Positions 1-64,000 of a stretch of DNA of 64,000 nt are shown here, one piece after another. Each line of letters opens with the position of its first letter. Position 1 is the stretch's first letter. The DNA comes from Mesodorylaimus sp. YZB2_4 (taxonomy: Eukaryota; Nematoda; Enoplea; Dorylaimida; Dorylaimidae), in contig JASANH010000799.1 in the NCBI GenBank assembly GCA_030248295.1, positions 1-64,000 of the forward strand, in the 5' to 3' direction. The notes beneath the pieces were generated by a model. The model saw only the letters and a program-made list of their open reading frames with translations, searched no databases and was not told the DNA's origin. The translations under genes were made by a program, and so were the position numbers.

Positions 1-1330
1 GTTTGTGTTCAGTGTGGCATGTTTACTCTTCTGCACGTTCTGTTTGTCGCCACTTTTCGCTTAAATAATAGTGCGAGTACAGTGAGAAATTTCATCTTTT
101 CATTTCGATTACCGCCTACCGCTGAAGAGGAAAATGCTCGATAGGTATTGTGCCTCTGACAGTATATATCAATTGGCACTAATACCTAGAAGTGTTCTAG
201 CTCCTGTATTTTTTTTTATAAGCCCTCCTACTGCTGCGAAAAGGGACCCTTCTCTGAAATTATAAATGAATCTTCACCAGCTACTAAATTTTCATGACGA
301 CTTCAAGGAACAGCTAAGGCGTTTCTATATTTTAATATTCGACAGTTTATCAAAGAGGGTCTGACGAACAGATTGGAAAAGGATGATATGGGTTCTGTGA
401 TAGCAAGCCTTACTCCAGCCTACGTTCAATACAGCCGGAGCAAGGCTTATACTCCTCAAGCAGAATCATAAATAATTTGAAAGAGTGCAGTACTTTGGTA
501 CTTTTTCCTTATTGTTCTTGGTCAACAGTTGAGCTTGTTAAACAACGTTGGGTGCACTGGCTTAATTCTTCCTTTCAATTTTACAGGTACAGATTAGAAA
601 TTCTGTTGATTTTTGATCAGCAGCCGCGTGAAATATCTGATAATTATGTTGGTAATGTTTTCAGATTTAGCTACATATTGTTCGTCCTTTTTGAAAGAAG
701 AAGGAAAATAGCCGCTCTTTGTTTCGACTTAATTGTCTCATTTTAAATGCGACTCATTAACAGCCTTTTTTGATTCAAACCTGCGTCTAGCAGAAATTTT
801 TGGCACGGAATTGGTGCCTTTGCACGGCGCCCTGTGAATATAAAGAGCACGCTCGTTTGTGCTCAGGTTCAAAGACGTTATTCGCGTATTCTCATGTACA
901 AGGGTTCTTTTTATAATCATGTTTGAGCAAAAATTCTAAACCAATCCCCGTGTTTAGAATTTTTGCTTTTGACAGGAGACACCAAATTTTATCTTTCAGA
1001 TATGGAGTTCACCCAGGTCCGACATTTGACCTCAACCCAAGGAGTCAGGTTGAGGGCGGGTCGGGCTGAGTTGCGATGACCAGAGAAACCTGTCCTTCAT
1101 GAAACACAGATGGACCCAAACTCCTTGACATAAAGAGGCTTTGGAACTGTCTCTGCTAAAAGCTTCTAAAAGCTGGAAGCGTTCCGACATAGGTAAGCCG
1201 ATCGATATCAAGTGCTCACTTTCTCGAATTTAGTAATTTTTGTATGTCGGACGCAGCACCGCCCCAGTTTGCCCACGGAATTTTCAACCCGTTTTGCCAA
1301 TAACTAGCCAGCAATTACAATGAGCGAGGC
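1..1330. other. No gene seen
   Basis: Only short, uncharacteristic open frames occur here, with no recognisable domain and no convincing exon. Part of 1260-1330 resembles 42620-42700 and may belong to a dispersed repeat. Confidence 0.5.
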
Positions 1331-1336
1331 CTCGAG

Positions 1337-1390
1337 GTTCACTTATTCACATAATTGGTGGGCCCGCCGTGTTCTATCGTTTGGAGAACT
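1337..1390 (+). pseudogene. Short fragment of the receptor gene family
   Basis: About 54 bases match the TM2 region of the two receptor genes downstream (around 2168-2230 and 9780-9840), including an almost unbroken GTTCACTTATTCACA, then a small deletion and several substitutions. The match starts and stops abruptly. It lies about 600 bp upstream of the first intact receptor gene. I infer a relic of an older duplicate. It has no coding capacity of its own. Confidence 0.6.
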
Positions 1391-1985
1391 GTCGCGGCAG
1401 GGTCCCTCTCTGCGTCTCCTTTAGGAGCACCTGCACACTGAGGACTGGGCACCGACTTTCCTGGACGATGACGGGTGGGTGTGTGAACCCTAAATGTCTT
1501 CGAGGCTGTCTACTCAGGCTGTCTACTTGTTTAGCTTCCGTCTCCCCACTCACGTGCAGGGCAATCATTCAGTCAGCGAGAGTTTATGGTTCACAAACCG
1601 ACGTCCATCCCCAGAAATTAAACCCGAGAGGAGCCCAGCCACTCCCTATCAAGCAATGCTGTAAGCGAATGTGCAGCCACTGCGCAACCGCGGCCTCAAG
1701 GGCACGCTGCTTTGATGCAACGCACATTTTATGTAGGTCGCTCTTTCTTTTGGTCTGGTTTCCGCATAAGGGTAACAAGAAAGTTTAAAGGGCAGTGGTC
1801 TGGCGGTGTGCTGACAGCCGTGAACACATGAGCGCAGTGGTTTCTAAATTAAATCTTCATACTGTATTAATAGGCGAGTACTTACTTAGAAATACTATGG
1901 GCGATGAAGCTACGATATGTCTGATAAGACTTTAAATGTCATTGTCCTGATTTCTATTTTTGATATTAACCTTTAGAGATTAAAT

Positions 1986-2981
1986 ATGACCAACTCGACA
2001 GATCGTGCCATTCCACGCCACGTCGACATCATAGTGGCCACAATCGAGTACTTCTTGTGCACTCTTGGTATAATTGCCAACATTTTTGTGTGTTTCACAA
2101 TCTTGCGTTATCGTAAAACCACTTTTTCCAACACTTTCTACACCTTGGCTGTAGCACTGGCCGTCCCAGATTGTGTTCACTTATTCACAGAATTGGTGTG
2201 CGCCCTGCCCGCTGTATTCTATGGTCTGGAGGACACCCCGAAATGGTTCCTCAATTCGTGCGGCTACTTTGCAGATGTGTCATTTTGGGCCATCGCCCCT
2301 TTAATGTTGGTCATAGCAGTCAATCGTTACGTGGCTGTGTGTCACTTTGAGACTTACAAACGCGTTTTCAGTCAGAAACGGATTTATATGCTGATTGGAT
2401 TCTGTTTTATTTTTTGCTTTTTCATGCCCTCAGTTATGTACGGGTGCAAATGTTATTACGATTTCAATTACGCTTGGTTGTTTGTGTGTTACGAAGGCGG
2501 GTGCAAGGATTTCGCACTGAATTTCAATGCCACAATTTGCAACAGCATATGTTTGGGTGTGGCTCTGATATATGTCATGATTTATATCCAACATCGAAGA
2601 ATCAAACGTCGCGTCGGAACCAGCTTGCAATCGGAAGATGATCGAAAACGACGAGCCAAGGAATCCAAACTCATGTTTCAATTCGGTCTCATATCCTCAG
2701 TTTTAATAGCGTATCAAATATTTTTTTGGATTTTCCTCTTCTGGGCCACCAACGAGCCGAGCGAAATGGTTTTGAATTTCTTCGTCAACCTCAACAGCTG
2801 CATCAGTCCGTTCCTATATTTGACCTGCAGTTCGGAGATTCGAAGCCAGCTACCATGCAAAAGACGAAGAGTGCATCAGGCCACATGCACAAACCCAGGA
2901 GCAGGCGCCAAGACCATTTGTGCTGGCAATTTGGTACGCAAGTCGTCAAGCAAGCCAGTGGAGGAGACAAATAAGTTTTAG
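1986..2981 (+). CDS. Seven-transmembrane GPCR, rhodopsin/Srsx-like
   Basis: A 331-residue protein in one exon. Seven hydrophobic segments can be placed at about residues 15-40, 48-80, 95-118, 133-153, 182-202, 228-253 and 262-280. NRY at 113-115 stands where class A receptors have DRY. TM7 ends in NSCISPFLY, an NPxxY-like motif. Cys92 and a Cys in the 160-175 loop could form the usual extracellular disulfide, and the N-terminus has an NST glycosylation site. Intracellular loop 3 is rich in Arg and Lys. These features fit the large nematode chemoreceptor-type families, with Srsx my best guess, acting at the plasma membrane; the ligand is unknown. A TTTAG at 1972-1976 just before the ATG suggests a 5' UTR intron. 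Residues 41-282 are almost identical to the copy at 9592-10590. Confidence 0.85.
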   Translation: MTNSTDRAIPRHVDIIVATIEYFLCTLGIIANIFVCFTILRYRKTTFSNTFYTLAVALAVPDCVHLFTELVCALPAVFYGLEDTPKWFLNSCGYFADVSFWAIAPLMLVIAVNRYVAVCHFETYKRVFSQKRIYMLIGFCFIFCFFMPSVMYGCKCYYDFNYAWLFVCYEGGCKDFALNFNATICNSICLGVALIYVMIYIQHRRIKRRVGTSLQSEDDRKRRAKESKLMFQFGLISSVLIAYQIFFWIFLFWATNEPSEMVLNFFVNLNSCISPFLYLTCSSEIRSQLPCKRRRVHQATCTNPGAGAKTICAGNLVRKSSSKPVEETNKF

Positions 2982-2993
2982 GGAAATGAAGGG

Positions 2994-2999
2994 AATAAA
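2994..2999 (+). terminator. AATAAA polyadenylation signal
   Basis: A canonical AATAAA lies 13 bases after the stop codon of the first receptor gene, which implies a very short 3' UTR. Confidence 0.6.
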
Positions 3000-3599
3000 G
3001 TTTTATTGGGTGATCTTTTTAAAAATTTTTAAGGGTGGTTAACGCCGCTGTACATGCGACTCGGTCGCAATTCATACATTTTGTTAATATAAACAAAAAA
3101 ATATTTGTTTTTAACATAACTGATAAACTTTTCAGTCGCCAAAACTTAAAATTCAAATTAGCTAGTAGCAGTAGAATTATTGGGAAAACTTGTGGTGTCA
3201 TGCGACGACGAGGGAGAAAAGTCTATTAACATCTGAATCACAATTTGGAAAGCGCGCCTGCTGGAAGCCAGAAGGAGTTGACAACGGCGCACTCCGGCAT
3301 GAGAGATGGTTAGATATATTTTATGTTTGCCTGTATCTCACGCCCATTCCAGGTTCCTGAACTAACCTCTTGTGATTTGAGAAGTCTGACAATTCATCTA
3401 GCTACAGTCTATAGCCCGGAAAGGCAGCATGGTTTTCTTACAAAAGAGAAAGACTCCACGGCAAAACAGACAAGCCGTAGCCAAAGTCAAATCAAGACAA
3501 TAATTCAGGTATATGCCCTATTGGGTGCAGAAATTTTCTAATTCTCACAAGCTGTGAGAACGGGGGAAAAGCCTTATCATCTCGAAAATTATTTTGGTA

Positions 3600-4377
3600 T
3601 ACCCTACGTTATTCCAGGACCACGGACGGGTGGAATATGGGCGATATCGCCCAAGGGGAGGAAGTGCAAATCATTTTTGGCTTTTGCATCACCATACCTT
3701 CGGCTGCTTTCTGCCAGACCAGGGGAATCAGGCAAGGGTGTCCTTTATCCGCCCTCTTGTATGTCCTAGTATTTGAGACAGTCGCCAATTATATAAGAAG
3801 GGACACGGGTGTAAAAGGTATTGACGTGCTAGGGCATGAGCTAAAAATTAGCAATCATGCTGATGATACAAATTTTTTGGTGGCGGATACGGATTCAGTG
3901 AAGCAGATATTTTGGGTGTATGAAGAATTCAGGAAAGCATCAGGAGCGACACTAAAGAGAGGAAAAACCAAAATCATATGCCTTGGAGTAAAGGGTATTT
4001 CCGAGATAGACGAAGAGCTGGGACAGTTTATGACGGAGAAAAAAATAGTTTATGGGTTTTGGATCTCGCGAAGCGGATTGGAAAATAACGACAACTGGGT
4101 GGCAGTCCGTTAGCACATAGGGCAGCTAAGTAGCAAAGTACCCCATAAAGAGATCTCTTATTTTGGTAGGATCCATGTTGCCAGCACATACTTTCTCTCG
4201 AAAGCATGGTATTTGGCATCAATAATTGCACCTGAGAACGAATTTCAGAGATTTGTAGAAAGGCAAATTGATGGATATCTTTGGTATCCTTAAAAAGTGA
4301 GTATGATAAATAAGTGCATTCTGAAGAGAAGCAAGGAGCAGGGTGGGATAGCCTACCCTGATGTAGGCTACAAAGCA
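3600..4377 (+). pseudogene. LINE reverse transcriptase fragment, 5' part
   Basis: The frame from 3637 to 4113 reads through reverse transcriptase motifs: RQGCPLSALLYVLVFE, then HADDTNFLVAD at the catalytic YADD position (Tyr replaced by His, both Asp kept), then a KTKIICLG block. This layout is typical of L1/Tx1-type ORF2. The endonuclease and most of the fingers domain are missing upstream, so the copy is 5' truncated. A stop at 4111 and later frame changes break it. It is interrupted at 4378 by a Tigger-like element and resumes at 5091. Confidence 0.8.
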
Positions 4378-5088
4378 CAGTCGACTCCACTTGATTGCAT
4401 ATCGCATAATCGCATAAATCGCTTTATTGCATAAAATTTTTAGGTCCCGATTCTTTTCCTATACCCGCTATGTTCAAAATCTTCGCATAATTGAATATCG
4501 GATAAATGCATAGCCTTTAACAGAGCGACGCATATGCTACATATGCATTCTGCCATCGGATAATTGCATAGCGCCATCGGATATTCGAATAACGAGCTTC
4601 TCAGTTCCCCACGACTCCAGTCTCAGATTAGATTAGATTGGAAAATCGACGCCGTCATTTAGTGGTAACATTCATAGTCTATTCCAGTTCTTTTCTGCAA
4701 GGTCGATCCTCGCATTTGCCATGGCAGCATCGACCAGTCGAATTCATAGTTCAAAAAAACGGAAGGATTTCAGTTTGAAAGAAAAAATTTAAATTATTGT
4801 CAAGTCTGAACAACGATCGAGTCAAGCTAAAATCGCGAAACAGTTTGGAATATCCCAATCCCGAGTCACTCGGATCATTGGCAATAAGCAAATCTTGTTG
4901 GAGCAATGGTCATTGAGAGTTTTTGCGAAAATACTGAATTTAGCATAATGCTCTTGAGCAAACTAAGCTAGCCACTCATCCATATATGCATATTATGCAA
5001 ATATCCGATGTTCCGGTTAAAGGAATAAACCGGTTAATTGCATATAAAATTTTGGTCCAGAGGCTATGCAATTAAGCGGAGTTGACTG
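4378..5088 (+). mobile_element. Tigger/pogo-type element, internally truncated
   Basis: Ends are inverted repeats: CAGTCGACTCCACTTGATTG at the left, and the complement of CAGTCAACTCCGCTTAATTG at the right. TA follows the right end (5089-5090) and CA stands at 4376-4377, consistent with a TA target where one copy mutated. Inside, from about 4720, a frame with one stop encodes a CENP-B/Tigger N-terminal helix-turn-helix (SSQAKIAKQFGISQSRVTRI), but there is no DDE domain. The element is about 711 bp, so it is a deletion derivative. AT-rich direct and inverted GCATA motifs fill the subterminal parts. It splits the LINE open frame. Confidence 0.85.
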
Positions 5089-5090
5089 TA

Positions 5091-5900
5091 TTAGCTTTCA
5101 GGCTGATGCTTTTACTACGCAGGCAGTGCTCAGATAATAATGCCGCGTGGCATGCCAGTTTTGACTATTTCTACAGTAAATTGCAGGATGTGAAGCCAAA
5201 CCAGTTGGATGTGATTGCAGTACCCCGACTGTGCAAGGATATACGCAGGGCCGCGGTGACTGCTAAATTTTCTTTGTTGAACCCTAACAGTGTCGGCTTG
5301 GACGCCCGAGTTTATCCGATCAAACACGTCAAGACAAAAATTTTGTATAAGCATATGTTAGAGAAGAAAGTCATGGAAGCGACGACAGCGATGCAATAGT
5401 ACTGGCAGGAAAAGTTGGGAGTGGAGCACATAGATTTTAGTGCGTATTGGAGATTGACTCGGACAAGAAATGTGGGTGGGTATTTACGAAATTTGCACTA
5501 TCCATTGTTGTACAAAGCACTGTATACGAGAAGCAGAGTCTATAATTTTGCAGATTTAGACGCTAACTGAACATACTGCAGTGTTAGGTATGGATTGGAT
5601 AAACACGAATATGTCTATCACGTTTTTGTGAAATGCCCAAGAATTGAGTACGTTTGGGAGCAAGTGGAAGGACTGTTGAAAAAGTTAGCCAGTAATGTAT
5701 CTCTTAGTGAGGAGAATAGGATATTTGGAGTAATGGGTCTTCAAAATAAAAATATCGGCTCAGTTGCAAACATGGTTTTGCAATGTACCCAGAGGTGTAT
5801 ATGGGCAGCAAGGGTGGCCTATGTGGAAGACAATGAGCTAATTGACATGTGGGACTCGCTAGTGACCCGACTAAAAGGACTAACAAAACGAGCTAGGTGA
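5091..5900 (+). pseudogene. LINE ORF2 C-terminal part
   Basis: Continuation of the LINE after the Tigger insertion. Joining the flanks gives a continuous stretch at the junction. The frame holds a C-terminal zf-RVT-like region near 5590-5660 with an HVFVKCP motif followed by a VWEQVEGLL helix, typical of the ORF2 tail of Tx1/L1-like elements. In-frame stops at 5398 and 5568 show the copy is dead. The ORF ends at 5898-5900. Confidence 0.75.
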
Positions 5901-5984
5901 ATTTTGACACCGCAGGGTTTTTATGAGCAGTTTGCAAAGTTGTCTTTTATCGAGGTTTTGTTTGCGATTCCAGGAGGATGAAGT

Positions 5985-6200
5985 CTGAGGGCTACATTAA
6001 AAAATTTAATTAAAAAAAAGCAAAAAAAGAAAGGAGGAAATAAAAAAAGATGAAAAAAGGAATTTAAGAAAGAGGAAAAAAAAGCAAAAAAAGGTAAACA
6101 CATGAATAAAATAAAATACAAAAAATGAAATTGAAAAGTAAAGAAGAAATAGGAAAAATATGTAGACAAAAAAAGGAGATAAGAAAAAAAAATCTTTTTT
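5985..6200 (+). repeat. A-rich tract, probable LINE 3' region
   Basis: About 200 bases composed almost only of A and G with long A runs, just downstream of the LINE ORF2 end. It reads as a degenerate A-rich 3' region. The Phe-rich minus-strand frame across it is only a complement of the tract. Confidence 0.6.
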
Positions 6201-6239
6201 TTTTGGTTAAAAGGGTGTCTTTTGGTAGACTTCACAAGT

Positions 6240-7440
6240 ATGCAGGGACAAGCATCTCCTGCTTTAGAAGTAGTATACCATGTTGATTTGCGGTTATTTT
6301 TTTTTGTCCTGTGTCTCTTGATAGCATTTGAGGATAAACTCTTAGTGCCAGGGAAACGGGCATCATGGCTTTTAGAGAATGGGGGAAGGACGTAGAATGA
6401 GAAGGTGTGATAATACGAGAAAATGTAATAGGCTGATAGTTTTGGGTTTTTTTGAACTCACATTTTGCTTTGTCTAATAAATATATGATACTTGAAAAAA
6501 ATACCTCTCCAGTTTATATGCGCAGAGACAAACCAGAAAAAAAACCGAGCAGAAAGGAGGTCATGTTTCCACAATGACTTCCCTGACCCTCGAAGGCGGG
6601 TAGTCATGGCTCTGGGCAGAGAAAATTGTTAAACCCTATAATTTGAAGAAAACGCATATGATGCAAGAAGTGCCCGCACGTTTTAAATTTCCCGCTCGCG
6701 CTCTGCTTATGACATAAGAGCGGCTCTGGGATTCTCCTGTAATCTCATGACTTTTTTTTTCGAATTGAAAAAAAGATTTAAATTCCCAGGAATGAATGAA
6801 TTTAACCCCGAAGTATGGTAGTAAGATTGCGCTTTGCCTACGACAGTGTAAAGTCGATACTTTTCATATATGAAGCTCAAGGAAACATTATTTTCGCGTT
6901 TTTGAGCTGTCAGTACAGTAGATCCTTTTTTGAAAACTACCACTACAGTAGGGGGGAATCCCATGAATATCATCAAGCCACTTGAGTTGTGCTCCCATGA
7001 TTATGTTCGCCACTCCAATGGCGGTCCCAAGATTTGGTCATGACTTCTGCATGCAACCACTTGTTTGTTTTTACCACTACACACGTTACACGAATTATCG
7101 AACATCTTATCGAACATCTAATCGAACTGGCAGCAAACACTAAATTTTTCATCGCTTTATGATACTCTTGGAAGCGATTTCTATTCTGAGTGATACACGA
7201 AATCTTTCGGCAGCCTGAACAAACCATCTAAAAGTAGCCTTGCTTGCAAGGTTTGAATGCTTGATTGCACAACATGACCATCACACACAGCAGCTTCCCT
7301 CTGCGTGTTTCCGCTATGAGCACCTCACGCAAGTGTGAACTACATCGCAACCAGACAGAATCATCGCACCAATGGCAAAAGTCCAACCCAGCATAATCAT
7401 GGAAATGACAACATGAGCTCCAGATTCGACAGTCAAAAAA
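6240..7440. other. No gene seen
   Basis: Short open frames only, with no domain, splice pattern or clear repeat ends. Around 7290-7330 the sequence resembles 1400-1430, 19790-19810 and 42715-42740, a weak dispersed repeat around GAGCACCTC. Confidence 0.4.
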
Positions 7441-7458
7441 GACGTCCACCCTTCCTGA

Positions 7459-7515
7459 GTGGGGGGGGGGGGGGGTGGATGTAATCGGAAAATTCATCCC
7501 CCCCCCCCCCCCCAC
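7459..7515. repeat. Poly-G and poly-C runs as an inverted pair
   Basis: A run of about 15 G is followed some 25 bases later by a run of about 16 C, embedded between two copies of a GACGTCCACCC motif. The arms could pair as a hairpin and the G run could form a quadruplex. It may be the loop of a small foldback repeat. Confidence 0.6.
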
Positions 7516-7653
7516 CTCCACCTTCAAAAAAAAAGACGTCCACCCCCTTATCTGGGGGGATGGATGGAAGTAGATGAGTGGGGAAAAATGACGCCTAGTG
7601 GACGTTCACTTTCTCTCCAAATGCGATTGCACGATCGATGCGCTGTGCCCGAG

Positions 7654-7735
7654 TCGCGGCCTAGCGGTTGAGGTGACAGCGTCTCACGCTGGGTGCGCGC
7701 TTACATGAAGGGTTCGACTCCCGCCCTGGTAATGA
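7654..7735 (+). repeat. tRNA-derived SINE-like promoter region
   Basis: A box A-like TAGCGGTTGAGG at 7662 and a perfect box B GGTTCGACTCC at 7711-7721 have tRNA-like spacing. The middle CTCACGCTGGGTGCGC recurs at 42276-42292 in a second copy, so this is a repeat rather than a unique tRNA gene. I cannot fold a convincing acceptor stem. Confidence 0.5.
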
Positions 7736-7739
7736 TTGC

Positions 7740-9590
7740 CGAGTGTGTGTTCATCGAGCTTCTGGAATATGGCCTCAGCCCTCGAGTGCGTGGCTTTGGA
7801 TAGAATATGAGATGACACGTCGCTGATAATCACCACTAATGGTACGTATACGTATAAGACCGCTTGGGCCCTGAGATATGTATGTTGGGTCCGCGAGCTC
7901 CGCCCTACTCACTCGTACAATTTAGTGTCCTACGAAGATTGTGCTTACACTTTCGCGCGTGCTGCAAGAATACTGCTGTCCGCCAACGAATCTACATTCG
8001 TTCAGTACACACCGATGCTATCCAAGAACAAAGAGCCATATTTCATCGATCTTCTTCATCAATCACTGATTAGTGATTAAATCATCATGTAAACCTTCGA
8101 GTATTTTTAACCGAATTTACCCGATCTTTCAGAGAATTTGTGACTTCGCTGTGACGCAGGCAACTTGAGTCGAATGCGCAGACATAAAAGACATATTCAG
8201 GGGAAGCTGTCATAATCATGGGTCAAAATGATAAAAAAAGCGAAATGATGTAATACTTGAAATTTAATCATTACGCGTAATCCTTTTCATTGATTTTAGT
8301 CGACAGATTCGCTTAATCAATGTTAGGTGCATTATCTTGTCTCTTTGTGCACAGGTAACGTTAAGAACTTTGGTCGATCATTATTATAAGAGCTACATAA
8401 AATATATGCTAATTAACTTCGCTATATGTTCAGACTTGGCTCGATCATGTTACTCCTTTTGATAAGCAGGCGGATAACACTTTGTTGGATTCTAAATCAA
8501 GGGTCCCTATTCAAATATGGCTAATTATCATTCCTATTGACTGAGAAATTTTAATTACTACTACTATGTCATGGAAATTCCGCACTTGTATGGGGCTTTA
8601 TATATAAAAGGCAGCATGCTATAGCAATATATAGTATTGTCGTGTTGATCGCTAGATAAGTTACAGCGAGCTCCGTAATATCAGGGGCTCTTTTAGAGTC
8701 AGTAGTTCACACCTGTCGTTCCCTACTTTTCACTACGGTTAAAAGATAACATCTGATTTATCTGGGAGTTATCAAAAGAAATTCAAATACCATAAAAGCT
8801 CCTTATATGTTACAAAATCATTTTGAAAATTTGTTGCGGTCTTTTGCGTGCTGTTGGAAAGCTAACTTTTCTAACCTTTTCTAGGATCTAATGCTATTCT
8901 TGCTTGCTTGAAAATTCTTGACAAGTATTGGATTAAAAACCCTATAGATTCCGCTATGCCCATGTGATTCATGGAGCTTTTGACAAAAATGCAAACTTTT
9001 GTTATTGCCTCACCAACTCTCGTATCGCATCAGCATCTCCTTTCAAACCTTGAAACAAATTTCAATATGAGCTTGGAGAAACAAAATGGAGTTTTAATTT
9101 TCTGCTCTCACATCCTGATGCTAGAATTTACTGACACCTGTTAAAAAGTTAATACACCAAGCCGAAAATTACTCGTAGCAGGAGCTCTAGTAATTTCTCT
9201 GGACACCTGTCTTGTGAAATGCAGTTCGAACTTCTTTTTCACCACTATTGCTTGTTCTCGTCAGTGAAAATTTGGCTCGCTAACGACAAGGGCGCTTGCC
9301 GAAACATGACATAAGCCACATGAACAATCTCGTAATTAGTGCAAGATACGTTGTGCGCCTTTAACACTTCTCTATGATTCTAACGTTAAAACGGTCGGGA
9401 GGGTTACCTAGCAACAAAACAAAGGTTCAAATCTACAGTTTGGCGGCTCTGGGAGCATGCGAACTGATAATTAATATTTAAGTCCCAATATGCTATATTT
9501 GTTCCTTTCGACGTGAATACCCATCTAACTACAGTATACTCTAACAACCTTTAAAAAGTTTTGCCCTTTTTTACGTAGATACTGGTGTCA
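7740..9590. other. No gene seen
   Basis: AT-rich intergenic DNA between the SINE-like repeat and the second receptor gene. The region just before 9592 has a splice acceptor-like run ending in AG at about 9578, so a 5' UTR exon of that gene could lie here. Confidence 0.4.
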
Positions 9591-9591
9591 C

Positions 9592-10590
9592 ATGGCCAAC
9601 TCGACAAATCATTCAATCCCACGCCACGTGGATATCATAGTGGCTACAGTCGAATACTTTTTCTGCACAGCTGGTATCATAGCCAACTTTTTTGTGTGTT
9701 TCACAATTATGCGTTATCGTAAAACCACATTTTCTAACACTTTCTATACTTTGGCTGTAGCACTGGCCGTCCCGGATTGTGTTCACTTATTCACAGAATT
9801 GGTGTGCGCCCTGCCCGCCGTGTTCTATGGTCTCGAGGACACCCCGAAATGGTTCCTCAATTCGTGCGGCTACTTTGCAGATGTGTCATTTTGGGCCATC
9901 GCCCCTTTAATGTTGGTCATAGCAGTCAATCGTTACGTGGCCGTGTGTCACTTTGAGACTTACAAACGCGTTTTCAGTCAAAAACGGATTTATATGCTGA
10001 TTGGATTCTGTTTTATTTTTTGTTTTTTCATGCCCTCAGTTATGTACGGGTGCAAATGTTATTACGATTTCAATTACGCTTGGTTGTTTGTATGTTACGA
10101 AGGCGGGTGCAAGGATTTCGCACTAAATTTCAATGCCACAATTTGCAACAGCATATGTTTGGGTGTGGCTCTGATATATGTCATGATTTATATCCAACAT
10201 CGGAGAATCCAACGTCGCGTCGGAACCAGCTTGCAATCGGAAGATGATCGAAAACGACGAGCCAAGGAATCCAAACTTATGTTTCAATTCGGTCTCATAT
10301 CCTCAGTTTTAATAGCGTATCAAATATTTTTTTGGATATTCCTTTTCTGGGCCACCAACGAGCCAAGCGAAATGGTTTTGAATTTCTTCGTTAATCTCAA
10401 CAGCTGCATCAGTCCATTCCTGTATTTGACCTTCAGCTCAGAAATTCGAAGTCGACTACCATGGAAAACTCAAAGTACGCATCACGGCACGCTGACAAAC
10501 ACACCAGTTACGGTGGCAGCCACGAACATTCATGTTCGCGAAGTGGAAAACAAATCATCGAGTAAGGCAGTGGAGAAGAATAAAAAATGA
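9592..10590 (+). CDS. Seven-transmembrane GPCR, paralogue of the first
   Basis: A 332-residue single-exon receptor with the same seven-helix plan as the 1986-2981 gene: NRY after TM3, SCISPFLY in TM7, an NST site at the N-terminus and a basic third loop. From residue 41 to about 282 I count only two differences (Lys207 to Gln, Cys280 to Phe), and the DNA is almost identical there. Residues 1-40 differ at about ten positions, and the tails after residue 285 hardly align. The start fits well (CACATGG). The pair is a same-strand duplication about 7.6 kb apart. The ligand is unknown, and Srsx membership is inferred from general features. Confidence 0.85.
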   Translation: MANSTNHSIPRHVDIIVATVEYFFCTAGIIANFFVCFTIMRYRKTTFSNTFYTLAVALAVPDCVHLFTELVCALPAVFYGLEDTPKWFLNSCGYFADVSFWAIAPLMLVIAVNRYVAVCHFETYKRVFSQKRIYMLIGFCFIFCFFMPSVMYGCKCYYDFNYAWLFVCYEGGCKDFALNFNATICNSICLGVALIYVMIYIQHRRIQRRVGTSLQSEDDRKRRAKESKLMFQFGLISSVLIAYQIFFWIFLFWATNEPSEMVLNFFVNLNSCISPFLYLTFSSEIRSRLPWKTQSTHHGTLTNTPVTVAATNIHVREVENKSSSKAVEKNKK

Positions 10591-11052
10591 TATTGGTAAA
10601 CCTGCTCTCTGTTTCACCTGTCCGTGCGCCGCGCTTGCACCCTATCACTGTTGACGCAGATTTTCAACTCAATCTAAAATTTTTTCTGTTCGTTTTTAAT
10701 ATCTTCTTTCTGTTTCCAAGTTAGTTTCATTTCTTAGACACATTATTAGTGTGTTCTGTGATAAATTCTTATTTTTTGAGTCAAGTGTATAAAACCTTCG
10801 TTCGGACCCCAAAAATTCTTTGTTGCATTTGAGCTGGGGCCTTGAACGAGGCGATTGCTGTCATGAGTGACATTAGATGTGTCTTCTAAGGACAAAAGAT
10901 TTCGCATAAAAACTATATTGTCCTGTAGCAGAGCATACCGAAGCAACCACTATGCATTTTGTCGTCGTGCATAGGGTCGTCGTGAATATTAATTTTTAAA
11001 AAGATGAGAAGTCTGTAAGGAGCTAGCTCGTGCCAAATTAGTGTACTACCTG

Positions 11053-11140
11053 CAGCGATTTCTTATAATCGAGACTGCCCATGTGGTATGTTACGCACGA
11101 GACATGAGTACGTGCATGCTGTAAGTACTGTATACACTGT
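11053..11140 (+). repeat. Left arm of a roughly 90-bp inverted pair
   Basis: This segment (core CGAGACTGCCCATGT, then GTTACGCACGAGACATGAGTA) reappears in reverse complement at 12205-12293 with scattered differences. The arms bound about 1.2 kb and may be ends of a foldback element or two opposed copies of a repeat. Confidence 0.65.
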
Positions 11141-12013
11141 AGATACCACTTTTGCTGTCAGCATATGCAGTTTAAAACTTTTTAAAACCTCAAACTCACG
11201 ATTTATAACTGAATTCTTGTGCTCAGAGAATCCAAAATAACCCGCTTTGTTTCAACAGTACGAAAAGAATGCTTGTTTTTCTCACATGTTTACAGTAAGA
11301 CAGAAAACAAGTGCAGGAATTCTGCCAAAAAGTTTTTTTGGCACGTAGGATGAAAATCAAAGGAGTCGAAATCATTTGAGCAGGGGCCTTCAACTGTTCA
11401 GAATAAAGTATCCTCATTAAATATGCTAATTAAAAGGAAGAGCAAGGTCGAAGTGAATCTGAAAATATCGCCAACTAGAGAATACAGTATTTCAAGTGCG
11501 CCCATAAGGATATTAGAAGTGTTCTCAAAAGCACCTGAGAAAAGGAGGAAAATAATTAAGCCGATGCACCCAACGTTATTTAATAAGCCTAACTGTCGAC
11601 CGAGACATATGAAACGAATGTAAGTGCAGGTTCCTTCTAGCTATTTGGACATTTTCTTTGTAACATGAAACAGAACACATATTACTACTCAAATAAATGA
11701 CAAATTATTGACCAAGATGAAAATTCAGTGTGAATAAAACGTCAAAATCCAGGAAAAGTTCAGTCGCGGTCAGCTCGAATGCGACAATTCGGCTGAGTCT
11801 GTCAACAAAACCCATTTTTTGCGACATGCCAATGTGCACAAAAATAACTCTCTGAATTTCGAAAAATCCGCGCTACGCTAGAGTAGGGGTGCGCACATTA
11901 GAACATTTGTGATATCGGATTTCCAACGTCATTTATCAGCTCCTAGATACTTATAGTTAGAGACGTTCATTTGCGGCGATATTATCGACATAATATTGAT
12001 AGTTCCATCTCGA

Positions 12014-12170
12014 GGCCTGGTCAGCCGAGAGCAGCGAGCTAAGTCTAGGTACATTATCTAAACATTTTCGAGGCCGACATTTTTGGAGTGTTGGACGGGT
12101 GTCCCCCTTTTGGGGTCTGCCGTCAATGAGTGAAGATATTATCGCCCTGGTGCCAAATGCTGTATTGTAA
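12014..12170 (+). repeat. Dispersed repeat, copy 1
   Basis: About 157 bases recur in the same orientation at 51855-52010 with roughly 85% identity, sharing GGAGTGTTGGACGGGTGT and GGTGCCAAATGCTGTATTGT. It has no coding potential. The second copy lies inside the TIR element at 50669-52470. Confidence 0.75.
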
Positions 12171-12204
12171 TATACATATATATTAATATATACATCGGAA
12201 TATA

Positions 12205-12293
12205 CATACAGTATTTACAGCGAGCACGTATGTACTCATGTCTTGTGCGTAACATAAAACATGGGCAGCCTCGATTATAAATGAATCGCTGCA
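12205..12293 (-). repeat. Right arm of the 11053 inverted pair
   Basis: Reverse complement of 11053-11140, with short ATATAC-rich insertions around it. Confidence 0.65.
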
Positions 12294-12315
12294 TATATAT
12301 TAATATACATGTATA

Positions 12316-12839
12316 CCGTATTTCCTCGTAATTCTTCGCCCTCCCCCTCGAATTCCTCCCCCCCCCCCCCTCTGGTTATTCTCCCCAGTCTAGACCCAAG
12401 TAAACCTTAGTTTCCCCCTCTAGAAATCCTCCCCCGGGGACGAATTTGACTTACCGCACAAAATCATCAAGTGTGGAAAATGTGCTAATTGGCGACAAGA
12501 TTGCTAGTTTTGCGCAATATTTTTATTTCTCTTGACTTTTTCTTCCAACCAAAGCTCTGTATCGTGCATATTGACCAAATTTGGTTGTGAGCAGCATGCA
12601 TAGGGGAGGAGAATTATTATAATAAACAAAGTTAGCAGCACTTGTTGGCAAGCTGTAGACTGTCTATAATATGCTATAACTGATATCTTGTAAGGAATAG
12701 TTTCTTTCTGGCACCTGGAGAATGTTTGAGTTTCATTCTCCCCCATCTTAAAGTCCTCCCCCCCCTTCTGGTTACTCTCACCCGTCTGGGACCCATTTGA
12801 AAAAAATTTTTCCCCATGGAAAATTTCGAGGAAATACGG
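12316..12839. mobile_element. Small TIR element (CCGTATTTCCTCG ends)
   Basis: The left end CCGTATTTCCTCG is matched at the right by CGAGGAAATACGG, with further C/T-rich subterminal similarity (CTCCCCC and TCTGGTTA blocks on both sides). TA precedes the left end, and ATGTATA-like flanks lie on both sides. It has no transposase, so it is a 524-bp non-autonomous element. End sequences of this kind occur in pogo/Tigger families, so that assignment is an inference. Confidence 0.7.
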
Positions 12840-13089
12840 CATGTATATATATGTTGGCGGCAAAGGCCGAAATCAGGCATACCGTGGAATGCCTGGCGAT
12901 ATATTACGCAGAGACCTGTGATTACGGGAGTTGTCTGAGTGACTAGACGGTACGCGGAATGCCAGCTTCAGCCAATGGTCGAGGGCACCGGTTCGACGGT
13001 CACCTTGAAAAATGAGCAAAACTCGAAATCGAGCATTCTACGCAAGACGTTTTAGAAAATTTAAAATACCTTTTATTCAGCCTTTGTAC

Positions 13090-14360
13090 ATTCTCAGTCC
13101 AGAAGCATAAAACGTATGTATTGGTGGAGCATATATAGGATAAACGCATAGATAATTTTCCAAGAGAGCCCCCAAAATTTCTTATTACAACAGCTAAAAC
13201 ATCCGTGACAGCGGCTGCTGCACAACAAATTAGCCGACTCGCATTTACACCTGTTCTTGCTACCTCCCTCGCAATTGCATTTAAAAAATCCTTGCGATCT
13301 TCCATCAATCGATGCAGCAGCTTCCCGCAAAGATATTTTTTTATCGACAACGTCCTCGAATGTAAAAAAGTTCTCTTTGCAGATTTCGAACCCGTTTTGT
13401 ACGTAGAAGAGCAAACCGCTTTTCGTTCTGAGCTTTTAGAACCCATGAGTGTGATCGATGACGACGGCCATCAGATTCTGGGACCCAGTTCAGCATCTAC
13501 TGACCTCGGAAATGCGAATGCCCACGTTCTGCCCAGCAGCAGCAGCTTCGTAGCGTTGACGGTACATATGCAACATTTGGTCTGCCTGAACTTCCAGCTT
13601 TCGCTTAGCTCCCGATTTTTGTACTCGAATTTCACCGAGATCGAAACAGTGAGTGCAGAGGATTCCGGCTCCTTTATCCGTATCCGTCCAGGCTTTGTTG
13701 CAAGGCGCGAGTCCATGGACGAAATCGTCGCAATGAGCGCATATGTAGTGGCTACTGCGTCGGCCTCACCTTGACATGATACGCGATGTGGGAGTTCCAC
13801 TGGTTGAATAGGCTGTTGTTAGCTGAATAGCCTGTCGTGATCCAGGAAAATATATTTCAATTTCATATTATAAAAACAGGATATACCTCATCGCAGCTGG
13901 GGCTGGCAATACAAGAAACCTGTGAGCCCCACAGCAAGCCTGGAATAGTCCACATCGGGCGATGCGTCCGTCGTTGCCGCTATTTTGCCATGCAAAGAAC
14001 TCAAAGCTTTTTCCAGCTGCTCCTCGGTTTGAATAGTCGCGAGCACTTCTTGTGGCAAATCCGATGAAGATATTTCACCTTTTTTCTTGCACCCAAACAT
14101 GGCTTCGTGAGGAGAGCGGCCTATGCCTTTGTGCGAAGATCGGTTTTTACTTAATTGAACAGATTGCAATCCTTTGGACTATTTTGTGGAACTGCTCGTT
14201 TTCATCAACGAAATCAGCATGTTGCGAAAGTCTTGGTTAGCTCGCCTGAGGCTGCCTTGCAACTGACTGCATCTTGGTTTTCCATTGACGATACGACACT
14301 CACTCCACTCACTGATCGGTCCTTTGATCACTTTGTCATAAATTCGCGGCAGTTGTCGCT
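13090..14360 (-). pseudogene. GIN/SCAND3-like integrase gene, decayed
   Basis: Read on the minus strand from about 14360 down. The integrase core end shows VNGKPRCSQLQGSLRRANQ (the conserved 'GxPRxxxxQG' block), and KNRSSHKGIGRSPHEAMFG stands where related proteins have the 'SPYEAMFG' motif. A poorly kept linker follows. The C-terminal Cys-rich domain at 13200-13330 reads GFFKCNCEGG, NRCKCESANLLC, SRCHGCFSCCNK. This order is characteristic of KRBA2/SCAND3/GIN-type domesticated or transposon integrases related to Ty3 retrotransposons. A stop at about 14172, frame changes near 13800 and 13450, and missing DDE parts upstream show decay. The plus-strand frame over 13205-13774 is its shadow. Confidence 0.8.
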
Positions 14361-14864
14361 TAAACGGCCAATCATCAACCAGCTGTCACCCAAATTACTC
14401 TTACATAACTTATTTATGTTTTTGACAGAATTGCATTTTCGACCTCTTTCGAGTGAATATGATAATTACGGGCGGGAGACTAGCATCTCCTGGTTCCAGG
14501 AATGGGGCTTGCACAGTATAATTTCAGTGCCCTGGTGAAAATGGTCCCTCGCCTGGGGTCATGTTATACGAAACTTGCAGCTGGAAAAGGGAATGGTCGT
14601 TGAGATATGAGCAGGATACTGTACTTCTCAGGCTGACCTTCTCTTATTGAAAAGAGTCCAAAAACTTAATTTGAATGTGCGATCATATTAGATCACTCAA
14701 GTTTTAATCTCTTGCTGGATAAGTTGCTTCTGATATCTCTGCGGATTCTCCTGAATGTAGATGAAAGATGCGAGTCTGGCTCGAATCCTCAACTGCTCAA
14801 AAATGTATTCATCGAAGGTCAGGTTTCAGAATTATGTGCATTGTCAAAATGTGCCAACCCAGAG

Positions 14865-14922
14865 CCCTGGGGATAGACACCGGATCAGGTCGTCCGACCT
14901 GATTCGGTGTCTATCCCCAGGG
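14865..14922. repeat. 58-bp near-perfect palindrome
   Basis: Two 28-base arms, beginning CCCTGGGGATAGACACCGG, are reverse complements with one mismatch and are separated by 2 bases. The DNA could extrude a cruciform and its RNA would form a very stable hairpin. It lies about 30 bp past the splice donor of the minus-strand exon at 14951-15272. Confidence 0.9.
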
Positions 14923-14950
14923 TCCTATTAAAAATAAGAGTCGTACTTAC

Positions 14951-15272
14951 GTTTGCCAATCGAATCGCCAACAGGATCCTTGAAACTGTAATCATCCGGG
15001 GCGTTGGCCGTGTTTTTGTCTGATATAGTGATTCTAAATGCGTGAAAGTTATGCGCACCCAGTAGGCGTTTGTAGACATGGCGAACGATAATGACCGCTT
15101 TTGACAAATCGACATCCAACGACGTGTACGAATCAAGGTTATTGGAAGTGTTTTCGATGCGCCAGCCCGTGCCATCATTTGGAACGTAACCCAGTTTAAC
15201 GGTAGGCAATGCTGTTTCTAAACTTATCCCAATGAAGTCTTTCTCAGATATTCCAAGGCACGCCTTGGCCAT
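14951..15272 (-). CDS. Possible first exon of an unrecognised gene
   Basis: An ATG at 15272 opens 107 codons rich in charged and polar residues, followed by a strong splice donor (AAAC|GTAAGT at 14950). No following exon is obvious, because the palindrome and the decayed integrase lie next. I do not recognise the sequence. It has no hydrophobic segment and looks soluble, with a DDYSFKDPVGD stretch. It lies between two dead transposases, so it could be a TE accessory exon. Confidence 0.35.
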
Positions 15273-15371
15273 TTAAAAAACTAAGTACACAATTTTTAAC
15301 CTTTCACTTGCGGTCCAACGCCCTCTAACTTCTTAAAAACCTGAAAGTTTGGCTTCAAGCCATGGTGAAAC

Positions 15372-16918
15372 TTGCTTTTGTCTCTAGGTGAACATGGATG
15401 TATGGTATGCCTTCAAAAAGGTGAATTGCAAAACCGACGTCGCTTGTGGCCTTATCAAGAAGACGCTGAATTAAAAACGACCAAGTGGTATTTGAATGTA
15501 TTAGAGCAGTTAAAAACCGATGCTACGCCAAGCCCGTCGTTCGGCGCCAGAGGACCAAGTGTTTTGAATCAGCTGGGTCTCGATCGATTCACGCAAAATC
15601 CACTAGATTTCATGCATCAGGCATATGAGGGACATTTTCAGCGAATTCTATCTGCTATTTTTGGTAAGCGTCATATTTTTTTGAAGCTGTATGTCTGGGA
15701 AGAATGTCATTTTTTTTAGGGTCTGGTCATGCATGGTCGCTCGGAAGAGGCATTTTGATGCAGCAAGTCGATGAGACCCTGGCAACTATTCGTTTTCCAG
15801 CCGATTATCAACGGACCATTCCATCATTGAATGATCTCTGCAGTTTCAAGGCGAGTGAATTGAAGAACTTGCTTCTTTATGGAATATTGCCGAGCACTTT
15901 TACTCATTTAAATGCTTTGGCTAAAACAAGACCAGAAGCTGCTGACTTTGTCAATCGGTTATTTCTATACCACGAAAATTTAACTGCTTTAAATTCTGAT
16001 CAAATCAATTTTGATTTTATGCCGTTTATCGATGAGCTTGTTTCTGTTTGGCATCAACTTCTGCCTTTGTTTCTTGGTGAGTTGGGTCTGACTTTTAATG
16101 CCCATTGTACTCGGCAGTAAGTCTATTATGCTAGGTTGTTAGGTCCTGTGCATAATTACTCGACTTTTTCCTTTGAAAGTTGTAACGGAGTTTTCAGTAA
16201 GCTCGTGACTGGCGCCCATGGAACTGTTCAGCAGGTAGCTCGTAGATTTATGCACGAGAAATTTATTGCTTCTTGGCGAACTACAGCGAAAATAAATTCA
16301 AATTTGAACGGCCTGCCTCTTAGAGGTCAGGATTTCTTTTCGCCAGTCGAAAAGTTGGGGATTGTTAAATTATTTGAGATTCCGAAAACTGTTGAGTTGA
16401 CTGATGACGAATTTGAGTGCATACAGTTGTCTTTTTCTGGCATATCAAAAATTGATGTTCTTCCTGTTTCCATGTCAAGAATAGGACCGATTCTTGTAAA
16501 AAGCGAGCACAGTTAGCGTTAAAGCAAGTCATGTACGCAGGTTGCGAAGTTTTTTGATGGCGGGTGCACGTTGTTCGCTATCATTGGACGTATTGTCGTG
16601 ATTGATGGTGTTTCTTATGCTATTTGTCGAGAGCTCACAATAGTGTGCCATCTTATTGATAGTATTGAAAAACCAGCAAATAGTCTTTTGTGTAATCTTT
16701 GGTCCATATTTGAAGACGGTTTTGAAGAAAGTAGAAAGCCATATGGCAACCATTTTTATGTTGTTGAGGATGCATCATCTTCCCTCTTAGTGCCATTGGA
16801 ATCGCTGCAGTCTCGATGTATTTTGGTTTATGTGCATGACAAAGTGATTCTTGCTGAGGAGCTGATGGTGTATGAGCATAATTTGAACGCAGTTTTGTTT
16901 CTGCGAGAAGTTTTATAA
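15372..16918 (+). pseudogene. CACTA/En-Spm-type transposase (tnp2, DUF4218), decayed
   Basis: The C-terminal half of a tnp2-like transposase. It opens with GEHGCMVCLQKGE (the YGCxxCxxxG zinc motif), then FGARGPSVLNQLGL and DFMHQAYEGHFQRIL, the counterpart of 'DYMHxxxxGV'. An intron at 15664-15719 (GTAAGC...TTTTAG) keeps phase. The DUF4218-like part includes LLLYGILPSTF and LLGPVHNYSTFSFESCNG with ARRFM, a clear family signature. In-frame stops at 16118, 16514 and 16520 break the frame, but it continues unchanged to 16918 through NHFYVVEDASSSLLVPLESL. The N-terminal catalytic part is not seen upstream, so this copy is truncated. Confidence 0.85.
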
Positions 16919-16919
16919 A

Positions 16920-18200
16920 ACCTTTGTTTTTGCCCTTCATAACGAATGTGCTTCTTGCCCAGTTCTTATTAAACTCTTGACAATCACATCAATTATTTAT
17001 TCATGGGGTGTACGCCACGTGGTAAGATCTGCCCAAGATCTTGATAAGACTAGCATATTGTCAAGATCTTTGTAAGAAGCAAAACCAAACTTGGCAAGAC
17101 TTCACAAGAAAGCCCTGAAAATGACCTGACATGACAAGAAGTTATCCGGATGGGAAATGCGGGAGGCTTATCCCGCAAAGTATTCCGTTTCTTCTTTTGA
17201 GGGAGTGCTCTGGTGAAATAGTTCAGACCACTCCGAGCATGAGCTAGTTCTCCTAGGGCTGGCTTAGGCTTAAAAAGGCTGGGACTGGTGGTTCCACATG
17301 TTCCTTGCGTATGCTCGCCATATGCAAAATCAGTATCTCCTTTTCAGAGAAGAGCACCTTGTGGCAAAGTGGCTTTTGTTTGCGGTTAGCGCATTTGTTT
17401 TGAGACTACGACGCTCGCGGCTCCACTTCCTAACAGATTAGAGGTTTTGGTTTCTGTTTTTCTTCTTTCCACAGGGCAGGGGCACGTTTTTAAGAAACAA
17501 AGTAAGTGAATTACCTACCTTTTTCAAAAACTTGCGGATTCTGAGTATTCCGTTCTGGAAAGATCAGATCATACAAATTATCAAGTCAGCTGACCAAGGA
17601 AGGAAAATCATATCGTTAGTGTAAACCTGTTAAAAATTGGCTAGATAGTGCTGCAAAAGTCGAGAAATAATCAGGGAAGAATCCATTTTGTGTTTGTGCA
17701 AAACCAGGAAAAATCAGGGAAAATCATTTTCCGCTCCTGGTATGTATAGGTGTTTTGAAGGTTTAAAAGTGGTCACATAACTTTTACAGTTGATATATCT
17801 ATGAGCATGAGATGTTTTGATCAGAACAAGGTGATAAAAAAACACGAAAAATGGTCTTATTATTCCCAAAAACGTCTGTTGTAAAAGGCTCAAATCTTTT
17901 CGACCAGCAAATGCACACAGTGGAACCAGGGCTCAGGATGGCTGGTCTATTCGGCCATACGAAGAGAGGACGTCACACTTTGCACACTGCACACAGTGTA
18001 TAATTTCACACACAGATGCATTCCGACGTCAGCATCAAAGTAACGATGTGTGTGCGTGCTGTGTACTGCTGCTGTTTGGACAGGCTCCACAAAGGATCAA
18101 CTGTTGTTCTTCACGCGATAACAACCTGACGACATATACTGGCTCTAGATTATCCAACGTCTAGACTTATGGCCTGCATCTGAAAGTGCAATGGCTTATG
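16920..18200. other. No gene seen
   Basis: No domain found. Around 17030-17080 short AAGATCTT motifs repeat. The rest is unremarkable. Confidence 0.4.
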
Positions 18201-18204
18201 ATTG

Positions 18205-18669
18205 CTAGAGGTCTCGAGGGACAGTCTTAACAATCTTCCCTTCCCTTCTTCCAACTTTATCTTCATCCTCATATTTTACCATATCTGCAATGGCACATTT
18301 GAAGATGGAAGGACTCGTGCATGACAATGATATATCCAGCAGCGAGTCGAACACCCAGCGGTAAGTGCACGCCCAGTCTGAGAGGCAGGATCCTTGCATA
18401 GTATGTGGACCACGAGCTGAATCTTTCAATGACCCTCTGTTAGTTGCTCGGTCGTGCTGCAAATATTCTTGTAGAAAAAGCAGCTTCAGCACGTTCCCTA
18501 ATCGACCATGGTTGCGGTTTACAGTGGCCGAGTAGACCAGCCATCGTAAGCCCTGATTATCCACTGTGTGCATTGGCTGGTCCAAAAGTTTCGAGTCTGT
18601 CATAACAGACATTTTGGAAATGATGTTGCTATGGGACTGAAACCAAGAGGCGTGGATACTGGTCAGCAT
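18205..18669 (-). CDS. Unrecognised 154-codon ORF
   Basis: The longest ordinary open frame between the CACTA remnant and the minisatellite. No signal peptide or membrane helix is visible. A segment CLSDWACTYRWVFDSLLDIS is faintly like the 'TRW..R...L..LL' motif of hAT transposases, but this is too weak to assign. It could equally be a chance frame. Confidence 0.25.
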   Translation of the reverse strand: MLTSIHASWFQSHSNIISKMSVMTDSKLLDQPMHTVDNQGLRWLVYSATVNRNHGRLGNVLKLLFLQEYLQHDRATNRGSLKDSARGPHTMQGSCLSDWACTYRWVFDSLLDISLSCTSPSIFKCAIADMVKYEDEDKVGRREGKIVKTVPRDL

Positions 18670-18780
18670 CTTACTGTTGAGGCTTGTTAGGAAAGCTGTG
18701 TTGTCCGCCTTTTTTAGTCAGGGCCAGACTGTAGATCGCAAACGGAATCTGGGCCGAGTAAGGGGCTCGGTTCAAGACTT

Positions 18781-19500
18781 GGATTGAGGACTGGCCTTGT
18801 GGATTGAGGACTGTCCTTGTGGATTGAGGACTGGCCTTGCGGATTGAGGACTGTCCTTGTGGATTGAGGACTGTCCTTGTGGATTGAGGACTGGCCTTGT
18901 GGATTGAGGACTGTCCTTGTGGATTGAGGACTGTCCCTGTGGATTGAGGACTGGCCTTGTGGATTGAGGACTGTCCTTGTGGATTGAGGACTGGCCTTGT
19001 GGATTGAGGACTGGCCTTGTGGATTGAGGACTGTCCTTGTGGATTGAGGACTGGCCTTGTGGATTGAGGACTGTCCTTGTGGATTGAGGACTGGCCTTGT
19101 GGATTGAGGACTGTCCTTGTGGATTGAGGACTGTCCTTGTGGATTGAGGACTGGCCTTGTGGATTGAGGACTGTCCTTGTGGATTGAGGACTGTCCTTGT
19201 GGATTGAGGACTGTCCCTGTGGATTGAGGACTGGCCTTGTGGATTGAGGACTGTCCTTGTGGATTGAGGACTGGCCTTGTGGATTGAGGACTGGCCTTGT
19301 GGATTGAGGACTGTCCTTGTGGATTGAGGACTGGCCTTGTGGATTGAGGACCGGCCTCGTGGATTGAGGACTGGCCTTGTGGATCGAGGACCGGCCTCGT
19401 GGATAGAGGACTGGCCTTGTGGATCAAGGACCGGCCTTGTGGATTGAGGACTGGCCTTGTTGATTGAGGACCGGCCTCGTGGATTGAGGACTGGCCTTGA
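18781..19500. repeat. Minisatellite, 36 x 20 bp
   Basis: Exactly 36 tandem units of GGATTGAGGACTGGCCTTGT and close variants (720 bp). Three main types differ at the GG/GT and TT/TC positions: G (CTGGCC), T (CTGTCC) and C (CCGGCC). In order they read GTGTTGTTGTGGTGTGTTGTTTGTGG and then TGCGCGCGCG. The block of units 4-14 recurs as units 17-28 with one added T unit, and C-type units alternate with G-type only at the right end. The minus strand is open in all three frames and gives 290- and 263-codon frames with a 20-residue period. I regard these as by-products of the repeat. Confidence 0.97.
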
Positions 19501-19509
19501 GTTCCTCTG

Positions 19510-20690
19510 TACCTGAGCACATTGGTCAATGGCCCGCCAGAACCACACTGCTGACAATACCACTTACTGAGCTGCGTCGAGTTCAAGCTTGACGCGCTCC
19601 AATGATACCAAGGATTAGCACGACTACCACTCAGACTAGAGTTTTGTGTGTTCTACTCCTGACCAGGTAGTTTAGAGTATATACTAGGAGCACCTCGACG
19701 AGGGCATTCTGGATCAGACGGCTCCCACAGATGACAATATTCTGCATATTTTTTGCAGTCAACCACCACGCGCAGCACATTCCCTGTCTGCTGCTCCACT
19801 AGGAGCACCTCCAGACATGGGATCCTGGGCCTAATCTAAAGCATTTCGCTCGGAGAACCTCGACTGGACCAGGTTAGTCACCCACGGCCAGGCGAGCAAT
19901 GTCATCGAGGGTTTATTGTTCGCAAACCGACATCCGTAACCGCATAAATTAAAGCTGAGGCATGTCCAGCAAGCTACCTATCACAGTGAGCAATACGGGT
20001 GCACTAGGCCAATGCCGATCCGCTGCACCATGCCGCCACTTACGCGCGATTCCGCTCGCCTCTTTTTCTGATTCTCACAAGGAAACATCACCAACCGTCG
20101 AGTCGAAATTTGAGAAACCTAAAAATTGCTATATAATCCTGGGTGCAAACGAAAGCTATGTGCAAAATATTAGAGGAGTCTGGCAACCTGGTCAGCACTG
20201 GTCAGCGTCTTGTGTAAAATTCCCGAATTTTTGTGTCTTAACGAAGCTGAGCGTAAAGAAAAACCTGCAGAATTCTCTCCAAACTCGGTTTTTGTGTTCG
20301 AAGTTTTGATTTTAAGCTTTCAACACTCGAAAAAAACCAAAACATCCAGCAGAATTCGAAAATTCCACTGTACTCTGAGTGCTGACCTGCACTGACCAGT
20401 CAGCCAGACGCCTTAAATATTTTTCACGGAGCTTTCTTTTTCACCCAGGAACAAATTACAATTTTTGGTTTTCTAAAATTCGACCTGAAGGTTGGCGATG
20501 TTCCCTTGTCAGTTGGGTATAGCGCACGGTATATACTGTATATGATAATGCGAACCAATTCCAAAAATTCACCACTGTGCTAGAAAAATCCAGAAATTTT
20601 CACCTGGTTACAATAACCTAAACTACAGCATAAAAACAAGTCTTTAGCCCAACAGTAATGACTCGAAGAAAAAAACGTTGTCTCACTTTT
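19510..20690. other. No gene; dispersed-repeat traces
   Basis: Around 19790-19940 the sequence resembles 42715-42860 and 1400-1620 (GGAGCACCTC and AACCGAC..CCG..ATAAATTAAA-type blocks), so a dispersed repeat is present. Around 20440-20515 it resembles 50080-50150. No coding region is recognised. Confidence 0.4.
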
Positions 20691-20697
20691 TCATTTC

Positions 20698-21874
20698 TCA
20701 AGCAATTCCGCTTTTTCTCATTATTTTCATCACATCGTAAAATGCAAATCGAAACTTCTTAAAGAAGATGTAAACGAAAAATAATTCGCCCAGTATAGTC
20801 TGACCATATACCCTGCCCGCCAACGAAAAATAGCTGGCCCAATACGTAATTCGAGTGACTGCAAGCTGGCGATAAATGTCGCATTTTAAACTTTGGGCCG
20901 CGACTACATCGAAAACTGCTTGGCAGGTTAGGGCCACCAGATCGATAAGCATCACAATAGTGTTCGATTATTTGAAATTTGCATAGAAATACCGCATTTT
21001 TATATTCAACCACAGCAGCCTTGGGCCCCATCATGCCCGCGATCTGTCGAGATCGACGACGCAGCCGAGCTACAATTGCAGTGCAGAAATATACCAGAGA
21101 CACGATCAGAAAAGCTCGTATGAATCCCAGAAGGTATTGAACGTACGCTATATAAATCCGATGATGCCAGAAAATAGTAGTTTTAATAGTTTGCACTGGC
21201 GGCCCATTTCGGTCTAGCCCGGTGTCGTAGACCAGGATTGTCTCGAGGTGTCGCTCCAGTTCTATGCAGCCAATCAAAAAAGATGCAATGAAGGAGACCG
21301 CAAAATATTTTTTCTCATTTCGTTTGTTGTGTTGGGTGGCTTGACAAACTGCCCGATAGCGATCGAGCATCATGAAAAATGTCAATATGCTAACATTCAG
21401 CCTGATAGCGTTTTGCCAAATTGGATTTGCATGGAAATATAGAAAACTGTGTATGGTATTTGTTACTGTAATATTGTTCCCAGCGTACCAAATGAAGGCG
21501 AGGACAGCGTGGAAAAACAATGCCATGGAGATAAAACGGAGAAAAGTGAACATGGTGCCGGTTAGTTTGCGGGAGAACAGAGTCAAAAACAGCAAGCCAT
21601 TACCAATCATGCCGATGGGAGCCTGAATACATTCCCCAATTTTGTAGTTGGAGAGGAACGCAGCCATTGCAATGACCGTGGTTTTCTGGTACTCTGTTCG
21701 TGCTTTGCAGAATAGTTCAATGTCTTTGCAGCTCCACACGCACTCGTTCGTCACATTTCCAACACTTAACTGCGATGGAAATGCTAAATAACACCTCCTG
21801 AAATTAAGAGCAGGACTCCAGATGTCACTGCAGGTATTTTCGAAAACGGTGATATTGATGGTCCTCGATTCCAT
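20698..21874 (-). pseudogene. Seven-transmembrane receptor with one frameshift
   Basis: An ATG at 21874 starts a receptor with an extracellular N-terminus of about 80 residues carrying NIT and NVT sites and several Cys, then TM1 (IGMIGNGLLFLTLF), TM2, TM3 ending in MMLDRYRAV (the DRY motif), TM4 and TM5 (FIRAFLIVSLVYFC). Just before TM6 (about 20965) the frame breaks. TM6 (TIVMLIDLVALTCQAVF) and TM7 (ILGELFFVYIFFKKF) continue in another frame to the stop at 20698. One extra A in ATAATCG would explain it. The break could be a real mutation or a sequencing error. It is a class A-like receptor of a different subfamily from the two upstream genes, and its degraded sibling lies at 27585-28380. Confidence 0.75.
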
Positions 21875-21899
21875 TTGCAAGTCTAATTAGTCATGAAGG

Positions 21900-22430
21900 C
21901 ATGGATAGAAATGGAGCGCAGAACTAAAATCTCGAGAGCTCGCCGCTGGCTAACGGCTGGTCCAAATCTAAAAATGTTCGAAAACGAGTTTGAACATTAG
22001 CAAAATGCGCGCCTCTATTTTCCGTTTAGCAACATTTTGGTGTATTGGATTATTTGAGGTACAGATATTAGCTACATATTAGACCCCTTTAGGCGGACTG
22101 GCTCACTCATTTTTAATATCTTATGTAATTGCGAGAGAAGATAAACCTCTCAGATTGATCTACACCTTCGAATACACTGTCACCATTGCACAAGGCATCC
22201 ATTCCTGCCCGTCTTAAATGTAAAAGGACAACATGACATTGATATTGCTCTCGAGCATTAGCGCTCGCACTTAAAAGAAAATTTGATAAGCTCTCCAGGT
22301 AATTTTAATAGGGACAAGAACCTTCTATTGGCCAATTTTTTTTCTGGAAATGGCTTTAATACTGTGGATGAGAAGAATCTACAGTAAATGAAGAGATTTT
22401 ACGCCAAGCAAGTAATGACAGAGAAATTGA
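21900..22430. other. No gene seen
   Basis: Upstream flank of the minus-strand receptor. Nothing recognisable. Confidence 0.4.
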
Positions 22431-22436
22431 AGTCCT

Positions 22437-23040
22437 ATGCTATGCTATGCTATGCTATATTTACTATGCCGAAAAGCTTATCAGCCCACTGAAATGGCAC
22501 AGCACAAATACGAGAAAAACAGGATAAAAAGGTCTAAAAACGAAGCTTAGAAGCATAACTTTTAAATTTATCGAAAGTACCGAAAGCGATATCACTCGGT
22601 ATCACTGAATTCCATAAAGTAATAGTCGAAAACTCGAAACTCTGAGAATATGACAACGAGCGAGGTTTAGTAATTTCGAGGTGATGAGGCTTTGTTAAAC
22701 GAGCACTTACACGACGACCACACATGTCCGAGTGCAAAAAACGCATAGTTGGATAAACCGCGTGACCATGGTAATATCGATATAGTTGAAACAGTTTATG
22801 ATGGTTTCTACCATCAGATAAAAATGGCCAGTTCAATGTCTCCAAGGCTGATTCGTACGGTATTGTCCAATTATTCAGACCTGCACTCACCACAAACTTT
22901 CGTGTTTTTTCCAAGTCGTCCACTAATTTCTTTTGGATTGGAGACCATGCAACACATGCGTAGTCCAAACGAGGGCGGACGCAACGAAGTCCTAACTTCC
23001 CAAACCTCCCACACTTCCTAAAGCTCCCCAAACTCTGCAT
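22437..23040 (-). mobile_element. LINE 3' end (Jockey/CR1-like RT tail)
   Basis: The minus-strand frame 23040-22534 matches the C-terminal part of a LINE reverse transcriptase ORF. It contains VRPRLDYACVAWSP, a DLEKTRKFVV helix, then ALETLNWPFLSDGRNHHKLF and a final TLWNSVIPSDI, the 'LWNSLP' block near the end of such ORFs. It is truncated at its 5' end. After the stop and about 70 bp of 3' UTR it ends in a CATAG pentamer tail (22437-22461), as short LINE tails do. Confidence 0.8.
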
Positions 23041-23164
23041 CTAAAGCCTCAAGATGTTATTTTTATCAGACTAATGCTCCATGTATTTTCAAGACTGGGT
23101 GTATAAAAGCACCATACAAAATGAAAGATAGCTAAAATTCGTCAGGCTTGTGGTTCCTAAACAC

Positions 23165-23368
23165 TCATGAGATTTCCATGACTGCTGAAAATCCTGCAAG
23201 ATAAAATTGAATGAGCCTGAGTACGAGTCGTCCACTGTAGAACGGATATGGAAATTTGTAAAACACTGCGTTAATTAGTTTTATTTCAAGTTCTACAAAT
23301 TCTGCAGTTATGCCATCAGCTGTGGTTTGATTCTTAAAGTCGGCGCGGGCATCCTTGCTCCCGTTCAT
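23165..23368 (-). pseudogene. Possible LINE reverse transcriptase scrap
   Basis: A 67-codon frame with ADGITAEFVELEI, like the 'PDGIPAEF' motif at the start of LINE reverse transcriptase. It lies 125 bp upstream of the LINE tail on the same strand and may be a piece of the same element after an internal deletion. Confidence 0.4.
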
Positions 23369-23375
23369 TCGCTCA

Positions 23376-24190
23376 GAATACGGATATAAACTCGAAAGAA
23401 TACGATAGGGTCAGTCAAAAAAACTGTATAACGAAGCTGCCATGAGTTCGCGCATTCTACCGCAAGACATGAGCGCACCAGCTACCGCGAAGAAACTATT
23501 TAGAAAAAACTAAGCAATATTCGCCACTGTTAGACAAGTACCCTAACAGTTTCGACTGACACACAGAATTCGGTTCCCTATTTTGAGCAGCCGTACATGA
23601 CAATGTAAGATCATTTAGGAAAAGGATATGCTTGACTCGGAGTCTACTGCCCAGCAGTTATATTTTTTCTGACTGCTTCAGATATCTGTACCAACGAGAA
23701 AATGGTAATCCTGTCATATGAGTTTCGCCCTTTTTTGCATTGTTGTCGTATGGGTATGCATCCGTGAATATTAAGTCAAGAAACATGATGACTTCCTGGC
23801 CACCATGATGATGTATGTGGTCCGGTCTTTTGTCGGCACTGTAATATTGCTACGAAAGAATAATAAACTGGCAAAGCGGATTTTATAACATTACGTCCTT
23901 CTGCTAATTTAAAGCCATAGAAGCAGTGGGAAGAATATATTTTACAGGCTGCATAGATACAGGTATATGTAGCCACTCTGGCGCGTTGCTTGTGACGTGG
24001 CCACAGCCAACATAAATTCGTTGCAAGGAACCCTGTCACAAGCACGACGATTTCGTTGCTCGTGACCCTGATGTTACCAACGCCATAATAGTAGTTGGCT
24101 GGTCCGCTGCACCGCTTTCTCCCCGTTTTTGGACGGGTGGAGACGTTAGCCAGACGAGCTAGTTTGGCTAAGTTGTTCCGTACCACGATT
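23376..24190. other. No gene; possible retroelement flank
   Basis: An open minus-strand frame at 23776-24186 has no recognisable domain. It follows the gag fragment on the same strand and may be its non-coding or terminal part. Confidence 0.3.
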
Positions 24191-24194
24191 CAAG

Positions 24195-24618
24195 TCAGGC
24201 GTACTCGATGTACGAGTAATGCTGTCGTTTCTCCGACACTCGAAGATGACCAGGGCCACCATACGAAACGCACAGACAAGGGCAGTTTCGTGCATAGTGA
24301 CCAGTGCCACCGCAATTGTGACACTTGTTCTTAAATTCGTTGCCAGACAGTTGACGTTGTCGGGGCGGTTGGTCATGAAGATTACCGCGATCAGCCGAAT
24401 GATCACGGGGTGGATTATCCATATCCATATCGTTAATCGCTTCTGAACCGATCACGATATGGATCATATGATGAATCACGATATCGATCGCTTGAAGGAT
24501 CTTGATACCGATCTTGAAAACAGTCGCGATACCGGGGATCGGAGACACCACTAGAGTCGTCACCATATGGAGGGGAGATGGGAATCGGTACCAAAACCGA
24601 TTTTATCAGTTTCTTCAA
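24195..24618 (-). pseudogene. Retrotransposon gag with zinc knuckle
   Basis: Two overlapping minus-strand frames make a nucleocapsid-like segment. It starts with a region rich in RYRD/RYQD dipeptide repeats (24440-24560), then CHNCGGTGHYARNCP, a canonical CX2CX4HX4C zinc knuckle. A second knuckle has lost Cys residues (CVSYGGPGHL). The frame change between the RD-rich part and the knuckle, and the absence of pol downstream, show a dead fragment of an LTR retrotransposon. Its orientation is opposite to the pol fragment at 25824. Confidence 0.65.
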
Positions 24619-24619
24619 G

Positions 24620-25820
24620 ATTTTACAACATTAGCGGCTAGAGTGGGTTTCTAAGAGACTCGACCCATATGGAATATGCTTGGCCAGTCGAATATTTTTA
24701 AGCCCTTTTTTATGTGCTCTTTCGAGAGTACTCACAAAACTGATGACAAAAAAAACGGTTTCGGCTGGTTACTTCGGGGATCAAGTCTTTTGCAATGGCT
24801 CACCACCTGTACAAAGAAAGAAAGCGTTTCGAGCACTTTTACGACCACAACTAGCCACAGCAACAGCGGCCTCGTCAGTTCAAGAGGCTGCATGAGGCTT
24901 TAAGAGAGCAGCAAAATGTAAAGTGCCAACTATGTAAAGTGGCTGAAGTACAAAATTTTTGAATTCTTAAAGACCTAGAAAATGGCTCGCTCAGCTTGCA
25001 TTTTTCTAGCTGCTCGTTTCGCTCGCAGAAGCTTGGGGGCAGCAGAAGCTAATCAGTGGTGGGCTTAGCACCCCCAGCAATAACTTTTGCTCTATCGATT
25101 ACCTGGCGATCTGATCAAAAATCGGATGTACTATTTATATCAGTTTTGTAGAAAATGGCTCGCTCCGCTCACCTTTTCTAGTTGCTCTCGCCTTTCGTGG
25201 AAGCTTCTACAGTAATCTGGTGGGCTGTATGAGCGCTAAGCACAAGGGGCGCTGGGGGTCTGTGCAACGCAGTCAGTGTAGGCAAATGGGCATAAGATAA
25301 CCATGAATATGGCTAATAAACATATCTGATCGTTCAGATTTAACTGGTGAACTTTACATAAACTTACTACAGCATGTAAATCCAGATATGTAGTTTGTTT
25401 GTGTCTGGTGTCCTATAATTATGAGCTAGTACTTAAATAATGCACCAAAATTAGTTCATCAGCCCAGTTTCCCCTCGCAGCGGGGAAATGCGATCGAGGC
25501 TTGGTGATATAATTGAGGAGGCTCCGCACCATCCACATGAAAACCCTAAAATCTGCACCGTTAATACGATTGTGAGTTCTAGCTCTACGAATTCGTAGTT
25601 CTGAGCCAACTGATAAATCAAGTTTGCAAAATACAAGTGTCTTATAATTATGGGCACTCCTTTATGTCCGCCACTGTATCTGCACATTGCGGTTTAAGCT
25701 CACCGAATTCGTACAGAAAAGCAAGCGAAGTATAGAAAAGATAGGGTTCTAACAGGAGCAGGCGACGGTATAAGAAAATTGGTTTAAGGCATAGCCAAAA
25801 ATGGAGAGGAATCAGTAAAT
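24620..25820. other. No gene seen
   Basis: Contains two similar AAAATGGCTCGCTC segments about 170 bp apart (24978 and 25151), each followed by CTAG(C/T)TGCTC, indicating a small local duplication. No domain recognised. Confidence 0.4.
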
Positions 25821-25823
25821 AAG

Positions 25824-27585
25824 TTGTTAGGAGGGCCACTGCATTCCATCATCACCACTGTCATAATCTCGTTCGTTCTCGGAGCTATCATCTTCGCCAT
25901 CTGGTTGTTCTTACACTGCTACGGTTACAACAGAGACTGGCGCACAGACGCAAATCTCACCGACCCAGAACAAGAACCGCAGATCGCTGATCCAACATCG
26001 GATACACCGACATGCAGACCATCAAGAGCCCAGACAAACTATGGACCCACGCCAACGCTAGTAGCGCACAAGCCAATGGCCCAGGCACTCCCACCCTTAA
26101 ACGAGTTCAGCCACTGGAAAAGCCCAACAAAACTTGCTATCGCTGACTTAGTGGTCCAAATGAAACAACCAAAACGCAAACCGCTTTACCCAGCCTTACA
26201 CTGGCAGACTTTCCGGGAGTCAGGAACACGCCAAGCACAAACTGTCGACGACGTATGCAGAGTACTCAGTCTACAAAACGCGAAACCACAAACACCTTGG
26301 AGCGTCATCACAATAAATGGTAAACCAGACGCTATGGCGTTATGGGACATAGGCTCCTGCGTCACATTGTTGGCGCACAATACATGCAAATTCATGCAGT
26401 CGCACGGAATCGCATACCCGCTATTCGCAGCACTAAAGGTAGCAAACGGTGAAGAACTCAAGTTAACAGGAATGACAGCACTAGACATCGACATAGAAGG
26501 CCACAGGCAAACAATCGTTGCATCAGCCGCCGAAGACTTGGTGGTACCCGTGATCCTCGGAACTGATTTCCTGATTTAGGTTTCCGTACGCAGCCTTCGA
26601 TTTTAACAACAAAACACTGGACCTGGGTGGGGCATGGACGGTCGAGCTCAGAGAAGTCGAGCCAATAATTGACAAAGAAATTGCAAAAGTTGCGAATACA
26701 TTCATGATACATTCGCAACCTGGGCATTCATGATACATTCGCAACCTGTACCTGGGCAGCACACGCAGTACTTTGTTTTGTCGGTCTTCGCCTCAAACGG
26801 CGCCACAATCATGTTCGAGCCCCGTAGCAACCAGGACTCAATGGGCCTACGTTACGCCAGAGCAGTTTCAAAAGTCCCAGACAGCAAAATACTCGCCGAA
26901 GTCACACACGTTGGACGCACAGACGCTACAGTCTACGCAAACAGTCGTATCGGTTCACCACGATGACCAACGAAGCTTCGGTGCTAACCATTTCTGACGA
27001 TCCAAATCATGAGCCGAAAATGACACACAATCCAACAGCGGAAATCCAACAGGCATCGGAAACTCGTTAAGTCCGACTCGAAAGTCCACCAATGTGTAAG
27101 GGGGATATAAGATCTAGCTTGTGCGCCATGATAATGAGAGTCTGGTGTATTCTTGCTACCTTTGCCTGTTAGGCCTAAGTCAACATCTGGTACAGGTCAT
27201 GCTGACTGGTTCCCTTGTTTTCTTTTGTTTCGTGAATTGCACTGATAACTTGATGTTGGTATCTTAGTCAGTCTACTCGGTGTTCCTCGTGGTGTACGGT
27301 GCGCTATGCTATGCTATGCCCACTATGCTCAAAAATGTCAAGGAATACTGCAGCACATGTCTGGAATGCGCGAAACAGAAGGCACCTTAAAACTATATCA
27401 AGGCGCCGTTATGTCTGATCCCACCTCCCACCACACCATGGGAACTCCTAGCAGCTAAGCTAAGCTAGTCTGCGAAATCTTTGGCATCGCGCACAGCTAC
27501 TCACCCATTGATCACCCGCAACGAGATGGCCTGATCGAACGATGGCATCGAACTTTAGGTACCATGCTGCGCATATAAGCCCACC
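25824..27585 (+). pseudogene. LTR retroelement pol fragment (protease, integrase remnants)
   Basis: The frame to 26579 begins with a hydrophobic stretch (IISFVLGAIIFAIWLFLHCY), then a linker, then a retropepsin-like domain with ALWDIGSCVTLL at the DxG site and VILGTDFLI near its end. After a stop at 26577 a pol-like frame continues from about 26580 to 26966. Near 27340-27440 a zinc-binding CSTCLECAKQKAP segment appears, and at 27475-27570 FGIAHSYSPIDHPQRDGLIERW, in broken frames, matches the integrase 'HPQ.DG..ER' block. The order protease then integrase, with reverse transcriptase largely missing, fits a Ty3-like element with large deletions. Confidence 0.75.
26698..26748 (+). repeat. Short direct repeat in the pol fragment
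   Basis: The block CATTCATGATACATTCGCAA occurs twice, about 27 bp apart. It also contains an imperfect palindrome and looks like a local tandem duplication. Confidence 0.7.
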
Positions 27586-28380
27586 CATATACACAGAAAT
27601 ATATCAGGGACACGATCAGAATAGCTCGAATCGATGCGAGAAGATATTGGATGTACATTATATATCTGTATGTGCTTCTCCTCGATCCTGGTAGTCTGGA
27701 TGGTCAGCACTGCGAGATGAGTGCTGTTTGGCCCTTTGTTGTAAACGAGGGCTGTCTCGAGGTGTTTCTCTAATTCTAGACATCCGACCCCAAAAGAGAC
27801 AAAATTAAGGAAACCGCAAAATATTTCTTCAGATTTTGTTTGCTGTGTTGCGCGACCCGGCGAACAGCCCGATAGCGATCGAGCATCATAAAGAATGTCA
27901 ATATGCTAACATTAAGTCTGATAGCAGCCTGCCAAATTTCTGCCCAAATTAAAAAGAAAAATTTCGAGTTGAGTTTCCGTACCAGAATTGTCTGCAACAT
28001 GATATTTTGCGAAGACGAGGGCAGCATGGAAAAAGAATACGAGAGAGATGGAGCGGAGAAAATTAAACATGGTGCCATTTAGACGAAAAGAGAGTCAGGA
28101 ACAGCAAACCATTTCCAGTCATGCCGATGGGAGCGAGGACGCTTAGCCCGATTTTGTATTTGGAGAGGAAAAAAGCAATTGCATGAAGTTGCACAGTGGC
28201 GTATTCTTTTCGTGTCTGCATACCAGTACGATATCCTCGCAGTTCCAGGTGCACTCGTGCCGTAAAATCTCCGACACTTACTTCCTCGGGGAGACTTAAA
28301 AGACGATTGTCGGAATACAGATTAGTAGTCCAGACATTGCGGCAGTAATTTTAAAAGTAACTGATATTTGACTTCATTTC
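27585..28380 (-). pseudogene. Decayed receptor gene, sibling of the 20.7-21.9 kb gene
   Basis: Broken minus-strand frames align in order with the receptor at 20698-21874: an N-terminal part with SVGDFT, IGMTGNGLLFLTLFS (TM1), then a jump to WQAAIRLNVSILTFFMMLDRY (TM3 with DRY), KKYFAVSL (TM4) and LEKHLETALVYN, ending in a frameshifted TM5 at about 27600. TM2 is disrupted and TM6-7 are gone. The 3' end abuts the integrase remnant of a retroelement, so truncation by insertion or deletion is likely. Confidence 0.8.
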
Positions 28381-28557
28381 ACGGCCGTACGGTCGATATG
28401 CTTTTGATAGGATACTAGGGTGCGCCGCCTTCGCGCCCTGTAGCAGACAACTCTCCTATGTCAACAATGTCGTCACGAGAGGCCCTGAGAGGCTGGGGAT
28501 TGATTTTTGAATGGAGAAAGATTGTTTGAGCGGGAAGGCGGCGTTCGGCAGAGAAAA

Positions 28558-28565
28558 GTCTATTC
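28558..28565 (+). repeat. Left 8-bp target duplication of split hAT MITE
   Basis: GTCTATTC directly precedes the left MITE end CAGGGTTGCCAGA. The identical octamer follows the right end at 39476-39483. Confidence 0.9.
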
Positions 28566-29067
28566 CAGGGTTGCCAGATGTGAAGGTTTCCCGTCATTTT
28601 TCACGGGAATTTGGCCTAGCGGAGGTTTTTGTGGAGGGGACTGGTCAGTGAAGGTTTTTGCCATTTTGTTAAGGTATGAGGGGATTTTCTTAAACACCTT
28701 CTACACTAGGCAAAAAACACCAAATCGATCCGCTGCCCGTTATCGGTCCCAATTTTTTTGCAAGTGCACGGCTTTCTCCCTAATTCAAGCTTTTTTTCTT
28801 TGTATACACAGCTGTACTATAAAGGAGACGAATCAATATATGCATACTCTAATGGTGGGATTACCAGTAAGAATCAGGTGACTTAATTTTTTCTAAACTA
28901 CACGCTTTTGTGCCTGAATTACCTTTACGAATCCATTGCGTGGCTACAACAAGCCAATTTTTCTGTATGACAAAAAAGCAGTGGGGAAAAAACGGATCCT
29001 ATAAGAGGATCCAGCTCATAAGACGAGCACGGCCCAGGAAAGATTCTAAAAAATTCGGGCCATTGCA
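28566..29067 (+). mobile_element. hAT-type MITE, left part (split copy)
   Basis: Begins with CAGGGTTGCCAGATG. It aligns along its length with the reverse complement of the intact MITE at 56937-57523, until AAAAAATT at about 29060-29067, where the match stops. The missing end (about 90 bp ending TCTGGCAACCCTG) is found at 39386-39475. Together the two parts make about 592 bp, the length of the intact copy (587 bp). Everything between is a later insertion. Confidence 0.9.
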
Positions 29068-29640
29068 ATTGTCTCCTCCAGATGCATTAATAATTCATGC
29101 AGCATATGCATATTGTAGCATCTGCACACCAAGAAGCATCTCTGGTGAAATTATTATTCGAGGTTTGTTTTTCCTTTTTCAAGTATAAGCCCAAGTTTTT
29201 TGCGAAGAAATCTGAGTTTTCACTTCTGGCGGGATCTCACGAATGATGGGACCTAGGAGAACTTTAAAAAGAAAATTCGATTGCTTATCATCTCGGGATC
29301 AGTGATATTTCTTGGATCATTCCAGGACCAAGGGTCGGGGAGATATGGACTCGTGTGTGACGCAGTATGTAGATTCTGTGTTGTTATCAAGGTGCTCAGC
29401 CCCATAATTTCATTGCGCCAAAGAGGAAAATGTTAAATTCTGAGATGGACGCTACTGATGTTGAGGTTGAAGAAGCTGGAGGTACTAATCTTGTTTTTAC
29501 TATGCTTATAAGTCATTAGATTTTATCGAAGAAATGTTGCAGCAAGCAAGGCGCCGTTCAGTGAAAGCTTGATGCTCCCTTTGTCTGGCCTCGTTGTGAT
29601 TCCAGCTCGTTGATACCGCAAGCGTTTTTTTTTTGTAAGG
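29068..29640. other. Inserted DNA of unknown origin between MITE and large TE
   Basis: Absent from the intact MITE copy and outside the TIR of the large transposon. It holds a small frame rich in basic residues and no known domain. Its end (GTAAGGGAATT) resembles its start site (CTAAAAAATT), so it could be a separate insertion, or the outer part of the large element. Confidence 0.4.
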
Positions 29641-29645
29641 GAATT
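29641..29645 (+). repeat. Candidate 5-bp target duplication GAATT (left)
   Basis: GAATT directly precedes the terminal TACGGAAGG. The same pentamer follows CCTTCCGTA at 39381-39385. Confidence 0.6.
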
Positions 29646-29965
29646 TACGGAAGGTTATTTTGATATTATTCAAAATTCTTCGGTTTTTGATTTTTTGATT
29701 GTTTTTTCTTCGAACCAACACCGTTCGGACCTCGTTTTTTCAAAAATCAAAATTTTTTTGATTCTTTTCAAAAAGGTTTTTGATTTATTCAAAAGTTTTT
29801 TGATTTAATCAAATTAATCAAAACTTTTTTGATTTTTTGATTAATTTGTCTCAGAATTTTCGCCGCTAAGAAACTTTTCTCGGATAATTATTTCAAAAAT
29901 CAAAAAATTTTTGATTTAATCATGTCGTCCTGTAGCGGCTTGAAACCATACTTTACCTAGTGCTG
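29646..29965 (+). repeat. Left terminal inverted repeat of large TE
   Basis: AT-rich arm with runs of TTTTTTGATT-type motifs. It aligns with the reverse complement of 39002-39380 from the tip to the inner block GCGGCTTGAAAC...CTAGTGC. Small indels in the T-rich centre make the arms unequal in length. Confidence 0.9.
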
Positions 29966-30819
29966 ATAATCCCGTGTTAGTTTCCCGCCAACTTGGCGGG
30001 GGGGATGAGCGAGCAAATTTACTGAATTCTCGAATTTTCGCGAAGCCTTTTGCCCAAATACGTACATATACCGGCTTTGTTGAATTCTCGCAGTGTCTGT
30101 GTAGTCAGTGTTTGCCAAGTATGGCCAACAATAACGATCAAATTGACGTTGAAGGTGTCTTACGAGGGCGGTGCACTAAGAGTAATTGTCCTTGTCCTCA
30201 GTACTATCGGCGAGTGAATTCGGTTTCTTGCAATTGCGGGCACACTGGAATCCATCACGTAAGTGATCATTGTATGGTTATACGGGAAAAGACATGTGTG
30301 TGTTTGTGTATCGGGTGAATAAAGCATTGTTGTGTTCCAGGTTGCGCTTTTTTGTGCCGTGGGGCGGCTTAGAACGATGAAATTTGCGATTGTCAAGGTT
30401 TCAAGCCACCACCAGCTTCATTCTCTGAATGTCTCAGCTGTGGTCATGAGTTGATCCTGCATGGTACATCCCCGGGAACGAACACTGCTGGTTCGGGAAA
30501 ACTTTTGACAAATCATCACGGAGCAACAGCTGAAGTAGCAAGTGGTGGTGTCGGAGAGGGCGGCACCTGAGGCATCCGCTGTTTGAATTCAGGTGATGCT
30601 TTTTCGAGTACTAGCACCCCCATGTGATGGTGCAATCGATCTTTGCACTCCAAAGTGTTTTGAGTTTTTAGCGTATTCCGTTATTCGAGATATCGTCAAC
30701 GAGCAAAGACAGTCCGATTACGCTAAAAATGTTGTCTTGGAAGGAAATCGTAGCACTCGCGGCGGATATGGTAGAGGTAAAGGTTCTGGCGGTCGCAGGC
30801 CTGGAGCTGGCCGCAAGCC

Positions 30820-32733
30820 CGGTCACGGCCAACTGGACGCGGTCAACTGGGCGCTGCCAGCTGGCCGACGGCCAACTGGGCGCTGGCCAACTGGACGTTA
30901 GACCAACTAGGCGCTGGTCAAATAGGCGCCGTTAAACTAGGCGCCGAGCCATCTTGGCGCTAGGGCGCAGAAAGCAATTAAAAGGGCGCGTGGTAATTAA
31001 AACTACTTTTTAGTTCAATGTCACTCGTGATTATTTGTGTACTTGTCCAAGAGAAAAGATAGCACTCGCTAAAAAACGACAATATCACTCCATGCGATAA
31101 TTATGAGACAAACCACGAAGATACTCAACCAAATTATTACGCTCATAGGCAATCACCTTATTTAAAATGCGCTGATCAGCTTCTTCGTACCGCGGACGTT
31201 TTCGCGCTGGTTCATGACCTCCAACGAATCGCTCGTACTCGGCGTCGAACCCCTTTTGTAATTTCTTTAAAAAGCTAATGAAAGTCCACAAGTTTGGATG
31301 ACTGACTCCAAATCCTAGCTGAAGTTTTTGGTGGCAAGCTTCCGAAAAATTATTGGTTCGATCATTACCAGCTATTGTACGTTCATAAACATTCCAGACA
31401 GAATAAGGAAACGTTGGTGGGGCCCGCGTGCCATTATTTCGCAGACGACCGACATACGTATTGGTGAACCAGCCGATAATAGGATCCAAATCTTGAGGCA
31501 GCTGCTCTTCTAGAACATTGAGTGCTGTGGTAACGTCCTCCTCTGGAACGAATGCAACTGACGTGACCATTCTTGCTTGAAGAGAGAACTCAGCGTCTGT
31601 GCTGTAACGGCCCAGAAGATGCGAAGATGCCAAATGCTTTCGCAAGTTTTGCACCAAGTGGAAAAAAAAATCCCCTGATTTCGGCATCTGGATACTCGAT
31701 GCGCAGAGCCTGATGAATAGCGAGCTCATAATCCACATTGATCGCTTCGGGACTGAAAAGCGGCCACGTTTCACGAATCATTCGAAATAACTTTGAATAG
31801 GTTTCCATCGATTTGTTTGGAAGCAGGCAAAACATGACTGGGAACACAAATCCCCTGTCTCTTCTAGCCAGAATAGCGAAAATTTGGCTAAATAGAGGTG
31901 GTGACAGAAGAAAGGTACCGTCCATAAATATTTCTTTCATTTGATTGCTCCACGTCTCATTGTATGCACGGCCAAAAATCAGTATACGTTGCTCATCACC
32001 AATTCCAGAATCAGCCAACAAGAATAATTTGTTCACACCAGGCGTTGATTCGTAATGAGCATAGTTGTCTGGGACAACTATGTCTTGCCGATTTTGTGGA
32101 TTTGGATTCGCGGGCTGGTCATTCTGGCGTTTGCGGCCAACCAGCTTTGGAGTCGCATTTGTACTGGGAAATTGACCCAAAGCTGCAATGGAGGCATTTT
32201 GAATGGCTTCAGCTCGGATCTGGGCAGGATTTTCCATCGTGGCTTCAGCGCGTCGCTTGATCCTCGATACAATCTTTTGGACTTCGACTCGCGTGGCGTC
32301 ACCAGCAGCTGAGCAAGAATGATTCGTTCTAAGGGAATGGAATGTTCCATCCTGACGTGTCCAAATTCGACCTTTACAACCGATGCTCTTCTTTTCGCAT
32401 CTCCAATAAATAATTGCGCCGTCTGAGCTTTCTTTATCCTTTACATAAATATATCCGCCTAGATCATATTTGGCGAAACCACGTTGTGATTCAATACCAT
32501 TCATGGCAAAAGAGAAAAGTTCTGACCGCAGCACGAGTGATGGCCACATATAGACTGATAATGAGTCAATTCGTACAAGGCAGGACGAGGCCAGCGCCAA
32601 ATTGGCCAGCGCCTACGTAGCTTGGCGCCCAACTGGAATCGCCTACTTGGGCAGCGCCTAGTTGACCTAGCGTCCAGTCGGCGGCGCCCAGATGGCCAGC
32701 GCCCAGATGGCAGCGCCCAGTTGGGGTGTACCG
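30820..32733 (-). mobile_element. MULE (Mutator-like element), 1.9 kb
   Basis: Flanked by a perfect 9-bp duplication CCGCAAGCC (30811-30819 and 32734-32742), the usual size for Mutator-like elements. Ends start CGGTCACGGCCAACTGGACG (left) and, in complement, CGGTACACCCCAACTGGGCG (right). Both subterminal regions carry several degenerate copies of a GCCAACTGGGCGCTG-type motif, in opposite orientation at the two ends. It holds one transposase gene on the minus strand and sits inside an exon of the HECT gene. Confidence 0.92.
31085..32504 (-). pseudogene. MULE transposase with FLYWCH domain, one frameshift
   Basis: I take the ATG at 32504. Residues ~7-70 form a FLYWCH-type zinc domain (GGYIYVKD, IIYWRCEKKSIGCKGRIWT, LRTNHSC). 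The MULE transposase core follows: IFMDGTFLLSPPLFSQIFAI (first Asp), then FPVMFCLLPNKS, then INVDYELAIHQAL (second Asp). At about 31670, near a T/A run, the frame shifts; the expected CFFHLxQxLRKH block continues in the other frame as FHLVQNLRKHLA and runs to 31085 through AFVPEEDV and NNFSEACHQKL. Only this frameshift separates it from an intact gene of about 470 codons, so the insertion looks recent. FLYWCH plus MULE is a known domain pairing in animal genomes. Confidence 0.9.
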
Positions 32734-33280
32734 CCGCAAGCCAGCACTGGTACTCGAAAAAGCCGGAAGAGTGAGTTTCTTTCTTTATGTGCGTACACCA
32801 CGATATTTTCTGTTGACTAACTGCTGCTTTATTTAGAAAATTGCAGTGTCGCCTGTCAAGAAAGAAGCCGGGAAACCGACTCTGACTAGAGTTGGTTTTA
32901 GCCTTGCTGTAAGTATGTAAGAAGTTATGAAAAAACGATATTCAGAACTCTTGTTGTACCTGGCTGGGTAAATCAATAAGTTTGACTGGAATCCATGATA
33001 AATCTGCATCCAAGTCCTTGATTGCAGCAGATACTGTAAGTCAGAGCCAATCAGATCACCGTCAAGGCTGACTTCACGATACCCGAATTAAAACTTTTGT
33101 GCTTACGTGAATTTTCTCGCGAAATGAAGATTCCGTTGACGGAGACTTGCGAGGAAAAGATATATCGTAAAACGTTTGGCTTAGAGGTTTTTGACGATGC
33201 GACTGGGGCAGACCTGAAGTTCAATTCGCGCTATTATTTTAACTCTGAAGTAAGTTTTTCATGTTAATTTAACAGTATGG

Positions 33281-33704
33281 CAGGGTTCCCACCGCCCTCT
33301 AAGTCCCTTTTAAAAATCCCCTAATGCTCCCTAAATTAAAAGTGGCCGTTGGACGGACACTCTACAGCCATGGGCCATTTTTGCCAATTTAATGGACCTA
33401 GCAGCCTTTTTGCTGAGTGAACCTGCCATCTGCCAAGTTATAAGTGTTCTGCCCATATAAGGGAACGACAAGTTTGAAAAGGAAGGGAAGGGACAGAAAA
33501 GAAATCAGTTGCACAGGAAACTGGAATAAATGGATAAGAAAGAAATGAGCTTGCTTGGAATCTTGCTAGCTGGTTTGAAGGCTAATAAGTAGGATATAAT
33601 GGCAGACCTTTCATGGTAAACTTTACTTAGCCTGCAGCTCTGGGCCTGGAATCTAATATCTGAAAAACTCTGCTCTAAATCCTATCAAGGTGGCGGGAAT
33701 CCTG
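33281..33704. mobile_element. MITE with CAGGGTTCCCACC ends, in HECT intron
   Basis: The left end is CAGGGTTCCCACCGCC; the right end is the complement of CAGGATTCCCGCCACC. It belongs to the family seen at 41914-43880. Flanking GTATGG and TTATGG may be a degraded target duplication. It lies within the intron between exons ending at 33249 and starting at 33748, so it need not affect the protein. Confidence 0.75.
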
Positions 33705-36189
33705 TTATGGATTTATGATATAGATAATATCTGCTGTCACTTTTTAGTTCAATCCGATTCCGAAGTACGCAGCGAAGCGTTCGTCAAGAGTTGGTCTCGA
33801 AATTGAAAGTACGGACGACAACTCTTGCATCAGCGATGACGATTATGATCCTGGTGTCAAGCGGCGAAGGGATGGTGGAGCGGAAGGATATCAAAGGAGC
33901 CCCAGTCATGAAGTCGATAATATGAATAATTTCATGATTGTGGAACCTGATGTCGAGGACGATTTCGCTGTCGACGGAACGTCAATGTCGTCGGCAACCA
34001 GTGCGAAACCGAATCCGCAGGCGGAGGGCTTAAGAAATATCGTGGAAACTTACAACATTTCGGATGAGTTAGCCAGCGTGATTTTGGAATTTTGCTCCAA
34101 GAACTTAAAGGACGCCAACGAGCTGCTAACTAAAGGTAAAAGGCATGAAATTGGTTTTTTTGTTAAACCTCTGTAATATAAGAACACCTGGTCTTACGCT
34201 TATCTTATAGCCATTGATATTATTCTTGTTGCAGTTTTGTGCGGCGGTCCTAATCGAAAAGACGTTGTCAAAGCAGTGCATCGTTTTTACGCGTTTGGCG
34301 AACGACGCGACGAGGAATTGGGTAACGGCGAACATGTTTTCATTGGGCTTCGTCATTATAAGAAGGAAGGTCTGTCGTTACGGGATCAAATTTTGCTTCA
34401 ATGGAAATCAAAGAAAGACCGGCTAAATGAGAAACCGCTCGTCAAATTCGATGAAGGGGTCGGCGATGGACCAACAAATACGTATTTAGAATCTATACGC
34501 GAGGAGGTCTTGATGCCCTTGTTTGAAGGTGAGTAGTTACTCAATCGCAATGGTTTGACTAGTATGGAAAAACCCCAAGCGCCTCCAGATGCCGCCCGAG
34601 AATTCCAAGCTGTTATTTTCCCAACCTTGTGCGCTTGCTTTCATGGCTGCGTCATTTTGTTTTTTAGGCACTGACGATCATATGATTGTGACGGCAGCAA
34701 CAGACGATTTGATGGAGCGTATGTACTGTATCATCTCGGTGGTCAATTTATGGGCCATATCGTCCGTCACGGCCAAGCAATCATGCCCGGTTTAGCGCAA
34801 GCCATGAAATGCGCTTTTCGGGGAATTGAAGTTGAGCAACTCTATGCCGCGCTGGAAGATTTGCCGTCGTTCGATTTGCAACAGCTGTTGAAAAAGGTCA
34901 GTTGACAATTGAGACACGTAGTGTGAACTTACTGTGCTCTATTGACAAACTATCCTTTAGGTATTAAGTGGTAATGAAGAATTGACCAACGTGGAAAACG
35001 ACGACCTGACCAATTTGATTAACGACAGTGGTATAAAATCTGGCGTTAGCTGGGTTTATCCGACTGCCAGTTGTCGAGGATTTTTTAAAGTCAAAGTCGA
35101 CGAAAGCGATGCTGTCGTTGAGGCAATTGTTCAATACATTGTTCTTTCAAAAGAGCGGCCCAGATCCGACAATTACGCAAGCATCTTGTGGACATATCTT
35201 TTCTGACTCCTGAGGGAATCTGCCAGATTCCAGAAACCAGATTCAATCTGGTTTGTGAGTCAAGGGAATTAAATTGTGCAATCTGTTATTATATTGGGAT
35301 CTTCCTCTATAAAATTTCCCTTTCACTTGGTGGATTCGAAAGTATCTGCAAGCTGCAGTCGTTTCTGTCCATCTGCGGTGGCACGGGTGGAAGTGAAATC
35401 GCTGACATCTTGATCGACGCATATTTTCCAAAAATTAATGACTGTACAATTGGAAAAGATCAGATCTCGAAAATGATTAGCGTTGAGATCACTGAGGAGG
35501 AGGACGAGGAGTATTCTGACGCGTTGCACGAGCAGCTGATAAAAATAATTGACCAATTGGATGAAGGTAAGTGAAACTAGCAGGCCTCTTGCCAATCCAT
35601 TGATGTAATGCCACTGTGATGTAAGGCTCGAATCAATCGTGCAACCCGGATGTCGATGTAGTTTACTTCCAGATGACCCCTACGCAAAGCACCTCAGGGA
35701 CTGACTCACATAGGACCAGGGCTTTAGATGCATTCTTCGGCATTCTTCTTCGAAATGATGCATTCGGTTTAGGCTAGATGCGTTCTTCGTCGAAATGTCT
35801 TGCCTACATACATAGGCATGAGAACAGGGCATTTTTATATATGCGACGAGGCATGTGTGCGTAAATGTCATCGCACTGTGGGCGCTGAGCGGTAATCAGT
35901 TACTTATGTGGCCGATAAATAGAATTCCCTCCTTTTTAGACCCAAAAGGAACACAATCGGTCTCGAAGTTTATGCAGTTACTGACGGGATGTGCTAGTGT
36001 GCCTTTGGACACCACAATCACGTTCAGATTTGCGGACTACTGCGATTTCAAGGTCAACGTTTGTTCAAAAGCGGTCGATGTGAACAAAAATTGGTTTGAA
36101 TCTGAACAAACGAAGGAACTGTTTGTGAAACATGTATTGCATGAGGTGAGGACGGGGTACCAAATTTATACACGGTGCTAGATGGCGTG

Positions 36190-37560
36190 AGAGCATGTCG
36201 GTCGATTTTCACCTGGTCTACCACGGCAGTCTTGATAGTTAGGATTTCAATTTTTGCTTTAAGGTTTAGACCAAAGTACTAGCGTTTCGCTGTTTTTTTT
36301 ACCAAAATACCAAAATGCTGTTTTGGTTTGAGATCAAAGTTAATCAGCCGTATATTTGCAGGACTATCATATGTGAGTGTCATAGAAATGATCTTGTCGA
36401 AGATACCATAATAAAGCGTTATGTCATTTTGGACTTCGGTAGGTACTCCTAGCCACACCACACCGGACACCAGTTGGGTCGAGACCAGAAGGCATGCGGG
36501 GCTCTCTTAAAGATGATGGCTGTGCCATACATTCCAATAGGGCAAAACGGGGGTCGAATCGGTCTCCCAGGATGCCACATACAGTACCTACATTGGATGG
36601 TGTGTTATCCCAAACATGCCAGAAGCCTCCTTGCCTTGCTCCAGTCAAAGTTTTTGTCTCGCCGGCCAGATGCAATCTGTTCTACAGCCCTTGTGTGTGA
36701 GTGTTGTGTGAGCGTCGTGAGCGTCCGTCTCGCTCGACACGCTCATGAAGCTTGGCTGCCACCACTCGACCGCACGCAACGACTCTCGCCGACAGAATGA
36801 GGACCCAACCCCAAACTGCCATCTAGTTGGGTTGTCATTGTAAAGACTTGCGTGGAGCTTGTTGGTTGGCTGAAAATGGGACTTGACGTGATTTGGTGTA
36901 AAGGCGATTGTGGTGTGGTTTTTGCGCGCCCTCACTGATGCAAGCAGTGCCTGATGTTGAAAGTGCGTCGGGCATGGCAACAAAATAAGGGGCAAGCAAG
37001 CATCTGACGTGCACGGCAGAATCACGGACCGCCTGGGCTTAAACTCGCAGTATTCCTGACGGATTTGGCGATCAGGTGGTTGACGCTGTAACCCTCGTGC
37101 CTGGTAGGCCATGGCGAGTAAGAGAGAGAGCAATCTAGGGCTGACCAGAGGATGGCCTTAGATTGCTCTTTCCCCCCTGGCTGGTGAAATCCTTGGCTCG
37201 CCCTAGGGCAATCTAGGGCTGACCAGAGGATGGCTCAAGCCACAGGAACCAACCCACGCAGTCCACGGACACCTTGCGATATCGTTTATTGCCACCACAC
37301 CACAAGGGCCGTGTAGACTCACAATTCAGGGAGCAGCCGCACGTGTCGGCCGTCACAGGGGTTCTGACGGACCTGAGCCCGAAGTGGTCACAGAGCAAGT
37401 TCACCCAGGAACTCTAGGCCAGTTCTCTACCGATGCCTGCAAACCAAACCAGACACTCGACCTCGCTCTCGGTCTCGTGCCGGCCCTGACGTCGGAGAGA
37501 GGGATCGGTTCCCTGAACCTGGCTTGTAGTAAGCAGACTCGCAAATTGTAATGTAATGTA
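36190..37560. other. Spacer between the two TE genes, with repeats
   Basis: No gene recognised. AATCTAGGGCTGACCAGAGG occurs twice in direct orientation (about 37133 and 37210). The end, GTAATGTAATGTAATC at 37549-37562, looks like the short tandem tail of a retroposed sequence, so a SINE-like insertion may fill part of this spacer. Confidence 0.4.
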
Positions 37561-37565
37561 ATCAG

Positions 37566-38884
37566 TCACTGTGGGAAAACGTGAGCCGATACGACTCTTC
37601 CGCGACGTTTACCTCCGAAGTGTTCAGGCACATTGTATAAATCGTGCGGCTGACCGCCAGGACGAATTCGACCTTTCTGAGCACGTATTGTGTGCATATT
37701 GTGGTCCAAAACTGCGCGGTCCAAATCGGAATTGATTAGAGGCAGGTAAACGGACACTAACGCCCAGCGATCCACAATGTCACCAGTCCATAGACCTTCC
37801 TCCTCCAAATCGATAAATTCTTGATGCCAATACAACGTGCACATTTGACGCAAGCGACGCCACCAAGCTTCAATTGTGACATTGCGTACGGAATATGTCC
37901 ACGAATGGTGTGATGCGGGATTACGATCGGTTGAGTGAAACAAAGCTTGAAATCTTGCAACCATCGTCGATTCTCTCCCAAAATCCGACACCACCGTAAC
38001 GGGCACAACTGAAAGGCACAAAAAGCAATAACCAAAACTGAATATGTATTTTGAATTTAGAATATAATTTAGATATAGGATTTATTTTAGATTATCTTGG
38101 ATTTAAAATATATTTTAGATCTACGCACCACCATATTTTCTTAAGGCACTGAGGTAATAAGCTCCAATGATCTCAGACTTCCTATTATTGACGAATGCCT
38201 TCGCCCACATAATATGCCTGGAATATTCGTCGATGCAAGCGTGGAAATAAATGTCATACTTCCCAAGTTTGTCGTGCCCATCTTCGGACCATCGGTAATT
38301 TGGACCCTACAAGCAGAGTTCGTGGAATGCAAAGCTTGTGGCGAGAACGGAATAAAAAATCCTTACTGGACAATAACGCATGCATCGTGCCCAAGGAAAC
38401 TTCCTAGCTGCTTCGAATGTCCTTTGTGTCCTCATCGATGACAGAACGGCCCTGACGGTACGCCTACAAAGTGAAACATAGTCATCCTATATATTTCATC
38501 TGGTCTTTGCGCCATACTGACTAACAAATAAACCATGTCGATTTCTCAAAGCATTGTGAATTAATCGATAACCAGCGTTCATCCCGGGACCACTTTGTTC
38601 GAGTTCGATGGCGTTTGCAATCGCAGCAGGCGGTATGTATGGATCATTTCGTTTGATTCCAAATTTCTTAAGCTTCTTTCTAAGTGTCGCCACTCTTGAA
38701 AGGAAAAAACAGAGAAATAATTTTACAATGGATCACTTTTGTATTCGATTAACAATCGAAGACTAAATTTTGCGCACTTTATCACAATGCCGAAATTCTT
38801 CTTCAAGTGGGCCAGAATCACTTCATGCCTCTTTCCTTGGCGTACTAGGTCCACCAAAATAGGCTTGAAAGCTTCTTCCTCCAT
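37566..38884 (-). CDS. DDE integrase/transposase of the large TE (five exons)
   Basis: Exons on minus: 38884-38778, 38694-38518, 38463-38367, 38306-38129 and 38008-37566, all with GT-AG introns (55-120 bp) and matching phases, giving 333 codons with no stop. The N-terminal part reads VATLRKKLKKFGIKRND and GMNAGYRLIHNALRNRHG, the helix-turn-helix region of IS3-like enzymes. The core follows: GPNYRWSEDGHDKLG (first Asp), IYFHACIDEYSRHIMW, VVSDFGRES (second Asp) and VRNVTIEAWWRRLR (Glu). The C-terminus, HTIRAQKGRIRPGGQPHDLY, matches related animal 'integrase core domain' proteins. The coding sequence appears intact, unlike the HECT partner. It probably cuts and joins the TE ends. Confidence 0.9.
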
Positions 38885-39001
38885 GAATCACGAAAGAAAC
38901 TGATCAACAAGTATCTATAATATGGACAGACCGTCTACAACCGGCTGCTATAAAATAAAATAAAATATCTATGTATCTACCGTGGGACCGGATCAGTTTT
39001 C

Positions 39002-39380
39002 GCACTAGTTAAAGTTTTGTTTCAAGCCGCTTACGACAGAACGACATGATTGAATCGAAAACTTTTGGATTTTTGAAAGAATTATCCGAGACAATTTTCT
39101 TCGCAGCGAAAATTCTGAGGGATTAGTCAAAAAACCAAAAAAGTTTTGATTAATTTGATTAAATCAAAAAATTTTGAATAAATCAAAAAAATTTTGAATA
39201 AATCAAAAAAATTTTCAATAAATCAGAAAACTTTTCAATAAATCAAAAAACTTTTCAATAAGAATCAAAAAAATTTTGATTTTTGAAAAAACGAGGGCCG
39301 AACGGTGTTGGTTTGGAGAAAAAACAACCAAAAAATCAAAAACCGAAGAACTTTGAAAAATATCAAAATAACCTTCCGTA
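39002..39380 (-). repeat. Right terminal inverted repeat of large TE
   Basis: Inverted counterpart of 29646-29965. Short AATAAATCAAAAAA(A/C)TTTT units are tandemly expanded at 39170-39260, making this arm longer. Open frames over it are low-complexity artefacts. Confidence 0.9.
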
Positions 39381-39385
39381 GAATT
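39381..39385 (+). repeat. Candidate 5-bp target duplication GAATT (right)
   Basis: Follows the terminal CCTTCCGTA and pairs with 29641-29645. The next bases (ATTGACTGC) resume the split hAT MITE. Confidence 0.6.
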
Positions 39386-39475
39386 ATTGACTGCTTTTGG
39401 ATAAGTGATGAAGGTTTTGTGAAGGTCTTTATGGTCACGTGCGACGGGATTCACTTTTAGCGTCTGGCAACCCTG
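39386..39475 (+). mobile_element. hAT-type MITE, right part (split copy)
   Basis: About 90 bases, ending CGTCTGGCAACCCTG, match the complement of 56937-57025 of the intact MITE. GTCTATTC follows at 39476-39483, identical to the octamer at 28558, proving that both parts belong to one insertion event. Confidence 0.9.
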
Positions 39476-39483
39476 GTCTATTC

Positions 39484-41390
39484 CAGGTTTCGTCAGAGGG
39501 AATTGTCGTTTTGTTAAAGGTAGAGGGACTTTCACGTGCCATTTGTAAATTTTTGTGCTTTCAGGCTTTTTGGGCCGCATATTTTGATCATTTTGTTGAG
39601 AACGTCGAGACGGACGGCAAATTCGCTCTGACAATGTTCAAAGTGTTCAATTATCTGCCGGATTTTGTCTTTAAGCGGTTTAAATCAATCACGTTTGTCT
39701 AAAAATTTCCCAGCTTTCGGGAACTGGTCATGTCAACGGGCATTTCAAACGATTTGGGTGCGACCATAATCACTTATTATTCGTAGATCTTTCTGAAAAT
39801 GAACGTAAGTACAGGCCTGTAATTGAGCAGTCTTGCCAGTCGTAGCTGTCTCAATCTTTTCGTAATAACTGAGCATGAGTGTTGTACACAGTGCCAATCA
39901 GTGTCAGTGGCAGGAGCAGTCTGGGTCGTTAATAGGCTTATAATAAAAACCAGCTGCCGGGAAAGGGCTTCATCAATCCAAGATATACCTGAAAGGTTTT
40001 CCTCAGTCTTTCATCACGTAACTGAGCGTCCGGTTAAAGGTTTTCTCTCTTGTGAGCTACTGTGCATCTATGTGAATGTACCATCGCGGCCTGTCAGTTG
40101 ATGTACGCAAGATTGTACATTTTAAATTACAGGACTGGCTGTTGTATTGCTTTTTTAGACTTCAAAAACCGAAATCCTCGAGGAAAGTTTGCTGGTAAGA
40201 GTGAGTGATGTAGTTTCCCATCGTTTTTCGCTTGTCTAGTTCTGCGTGATGTATGTGCACCTGTGCTTTTTGGTTGTGGCTGTGCCAATAACATCAAGTA
40301 AACTTTATGACAGGTTTGTCGATCTTTTGTCTTGACTTGATTGATTACTTCAATTGGTTTTTAGTTACGAACATTTCGGTTTAGCCATTTGATCTTATGG
40401 GTCTTACTTTCAGCTTTCAAGTGTCCACACGTGCATCCGTATTGATACACGCCAGAACCGTCGCTTTCCTTAGGTAGAGAAGTTTGTTTATCATAGTTGC
40501 TTTTCACAGGTTTTTATCTTTTACTTCAGCATGTTCTGCATGCATGGCCAAATACGTATCGATAAGCGGGTCAATCAGCGGGGGCATATGTTTGGGTCAA
40601 TTATCGCTGCACTTTTGTGGCTGGGACAAAGCTTGGTTCGTTTTGATGGGACAAAGCTTGGCACGTTTCGATGGGGCAACCGCGCATTTTTGTTGCTGGG
40701 ACAAAGCTTGATACGTTTCAATGGGTCATAATCTTGGTGCATTTCGATACTGTATCTTATGTGTACATGAGGCCAGTTTTCATAATCATACAAGCGAGAG
40801 CAATCTATTTAATGTGTGGCCGTTTTATAATATGCCCTATTGACACTTGCCTATGGACTGTAATAAACCTAATGTAAAACTTATGCATCTACACACTCCG
40901 TCAGTCCCAGAAGTACAGAACAACATTATTCGTATTCAGCATAAAAACAAACAGCCCAAACAGAAACAATGTTTCGTAGTGCCTATGAGGCCCCTTCTTG
41001 GTCAGATGAGGACGGTCAGACCTATCGGAAGTGTGAACACCATGACCCTTTCGGAAGTACCAGGGGCTACTTTCATGATTGACGTCTCAACAGGAAACAG
41101 TTTTACCTAAGCCATCTACTGCATCTACGAGTTTACACCATAAGGTACCATACCCATACCCATACCTCTCTCTCTCACTGTCATTTTTCTTTTACGCGGC
41201 GCCAAAATACTATTTTGCTTGCGTTTTGCCTTATTTCCCATGAATACTGTTACTACAGTATTGCTCATCCTGGATACCTGAGATAGGCTGAGATGGGACA
41301 ACTTTCAAACTTTGTCCAGAGTGAGATTTATTTGAGGAAGCCCATAAGTGACCACTTACAGCTGTCATAACGAATGCAATCGATAAAGGA
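39484..41390. other. No gene; short imperfect tandem at 40606-40735
   Basis: Between 40606 and 40735 the motif GGGACAAAGCTTG recurs about three times, with CGTTT(C/T)(G/A)ATGGG between, forming an irregular tandem. An 87-codon frame at 40847-41110 has no recognisable domain. Confidence 0.45.
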
Positions 41391-42249
41391 AACCAGAGAT
41401 TGAATGACAATCAAACCACAGCAAGAGATGATGAACTTAAAAAAAGTGATTTTGCCTTACCCTTTCAGCCAATATGGGCAAAGTTGGCAAAGGCAATTCA
41501 GTCCGTGAGAACAAAAGAAAGAACAAAAAAAATCGATCAAATCAGCTTCATGCGGCTAGGCAAGCTCGCCATTCGAATGAGACTACTTACCAACCAGGGT
41601 CTCGGAATCCACGCGAAACGAGTCTTGTGCAGACGAAAGGTTCAGTTCGACTATCTGGTCCATCTTGTGCCGCTGTGCGTAATGACAATTAAAACGAAGA
41701 AAACGTTGAAAACGATGGTAAGAGTCAATATCATAGCCAAGCTTCCCTGGGAATGCCCAGGATAAAGAATTCCCTGCGCAAAAAATAAAACAAGGAAAAG
41801 AAAAGCTGACAAGACATCTAACTGCCCTGAGGATGCCTGTTCAAAAATTGACTCCATGTAATGAATTAGACACAGACCTGTGAAAAACCGCTGATGAGTG
41901 GAAAATAAAAAATCAGGGTTCCCACCAGCCTAAATTTAGAGGTAGTTTTAGAGGACTTGGAGCAGAATTGTTGCGGATTTCGAGCACATTTTTTGCCGAA
42001 CTGGTCATAAAAGTAACTTTTCAATCCTGAAATTTTATTTGTACTTTCCCCTGCATGCTATATATCATCTTAACACAAAATCCGCACAATGGAAAACTTT
42101 TTTCTGGGCCTGATCATAAGAAGGTATTGTATATCAAGCCCACTAAGCGGGATTCTGAATAACAAGGCAAAGGTACATGCGCTTGAAGGTACTGTCTGTT
42201 TATCGTAGCTAGTAGCAGCTCTTGGAATCTAGGGAGGAAAGCTGGTTGT

Positions 42250-42325
42250 AGCGTAGCGGGTCAAGGCGTCTGCCTCTCACGCTAGGTGCGCACTCAGAGG
42301 GGAGGGTTCAACTCCGGCCTAGGGA
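42250..42325 (+). repeat. tRNA-derived SINE-like segment, second copy
   Basis: Box A-like TAGCGGGTCAAGG at 42254, CTCACGCTAGGTGCGC, and box B GGTTCAACTCC at 42305 parallel 7654-7735. It belongs to the same small dispersed family. Confidence 0.5.
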
Positions 42326-42365
42326 ACAAATGATCATCAACGAAGATGTTTCTCAGCCCTCAAGT

Positions 42366-43417
42366 CAGGGTTACCACCAGCTCGATAAAATGAGCTCAAA
42401 GGGTTTTAGAGGATTTAGAGCAGAATTCTTTTAGATTTAAAGGAGATTTTCAACACATTTTTTGACAGACCAGTCACAAAAGTAACTTTTCACGCCTGAA
42501 GTCTTACTTATACTCTACCGCTGCAGGTTACATATCATCCTAACACAAAATCAACGCAATGGGAAAGTTACTACTAGGGCGCACTGCAAAGTACATCAAT
42601 TTTTTAATTTTTGTGGGTTGGGCACAGTTCCCCCACGGGACTTCGAGCCCGTTTTGCCTAGGCTAGCAGTCATGTCATGATAAGCGAGGGCGTGAGGTGA
42701 TCATCTCTCACGGCAGCTTCCCTGTGTGTGTCTCCACTAGGAGCACCTCTACACGAGGGCATCCTGTGCCAGCACCAGCCCCCCCCCCCCAGGACGCAAA
42801 GCGAGATTCAAGGCAAGGTCGTTTCTTCGCATACTCCGTAACCTTAGATCTCGATCACGATGCCAACGTTTAGCCATCGAGACTCTGCATTAATCACGAG
42901 GCGAAAGAAGACTAGAGAGTACTGTCTGCAGGTACTACAATATCATGTGCAGTACGTTCAGCAGCAGCAATTCTAGGGGCGAAAGGGATGCTAACATAGC
43001 TCACGTATCTATGTGTTTAGGCCTGTATCGCCTGAATGCGTCCAATTTCTGCTCATATATAATCTGATTTTGAAAAGGAAAGAGAAATTTTTAAAAAACT
43101 GTATGGCTGAAACGCGTGCATCAGTAGGTAAAATAGGCCCATACGCGAAAAAAACAAATCATTCCGACCCTGATCCCGGAAAAAAGCTCATGAGCAATCG
43201 GTAACGCCCCCAATTAATTTCTTGTATTTCCCTTTGCAAATGATTTCTCTCTGATCTCTGGTGCCAATGCAGAACTTTTTTTACAGCATGTCACAGAGAT
43301 CATGATCATAAGAGAGAAGCCAGATTTAGAGGAGTACCCGCCTGATCTACGGAGAATTAGAGGATTATGGGAGGGTATTCGAGGATTTAGAGGATTTAAA
43401 GGGTGGTGGGAACCCTG
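42366..43417. mobile_element. Inner MITE-family element
   Basis: Ends CAGGGTTACCACCAG and, in complement, CAGGGTTCCCACCACCC. TCAAGT stands directly outside both ends (42360-42365 and 43418-43423). It carries GAGGATTTAGAG-type subterminal repeats shared with the outer element. SINE-like material lies inside it. Confidence 0.65.
42625..42870. repeat. Dispersed repeat with GGAGCACCTC core
   Basis: CCCACGGGACTTCGAGCCCG with the downstream CACTAGGAGCACCTC block resembles 1260-1620 and 19780-19960. On the minus strand GGGCTCGAAGTCCC could be a box B-like element, so a second tRNA-derived SINE family is possible. Confidence 0.4.
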
Positions 43418-43902
43418 TCAAGTGCGCTGTATGAGGGGATAAAGTACAGCATGACATGACATAAGCTGGCATGACTTACATGTCTTAGGCCAGTATCAAA
43501 ACTGCATATTTATTGATCAATTTTTAAGCGATACATATCTGATTGAAAATCAGAGAAAGAAGTTTCAAAAAGCTGTCTGACCGAAAAAAGTGCTTCAGTG
43601 AGGAAAATAGGCGCTCATATGCAAAAAAGAAAAATCATGATCCTAATCGGATTACCCAGATCCTGATAAAAGTGATCAAGACCAATCGTTACGCGTTGAG
43701 TCACAGAGATGCACATAGCCTAGCCTGGCCTGACTAAATCATGTCAACGAGACCATAATTATGGGAGATAGGCCAAATTTCAGAGGGAGACGTACCAAAT
43801 TTGAGGAGCATTAGAGGATTCAGGGGAGGCAGTGGAATCAAAGGGGTTGTAGAGGATCTAGAGGGTGGTGGAAAACCTTGTAAAAAAACATCACCTTTCT
43901 AG

Positions 43903-44582
43903 AATTGGTCCAATTCGAGCCGCTGTGCGTGACATCCAAGGCATCATCTTCGCCGTTGCCACCAGAAGAGGAAACGTCAACTAGCGCGTGCACCACAAAT
44001 CGAATGCTGCAAAAAGAATTACGAAGGCTTCAAGCAGAAAATAACACTCTGAAATTAGTGAACAGCAGACTTACCGAAATTGGAGCAAGATTGTCATTTG
44101 CGGGTTCGTCGTTCGCTGTGGCAGCATCGACCGCTGCACTGGTTCCTCCGCCTCCAAGCAGCCGGCTTGTTGGGGGCCTACAGCAAACAATTTCCGAGCT
44201 AACATTGATGGTCCGCGAAAAAGAAGAAGAAATGAGGGCTATGCGTCAAAATATGGTCCGCTATCAAACACTTTTGCAGAAAAGAGATCAAGAATTGGCC
44301 CAGGCCCTGCTCCAAACAACAACAGATGAAAATCGTCTTACCATGGCCCTGGACGAGGCAATCTCGCTACGTCGAGAATGTGAAGAAAAACGGAACGAGG
44401 TAAGAGCACTGGAACGAGAAAAAAGAAGGCTATTTCACACACTTGAAAATGTGGCGAAAAAAAAGTCGAAGCTCGCTCAAACTTTGCGTTCCCTGAAGTC
44501 AGAGTTGCGGCAGTATATCAAGGTGAAACATATTGGCCAAGACATGATTACCATTCGTCCAATCGGAGCAAGACGAAATCAG

Positions 44583-44634
<52 letters not shown>

Positions 44635-45130
44635 AAAAAAACAACAACCCAAAAAAAAAAAAAAAAAAAAACACCAAAAAAAACCCGCAGGTGACCGTGC
44701 ATTATCAAAGGAGACAAAAAGTGTCCAAAAAAGACCCTTACTGCCCATTCAAATCGAAAACGTAGTTGTCCCGGTCTTGCATATGTTGCTCGGATTGGTC
44801 CAATGGATATGGGATGAAATGGTCGATCACGCTGGTTCAATTGACACGGCCAGCGCGCCCAGCACGTCGAACGCACCGACTGCAGACCAGCGAGGAAGTC
44901 GGCAACGGCTGAAAAGAGATATGGCAAAGCAGCTGAAATCGGCAACGAGTATTCAATCAGAATTACAAGAGGCGGAAGATCGAAAAGGTAAACTTACGGC
45001 TATGAAAGCGATTTTACAAAAGTACGTCGAAAACGTCTCCGTTCGACGACCCATCCCTCGCGACCAGTGTTGTGGACCAATTTATAATAAAAATAATATC
45101 CAACGTAGATACCCGAGATGCAGTGTCTAG
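43903..45130 (+). CDS. TE-like coiled-coil protein exons
   Basis: The first exon follows a CTTTCTAG acceptor and is open to beyond 44523. From residue ~30 it forms long coiled coils (ELRRLQAENNTLKLVNSRL; later REKEEEMRAMRQ and ALEREKRRLFHTLENV). A splice donor may lie at 44524. An A-run region (44589-44690) follows and ends in CCCGCAG. The next exon reads KRPLLPIQIENVVVPVLHML, which resembles the 'PLL-I-VV-LH' block of multicopy, probably transposon-encoded proteins in invertebrates, then another coiled coil to the stop at 45130. The family link is my inference, and missing 5' exons are likely. Confidence 0.5.
44589..44690 (+). repeat. Long A-rich tract
   Basis: Over 40 consecutive A, then further A runs broken by CAAC and CACC. 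It lies between two coding segments, presumably within an intron. Length errors are likely in such a run. Confidence 0.9.
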
Positions 45131-45139
45131 GAAACGATA

Positions 45140-47230
45140 TTGAATTGTGGACTTGATTTCCCTGTCATTGCTGGCTCAGGCGCAGATTCTCTTCATTTTC
45201 TGGTTATCTGGCGCATGGCAACGACAAAACGAATTTATTTTCACTTCTAGTTGTTTTCGAAAGTCTTGTCATGGGCATAAATGACTTCTTTTTGTGCGCT
45301 GAAACATCTTATGCGCGAATTTGACTAAAAATGTAGGCGCGGTAGCTCTTTTTTGTTGAGGCTGGTTGATCGCGAATGCGCGCAACTCGAAAGTCTTGTC
45401 GGATACTGCAAAAAAATTCTTTTCTGCCGAAATTTTGATCCAAATTCTGTTGAAATATTTCGAAAGCTGAGTGATTTTAGTCGTTTTTTGTGCGACTACC
45501 CGGTCTCTTAGGAGGTTTCTAAAGCTGGTTTCTAAGAAGATATTAAACAGAAGTTTCCGAGAGGAGAAAACTATGTACATTGGCGGGTGTCGTTAGTCAG
45601 GGTTGCTCTTCTTTTCCCTATAGTACCTCGCCATCTGTTGGCGACCGCGGTGGCCGCTGGTGGATTCTCTTCCCGGCAATGTGACTCATATATACGTAAG
45701 ACTATGACTCAAAAACTTAAGAAATCATTTGATGATTTTTCAGTTTCTCTTTTATGGTCACTTTGTATGTCGTCTCGAAAAGGTTCATTCTACAGCATGC
45801 ATACTGCTTGATCATAAAATACCAAGAAATATGTCACTGTTTGCTTGTAACACAAACTTGGCCCTGCTAACAAAGGACGTGATTAACCCTAAGATGTTCA
45901 GCACATCCCGATGTAGACCTGTATAATGTTAGGCTGTAAAGTTTCTTATGTCCAGCAAAAATTTCATCGGGTTTGGCCTCATGACTCGCGAGTTATAGCG
46001 AAAATAAAAAACCTGGTTGGGATTTTCGCATTCGCACCCCTAGTATGAGTGGAGCCCGAACGGATAGATATTTTGGAAATTCCTTCGAAAGAATTTGATC
46101 TAGTGTAAAGTTACACCAAGAAACAAAATTTCATTGCCTTAAGACATCAGGCTGTTGAGAAATCGTTGTTGGTGTGGCACATGTACAGCATGGGCAACGC
46201 TACCGCGCCCTCATGGATCTAGTATGTTAGAAGAGCCCTGATCTTACTGCCGAAGTCACTCTAACCTTATGGAAAACGGTATGAGCCGCCGTATGAATTG
46301 TATGAAAACAGATCACTGCAGCATCGCTATGCTGAAACGATCTGAGACAGCAGTAAGTCAATATCAGACTCGAAAAAGAAGTAAGAGTCACAAAACATGG
46401 GCAAGCGCGCGCGTGACTGGTCCAAGATGCTGCGACCAGTTCAAAGTCATTTTTAGCACCAATGAAAGTGGACAGATGGGCGGCTGTGTTCGAATCCTTT
46501 TGAACATCGAACACCCCAAAATCACCAGTTTGGAGAGATCTTCGCTTATGCCGCCCCGCCAGCGTGTGGACTTGACGCTGCCATGTAAATAGTTTCAACG
46601 TGACCTCCATGCAGCATCGCCATCCGCTCCTGCACTTTTGTGAGTTCGCTTTCGTGTCTTCATCGACAAATCATAAATTCTGACCATTTGTCACTCATGC
46701 GCTTTAGATTTGTCCTTCGTTCACTTTCTGTATGAGCAGTCAAAAATTACTTTTCTATTTTAAAGACTAAAATTCGTTTATCGCGAGAGCCCGCTACACT
46801 CATATGAGCCAACGAACCAGAAATTTGAGGTAGTCCGGAAGCAACATCACATGTAGGTACACTTTAGCTCACAGGTATATACTGCATGAGGCCAATAACA
46901 GGTCTTCATACTTGCCGAGTACCATGAGTGGCAGCATGTACCTGGGGTAAGCAGCTGCAATATCAAAGTTGGCCAATGTGCGCGGCGCTCTCGAGTGGAG
47001 TCTACATCCTACGAAGTATGTTCCCACCATGCAGGTTATAAACGACCAATGTCTCCAGCAAATGTTGTTCCTGTAGTAAATTTAGGCAATGCCGAAAAAA
47101 CAGAGAAAATTCTATTCTGCAGACTACTTTACTCCAAAATCAGCCTATGAGAGCAGATAATCATAGGACGCCCACGAAGAAGGAAAGCAAGCAGTCATGC
47201 AGGACCCAACTCCGTTTCCATCACTCATCA
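45140..47230. other. No gene seen apart from a dispersed repeat
   Basis: Two overlapping opposite frames at 46227-46610 have no recognisable domain. Confidence 0.4.
45959..46220 (+). repeat. Dispersed repeat, copy 1
   Basis: About 260 bases recur at 55073-55398 in the same orientation, sharing GAGTGGAGCCCGAACGGA, GTGTAAAGTTACAC and GTTGGTGTGGCACATGTAC. The second copy has an internal 18-bp tandem expansion. Confidence 0.8.
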
Positions 47231-47235
47231 CGAGC

Positions 47236-48613
47236 TCACGTGAACCTCGATTCAATGGCGTGAGCTTTTTGTTTTGATCGTCCATCGACCAGTCGAGTGG
47301 TAGTTGCTTGGGTGGTGGCGACAGTGGTAGCACCTTTTCTCAGTTTCTTCTTTTTTCGTCTGCCCGAACGCCCTCGTTCAGACGATTCTTTTGTCTTCTC
47401 GCCAGAAGCTTGCTCGCCCGATCGCGATCGTCGTTTCAGCTTTTGGCGCATCTCTTTCGGCGGGGCGAACGATCGGTCTGGTCGAATGGATTCTGGCACT
47501 GTAGAAGACGAGCGGACAGTCGATTGCGGTGTATGGGCCGCAAACGCACGAGTCGGCATCTTTTCAATGGTGGTGGGACGAAAGACGGTTGGCCTATCGT
47601 CGTTCGTTGTAGTCGTAGCATGTTTCAGTTTGGTTGATGGCGTCACGGGAATTCCGTATGAAGACACACTGCCGACCAGAATCGAATGCTTGCCCCAGAC
47701 TGAAGATGCTGCAGTCTTCATAGATAGAGCGTTTTCCTGCTTGGTAATCACAGTTTTCGCGAGGTTTCCTTGGAGATCCGTATACGGCGACGCGGTGACG
47801 ACCTTGGTGTCTCGCAAGTTTCCATTCAGGATGGTCTGGACTCGTTTGCCCTGATTTGGTGCTCGATCCGATGGGTCGAAACTAGTGTCCAAGCCGTATA
47901 TGGTTCGATAGGCGCGATTCGCAGCAGGCACTTCGGGTTTTGGCGGCTTGCGCATTGGAGCGACTAAGGAACAAAGAAGGATGTCCGTTGGTTCCAAAAA
48001 ACCGAAGCGAAACAAGTTTTGTATCCTAATTTAGAGGCAGAACCCAAGATGCTAGCACTTACCACCCTTTTTTGGTTGTTTGCAGTCGAAAAGACTGATG
48101 TCGAGGTAATGAGGACGATGGTTTTTTTCGACAGATTTCTTTTCCGAATGCACCGATGGTTCGGGTGGCGGCGCAGAGCTATCTTTCGATTTTGACTGAG
48201 CGACTGTTGGAGTCTGACACAATGACCCCTTCGAACCCGATTCGTCAGAGCTCGGCGGAAGCCTACATAAACAAAACTTGTGAATCGTATGGGATAATAA
48301 AGTATATGGCATCAAAAACGAGAATCTTAATCTGATTTTCTCAGATGACCGACCACCGCTTTGGGGGGTCGCCCTAAAAATCTAATGAGTGAAGCGCACG
48401 CCAAACAGAAATCTCAAAACTTTTTCGGACTTACGGCACATATTTGTCGTCGTCGTCCCTCAATTTTTTCTTTTGGGCACCGCAGCACATGCAAATCGTC
48501 CAAGCAAAAAGCGAGGCAATCGAAAATACGATGATCATCAAGACTATCTCTCCGACCTGACCAATGTCCACTGTCGACCAAGCCGACGACTCGCTAGCGA
48601 TTATGACGCCCAT
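47236..48613 (-). CDS. Single-pass membrane protein, three exons
   Basis: Exons 48613-48435, 48262-48063 and 47963-47236, with GTAAGT donors and matching phases, give 368 codons. Residues ~22-45 (GEIVLMIIVFSIASLFAWTI) are a membrane helix followed by CMCC, a likely palmitoylation site, and a KKK stop-transfer. No classical signal peptide precedes the helix, so a type III topology (short N-terminus outside, long tail inside) is likely. The tail is Ser/Pro/Thr-rich and probably disordered, and ends in an Arg/Lys-rich stretch (GRRKKKKLRKG). The ATG context GCAATGG is good. I recognise no family. Consistent splicing is the main evidence that it is real. Confidence 0.75.
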
Positions 48614-48729
48614 TGCTACGAGTATTGATCACCGTTTTGAGACACCGTTCAGCGACTGACCACTCAAGCGGGATGCTAGATGAAGAATAGCTGCCGCAAC
48701 GTGCGAACAGTGACAGAAAGTGTAAAGTA

Positions 48730-48800
48730 GGGAGCCGCAATGATAATACATACCAATAAGCAGTTGCAAGGTGCAGGTTCGAGTCCCGCTTTGGGTCTTT
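48730..48800 (+). repeat. tRNA-like box B
   Basis: GGTTCGAGTCC at 48776-48786 is a perfect box B, and CCCGCTTTGGG follows. No convincing box A or cloverleaf upstream, so it is probably a SINE remnant rather than a tRNA gene. Confidence 0.3.
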
Positions 48801-48879
48801 TTTCAGGATGTATGAAATATATTGCACATGCAAAATCGCAGTATTTAAACTAAACTCAAACATAAAATTGTAAGCCAAA

Positions 48880-50660
48880 CTTCATCAGAGTGCAGGACAC
48901 TTAAACTTCGGAACCCCCACTGAGGATGGTCATGACAATGAATCAACGATCAAGCTGATCAGTGCGCGATCTTTTGCAAATTTTGGCTGACATGACAGAA
49001 ATCAATATTTTCAACCGACCTTATCGCCAACGAAAAAGGGGAGAAATCTCTATAAAAAGTAGAAAATGAGTTTCGAAATTATAATCGCCCCAACGTTTTC
49101 AATTATCAATTAGTGAGCCGATTGAGATGGCTCACCAAGTTTTAACTTGTCATAGGCAGTAAATCAAGAGAATTCAAATTTTTGCTCACTCTGAAAACGT
49201 CCATTAGGGCGGCGCAATCGCAAATTTGGAACTAAAGAAATCTTTTGCGTACATATTTAATTTTCAATTTAGATCGCAGTTAGGGTACATCTACCGAATT
49301 TGTGCTGGGCATGATGCAAAGATGCTGGAGTGCCCTAAATGATAATCTATCATCTAATCTGCAAACGTGGCATTGGCTCTCAGGATGTGTCTGTTTGCAC
49401 TCGGAAAGCACATTTTTCAGATAAACGATAGGTAGAAAATTATTCACTATTACCTCCAGTCACAACACAGGCTTGGCCGATGGCCGCTTGGCCAAAGACA
49501 AGGAGATCGTAAGCCCCGTTGACGTCCTTTTTTGAAAATCCGCAACTCTCACACGCGGAGGGGAGACAAAAAGCCCATGTACCTCGGAACGTGTCAATTG
49601 GAACTGTGCAGCAAAATACGTAAAAAGATGCATAATGTGCTGCGCGTAGTGAGTTTTTGTTTGAATAGGCACCATTTTGCTCACATGGGCCAGAATCGTG
49701 CTCCAGTGGTGTGTATTTTGAAGAGAATTTTCTTAGCCATGAAAATCACTGAAAATTTTTCCGTTATCTTTCCAATTAGGAATGGCATATTATTTTAAAT
49801 CAATGCCACGAAATTTCAGAAATTTCGAAAGAATCGCTGTTGTGTGTAAACCAAGTTTTATGCACGGGTGAGCTGGCTAGTTGGTTTTTTATTGGCCTTT
49901 TTTTATGTTGATTGATCCAGGCAAGGTATCCAAGATGCATGACTCGTGTAGTTAGTTGCCTTACCGAACCGAACCGATTGGCTAGAACCGAAACCGAAAC
50001 CGAACTAAAACATATAGAGCCGATCCGGCCGTAAGGCCAGACGAATCTAATATTTTGCAGAGCTTTCTTTCCCAGCTATAAACAATCAACAAATTACAAC
50101 TTTTGGTTTTGTAAGGTTTGAGTTAACGGTTGGCGGTAATGTTCCTTAGTGATTCATCCATTTTTCTCTTGCGTCAAATAATAATAACGAAAAGATGACT
50201 TGTAACTCTAATTATGAGTAGAAAAACTGAAGCAGCAATGCAGAATATTGATTTCATCTTATGATCATTACACTAGAATGGGCGGAGAAAAATTGCGCAA
50301 TAGTTAGCGGTTTGCCAGCGGTCATTGCAAACACCTTCGGTTTAAATACCGGATCAGATAGTTCATATCCGAACTTCTGATCCAATTTTTATTTGTGATT
50401 TTTCGGATCGGATATCCTTTCTGGACAAGTAGGACCCGATCCGATCCGGCCGTGACACGGCTAGTTCGATCGACCAATGGCTGGCTTGTCTTGAAGGAAG
50501 AGTGAAAAAGCCTATTTGATTTAGGCTCCTAATTTTTTCAGATTTTCATCGAATATTCGGATTTTGGAGGTTTTATAAATATACATGTCAAAATAAATTC
50601 ATATCTCATTCATATTTATATATTCTCACGATAGGATTTCAGTATTCATGTCTCTACAGT
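48880..50660. other. No gene seen
   Basis: AT-rich with weak frames. Around 50080-50150 it resembles 20440-20515 (ACAAATTACAA-TTTTTGGTTTT), an old dispersed repeat. Around 49960-50040 and 50390-50460 ACCGAACCGA- and GATCCGATCCGG-type motifs recur. Confidence 0.4.
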
Positions 50661-50668
50661 ATATCTAT

Positions 50669-52470
50669 ATTAGCAAAAAATTCATGAAATGAAACTAGGA
50701 AAGGTAGTACATGTGGTTTGATGCGCCTTCGGAGCAGGCCGGTCCAGGCTGACAAAAGGTGATCAAGAACGATCCTGCCTGGCTACTGGCTGGTCACATG
50801 TACTCGCGGGTTTTAGGGTTGACAAGTAGACCATAACAACTAGCCTCATTTATGTCACCAGCTTGGGGAAGGTGGCTCCTAGAAGATGCTCACATCTGCA
50901 CTTCTTGTATAGTGGATATTCAGGGACTATGTTATGCAAAATGCTATTACTCAGGACAGCGCTTTCAATTTCATCATCTCCTGCTTAAGGCATGAATTTT
51001 GACGAATCTGCATCTTCGCTGTGCTTTCTTGCAGCTATTGAGCGCATCGAGTTTCCGAACGCAGGGATGTACAGTTAGCATGCCTGTCACTTTCGAGCCG
51101 ATGCATGGAGTTTATGCTGATGAATATTATTAGCGCCTCTTTTTCAAATCCTTTTTTAAAAGTAAAAAAGGATTTGCTAAATCATTGCAAGAATGTCAAG
51201 GAGCTAGGATATACAGCACGCTTGAAATGGTGAACGCTGAGGAGGAGTCCCAGAAGACATCATTTCAGACAACTCGGGAAAACATTTTTGTCAGTCGCAC
51301 TGGTAAGGGTTGGCTTACAATTGGAGTCATAGTTGTTGTGGTGAGTTTATCAGTTCTGTCGTCTGCCCTATTGCCTAAGAACATTGATATGCGGGGCTTG
51401 GTGCGAAAATTATAATGACAGCGATTTGAAGCCAATATACGTAATTTATTACGAATTGCTATCAGCAGAACTGCTAATGAAAGTTATCTCAATCTCTTTG
51501 ACTGGGACATGAAGGAATCATGTGTATATGTTGGGCGGACAAACGTGCCCGTGCAACCCCTTAGTGACACTGCTTAGAACACTGGAGCAATCGAATTTCC
51601 GTTGCCTCGTGTCGGTGGGACGGGATAATCTTGTCTTGATCTACATTACCCTGCTTTGCTTAACCAGTTTCTTCATGCTTATGTTGTACTTGTTTGGTAG
51701 CACTTTTTAAACTCTGGGGCTCAATGCTAAAACCGCCGTGATTTTGTTGCACTGTGATCCAGTTTATGACAAGGCATAGGGAGATCATGAAACAAGCTCT
51801 CTCCTCGCTCTCAAACCATTTTGCTTTGTACGAATGCGAACTGCGTACCTTAGAGGTCTGGTCAGTCAAGAGCACTAAGCTAAATCTAGGTACATTATCT
51901 AAACATTTTTGAGACCAACAGTTATGGAGTGTTGGACGGGTGTGCACCTTTTTGGGTCTATCGTCAATGAGTGAAGATATTTCTCCCCTGGTGCCAAATG
52001 CTGTATTGTAAAATTCGCATCCTTGGCATTCTCAGAGAGCGAGTGAACATTTGACCAAATTGTTGGTGATAGCAGAGAAGAAACTATGGCTCAGTAAACT
52101 ATGAAATGCGCATTCTCTGATGTCTAGATTGGCTTATTCCACGCAAAATAAGGTGCCGCATTCACTTCTTGTGATTGATTATCATTAGCCATCAAATACA
52201 AGACATGCAAGATCCTCCATTCCATGAACAATCTGCATGCAATGTTATTTAAGGTCTAATAAGTGTCACCAGCCGCACCCGGTGACATAAATAAAGCTAG
52301 TTGTTATGGTCTACTTGTCAACCCTAAAACCGCGAGTACATGTGACCAGCCAGTAGCCAGGCAGGATCTTTCTTAATCACCTTTTGTCAGCCTGGACCGG
52401 CCTGCTCCGAAGGCGCATCAAACCACATGTACAACCATTCCTAGTTTCATTTCATGAATTTTTTGCTAAT
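50669..52470. mobile_element. 1.8-kb element with ~195-bp inverted repeats
   Basis: Arms 50669-50862 and 52275-52470 are inverted copies with about 90% identity. The tips read ATTAGCAAAAAATTCATGAA, and the arms share CAGCCTGGACCGGCCTGCTC in complement. The interior contains two small frames (51185-51415, with a hydrophobic GVIVVVVSLSVLSSALL segment; 51522-51710, with a C-terminal hydrophobic stretch) and a copy of the 12014 dispersed repeat. No transposase is recognised, so it is probably a non-autonomous foldback-type element. Confidence 0.85.
51855..52010 (+). repeat. Dispersed repeat, copy 2
   Basis: Second copy of the 12014-12170 repeat, inside the TIR element. Confidence 0.75.
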
Positions 52471-52479
52471 TTCACTACT

Positions 52480-53040
52480 TTTTCAGTCCTGACTCTTCTC
52501 CACCTGCCCACGATACCCCCTCGAGGACTGGCCGCGTTCGAGCACATGCAATTTCGAGTGCAAACAGCACCATTCTTCAAAATCTGCCGCCCTCCTCTCA
52601 ATCTTCCTCTAAATTCCTCAGTGTGACATTAGCTTGACTAAGATTAGTCCTTTACCCATGTATGGAAAATAAATATTTTATTTTAGTGGGTGACAAGCTT
52701 TCGTTTAGAATACATGCTTCAGTATTTTAAAAAGGCGCTATATTTTGCAGCATTTTCTCTTACAATATTTGCATGCTGTCATTGGCGGCATAACATTTTA
52801 AAAAATTTTGTCGGCGCATCCTTCATTCTTAATTATAACCTGAATTTTCTGCCGTTTACTCGCCAAGTTTTTGATTCCAATGCGAAGGAAGAAAACTTTT
52901 TTATTGCATGTTACTCTTCTCTCATTGACGTGACCTCGTTTGTATCCTCAACAAATTAAGTTTTAGTTCGAATTTGAATTTCCCGCCGTCAAAGTGTTCT
53001 TCTCTGCTGCTGTCTTGTAAGTTTCATGCTCTTACGATTA
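52480..53040. other. No gene seen
   Basis: Short frames only. An 89-codon frame at 52690-52959 has no recognisable domain. Confidence 0.4.
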
Positions 53041-53043
53041 GTC

Positions 53044-53962
53044 ATGGCTATACTTAACGTATTCTCAGGCTCCCGGACTGGCGATGAAACCGATTCAGCT
53101 GGCCAGAAGCAAACGGATTCCTAGCCAACCACAGGCCAGACTTCAATGCCAAGTGACGATTTTTCAAGAGCTATCGCAAAAAAGTTAATTTGAGGTTATT
53201 TGTAAGCACCAAATACATCCAGGCGCAAAGCTTTACCTAATTCCATAAATTGCTTTAAAAATTTGAATTTGGCGCCTCGCAGGTCCGTAGTCACTGTTGA
53301 TGCAATAGAGCGTTTGTACCGCGAACAGAGCTCTATGTCTACACGTGTTTGTATAATCTTAACAAGAGACAACAAAAGACTGGCCTACTTTCGCGTGACT
53401 GGAACGGGAAAGCGCGGTAATGCATAAGGCAGCGAAGTGAGCAATCATAGTTCAACTCTTATCTTTCCCTACTCTCTTTCATTTATATTTCCCGTCATGT
53501 TTTATTTGAGCCTTTGACAGATTAATGTCGCAATGATTTTTTAAAAGCAGTGCACAGTGTTGGAAGCACTATTTTACGTTCGACTCCCTGTTCCTGCAGT
53601 GTTAAACAATGTATATGTGCATATTTCACGCTGTGTGTTTATCTGCTTCACGTTTACTATTCATGGATGTGCGAATATACCCATTTCCATCAGGCAGCGC
53701 AGTCATATAGCCTGCTCATCAATACATCAGCGCCAAATTCAAATTTTTTAATTAATTTATGGAATTAAGTTAAGCTTTGCGCCTGGATGTATTTCGTGCT
53801 AACAAATAACCTCAAATTAACTTTTTTGCGATAGCTCTTGAAAAATCGTCACTTGGCATTGAAAGTCTGGCCTGTGGTTGGCTAGGAATCCGTTTGCTTC
53901 CGGGCAGCTGAATCGGTTTCATCGCCAGTCCGGGAGCCTGAGAATACGTTAAGTATAGCCAT
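53044..53962. mobile_element. 919-bp foldback element, ~235-bp arms
   Basis: Arms 53044-53276 and 53726-53962 are inverted repeats. Outer parts starting ATGGCTATACTTAACGTATT match almost perfectly; inner parts (to TTGAATTTGGCGC) are less exact. ATTAG occurs just outside both arms and may be the target duplication. The centre has no recognised gene, and overlapping short frames there are not convincing. Confidence 0.85.
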
Positions 53963-54354
53963 GCTATTAGTGCTACATTAGGAGGGAAAGGGCTAGGATT
54001 TTAGATCCACTTTCCCATATCAGTGTAACCATGAATATTACGTTGGCGCATTGCATGGCTCATGCAGCGACCCCGTTTTGCTTCTGACACGCGCAAGTAT
54101 AAGGGAAAATGGGAGCTCTCACAAACCATTCCTTATGTCATCCGCTGTTATTGTCAGTCACTCTTCATAACACTCCTTTTCTCTATAAACACCTTTTTTT
54201 AAAAGTAAATTTTAATTTGAATTTCCCGCTTTTTTCGAAATTTTTCTTATAACCTGATCCTTCAAGTATTATTATCATTGTTGTGCATAGACAGCTTTCA
54301 AATTGAACAAAAAAAGTTGACTCTCATTTTTTGAATTTCCCGCCTTTCCAAAAC

Positions 54355-54478
54355 TATATAGCTTTTCGGTGTTTATTTATTGAGTTGATAAGCGTTTCCA
54401 TAGGTCCTTTGATCCCGATCAACCTTTGAGCCATCAGGTTGTATCCTGCAGACTTTGTCCACGTTTTTAAATTTTTTT
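54355..54478 (+). repeat. Direct repeat, copy 1
   Basis: About 120 bases (from ATATAGCTTTTCGGTG to GTTTTTAAATTT) recur at 54765-54887 with about 90% identity, 410 bp apart. Non-coding. Confidence 0.85.
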
Positions 54479-54764
54479 CGGTTTTTCTGTTCAAATTGAC
54501 CCCCAACAAAAACCGAAACTTTAAACTTTTGTAATAAGTAACATTTTGTAGTCAGGAGTTGCTCCCCGCACCTCCCTTATTCGATTAAGCTATGAAAAGT
54601 TGCCCCGCGCCTCTCCAGACGGTTTTTATGAGGTCTAAAAGTGCAAAAAATGATAATTTCACCCGAGTGGACCCCCTTCTGAGCACCCTACAACAATTTG
54701 AGGCAATACGTGGTCAAAATCAATGCCAAAAGGCACCAGCACTGATGTTACCCTGTCGTTTGAA

Positions 54765-54887
54765 CATATAGCTTTTTCGTGTGTATTTATTGAGTTGATA
54801 AGCGTTTCAATAAGTCCTTTGATCCCGATCAATCTATGAGCCATCAGGTTGTATCCTGCAGACTTTGTCCGCGTTTTTAAATTTCCC
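54765..54887 (+). repeat. Direct repeat, copy 2
   Basis: Second copy of 54355-54478, sharing GAGCCATCAGGTTGTATCCT. Confidence 0.85.
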
Positions 54888-54934
54888 CCCGCTCTCACGC
54901 AGCTCCCGATCAGCGTTCTGATCTATCGGGTCCA

Positions 54935-54957
54935 TACATACATACATACATACATAG
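54935..54957 (+). repeat. CATA microsatellite
   Basis: About five CATA units, continued imperfectly to 54972. Confidence 0.8.
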
Positions 54958-55072
54958 GTACACACATACATATATGACGCGGGACGTTTTCGCCCGTAGA
55001 AGGATAACCAGTAGAGATTTTTTAAAGATTTTTTGGACACGCCTTCCCCAACTAGTCCCTCATATCTATACT

Positions 55073-55398
55073 AAATTTCATCGGTTTCGGTTTCAGCCTC
55101 TCGGTTCGCGAGTTATTGCAAAAATAAAAAACCCAGTCGGGATTTTCACCCTCGCATCCCTAGAATGAGTGGAGCCCGAACGGAAAACGATCTTGCAAAT
55201 TCCTTTGGTAGAACTTGATCTTGTGTAAAGTTACACTAAAAAATTCACGACATTTCATCGCTTCACGACGTTTCATCGCTTCACGACATTTCATCGCTTC
55301 ACGACATTTCATCGCTTCACGACATCAGGCTGTTGAGATATCGTTGTTGGTGTGGCACATGTACTACATGGGGGACGCTACCGCGCCCCCCTGGATCT
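55073..55398 (+). repeat. Dispersed repeat, copy 2, with 18-bp tandem
   Basis: Homologous to 45959-46220. Units of TTCACGACATTTCATCGC are repeated four times from 55244 to 55315, plus a partial fifth, where copy 1 has a single-copy sequence. It lies just upstream of the metallopeptidase gene. Confidence 0.85.
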
Positions 55399-55785
55399 TT
55401 TTTGGATATAGATATCTTATGTACTGTGCGCTCCTTTTGTATGTAGCGGCGGCCACTGTCATAAAAAAGTTTGGAAACTTTTAAATTGGCGACCAATGGA
55501 TACCATTTTGTGGTGAGCTTGAAGTGGCTCGCCTGCTTTGGTGTTTGCTCGGGCACGTTCAAACTTTTGAAGCAGCGATCAATAAAACTAACGATTTGGC
55601 TATCGCAAACAGCAGATGGGATTTTTGACACGCACGTGGATATGTACGAACGAATACTATGTTTGGTACACGGTCGAATAACACACCTGACATGCTACCT
55701 ACCAGCTTGTACTCCTGATAGTCAATTGGCTGCTACTCTTCGTAAACTACCTATTTATGTTATTCAGCCCAAAAAATCCAAACTG

Positions 55786-58700
55786 ATGAAAAAGTTAAAC
55801 TTGTCGGTTTTGCAAATACCAATTAATATATTAATCATGTTGACATGGATAGTCTCTGGTCAACCAAGATACGACGACGAGCCTGAAAATCGATGTGGTG
55901 GAGTGAAAAAGTACAATATCGATCAGCTAGCTGACCAAGCCCCCTCTTCAATGATGTCGCCCGATCCTAATAAATTTGTAAAATTTCGCATTCAATTCGT
56001 TTTTTTTCCGCCTTCGAGTCGTTGGAACCAGGTGAAGCTGGACACAGTGACTCAATCCGTTCAGAATTTTTTTTATCATTTTTTGAAAGGTCCAGTTTTG
56101 GAGGAGCCGCGAATTCAACGAAATATTCTTTTAAATCGTTGCGTGTACCCGCTGAAATGTGGGGAAATCAACATTCCGGACGAGTTTCTTCTGCCTTGTT
56201 ACGATTGGAACGGCCGTTACACGCCAGAGCCTGATACAGCGATCACATTAAACCCGAGCGCCCAACTTCAACAAATACGCCTGGCGAATACAAGCCTGAT
56301 AGTTTTCATTCAAGTGAGTAGATCTCGCCATGACCCGAGCACTCCACTTTGTGTTGACTCCACTACGTTGGCCTATGCTGGGGTCTGCGCGTGGGATTTG
56401 GCGACGTGGCGCCCAACCCATGGGCTGGTCGTATTATGCAAGCAGCCCTACCATACTGACATAGAAAGATTGAAAATTACTTTAATGCACGAAGTGCTGC
56501 ACATATTGACGGCTGGAGAACTGCTCGGCTGGATGTACCCCATTTACAACCTCAAGGGTCAGGTGCCGATCACACGTCAAAATGATTTCAGGAAAAGCAT
56601 TGGTACGTACAGTATAATGTCTTGCTTGAAAACTTTTGCCAAATCCGAGTATGACCTACTAAAGTCGCACAGCAATAGCTCACAGCACATTTTTCATACC
56701 TATAAAAACTCTATGCTACTCACCATAAGTACATTTTAGGCGCCCACTTTTACAAGTTTTGCTTTCACATCAAGTTTTTCAATCCCGCATCTAGATCGCA
56801 TGTCGCTATACCAGGAAACAAATCATGTACGGTACCTTGTCAGGGGCTACATTCTGAGAAGCGTGGGTCCCCAAGTGGACTTCTAGTCCCCACGCGGGAG
56901 ATAATTCTCGCGGTAAATCCCCTGCCCAGGGTTGCTAGACGCTCAAAGTGAATCCCGTCGCACGTGACCCTAAAAACCTTCACAAAACCTTCATCACTTA
57001 TCCAAAAGCCGTCAATAATTTTTTAGCATCTTTTTTGGCCATGCTCGTCTTATAAGCTGGATCCTCTTATAGGATCCCTATTTTCCAAACTGCCATTTCT
57101 GTCATACAGAAAAAGTGGCTTGTTGTAGCCACGCAATAGATTCGTAAAGGTCACTCAGGCACAAAAGCGCGTAGTTTAAAAAAATTAAGTCACCTAATTC
57201 TTACCAGTAATCTCACTATTAGAGTTCGGATATATTGATTCGTCTCCTTCATAGTAAAGCTGTGTATACAAAGAAAAAAAGCTTGAATTCAGAGAAAAAG
57301 CCGCTGAGCTCTTAAAAAAAAATTGGGACCGATAACGGGCAGCGGATCGATTTGGTGCTTTTTTTGCCTAGTGTGAAAGGTGTTTAGGAAATTCCCCTCA
57401 TACCTCCACGAAATGGCAAAAACCTTCACCAAAACCTTCACAGGCCAGTCCCCTCCACAAAAACCCCCACTAGGCCAAAATCCTGTCAAAAATGACGGGA
57501 AACCTTCACATCTGGCAACCCTGCCCCTGCCCTTGCTTTTCCTAACGTTAATATCACCTATTCCAGGGCCCTACCAGCAGACTTGCAGATATTCAGCGTC
57601 CAAGATTAAGAAGTGTTTCACCTTTTTTGTTCCCTAGCTGAAAATCAAACCTGGAAAAAACTAAGGCTGAACTGGACTCTTGCAAATGGCACTCGGACAG
57701 TTCTCGAAACTGAAATATCGATGACTCGGACAGTTCAAGTTGCGACCAGAGAAAACTTCCATTGCTTTACTGACGACATCCAAGGGGCCGAGGTGGCCAG
57801 AGAAATATGGCAAGGAAAAATTGTGCCTGAGTCAGGGCACTGGAACTATCGCCTGTTCCCTGATGAGATACTAGCTCCTTTCGAACAACGGGCAGCCACA
57901 ATAACACGATTAACCACAGCTTTGTTGACGGACACCAGCTGGTACGTTGTTAATCAATCCTTGCTATCCCCGCCAGCACAGTACAGTATGCCCAAAGAGA
58001 GAGGTTGCGATATTGCACTGAAAAGTTGCTTCGAGATTTTGGCCAGCATTAACGACTCGAATGTGCACCACCTGGGACCGTATTGCGATCCAACTGGAAG
58101 GGTCATAGTCGTAAGCAAGCTTCGATACTAAACAGTGTACTGTTCATGAGGGCTTATGATTACAGACTCTCATGTCAAAGGAATGCATGTCTTCAATTTT
58201 AGAATATGTGCTCGGACGACGGGCGAATTCGCCTTCGATGCAGTCAGGCCGATTTGGACGGATGCCCTGTGTTGGAAGGGTTTGACCAATCTGAAACAGA
58301 CAATTCCATTTGCCCTGAAATTATTCGCCCGAGAGATGGACAACGATTTTTGGAAGGGTTTGTTGGCGGGGACAACAGTATCTGCCTGACATTCAACAAC
58401 CTCAGCTCGAAGTACATCCCCCTCGCTCACGTGTACTCCGGCTGTGTCAAGTACAAGTGCGAGAATAATGAGATTAAATTCTCGTTGGCAACCCATTTTT
58501 TCCCAAAATGTACTACCCAAGTTTGCAAAAACAGTAAGTACCAAAAAATGTTGTCAGTAAAGATTGTCAGCAATAAGAATCACATTTTTAGGCAAAGTTT
58601 TGCAAGATTGGCCAGCCGAGGCCCGATGTCAGGGTGTCATAAAATCGGGACTCTTTATTTGCCCCGATATCGAAGAAGTGTGCTCTCCGTCTGGACGACC

Positions 58701-58803
58701 AGCACCCGTGATTGAGGAAAAAGAAGAATCATCTGCCCAAAAAGTTCAAGTTAAGTCAATTGCAATGATTTTTTGCATGATGATCACACACAGTGATTTT
58801 TAA
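55786..58803 (+). CDS. Leishmanolysin/invadolysin-like metallopeptidase (M8)
   Basis: Exons 55786-56602, 57638-58110, 58203-58533 and 58592-58803, with perfect phase, give 610 codons. I chose the ATG at 55786 because the next residues form a signal peptide (LQIPINILIMLTWIVSG); the open frame extends upstream to 55471. The zinc site is LMHEVLHILTAGELL, i.e. HExxH, but the usual Gly-Phe after it is Thr-Ala. The third ligand is the His of ESGHWNYRLFPDEI, matching 'HWEKRL' of the family. RTVQVATRENFHC, RLTTALLTDTSWYVVN and GCDIALKSC are family landmarks. Cys-rich C-terminal repeats end in LFICPDIEEVCS and a hydrophobic IAMIFCMMI. It should be a secreted or surface-anchored protease. A hAT MITE sits in intron 1. 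Confidence 0.88.
56929..57531 (-). mobile_element. Intact hAT-type MITE with 8-bp target duplication
   Basis: Element 56937-57523 (587 bp) with ends CAGGGTTGCTAGA and, in complement, CAGGGTTGCCAGA. Perfect duplicated octamers CCCCTGCC flank it (56929-56936 and 57524-57531). It has no coding capacity. It lies in intron 1 of the metallopeptidase gene and is the intact counterpart of the split copy at 28566/39475. Confidence 0.95.
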
Positions 58804-58809
58804 GATTTA

Positions 58810-60550
58810 TGGTTCCCCTATCAGGCTCGAACTCTCTCGATTGATTTTGGTAAACTCTGTGCAAAGGCGGGGTCAGCAAAAAGATGCTCAGTAAATCGTG
58901 TCTGGTCGAGCCGGAAAGGATACTGAAGATGGATAAGCATTCAGTAAAAACATAATAGTAGAGTAACACATTCAGGGGTGTAGCTCGCGGGCAGCCAAGA
59001 AGGGGAAAAGAAACTTGACATTAACTAATAATGATACATGTAATCGTTCGTTTCACTGGCCTATCGCTCATGACCAGGCTTTTACGTCCCCCCTGAGGAC
59101 TTTCACTCGGCGATTTCGTTTGCTGAAGCCGATTTCGTCCATACATGCTAATTATTCTTATCCAATACCAAGCCGCACTCCAGGGAAAAACCACATTTGA
59201 TACTGTCATAGTAAAGTCAGCCCAAGCGGGTAATCATCGAGTCAGGTCAAGGAGGTGTCACTTTGGAGCTCAATCTACATCCAACTCCTACAATCTACAA
59301 TTTAGGCAGGCAGCTTACATGAAGCCGAACCTCTGAGGGGTGGGAGCTAATGGGCCTAAAGAGGAGGAGCTCAGAGCTTACCAAAAAAACGTCACAACAT
59401 CTTAAAAACTTGACATTCTCGTTCGCACGTCATTCTGTAAAATGGCGGTGAGTTGCCGGTTGATTGCAAAAGCTTGCAATCAAAAAATACCAACGATTTT
59501 TCGTCTCTGTATCTACGGATATTGATTCGTTAAACAGCCCAACGACGATGGAACGACATGTCGACGTCGATCCGCTCGCTGAGTTGACTGCGCTTCACTG
59601 GGACGAAATCGATGCAGCAGCCGTTCATGATCGTTCGGCCGTACTGAAGACTGCCATTGCTTCCGGCAGGTTCCATACGCAAAACATGGAGGCCAGTCGG
59701 ACTGATCGTGAGATCAGGAAGTAGGGACTTGAATTTATCGGCGCCCATGTAAACGTCGCGAAACGAGGCCAAGGAGGCAGTAAAAGAGCATTCTCGACCA
59801 CGAATCACCTTGTTGCGTTGTGCAAAAAGGCACTAATTTCTCATAAGCCCACTTGCTCCATAAGAAGGAAGATACGCAATGGTACGCTTGTACACCCAGC
59901 ACTGGCTTGTATAGGGCAAGGATGTGCATAAGTCAACCAATGTTCAAAGTTTTCAGCAGGCGGCCTCTTCCAGCGTTCTTTGTTAGAACTGGCTCCTGTA
60001 GCGAGTGCCCGTTGGTGCAGACTAGTCTTGACCCCAGACTAATGTTATGCTGCAGCCCCTATCCGTCCGCAGGCGAGGAAACGAACGATCCGTCGTAACG
60101 GAAGACATGAACACCCTTGCAAAATCCTACCCTCGCGCTTTGCTCCCGAAAAATGCCACAGGGGAAGTGGAGCTGTGGTGCTCACAGTCACGGATGGTCG
60201 ATCCAAAATGAAGCACTAGGACCTGAATATATAATTTATGTCCACATCGCAATCAAGGATGATCGAATACTTGCATAAAACGCAAAGAGGCACCTTCTGA
60301 GTTTTTCAATCCCACAGTAGCTCGTTTGTTTGATGAAAATTGCAGTGCCTGATTCTGGCCTATTAGAGACGTTCGAATGATAATTTGTGAGAAATGTGTT
60401 TCTCAACTAATCTCGTATCAATACCACGAGGCAGTCCAAACTTCAATTTACTTGGTACCACAATTTTCAACCATGGCAGAAATATGTACAGTACATACGT
60501 ACATGAGGGACTGGCTGGCATGGGGCATTCATATGAACATTACAGACCAA
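58810..60550. other. No gene recognised
   Basis: A + frame at 59464-59724 (86 codons, Asp/Glu/Ala-rich) continues after its stop in related composition to about 59930, but no domain is recognised; it may be a pseudogene scrap. The remainder has only short frames. Confidence 0.35.
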
Positions 60551-60559
60551 CTACAAGGC

Positions 60560-61145
60560 CTACGTATTAACGGCGGAACTACGTATTAAATTGTTGGTCC
60601 TGCGCGCTGTATGCTTGGAGTCATTGCCTTGCTGGAAGATGCAATCGTTCGGCAAGCGCAAACGATCAGCGGAATGAAACCAATTGTCGCCAAAAATGCG
60701 GCAATAGTGCTCGGCATTCATTCGATCATCGATGAACTCCAACTGGCCTTTGCCATTGTACTTCACGGATTCCCCCGAACCATGACTCCTCATCACCAGT
60801 TTGACAGACAGAGGTATGTATACGCTTCACCCTGCCTTCCGCCACACTTTGGTTGGACCATCTGATGGAACAAGATTAAATTTCGACTCGTCTGACGATA
60901 TTTCTCCAATACTCAAAGGGTTTGTTCCTGTTTCCCAAGGCGAAACGCGAACGAATTTCGTGTGGAAAAGAATGCTTTTTTTGCGGCCAGTGTGTCATCA
61001 GAATTCGGCCTCATCACGAAATCGACAAATAGCTTTAGGCGAAATCGTGATGTTCTTGGATTGTTCGAGCTCCCGGGCCGTTTGGACCGCCGATACGCCT
61101 TGACCTTGTTCACCATTTTACAAATCGATTTTTGGTGACATCTTG
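60560..61145 (-). pseudogene. Tc1/mariner transposase remnant
   Basis: Minus-strand reading, in shifting frames. An N-terminal helix-turn-helix scrap (KIDLQNGEQGQGVSAVQ) comes first. After a deletion follows ISSDESKFNLVPSDGPTKVWRKAG, the Tc1 'DE..F.L...DG...VWR' block with its Asp. Then GQLEFIDDRMNAEHYCRIF, and FQQGNDSKHTARRTNN, where the usual catalytic Asp of QQDN is Gly. At least two frameshifts and the missing central part mean it is dead. I could not define terminal repeats. Confidence 0.8.
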
Positions 61146-61299
61146 CGCTTTCGACCACGTCCAGGCAAATCTTCGACTGCCTTGGAGATTTTTGATTTTT
61201 TATGATCGAGAAGATAATAGGTAACCCGTTAAAATACAATTAGTCCGAAATCCTAACACTATTTTAAATATTTAAACTCAACTCCTAAAAAGTAACAAG

Positions 61300-62380
61300 A
61301 CTGGCGGGCAGTCACCTACCCTCGCACACACAAAAAAAAATGGGAAACCTGTTCTAATCTAATAAAATATTTCTAAAATAACTGCCTTTCTGAATAGGCT
61401 TTGTCAATCCGCGTTCGCTTCCAAGCGCAGATAACTGGACCCCGTCACGATCAACGAGTCGGGAAAATCAAACGTGGTGTGGTAAGTGGTCGCCTGGCAT
61501 CGTCGTTGCTGTAAATTAAGATGGGCTTTCTATTTTTACCCCAATATTTTTTGTGCTTAGAAGTAAGTATACCTCAAGAGTTGGTGACGAAAGCCATAAT
61601 ATTTTTCGCCCTTTTCTCATGTAAATACACATAAAAATGTGTTGCTTAGGCGATATGAGCTATATCTCGCTTACTCTTTGTCCTAGAATATTCAAAAATA
61701 TATCAGAACGATCACAAGATAATTAGCTGTCGAAAGTTTTTCTAATTTTTCAAGTCCCACCATTTGTGAACTAGGCCTGCAAAAAAGTGAGAATTCAAAT
61801 TTTTCTACCTCATACTTGAGCGAATAACAGCGAAAAGTTCTTTCCATAGTTCCATCGCTTACTGCAAGCATTTTCTTGCGATCGTTGATCGCCATGTTTG
61901 GAAAAATCCCTGGCTAACTATTATGGACCACGACCACGGCCATCACACACAGGGGGCAATCAAGATCGTTGCGGCAGCTCATCGGACCTTTCCACTAGAT
62001 GCCGCTCTGGTATTGACTGTTTAACCCTTGTTCGAAGCTGACTCGAAATCAGCAAACTTTCCTGAAAACTCAAGTGTTTACAACACAAACACAAGTTGAA
62101 TCTAATGTGCACTAATACTCATGCATTAACTAACAAGCCATATGTACTGTAAGTAAAATACAGCGATAATCAAACCTGGAAATAGGACACTCGAGATAAG
62201 CGAATAAAAGCGTAACCATCAGATGAGGCAGTATTAAGTGACAAGCTCTCCAAGATATTTACTCTAGAAAACATGAAAGTTGCTAATAAGACTCGCTGAA
62301 GTGACGTGAGATTGTAATCCGACAATTCACGAGAGCCGCACCCGGAAAGATGTTGGCATGACACTACAAAGAACGATAGC
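61300..62380. other. No gene seen
   Basis: Short frames only. Confidence 0.4.
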
Positions 62381-62389
62381 AACACACCC

Positions 62390-62689
62390 TCATATTCGCC
62401 CGGACTGGTTCATTTTGCATATCGCCAAAATGTAATCTGGCCTTCCGCTCTGGTTCTTATCCTCTAGAATGTTTTGCTTGGCACCCTGGTAACTGGTGAC
62501 CTCGAAATGTGCAAGGGTAGGCGCCGACAACAAACACCACACGCCTAACAAGATGAGTAAAAGATGAGGCTGAAACCCGTAAACAATACGAGGGGAGTTC
62601 AAGAAGTTCGTAGCCAATCCGTATGTAGGATTGAAAAACAAGTGTTCCAATTGTTTTTGCTTGTGTTTTCCAGTACTACTTTTCTGCAC
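62390..62689 (-). CDS. Possible small secreted protein
   Basis: A 99-codon frame with an internal hydrophobic run LLLILLGVWCLLSAPTLA, followed by a short tail that contains NQSGR twice. If translation starts at an internal Met it could be a secreted peptide, but no ATG is close to the hydrophobic run, so an upstream exon or chance is possible. Confidence 0.2.
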   Translation of the reverse strand: MQKSSTGKHKQKQLEHLFFNPTYGLATNFLNSPRIVYGFQPHLLLILLGVWCLLSAPTLAHFEVTSYQGAKQNILEDKNQSGRPDYILAICKMNQSGRI

Positions 62690-62954
62690 ATCTACACTAT
62701 ATCCTTCCCTCCATTATACTAGTTCAATCATCCGCCAAAATTTTTCCATCTTATCCTTTTGGAACACTCCCATCCCGATCCCTTCCTCTCCCATTCCCCT
62801 TCTTCACACATCCACAACATTCAATCCCGACAATTTTTTTTCGGGATCGGGATCCTGAACGAACGCTAACCAGCAGAGGACCACTCACGACAGAAACGCG
62901 TCAGCTCAACGACAGAAACGAAGAGTGAGCCATTCTTCTGTATGTAACTTACTT

Positions 62955-62995
62955 AGTACAGTATCTGAGCATAGTCTATGCTCAGATACTGTACT
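62955..62995. repeat. Perfect 41-bp palindrome
   Basis: Two 20-base arms (AGTACAGTATCTGAGCATAG and its exact complement) are separated by a single T. No run of T follows, and no transposon ends are seen nearby. Confidence 0.95.
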
Positions 62996-63246
62996 TTGAG
63001 ACAGAATATACAGGTGCTCCACTGGCATATCTATTATATGGCTTGCAGGGGCGAAAATCAGGAACATTCAATGCCATCCTAAGCGACGGATAATGTGGGT
63101 GATAGTTCCATCTTTCGTGAATACACTACAGAAATGAGGATGCTCCTAAATCAGAGACTGCATTACTAGGCCTACTTATTTCGTGTAGAAATATGCATCG
63201 CGTGCTATTCATTTATACTTTCTGCAACTAGTTTTCCATTATAGGC

Positions 63247-63498
63247 ATGCGGCCACTCGTATTGGTGATCACAGTTATTCTGTGTGCAATCTATGTAGGT
63301 GGCAACTGCTACGGGCGGGCACTTCGCGGAAATCCCCAGGAAGGTTCAGTGCTTGGGTCAAGAAGCCGACGAGATCAAGAGCGTTACAGTACGGCTGTTG
63401 ATTCCGACCCACCCTTAGGAAACGACAACTGCGCTCAAGTGCCTCATCATCATCATATTGGTTCCCGTTCTCCAACCCATGTGAGCCGCGCATCCTAG
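63247..63498 (+). CDS. Small secreted protein
   Basis: 83 residues: a clear signal peptide (LVLVITVILCAIYVGGNC) followed by a mature part of about 60 residues with SRSRRD, a possible dibasic processing site, and HHHH. The ATG lies two bases after an ATTATAG splice acceptor-like site (63238-63244), so a 5' exon is likely. I recognise no family; a peptide precursor is possible. Confidence 0.4.
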   Translation: MRPLVLVITVILCAIYVGGNCYGRALRGNPQEGSVLGSRSRRDQERYSTAVDSDPPLGNDNCAQVPHHHHIGSRSPTHVSRAS

Positions 63499-63582
63499 CC
63501 ACCGATTTTTCACCCCACTCCCGCCCGATACTAGCCAGGGTGTGCAAGCCACTCATTGATTTCGCTGATCATTCTGTTCGAA

Positions 63583-64000
63583 ATGGCCGATCAGCCGCCA
63601 AATGCTGATCAGGTCACTGACGAGAATCCCGTCGATCCGCCCCCCCCCCCTCCCCCTCCGATGAGCGCGACCAGTTACCTCCCGCAGCTCGACGACAGTT
63701 CATCTCTGTTGAACAGGCCAAGCAACTTCGTGAAGAGGTGTCTGAGTCACGAGAACGCGTCGTTGCAGCTGTCACGAAAGCGGACATCGCCAGACGTCGA
63801 GCTGAGGCAATTTAGAAAACGATCGAGCGACGAGAGCAGCAATGGGCCGAAGAACGAACGAAATTCGCGCAAGATCGCCTACGATACGCCATGAACGAAT
63901 CTCAACTTCAGGCGATGCAGACCGAGCTGGCCAAAGCGAAGGCAGAGCAGAGTAAACAATCTGATATCCGTCCCTCTGCTCAGGGTGGTCACCAACCTAG
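63583..64000 (+). pseudogene. Gag-like coiled-coil ORF, runs off the window
   Basis: Starts MADQPPNADQV, then a poly-Pro run encoded by a C-run. Near 63700 the coding signal moves to another frame, with a long charged coiled coil (EQAKQLREEVSESRERVV, then RREQQWAEERTKFAQDRLRY) to the window end. A stop at 63815 breaks it. Pro-rich plus coiled coil, with no introns, fits a retrotransposon gag N-terminus. This is an inference, because the diagnostic downstream pol lies outside the window. Confidence 0.4.

Follow-up and report, generated by a model that had tools for sequence, protein, structure and literature searches.

An IS3EU-type DNA transposon family of a nematode with a HECT-like gene convergent with its transposase gene

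Some DNA transposons are known to bear additional enzymes. Ginger1 transposons have OTU or Ulp1 domains, which remove ubiquitin or SUMO, and the authors who described them proposed a role for the ubiquitin/SUMO pathway in transposition (PMC2836005); the target duplications of Ginger1 are 4 bp long, while 6 bp is usual for IS3EU (PMC10045372). In fungi, the IS3EU families bearing TET, an enzyme acting on methylated DNA, have the ends TAYGG..CCRTA, and those with an alpha-kinase gene have it on the strand opposite the transposase, with the TET/JBP gene between them (PMC12730594). Word counts gave no occurrence of HECT or ubiquitin in the main text of either PMC10045372 or PMC12730594, and HECT is likewise absent from the main text of PMC4255032. 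No HECT gene on IS3EU was found in the literature searched.

The window analysed here is a 64,000-nucleotide stretch of nematode DNA. Coordinates are positions in this window, and C-numbers (C259, C566 and so on) denote contigs of the same genome. The segment 29646-39380 is a single transposon with terminal inverted repeats (TIRs), a 5-bp target duplication and two genes, one for an integrase on the minus strand and one that is HECT-like on the plus strand, and it is an old, damaged member of a DNA transposon family. Its TIRs (29646-29963 against 39002-39380) are about 320-380 bp long, with termini TACGG..CCGTA, and have an outer 168-bp block that is 92% complementary. Both the matching GAATT flanks and the bounding inverted repeats of more than 300 bp that had been pointed out in a first-pass annotation were recovered. 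The features of the copy are as follows.

29641-29645, no strand: left target site duplication GAATT (5 bp), read from the sequence
29646-29963, plus: left TIR, starting TACGG, from sequence comparison
30121-36145, plus: HECT-like gene
30121-30258, plus: HECT-like exon 1, Cys-rich (CTKSNCPCP..SCNCGHTGIHH), with a GTAAGT donor
30341-30534, plus: HECT-like exon 2, Cys-rich (second half), 1 base shorter than in C259
30593-30819, plus: HECT-like exon 3, first part, interrupted by the nested MULE
30820-32732, minus: nested FLYWCH+MULE transposon, separate from the element (Pfam FLYWCH 6.9e-9, MULE 6.5e-8)
32743-32770, plus: HECT-like exon 3, remainder, past the duplicated 10 bp
32837-32908, plus: HECT-like exon 4
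33055-33249, plus: HECT-like exon 5
33748-34135, plus: HECT-like exon 6, acidic linker
34235-34528, plus: HECT-like exon 7, where the HECT-like part begins
34668-34896, plus: HECT-like exon 8, with 5 bases more than its C259 counterpart and a frameshift at about 34722
34961-35176, plus: HECT-like exon 9, with a frameshift at about 35145 and the donor GT changed to GC at 35177
35343-35566, plus: HECT-like exon 10, start uncertain, the acceptor of C259 being altered in the window copy
35940-36145, plus: HECT-like exon 11, resembling a C-lobe and containing the putative catalytic Cys (NVCSKAVDV)
37584-38008, minus: integrase exon 5, with the second catalytic D (SDFG) and the E (NVTIEA); stop codon at 37566-37568; C-terminus truncated
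38129-38306, minus: integrase exon 4, with the first catalytic D (EDGHDKL)
38367-38463, minus: integrase exon 3
38518-38694, minus: integrase exon 2
38778-38884, minus: integrase exon 1, with the start codon
39002-39380, minus: right TIR, with CCGTA at its end, from sequence comparison
39381-39385, no strand: right target site duplication GAATT, read from the sequence

The integrase gene of the window copy consists of five GT-AG exons running from 38884 to 37584, with no frameshift or stop before 37568, and its product matches Pfam PF24764 (E=1.1e-28), the match to rve (5.7e-5) falling under the cut-off for that family. The five exons and the open frame that had been annotated for this DDE integrase are therefore both present; what the copy lacks are the last 61 C-terminal residues of the C259 protein, because some 470 bp of the C259 sequence are missing here. 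The catalytic D, D and E are invariant in all five integrase subfamilies compared, a locus on C510 having been left out as too degraded. The 55 relatives of the protein that were found come, where the source is named, from animals and fungi, and nothing was confirmed in the viral contigs scanned with the integrase alignments.

Among known transposons the element comes closest to IS3EU, with which it shares an integrase-like DDE transposase, the lack of an upstream HHCC zinc motif, as judged by eye in the N-terminal part, and the TA..TA termini. The nematode termini TACGG..CCGTA fit the consensus of the fungal TET-bearing families, with which the element also shares the presence of a second enzyme gene opposite the transposase strand, although this encodes an alpha-kinase in the fungi and a HECT-like protein here. 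It differs from IS3EU in having the HECT-like gene, and in that its target duplications are 5 bp long in all five informative insertions. Since the usual length is 6 bp, the element is named IS3EU-type, or IS3EU-like, and is not filed as a member. With Ginger1 it has in common an integrase-like transposase tied to the ubiquitin/SUMO system, but in Ginger1 the tie consists of proteases removing ubiquitin or SUMO, present as domains of the transposase, whereas here it is a separate gene resembling a ubiquitin-adding enzyme.

Another copy of the element lies at C259:81525-90118. It shares 97.6-99.1% identity with window positions 32733-36981 and 91.8% with 29645-30819, and the element is thus no chance assemblage. 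The first-pass annotation had proposed searching the genome for further copies, and the same two genes do lie between TIRs, with matching 5-bp duplications at different target sites, in C259, C566 and C443. TIRs and matching duplications were found in every one of the five informative insertions (GAATT in the window, ATTAA in C259, ACAAG in C566, GCAGT in C443 and ATTTG in C25, the last a non-autonomous copy of about 1 kb), all of which share the termini TACGG..CCGTA; C101 was uninformative (a run of G), and C10 and C486 were covered at one end only. The copies at C443:6483-15823 and in C566 look young, as their TIRs are 100% identical along 395 bp and 99.6% identical along 1712 bp, respectively. 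In genome searches yielding at least 33 HECT-like and at least 31 integrase loci (after exclusion of repeats and of some weaker rows), all 12 integrase/HECT-like pairs less than 12 kb apart were convergent, when 0.17 pairs would be expected under random placement. These pairs may not be independent, because C486/C712 and C1054/C528 may be haplotypes of one insertion. Boundaries, co-occurrence and orientation are in this way directly observed. The nested MULE in the window, and the existence of unpaired loci of both genes, might suggest that two nested or adjacent elements, one with the integrase and the other with the HECT-like gene, have been mistaken for one. Given that C259, C566 and C443, whose target sites differ, all have this convergent gene order within one TIR pair, and given the convergence of all near pairs and the agreement of the gene trees described below, this is scarcely credible. 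The earlier claim of a single coherent element holds, its type being that of IS3EU.

The unpaired loci number 21 for the HECT-like gene and 19 for the integrase. Copies with integrase and TIRs but no HECT gene had been named in advance as evidence against a coherent element, and 19 integrase loci have no nearby HECT-like match. The surroundings of two of them were read, the other 17 being covered by the genome searches. C208 is 99.8% identical to C566 through the transposase end, beyond which, in the 1.4 kb compared, one 88-bp piece alone matches; C528 is rearranged, and retains a remnant similar, on inspection by eye, to the Cys-rich first exon of the HECT-like gene. Weak matches to the C566 HECT-like query (E 6.6e-4 to 0.02) were seen on seven further contigs, on four of which (C444, C1054, C766 and C443) there is also an integrase; the genome search found none on the other three (C46, C1011 and C19).

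The first-pass annotation had placed a HECT ligase gene opposite the integrase. A gene is indeed present on the plus strand, but its frame in the window copy is broken, by the MULE insertion, the frameshifts in exons 8 and 9, the shortened exon 2 and the donor change, and its terminal exon was not found there; moreover, judged by sequence, its HECT identity is remote. Exon 1 has matches of 60% in C540 and C578, 51% in C443 and 43% in C1054. Pfam HECT gave no match at E<=10 in the five subfamily proteins scanned (all but that of C566, and including the spliced C259 model); scans of single window exons found no HECT either, and the genome search with PF00632 listed none of the HECT-like loci of the element. 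A PDB sequence search with the HECT-like part returned matches at chance level only (best E 0.08), word-based searches for relatives of the HECT-like protein among 5.8 billion proteins came back empty, and tblastn of one exon against phages found nothing.

Profile comparison with hhalign gave a clearer signal. A profile of six subfamilies, compared with host and PDB HECT domains (the host set lacking exons of C60 and C167), reached Prob 90.1 and a score of 53.4, against at most 20.7 for 100 column shuffles, 18.6 for the reversed profile and 22.4 for the integrase profile. The C-lobe alone scored 39.2 (Prob 83.9; 100 shuffles <=19.9), and the part before it 28.1 (6% over 33 columns; shuffles <=21.3). 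The comparison became clear only at this third look: two subfamilies had given 16%, three 17%, and C444 alone 0.3%, the two- and three-subfamily profiles including the degraded C234 and C807, which were dropped from the profile of six. In the hhalign alignment the putative catalytic Cys, invariant in all six subfamilies, falls at the C-lobe place homologous to that of HECT, and both it and the preceding TG motif are in register with HECT domains. The residues ahead of the Cys vary (NVC, HVC, RVC and HAC, with HTC in C766 only). The C443 and C1054 proteins end near SFG/GFG, as do several host HECT proteins. The nematode proteins thus resemble HECT E3 ligases such as NEDD4, E6AP and G2E3 in having a C-lobe-like part in which the Cys and the TG motif align, and differ in being too divergent for Pfam and in their Cys-rich N-terminal exons. 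It could be argued, from the failure of Pfam, the low values with two or three subfamilies and the variable residues before the Cys, that the second gene encodes an unrelated element-specific protein, one that might serve the transposase in a structural or DNA-binding role and whose C-terminus is HECT-like by chance. This seems unlikely, given the margin of the six-subfamily score over all its controls, the result for the C-lobe alone and the register of Cys and TG.

Constraint on both genes is directly observed. Between subfamilies, near-saturated synonymous change is accompanied in each by limited amino-acid change (NG86: pS 0.75 and pN 0.26 for the HECT-like gene of C259 and C566; pS 0.78 and pN 0.23 for the integrase of the window and C208), while close copies have ratios of 0.46-1.2 (NG86), as expected from neutral drift after insertion. 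Trees of the two genes for five subfamilies have identical topology, with supports of 0.97-1.00, and the pairwise identities of the two genes correlate at 0.97. The related copies elsewhere in the genome indicate that the genes have long been kept together in the family. These results bear on the suggestion that the HECT-like gene began as a piece of a host gene, picked up a single time, and has since travelled with the element as passive cargo devoid of function, as might be supposed from its invisibility to Pfam, the broken state of several copies including that in the window, and the unpaired copies. On the other side, the HECT-like parts in C443, C1054 and C444 are open and spliced, with four GT-AG introns each; amino-acid change is limited just as in the transposase; and the gene trees agree and the Cys persists in every subfamily. 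The passive-cargo reading is already disfavoured, and we regard it as very unlikely.

We consider it probable that the copy in the window is a decayed IS3EU-type cut-and-paste transposon, from a lineage that typically has a convergent transposase gene and a HECT-like accessory gene kept by selection. The transposase would bind the TIRs and make 5-bp staggered cuts, and each TIR may act as promoter for the gene starting just inside it. The least certain steps are that the HECT-like protein might accept ubiquitin on its Cys, that it might modify a nuclear target, whether the transposase, a repair factor or a silencing factor, and that this might favour the element's own multiplication; in that event the accessory gene would be kept by selection and be no chance passenger. 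If a conserved ubiquitin-ligase-like partner of the transposase does exist, its activity would be opposite to the removal carried out by OTU and Ulp1, and the older idea of a ubiquitin pathway in transposition would become directly testable.

In the C566 subfamily alone there is an extra gene, for a RING-like/coiled-coil/CCHC protein, between the HECT-like gene and the transposase, at the place of TET/JBP in the fungal TET-bearing elements. More tentatively, and with rather less confidence than even chances would imply, the lineage may supply its own ubiquitin-conjugating enzymes, comprising a HECT-type ligase that would have co-evolved with the transposase in at least five or six subfamilies and the RING-like protein in one of them; with these the element would rewire host ubiquitin signalling (silencing, repair or transposase turnover) for its multiplication.

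The nested MULE lies inside HECT-like exon 3, is absent from C259, and is flanked by the 10-bp target duplication GCCGCAAGCC at 30810-30819 and 32733-32742; it thus has the MULE transposase domain, FLYWCH finger and 9-10 bp target duplication of its class.

G2E3 has PHD/RING-type fingers N-terminal to its HECT domain. By contrast, the C259 protein has no Pfam match in its N-terminal half, with its Cys-rich exons, and Pfam found no PHD finger in it. The HECT genes found with PF00632 lie on contigs without the element or, in the case of C19, at a distance of about 117 kb from the nearest sequence of element type. The link once drawn from this element to G2E3-like expansions in some animal genomes thus gains no support. 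Annotators should be aware that, among the divergent HECT-like genes of animals, some may belong to transposons.

The transposon in the window has the following parts.

Window 29646-39380: the transposon, 9735 bp, beginning TACGG and ending CCGTA
Window 29646-29963 and 39002-39380: terminal inverted repeats (TIRs), the outer 168 bp 92% complementary
Window 38884-37584, minus strand: integrase-like DDE transposase gene, five exons
Window 30121-36145, plus strand: multi-exon HECT-like gene, the last five modelled exons resembling a HECT domain
Window 30820-32732: nested transposon of FLYWCH+MULE type, which interrupts exon 3 of the HECT-like gene; 10-bp duplication GCCGCAAGCC

The first-pass annotation had reported inverted repeats, GAATT flanks and two genes on opposite strands, and all are present, GAATT bordering the element at its left and right ends. 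The transposase, matched by Pfam PF24764 (E=1.1e-28) and rve (5.7e-5), had also been credited with an intact frame; this does run across the five exons without frameshift or stop until the stop codon at 37568-37566, but the last 61 residues are gone, because about 470 bp beside the gene are missing relative to the sister copy on another contig, C259:81525-90118, the reference for decay of the window copy. The window copy is decayed: compared with C259, exons 8 and 9 of its HECT-like gene are frameshifted, exon 2 lacks one base and one splice donor is changed, in addition to the nested transposon. The latter has imperfect terminal repeats in which CAACTGGGCGC units are abundant. The C259 HECT-like frame, of 11 exons and 808 residues, is open; one of its donors is changed and no terminal exon was found. 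Spliced alignment of the C259 transposase gives 12 frameshift positions and one stop. Neither copy is fully intact.

Searches of the 145-Mb genome (1067 contigs) show that the element is a coherent family. Further copies with both genes between TIRs, which the first-pass annotation would take as support for a coherent element, occur on C259, C566 and C443, contigs after which divergent subfamilies are named here.

C566:15526-26918: copy with TIRs of 1712 bp, 99.6% identical; duplication ACAAG
C443:6483-15823: copy whose TIRs are identical for 395 bp or more; duplication GCAGT
C25:354721-355692: non-autonomous copy of about 1 kb with C443-type ends; flanks ATTTG
C101:122234-123218: non-autonomous copy of about 1 kb with C443-type ends, inside a G run, so that its duplication is uninformative

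Duplications of 5 bp accompany all five informative insertions, the sixth being that in the G run. The C443 transposase has no stops or frameshifts within the aligned part, and the HECT-like domain there is open; C566 has one stop in the HECT-like part and one in the transposase. The first exons of the transposase fall within the C566 TIRs (15526-17237 and 25208-26918), so that upstream of the HECT-like exons there is a sense copy of the N-terminal transposase region; for the Cys-rich exons that begin the HECT-like gene, C566 had no match.

Genome searches found at least 33 HECT-like and at least 31 integrase loci, both lower bounds with repeats and some weaker matches omitted. Twelve integrase/HECT-like pairs lie no more than 12 kb apart, against 0.17 expected under random placement, and all 12 are convergent (on C368, the window contig, and on C259, C566, C540, C486, C712, C1054, C444, C766, C443, C287 and C518); certain contigs may represent different haplotypes of a single locus. 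Two more pairs share a contig at a distance of 25-29 kb without being convergent. Left unpaired are 21 HECT-like and 19 integrase loci, and the surroundings of two integrase-only loci, on C208 and C528, were read. C208 is 99.8% identical to C566 as far as the transposase end, after which one 88-bp piece alone is shared in the 1.4 kb compared; either truncation or replacement of the interior could explain this. In C528, which is rearranged, a remnant containing C.CGH resembles the first exon of the HECT-like gene, and the HECT-like domain is absent from the 3 kb read.

The identification of the second gene as a HECT-type ligase stood in part: profile comparison indicates homology in the C-lobe, but Pfam HECT gave no match at any reported level to the proteins of five subfamilies, and a genome search with PF00632 recovered ordinary HECT genes elsewhere and none of the element's loci. 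An element-protein profile was therefore built, and hhalign was used to compare it with one combining five host HECT domains and segments of NEDD4 and E6AP taken from PDB alignments. Two subfamilies gave 16% (score 31.8; at most 22.5 in 30 shuffles), three gave 17%, and C444 alone 0.3%; six gave 90.1% (score 53.4; at most 20.7 in 100 shuffles, with 18.6 for the reversed profile and 22.4 for a transposase profile). Taken by itself the C-lobe reached 83.9% (score 39.2, against 19.9 or less in shuffles), and the part before it only 6% over 33 columns (score 28.1, against 21.3 or less). All six subfamilies keep the presumed catalytic Cys, within HTC in C766 and NVC, HVC, RVC or HAC in the others. 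Homology to HECT is well supported for the C-lobe and less well outside it, and we use "HECT-like" as the label for a putative ligase.

For the HECT-like part, pS and pN are 0.75 and 0.26 (C259/C566) and 0.78 and 0.33 (C443/C444), deeper pairs having pN up to 0.47 with pS 0.74-0.77; for the transposase they are 0.78 and 0.23 (window/C208), 0.85 and 0.27 (C443/C444) and 0.81 and 0.34 (C444/C1054). Because synonymous change is saturated or nearly so, a ratio can be given only for C443/C1054 (0.25). Close copies have ratios of 0.46-1.2 between them, which drift after insertion would be expected to give. Five-subfamily trees, in which the C208 transposase stands for the C566 subfamily and that of the window for C259, give the two genes the same branching order (supports 0.97-1.00); their pairwise identities correlate at 0.97. 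The Cys-rich first exon recurs in C540 and C578 (60%) and in C443 (51%, E 2.8e-4, some 250 bp inside the right TIR); C1054 (E 0.007) and C1011 (E 0.02) each have a weak match that lies upstream of their HECT-like part. Both genes are thus under constraint and evolving together; given this constraint, the agreeing trees and the recurrent exon, the HECT-like gene seems to be an old component that has been retained rather than a recent capture. Similar Cys-rich matches at C766:12587-12727 (E 0.02) and C36:787038-787193 (E 4.7e-6) lie 0.7-0.9 kb upstream of a same-strand integrase match, not of a HECT-like gene, and at those on C83:339274-339699 and C862:6059-6199 neither gene was found.

The subfamily represented by C566, C486, C712 and C540 has a further gene; neither the window nor C259 was found to contain it.

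C566:22442-23468, transposase strand, between the other two genes: third gene

It comprises a RING-like exon (best E 2.6e-5, under curated cut-offs), CCHC knuckles in three stretches (zf-CCHC 6e-10) and a stretch that looks coiled-coil-like by eye. All 18 genomic matches at E<=1e-5 fall on nine contigs (C566, C486, C712, C540, C843, C93, C403, C872 and C725), seven of which hold other element sequence, two of these by short TIR-query matches only. This is possibly a second ligase-like gene; were it a RING ligase, the subfamily would carry two ligase-like proteins.

The closest known superfamily is IS3EU, which according to PMC10045372 has TA..TA ends, like the TACGG..CCGTA found here, and duplications usually of 6 bp, whereas those here are of 5 bp. 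Fungal TET-bearing IS3EU elements have TAYGG..CCRTA ends and, on the strand opposite to the transposase, a gene for an alpha-kinase (PMC12730594). Ginger1 elements carry OTU or Ulp1 proteases, and a ubiquitin-pathway role in transposition was proposed by the authors (PMC2836005). Among open-access PMC articles, none combining IS3EU with HECT was found, nor, by title or abstract start, any description of an element with a HECT/ubiquitin gene of such kind; one article that did surface, PMC4255032, proved to be unrelated.

We propose that the transposase acts on the TIRs, which would generate the 5-bp duplications. As each gene begins close to its own TIR and reads inwards, facing the other, the repeated ends are plausibly promoters for both. 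Probably the HECT-like protein acts on some nuclear protein, modifying it for the benefit of the element; the transposase, repair proteins and silencing factors are candidate targets, among which the data give no preference. For the link to G2E3-like expansions proposed in the first-pass annotation, the data speak neither for nor against.

Elsewhere in the window, 1977-2981 (Pfam 2.3e-21) and 9529-10590 (1.1e-20) hold a pair of very similar Srx-type chemoreceptor genes; as this family is typical of nematodes, the host is probably one. A reverse-transcriptase fragment is at 3481-4113 (RVT_1 4.2e-9). Minisatellite-like repeats at 18671-19652, with units such as STRPVLNPQGQSSIHKASPQ, are open when read in three frames of the minus strand.
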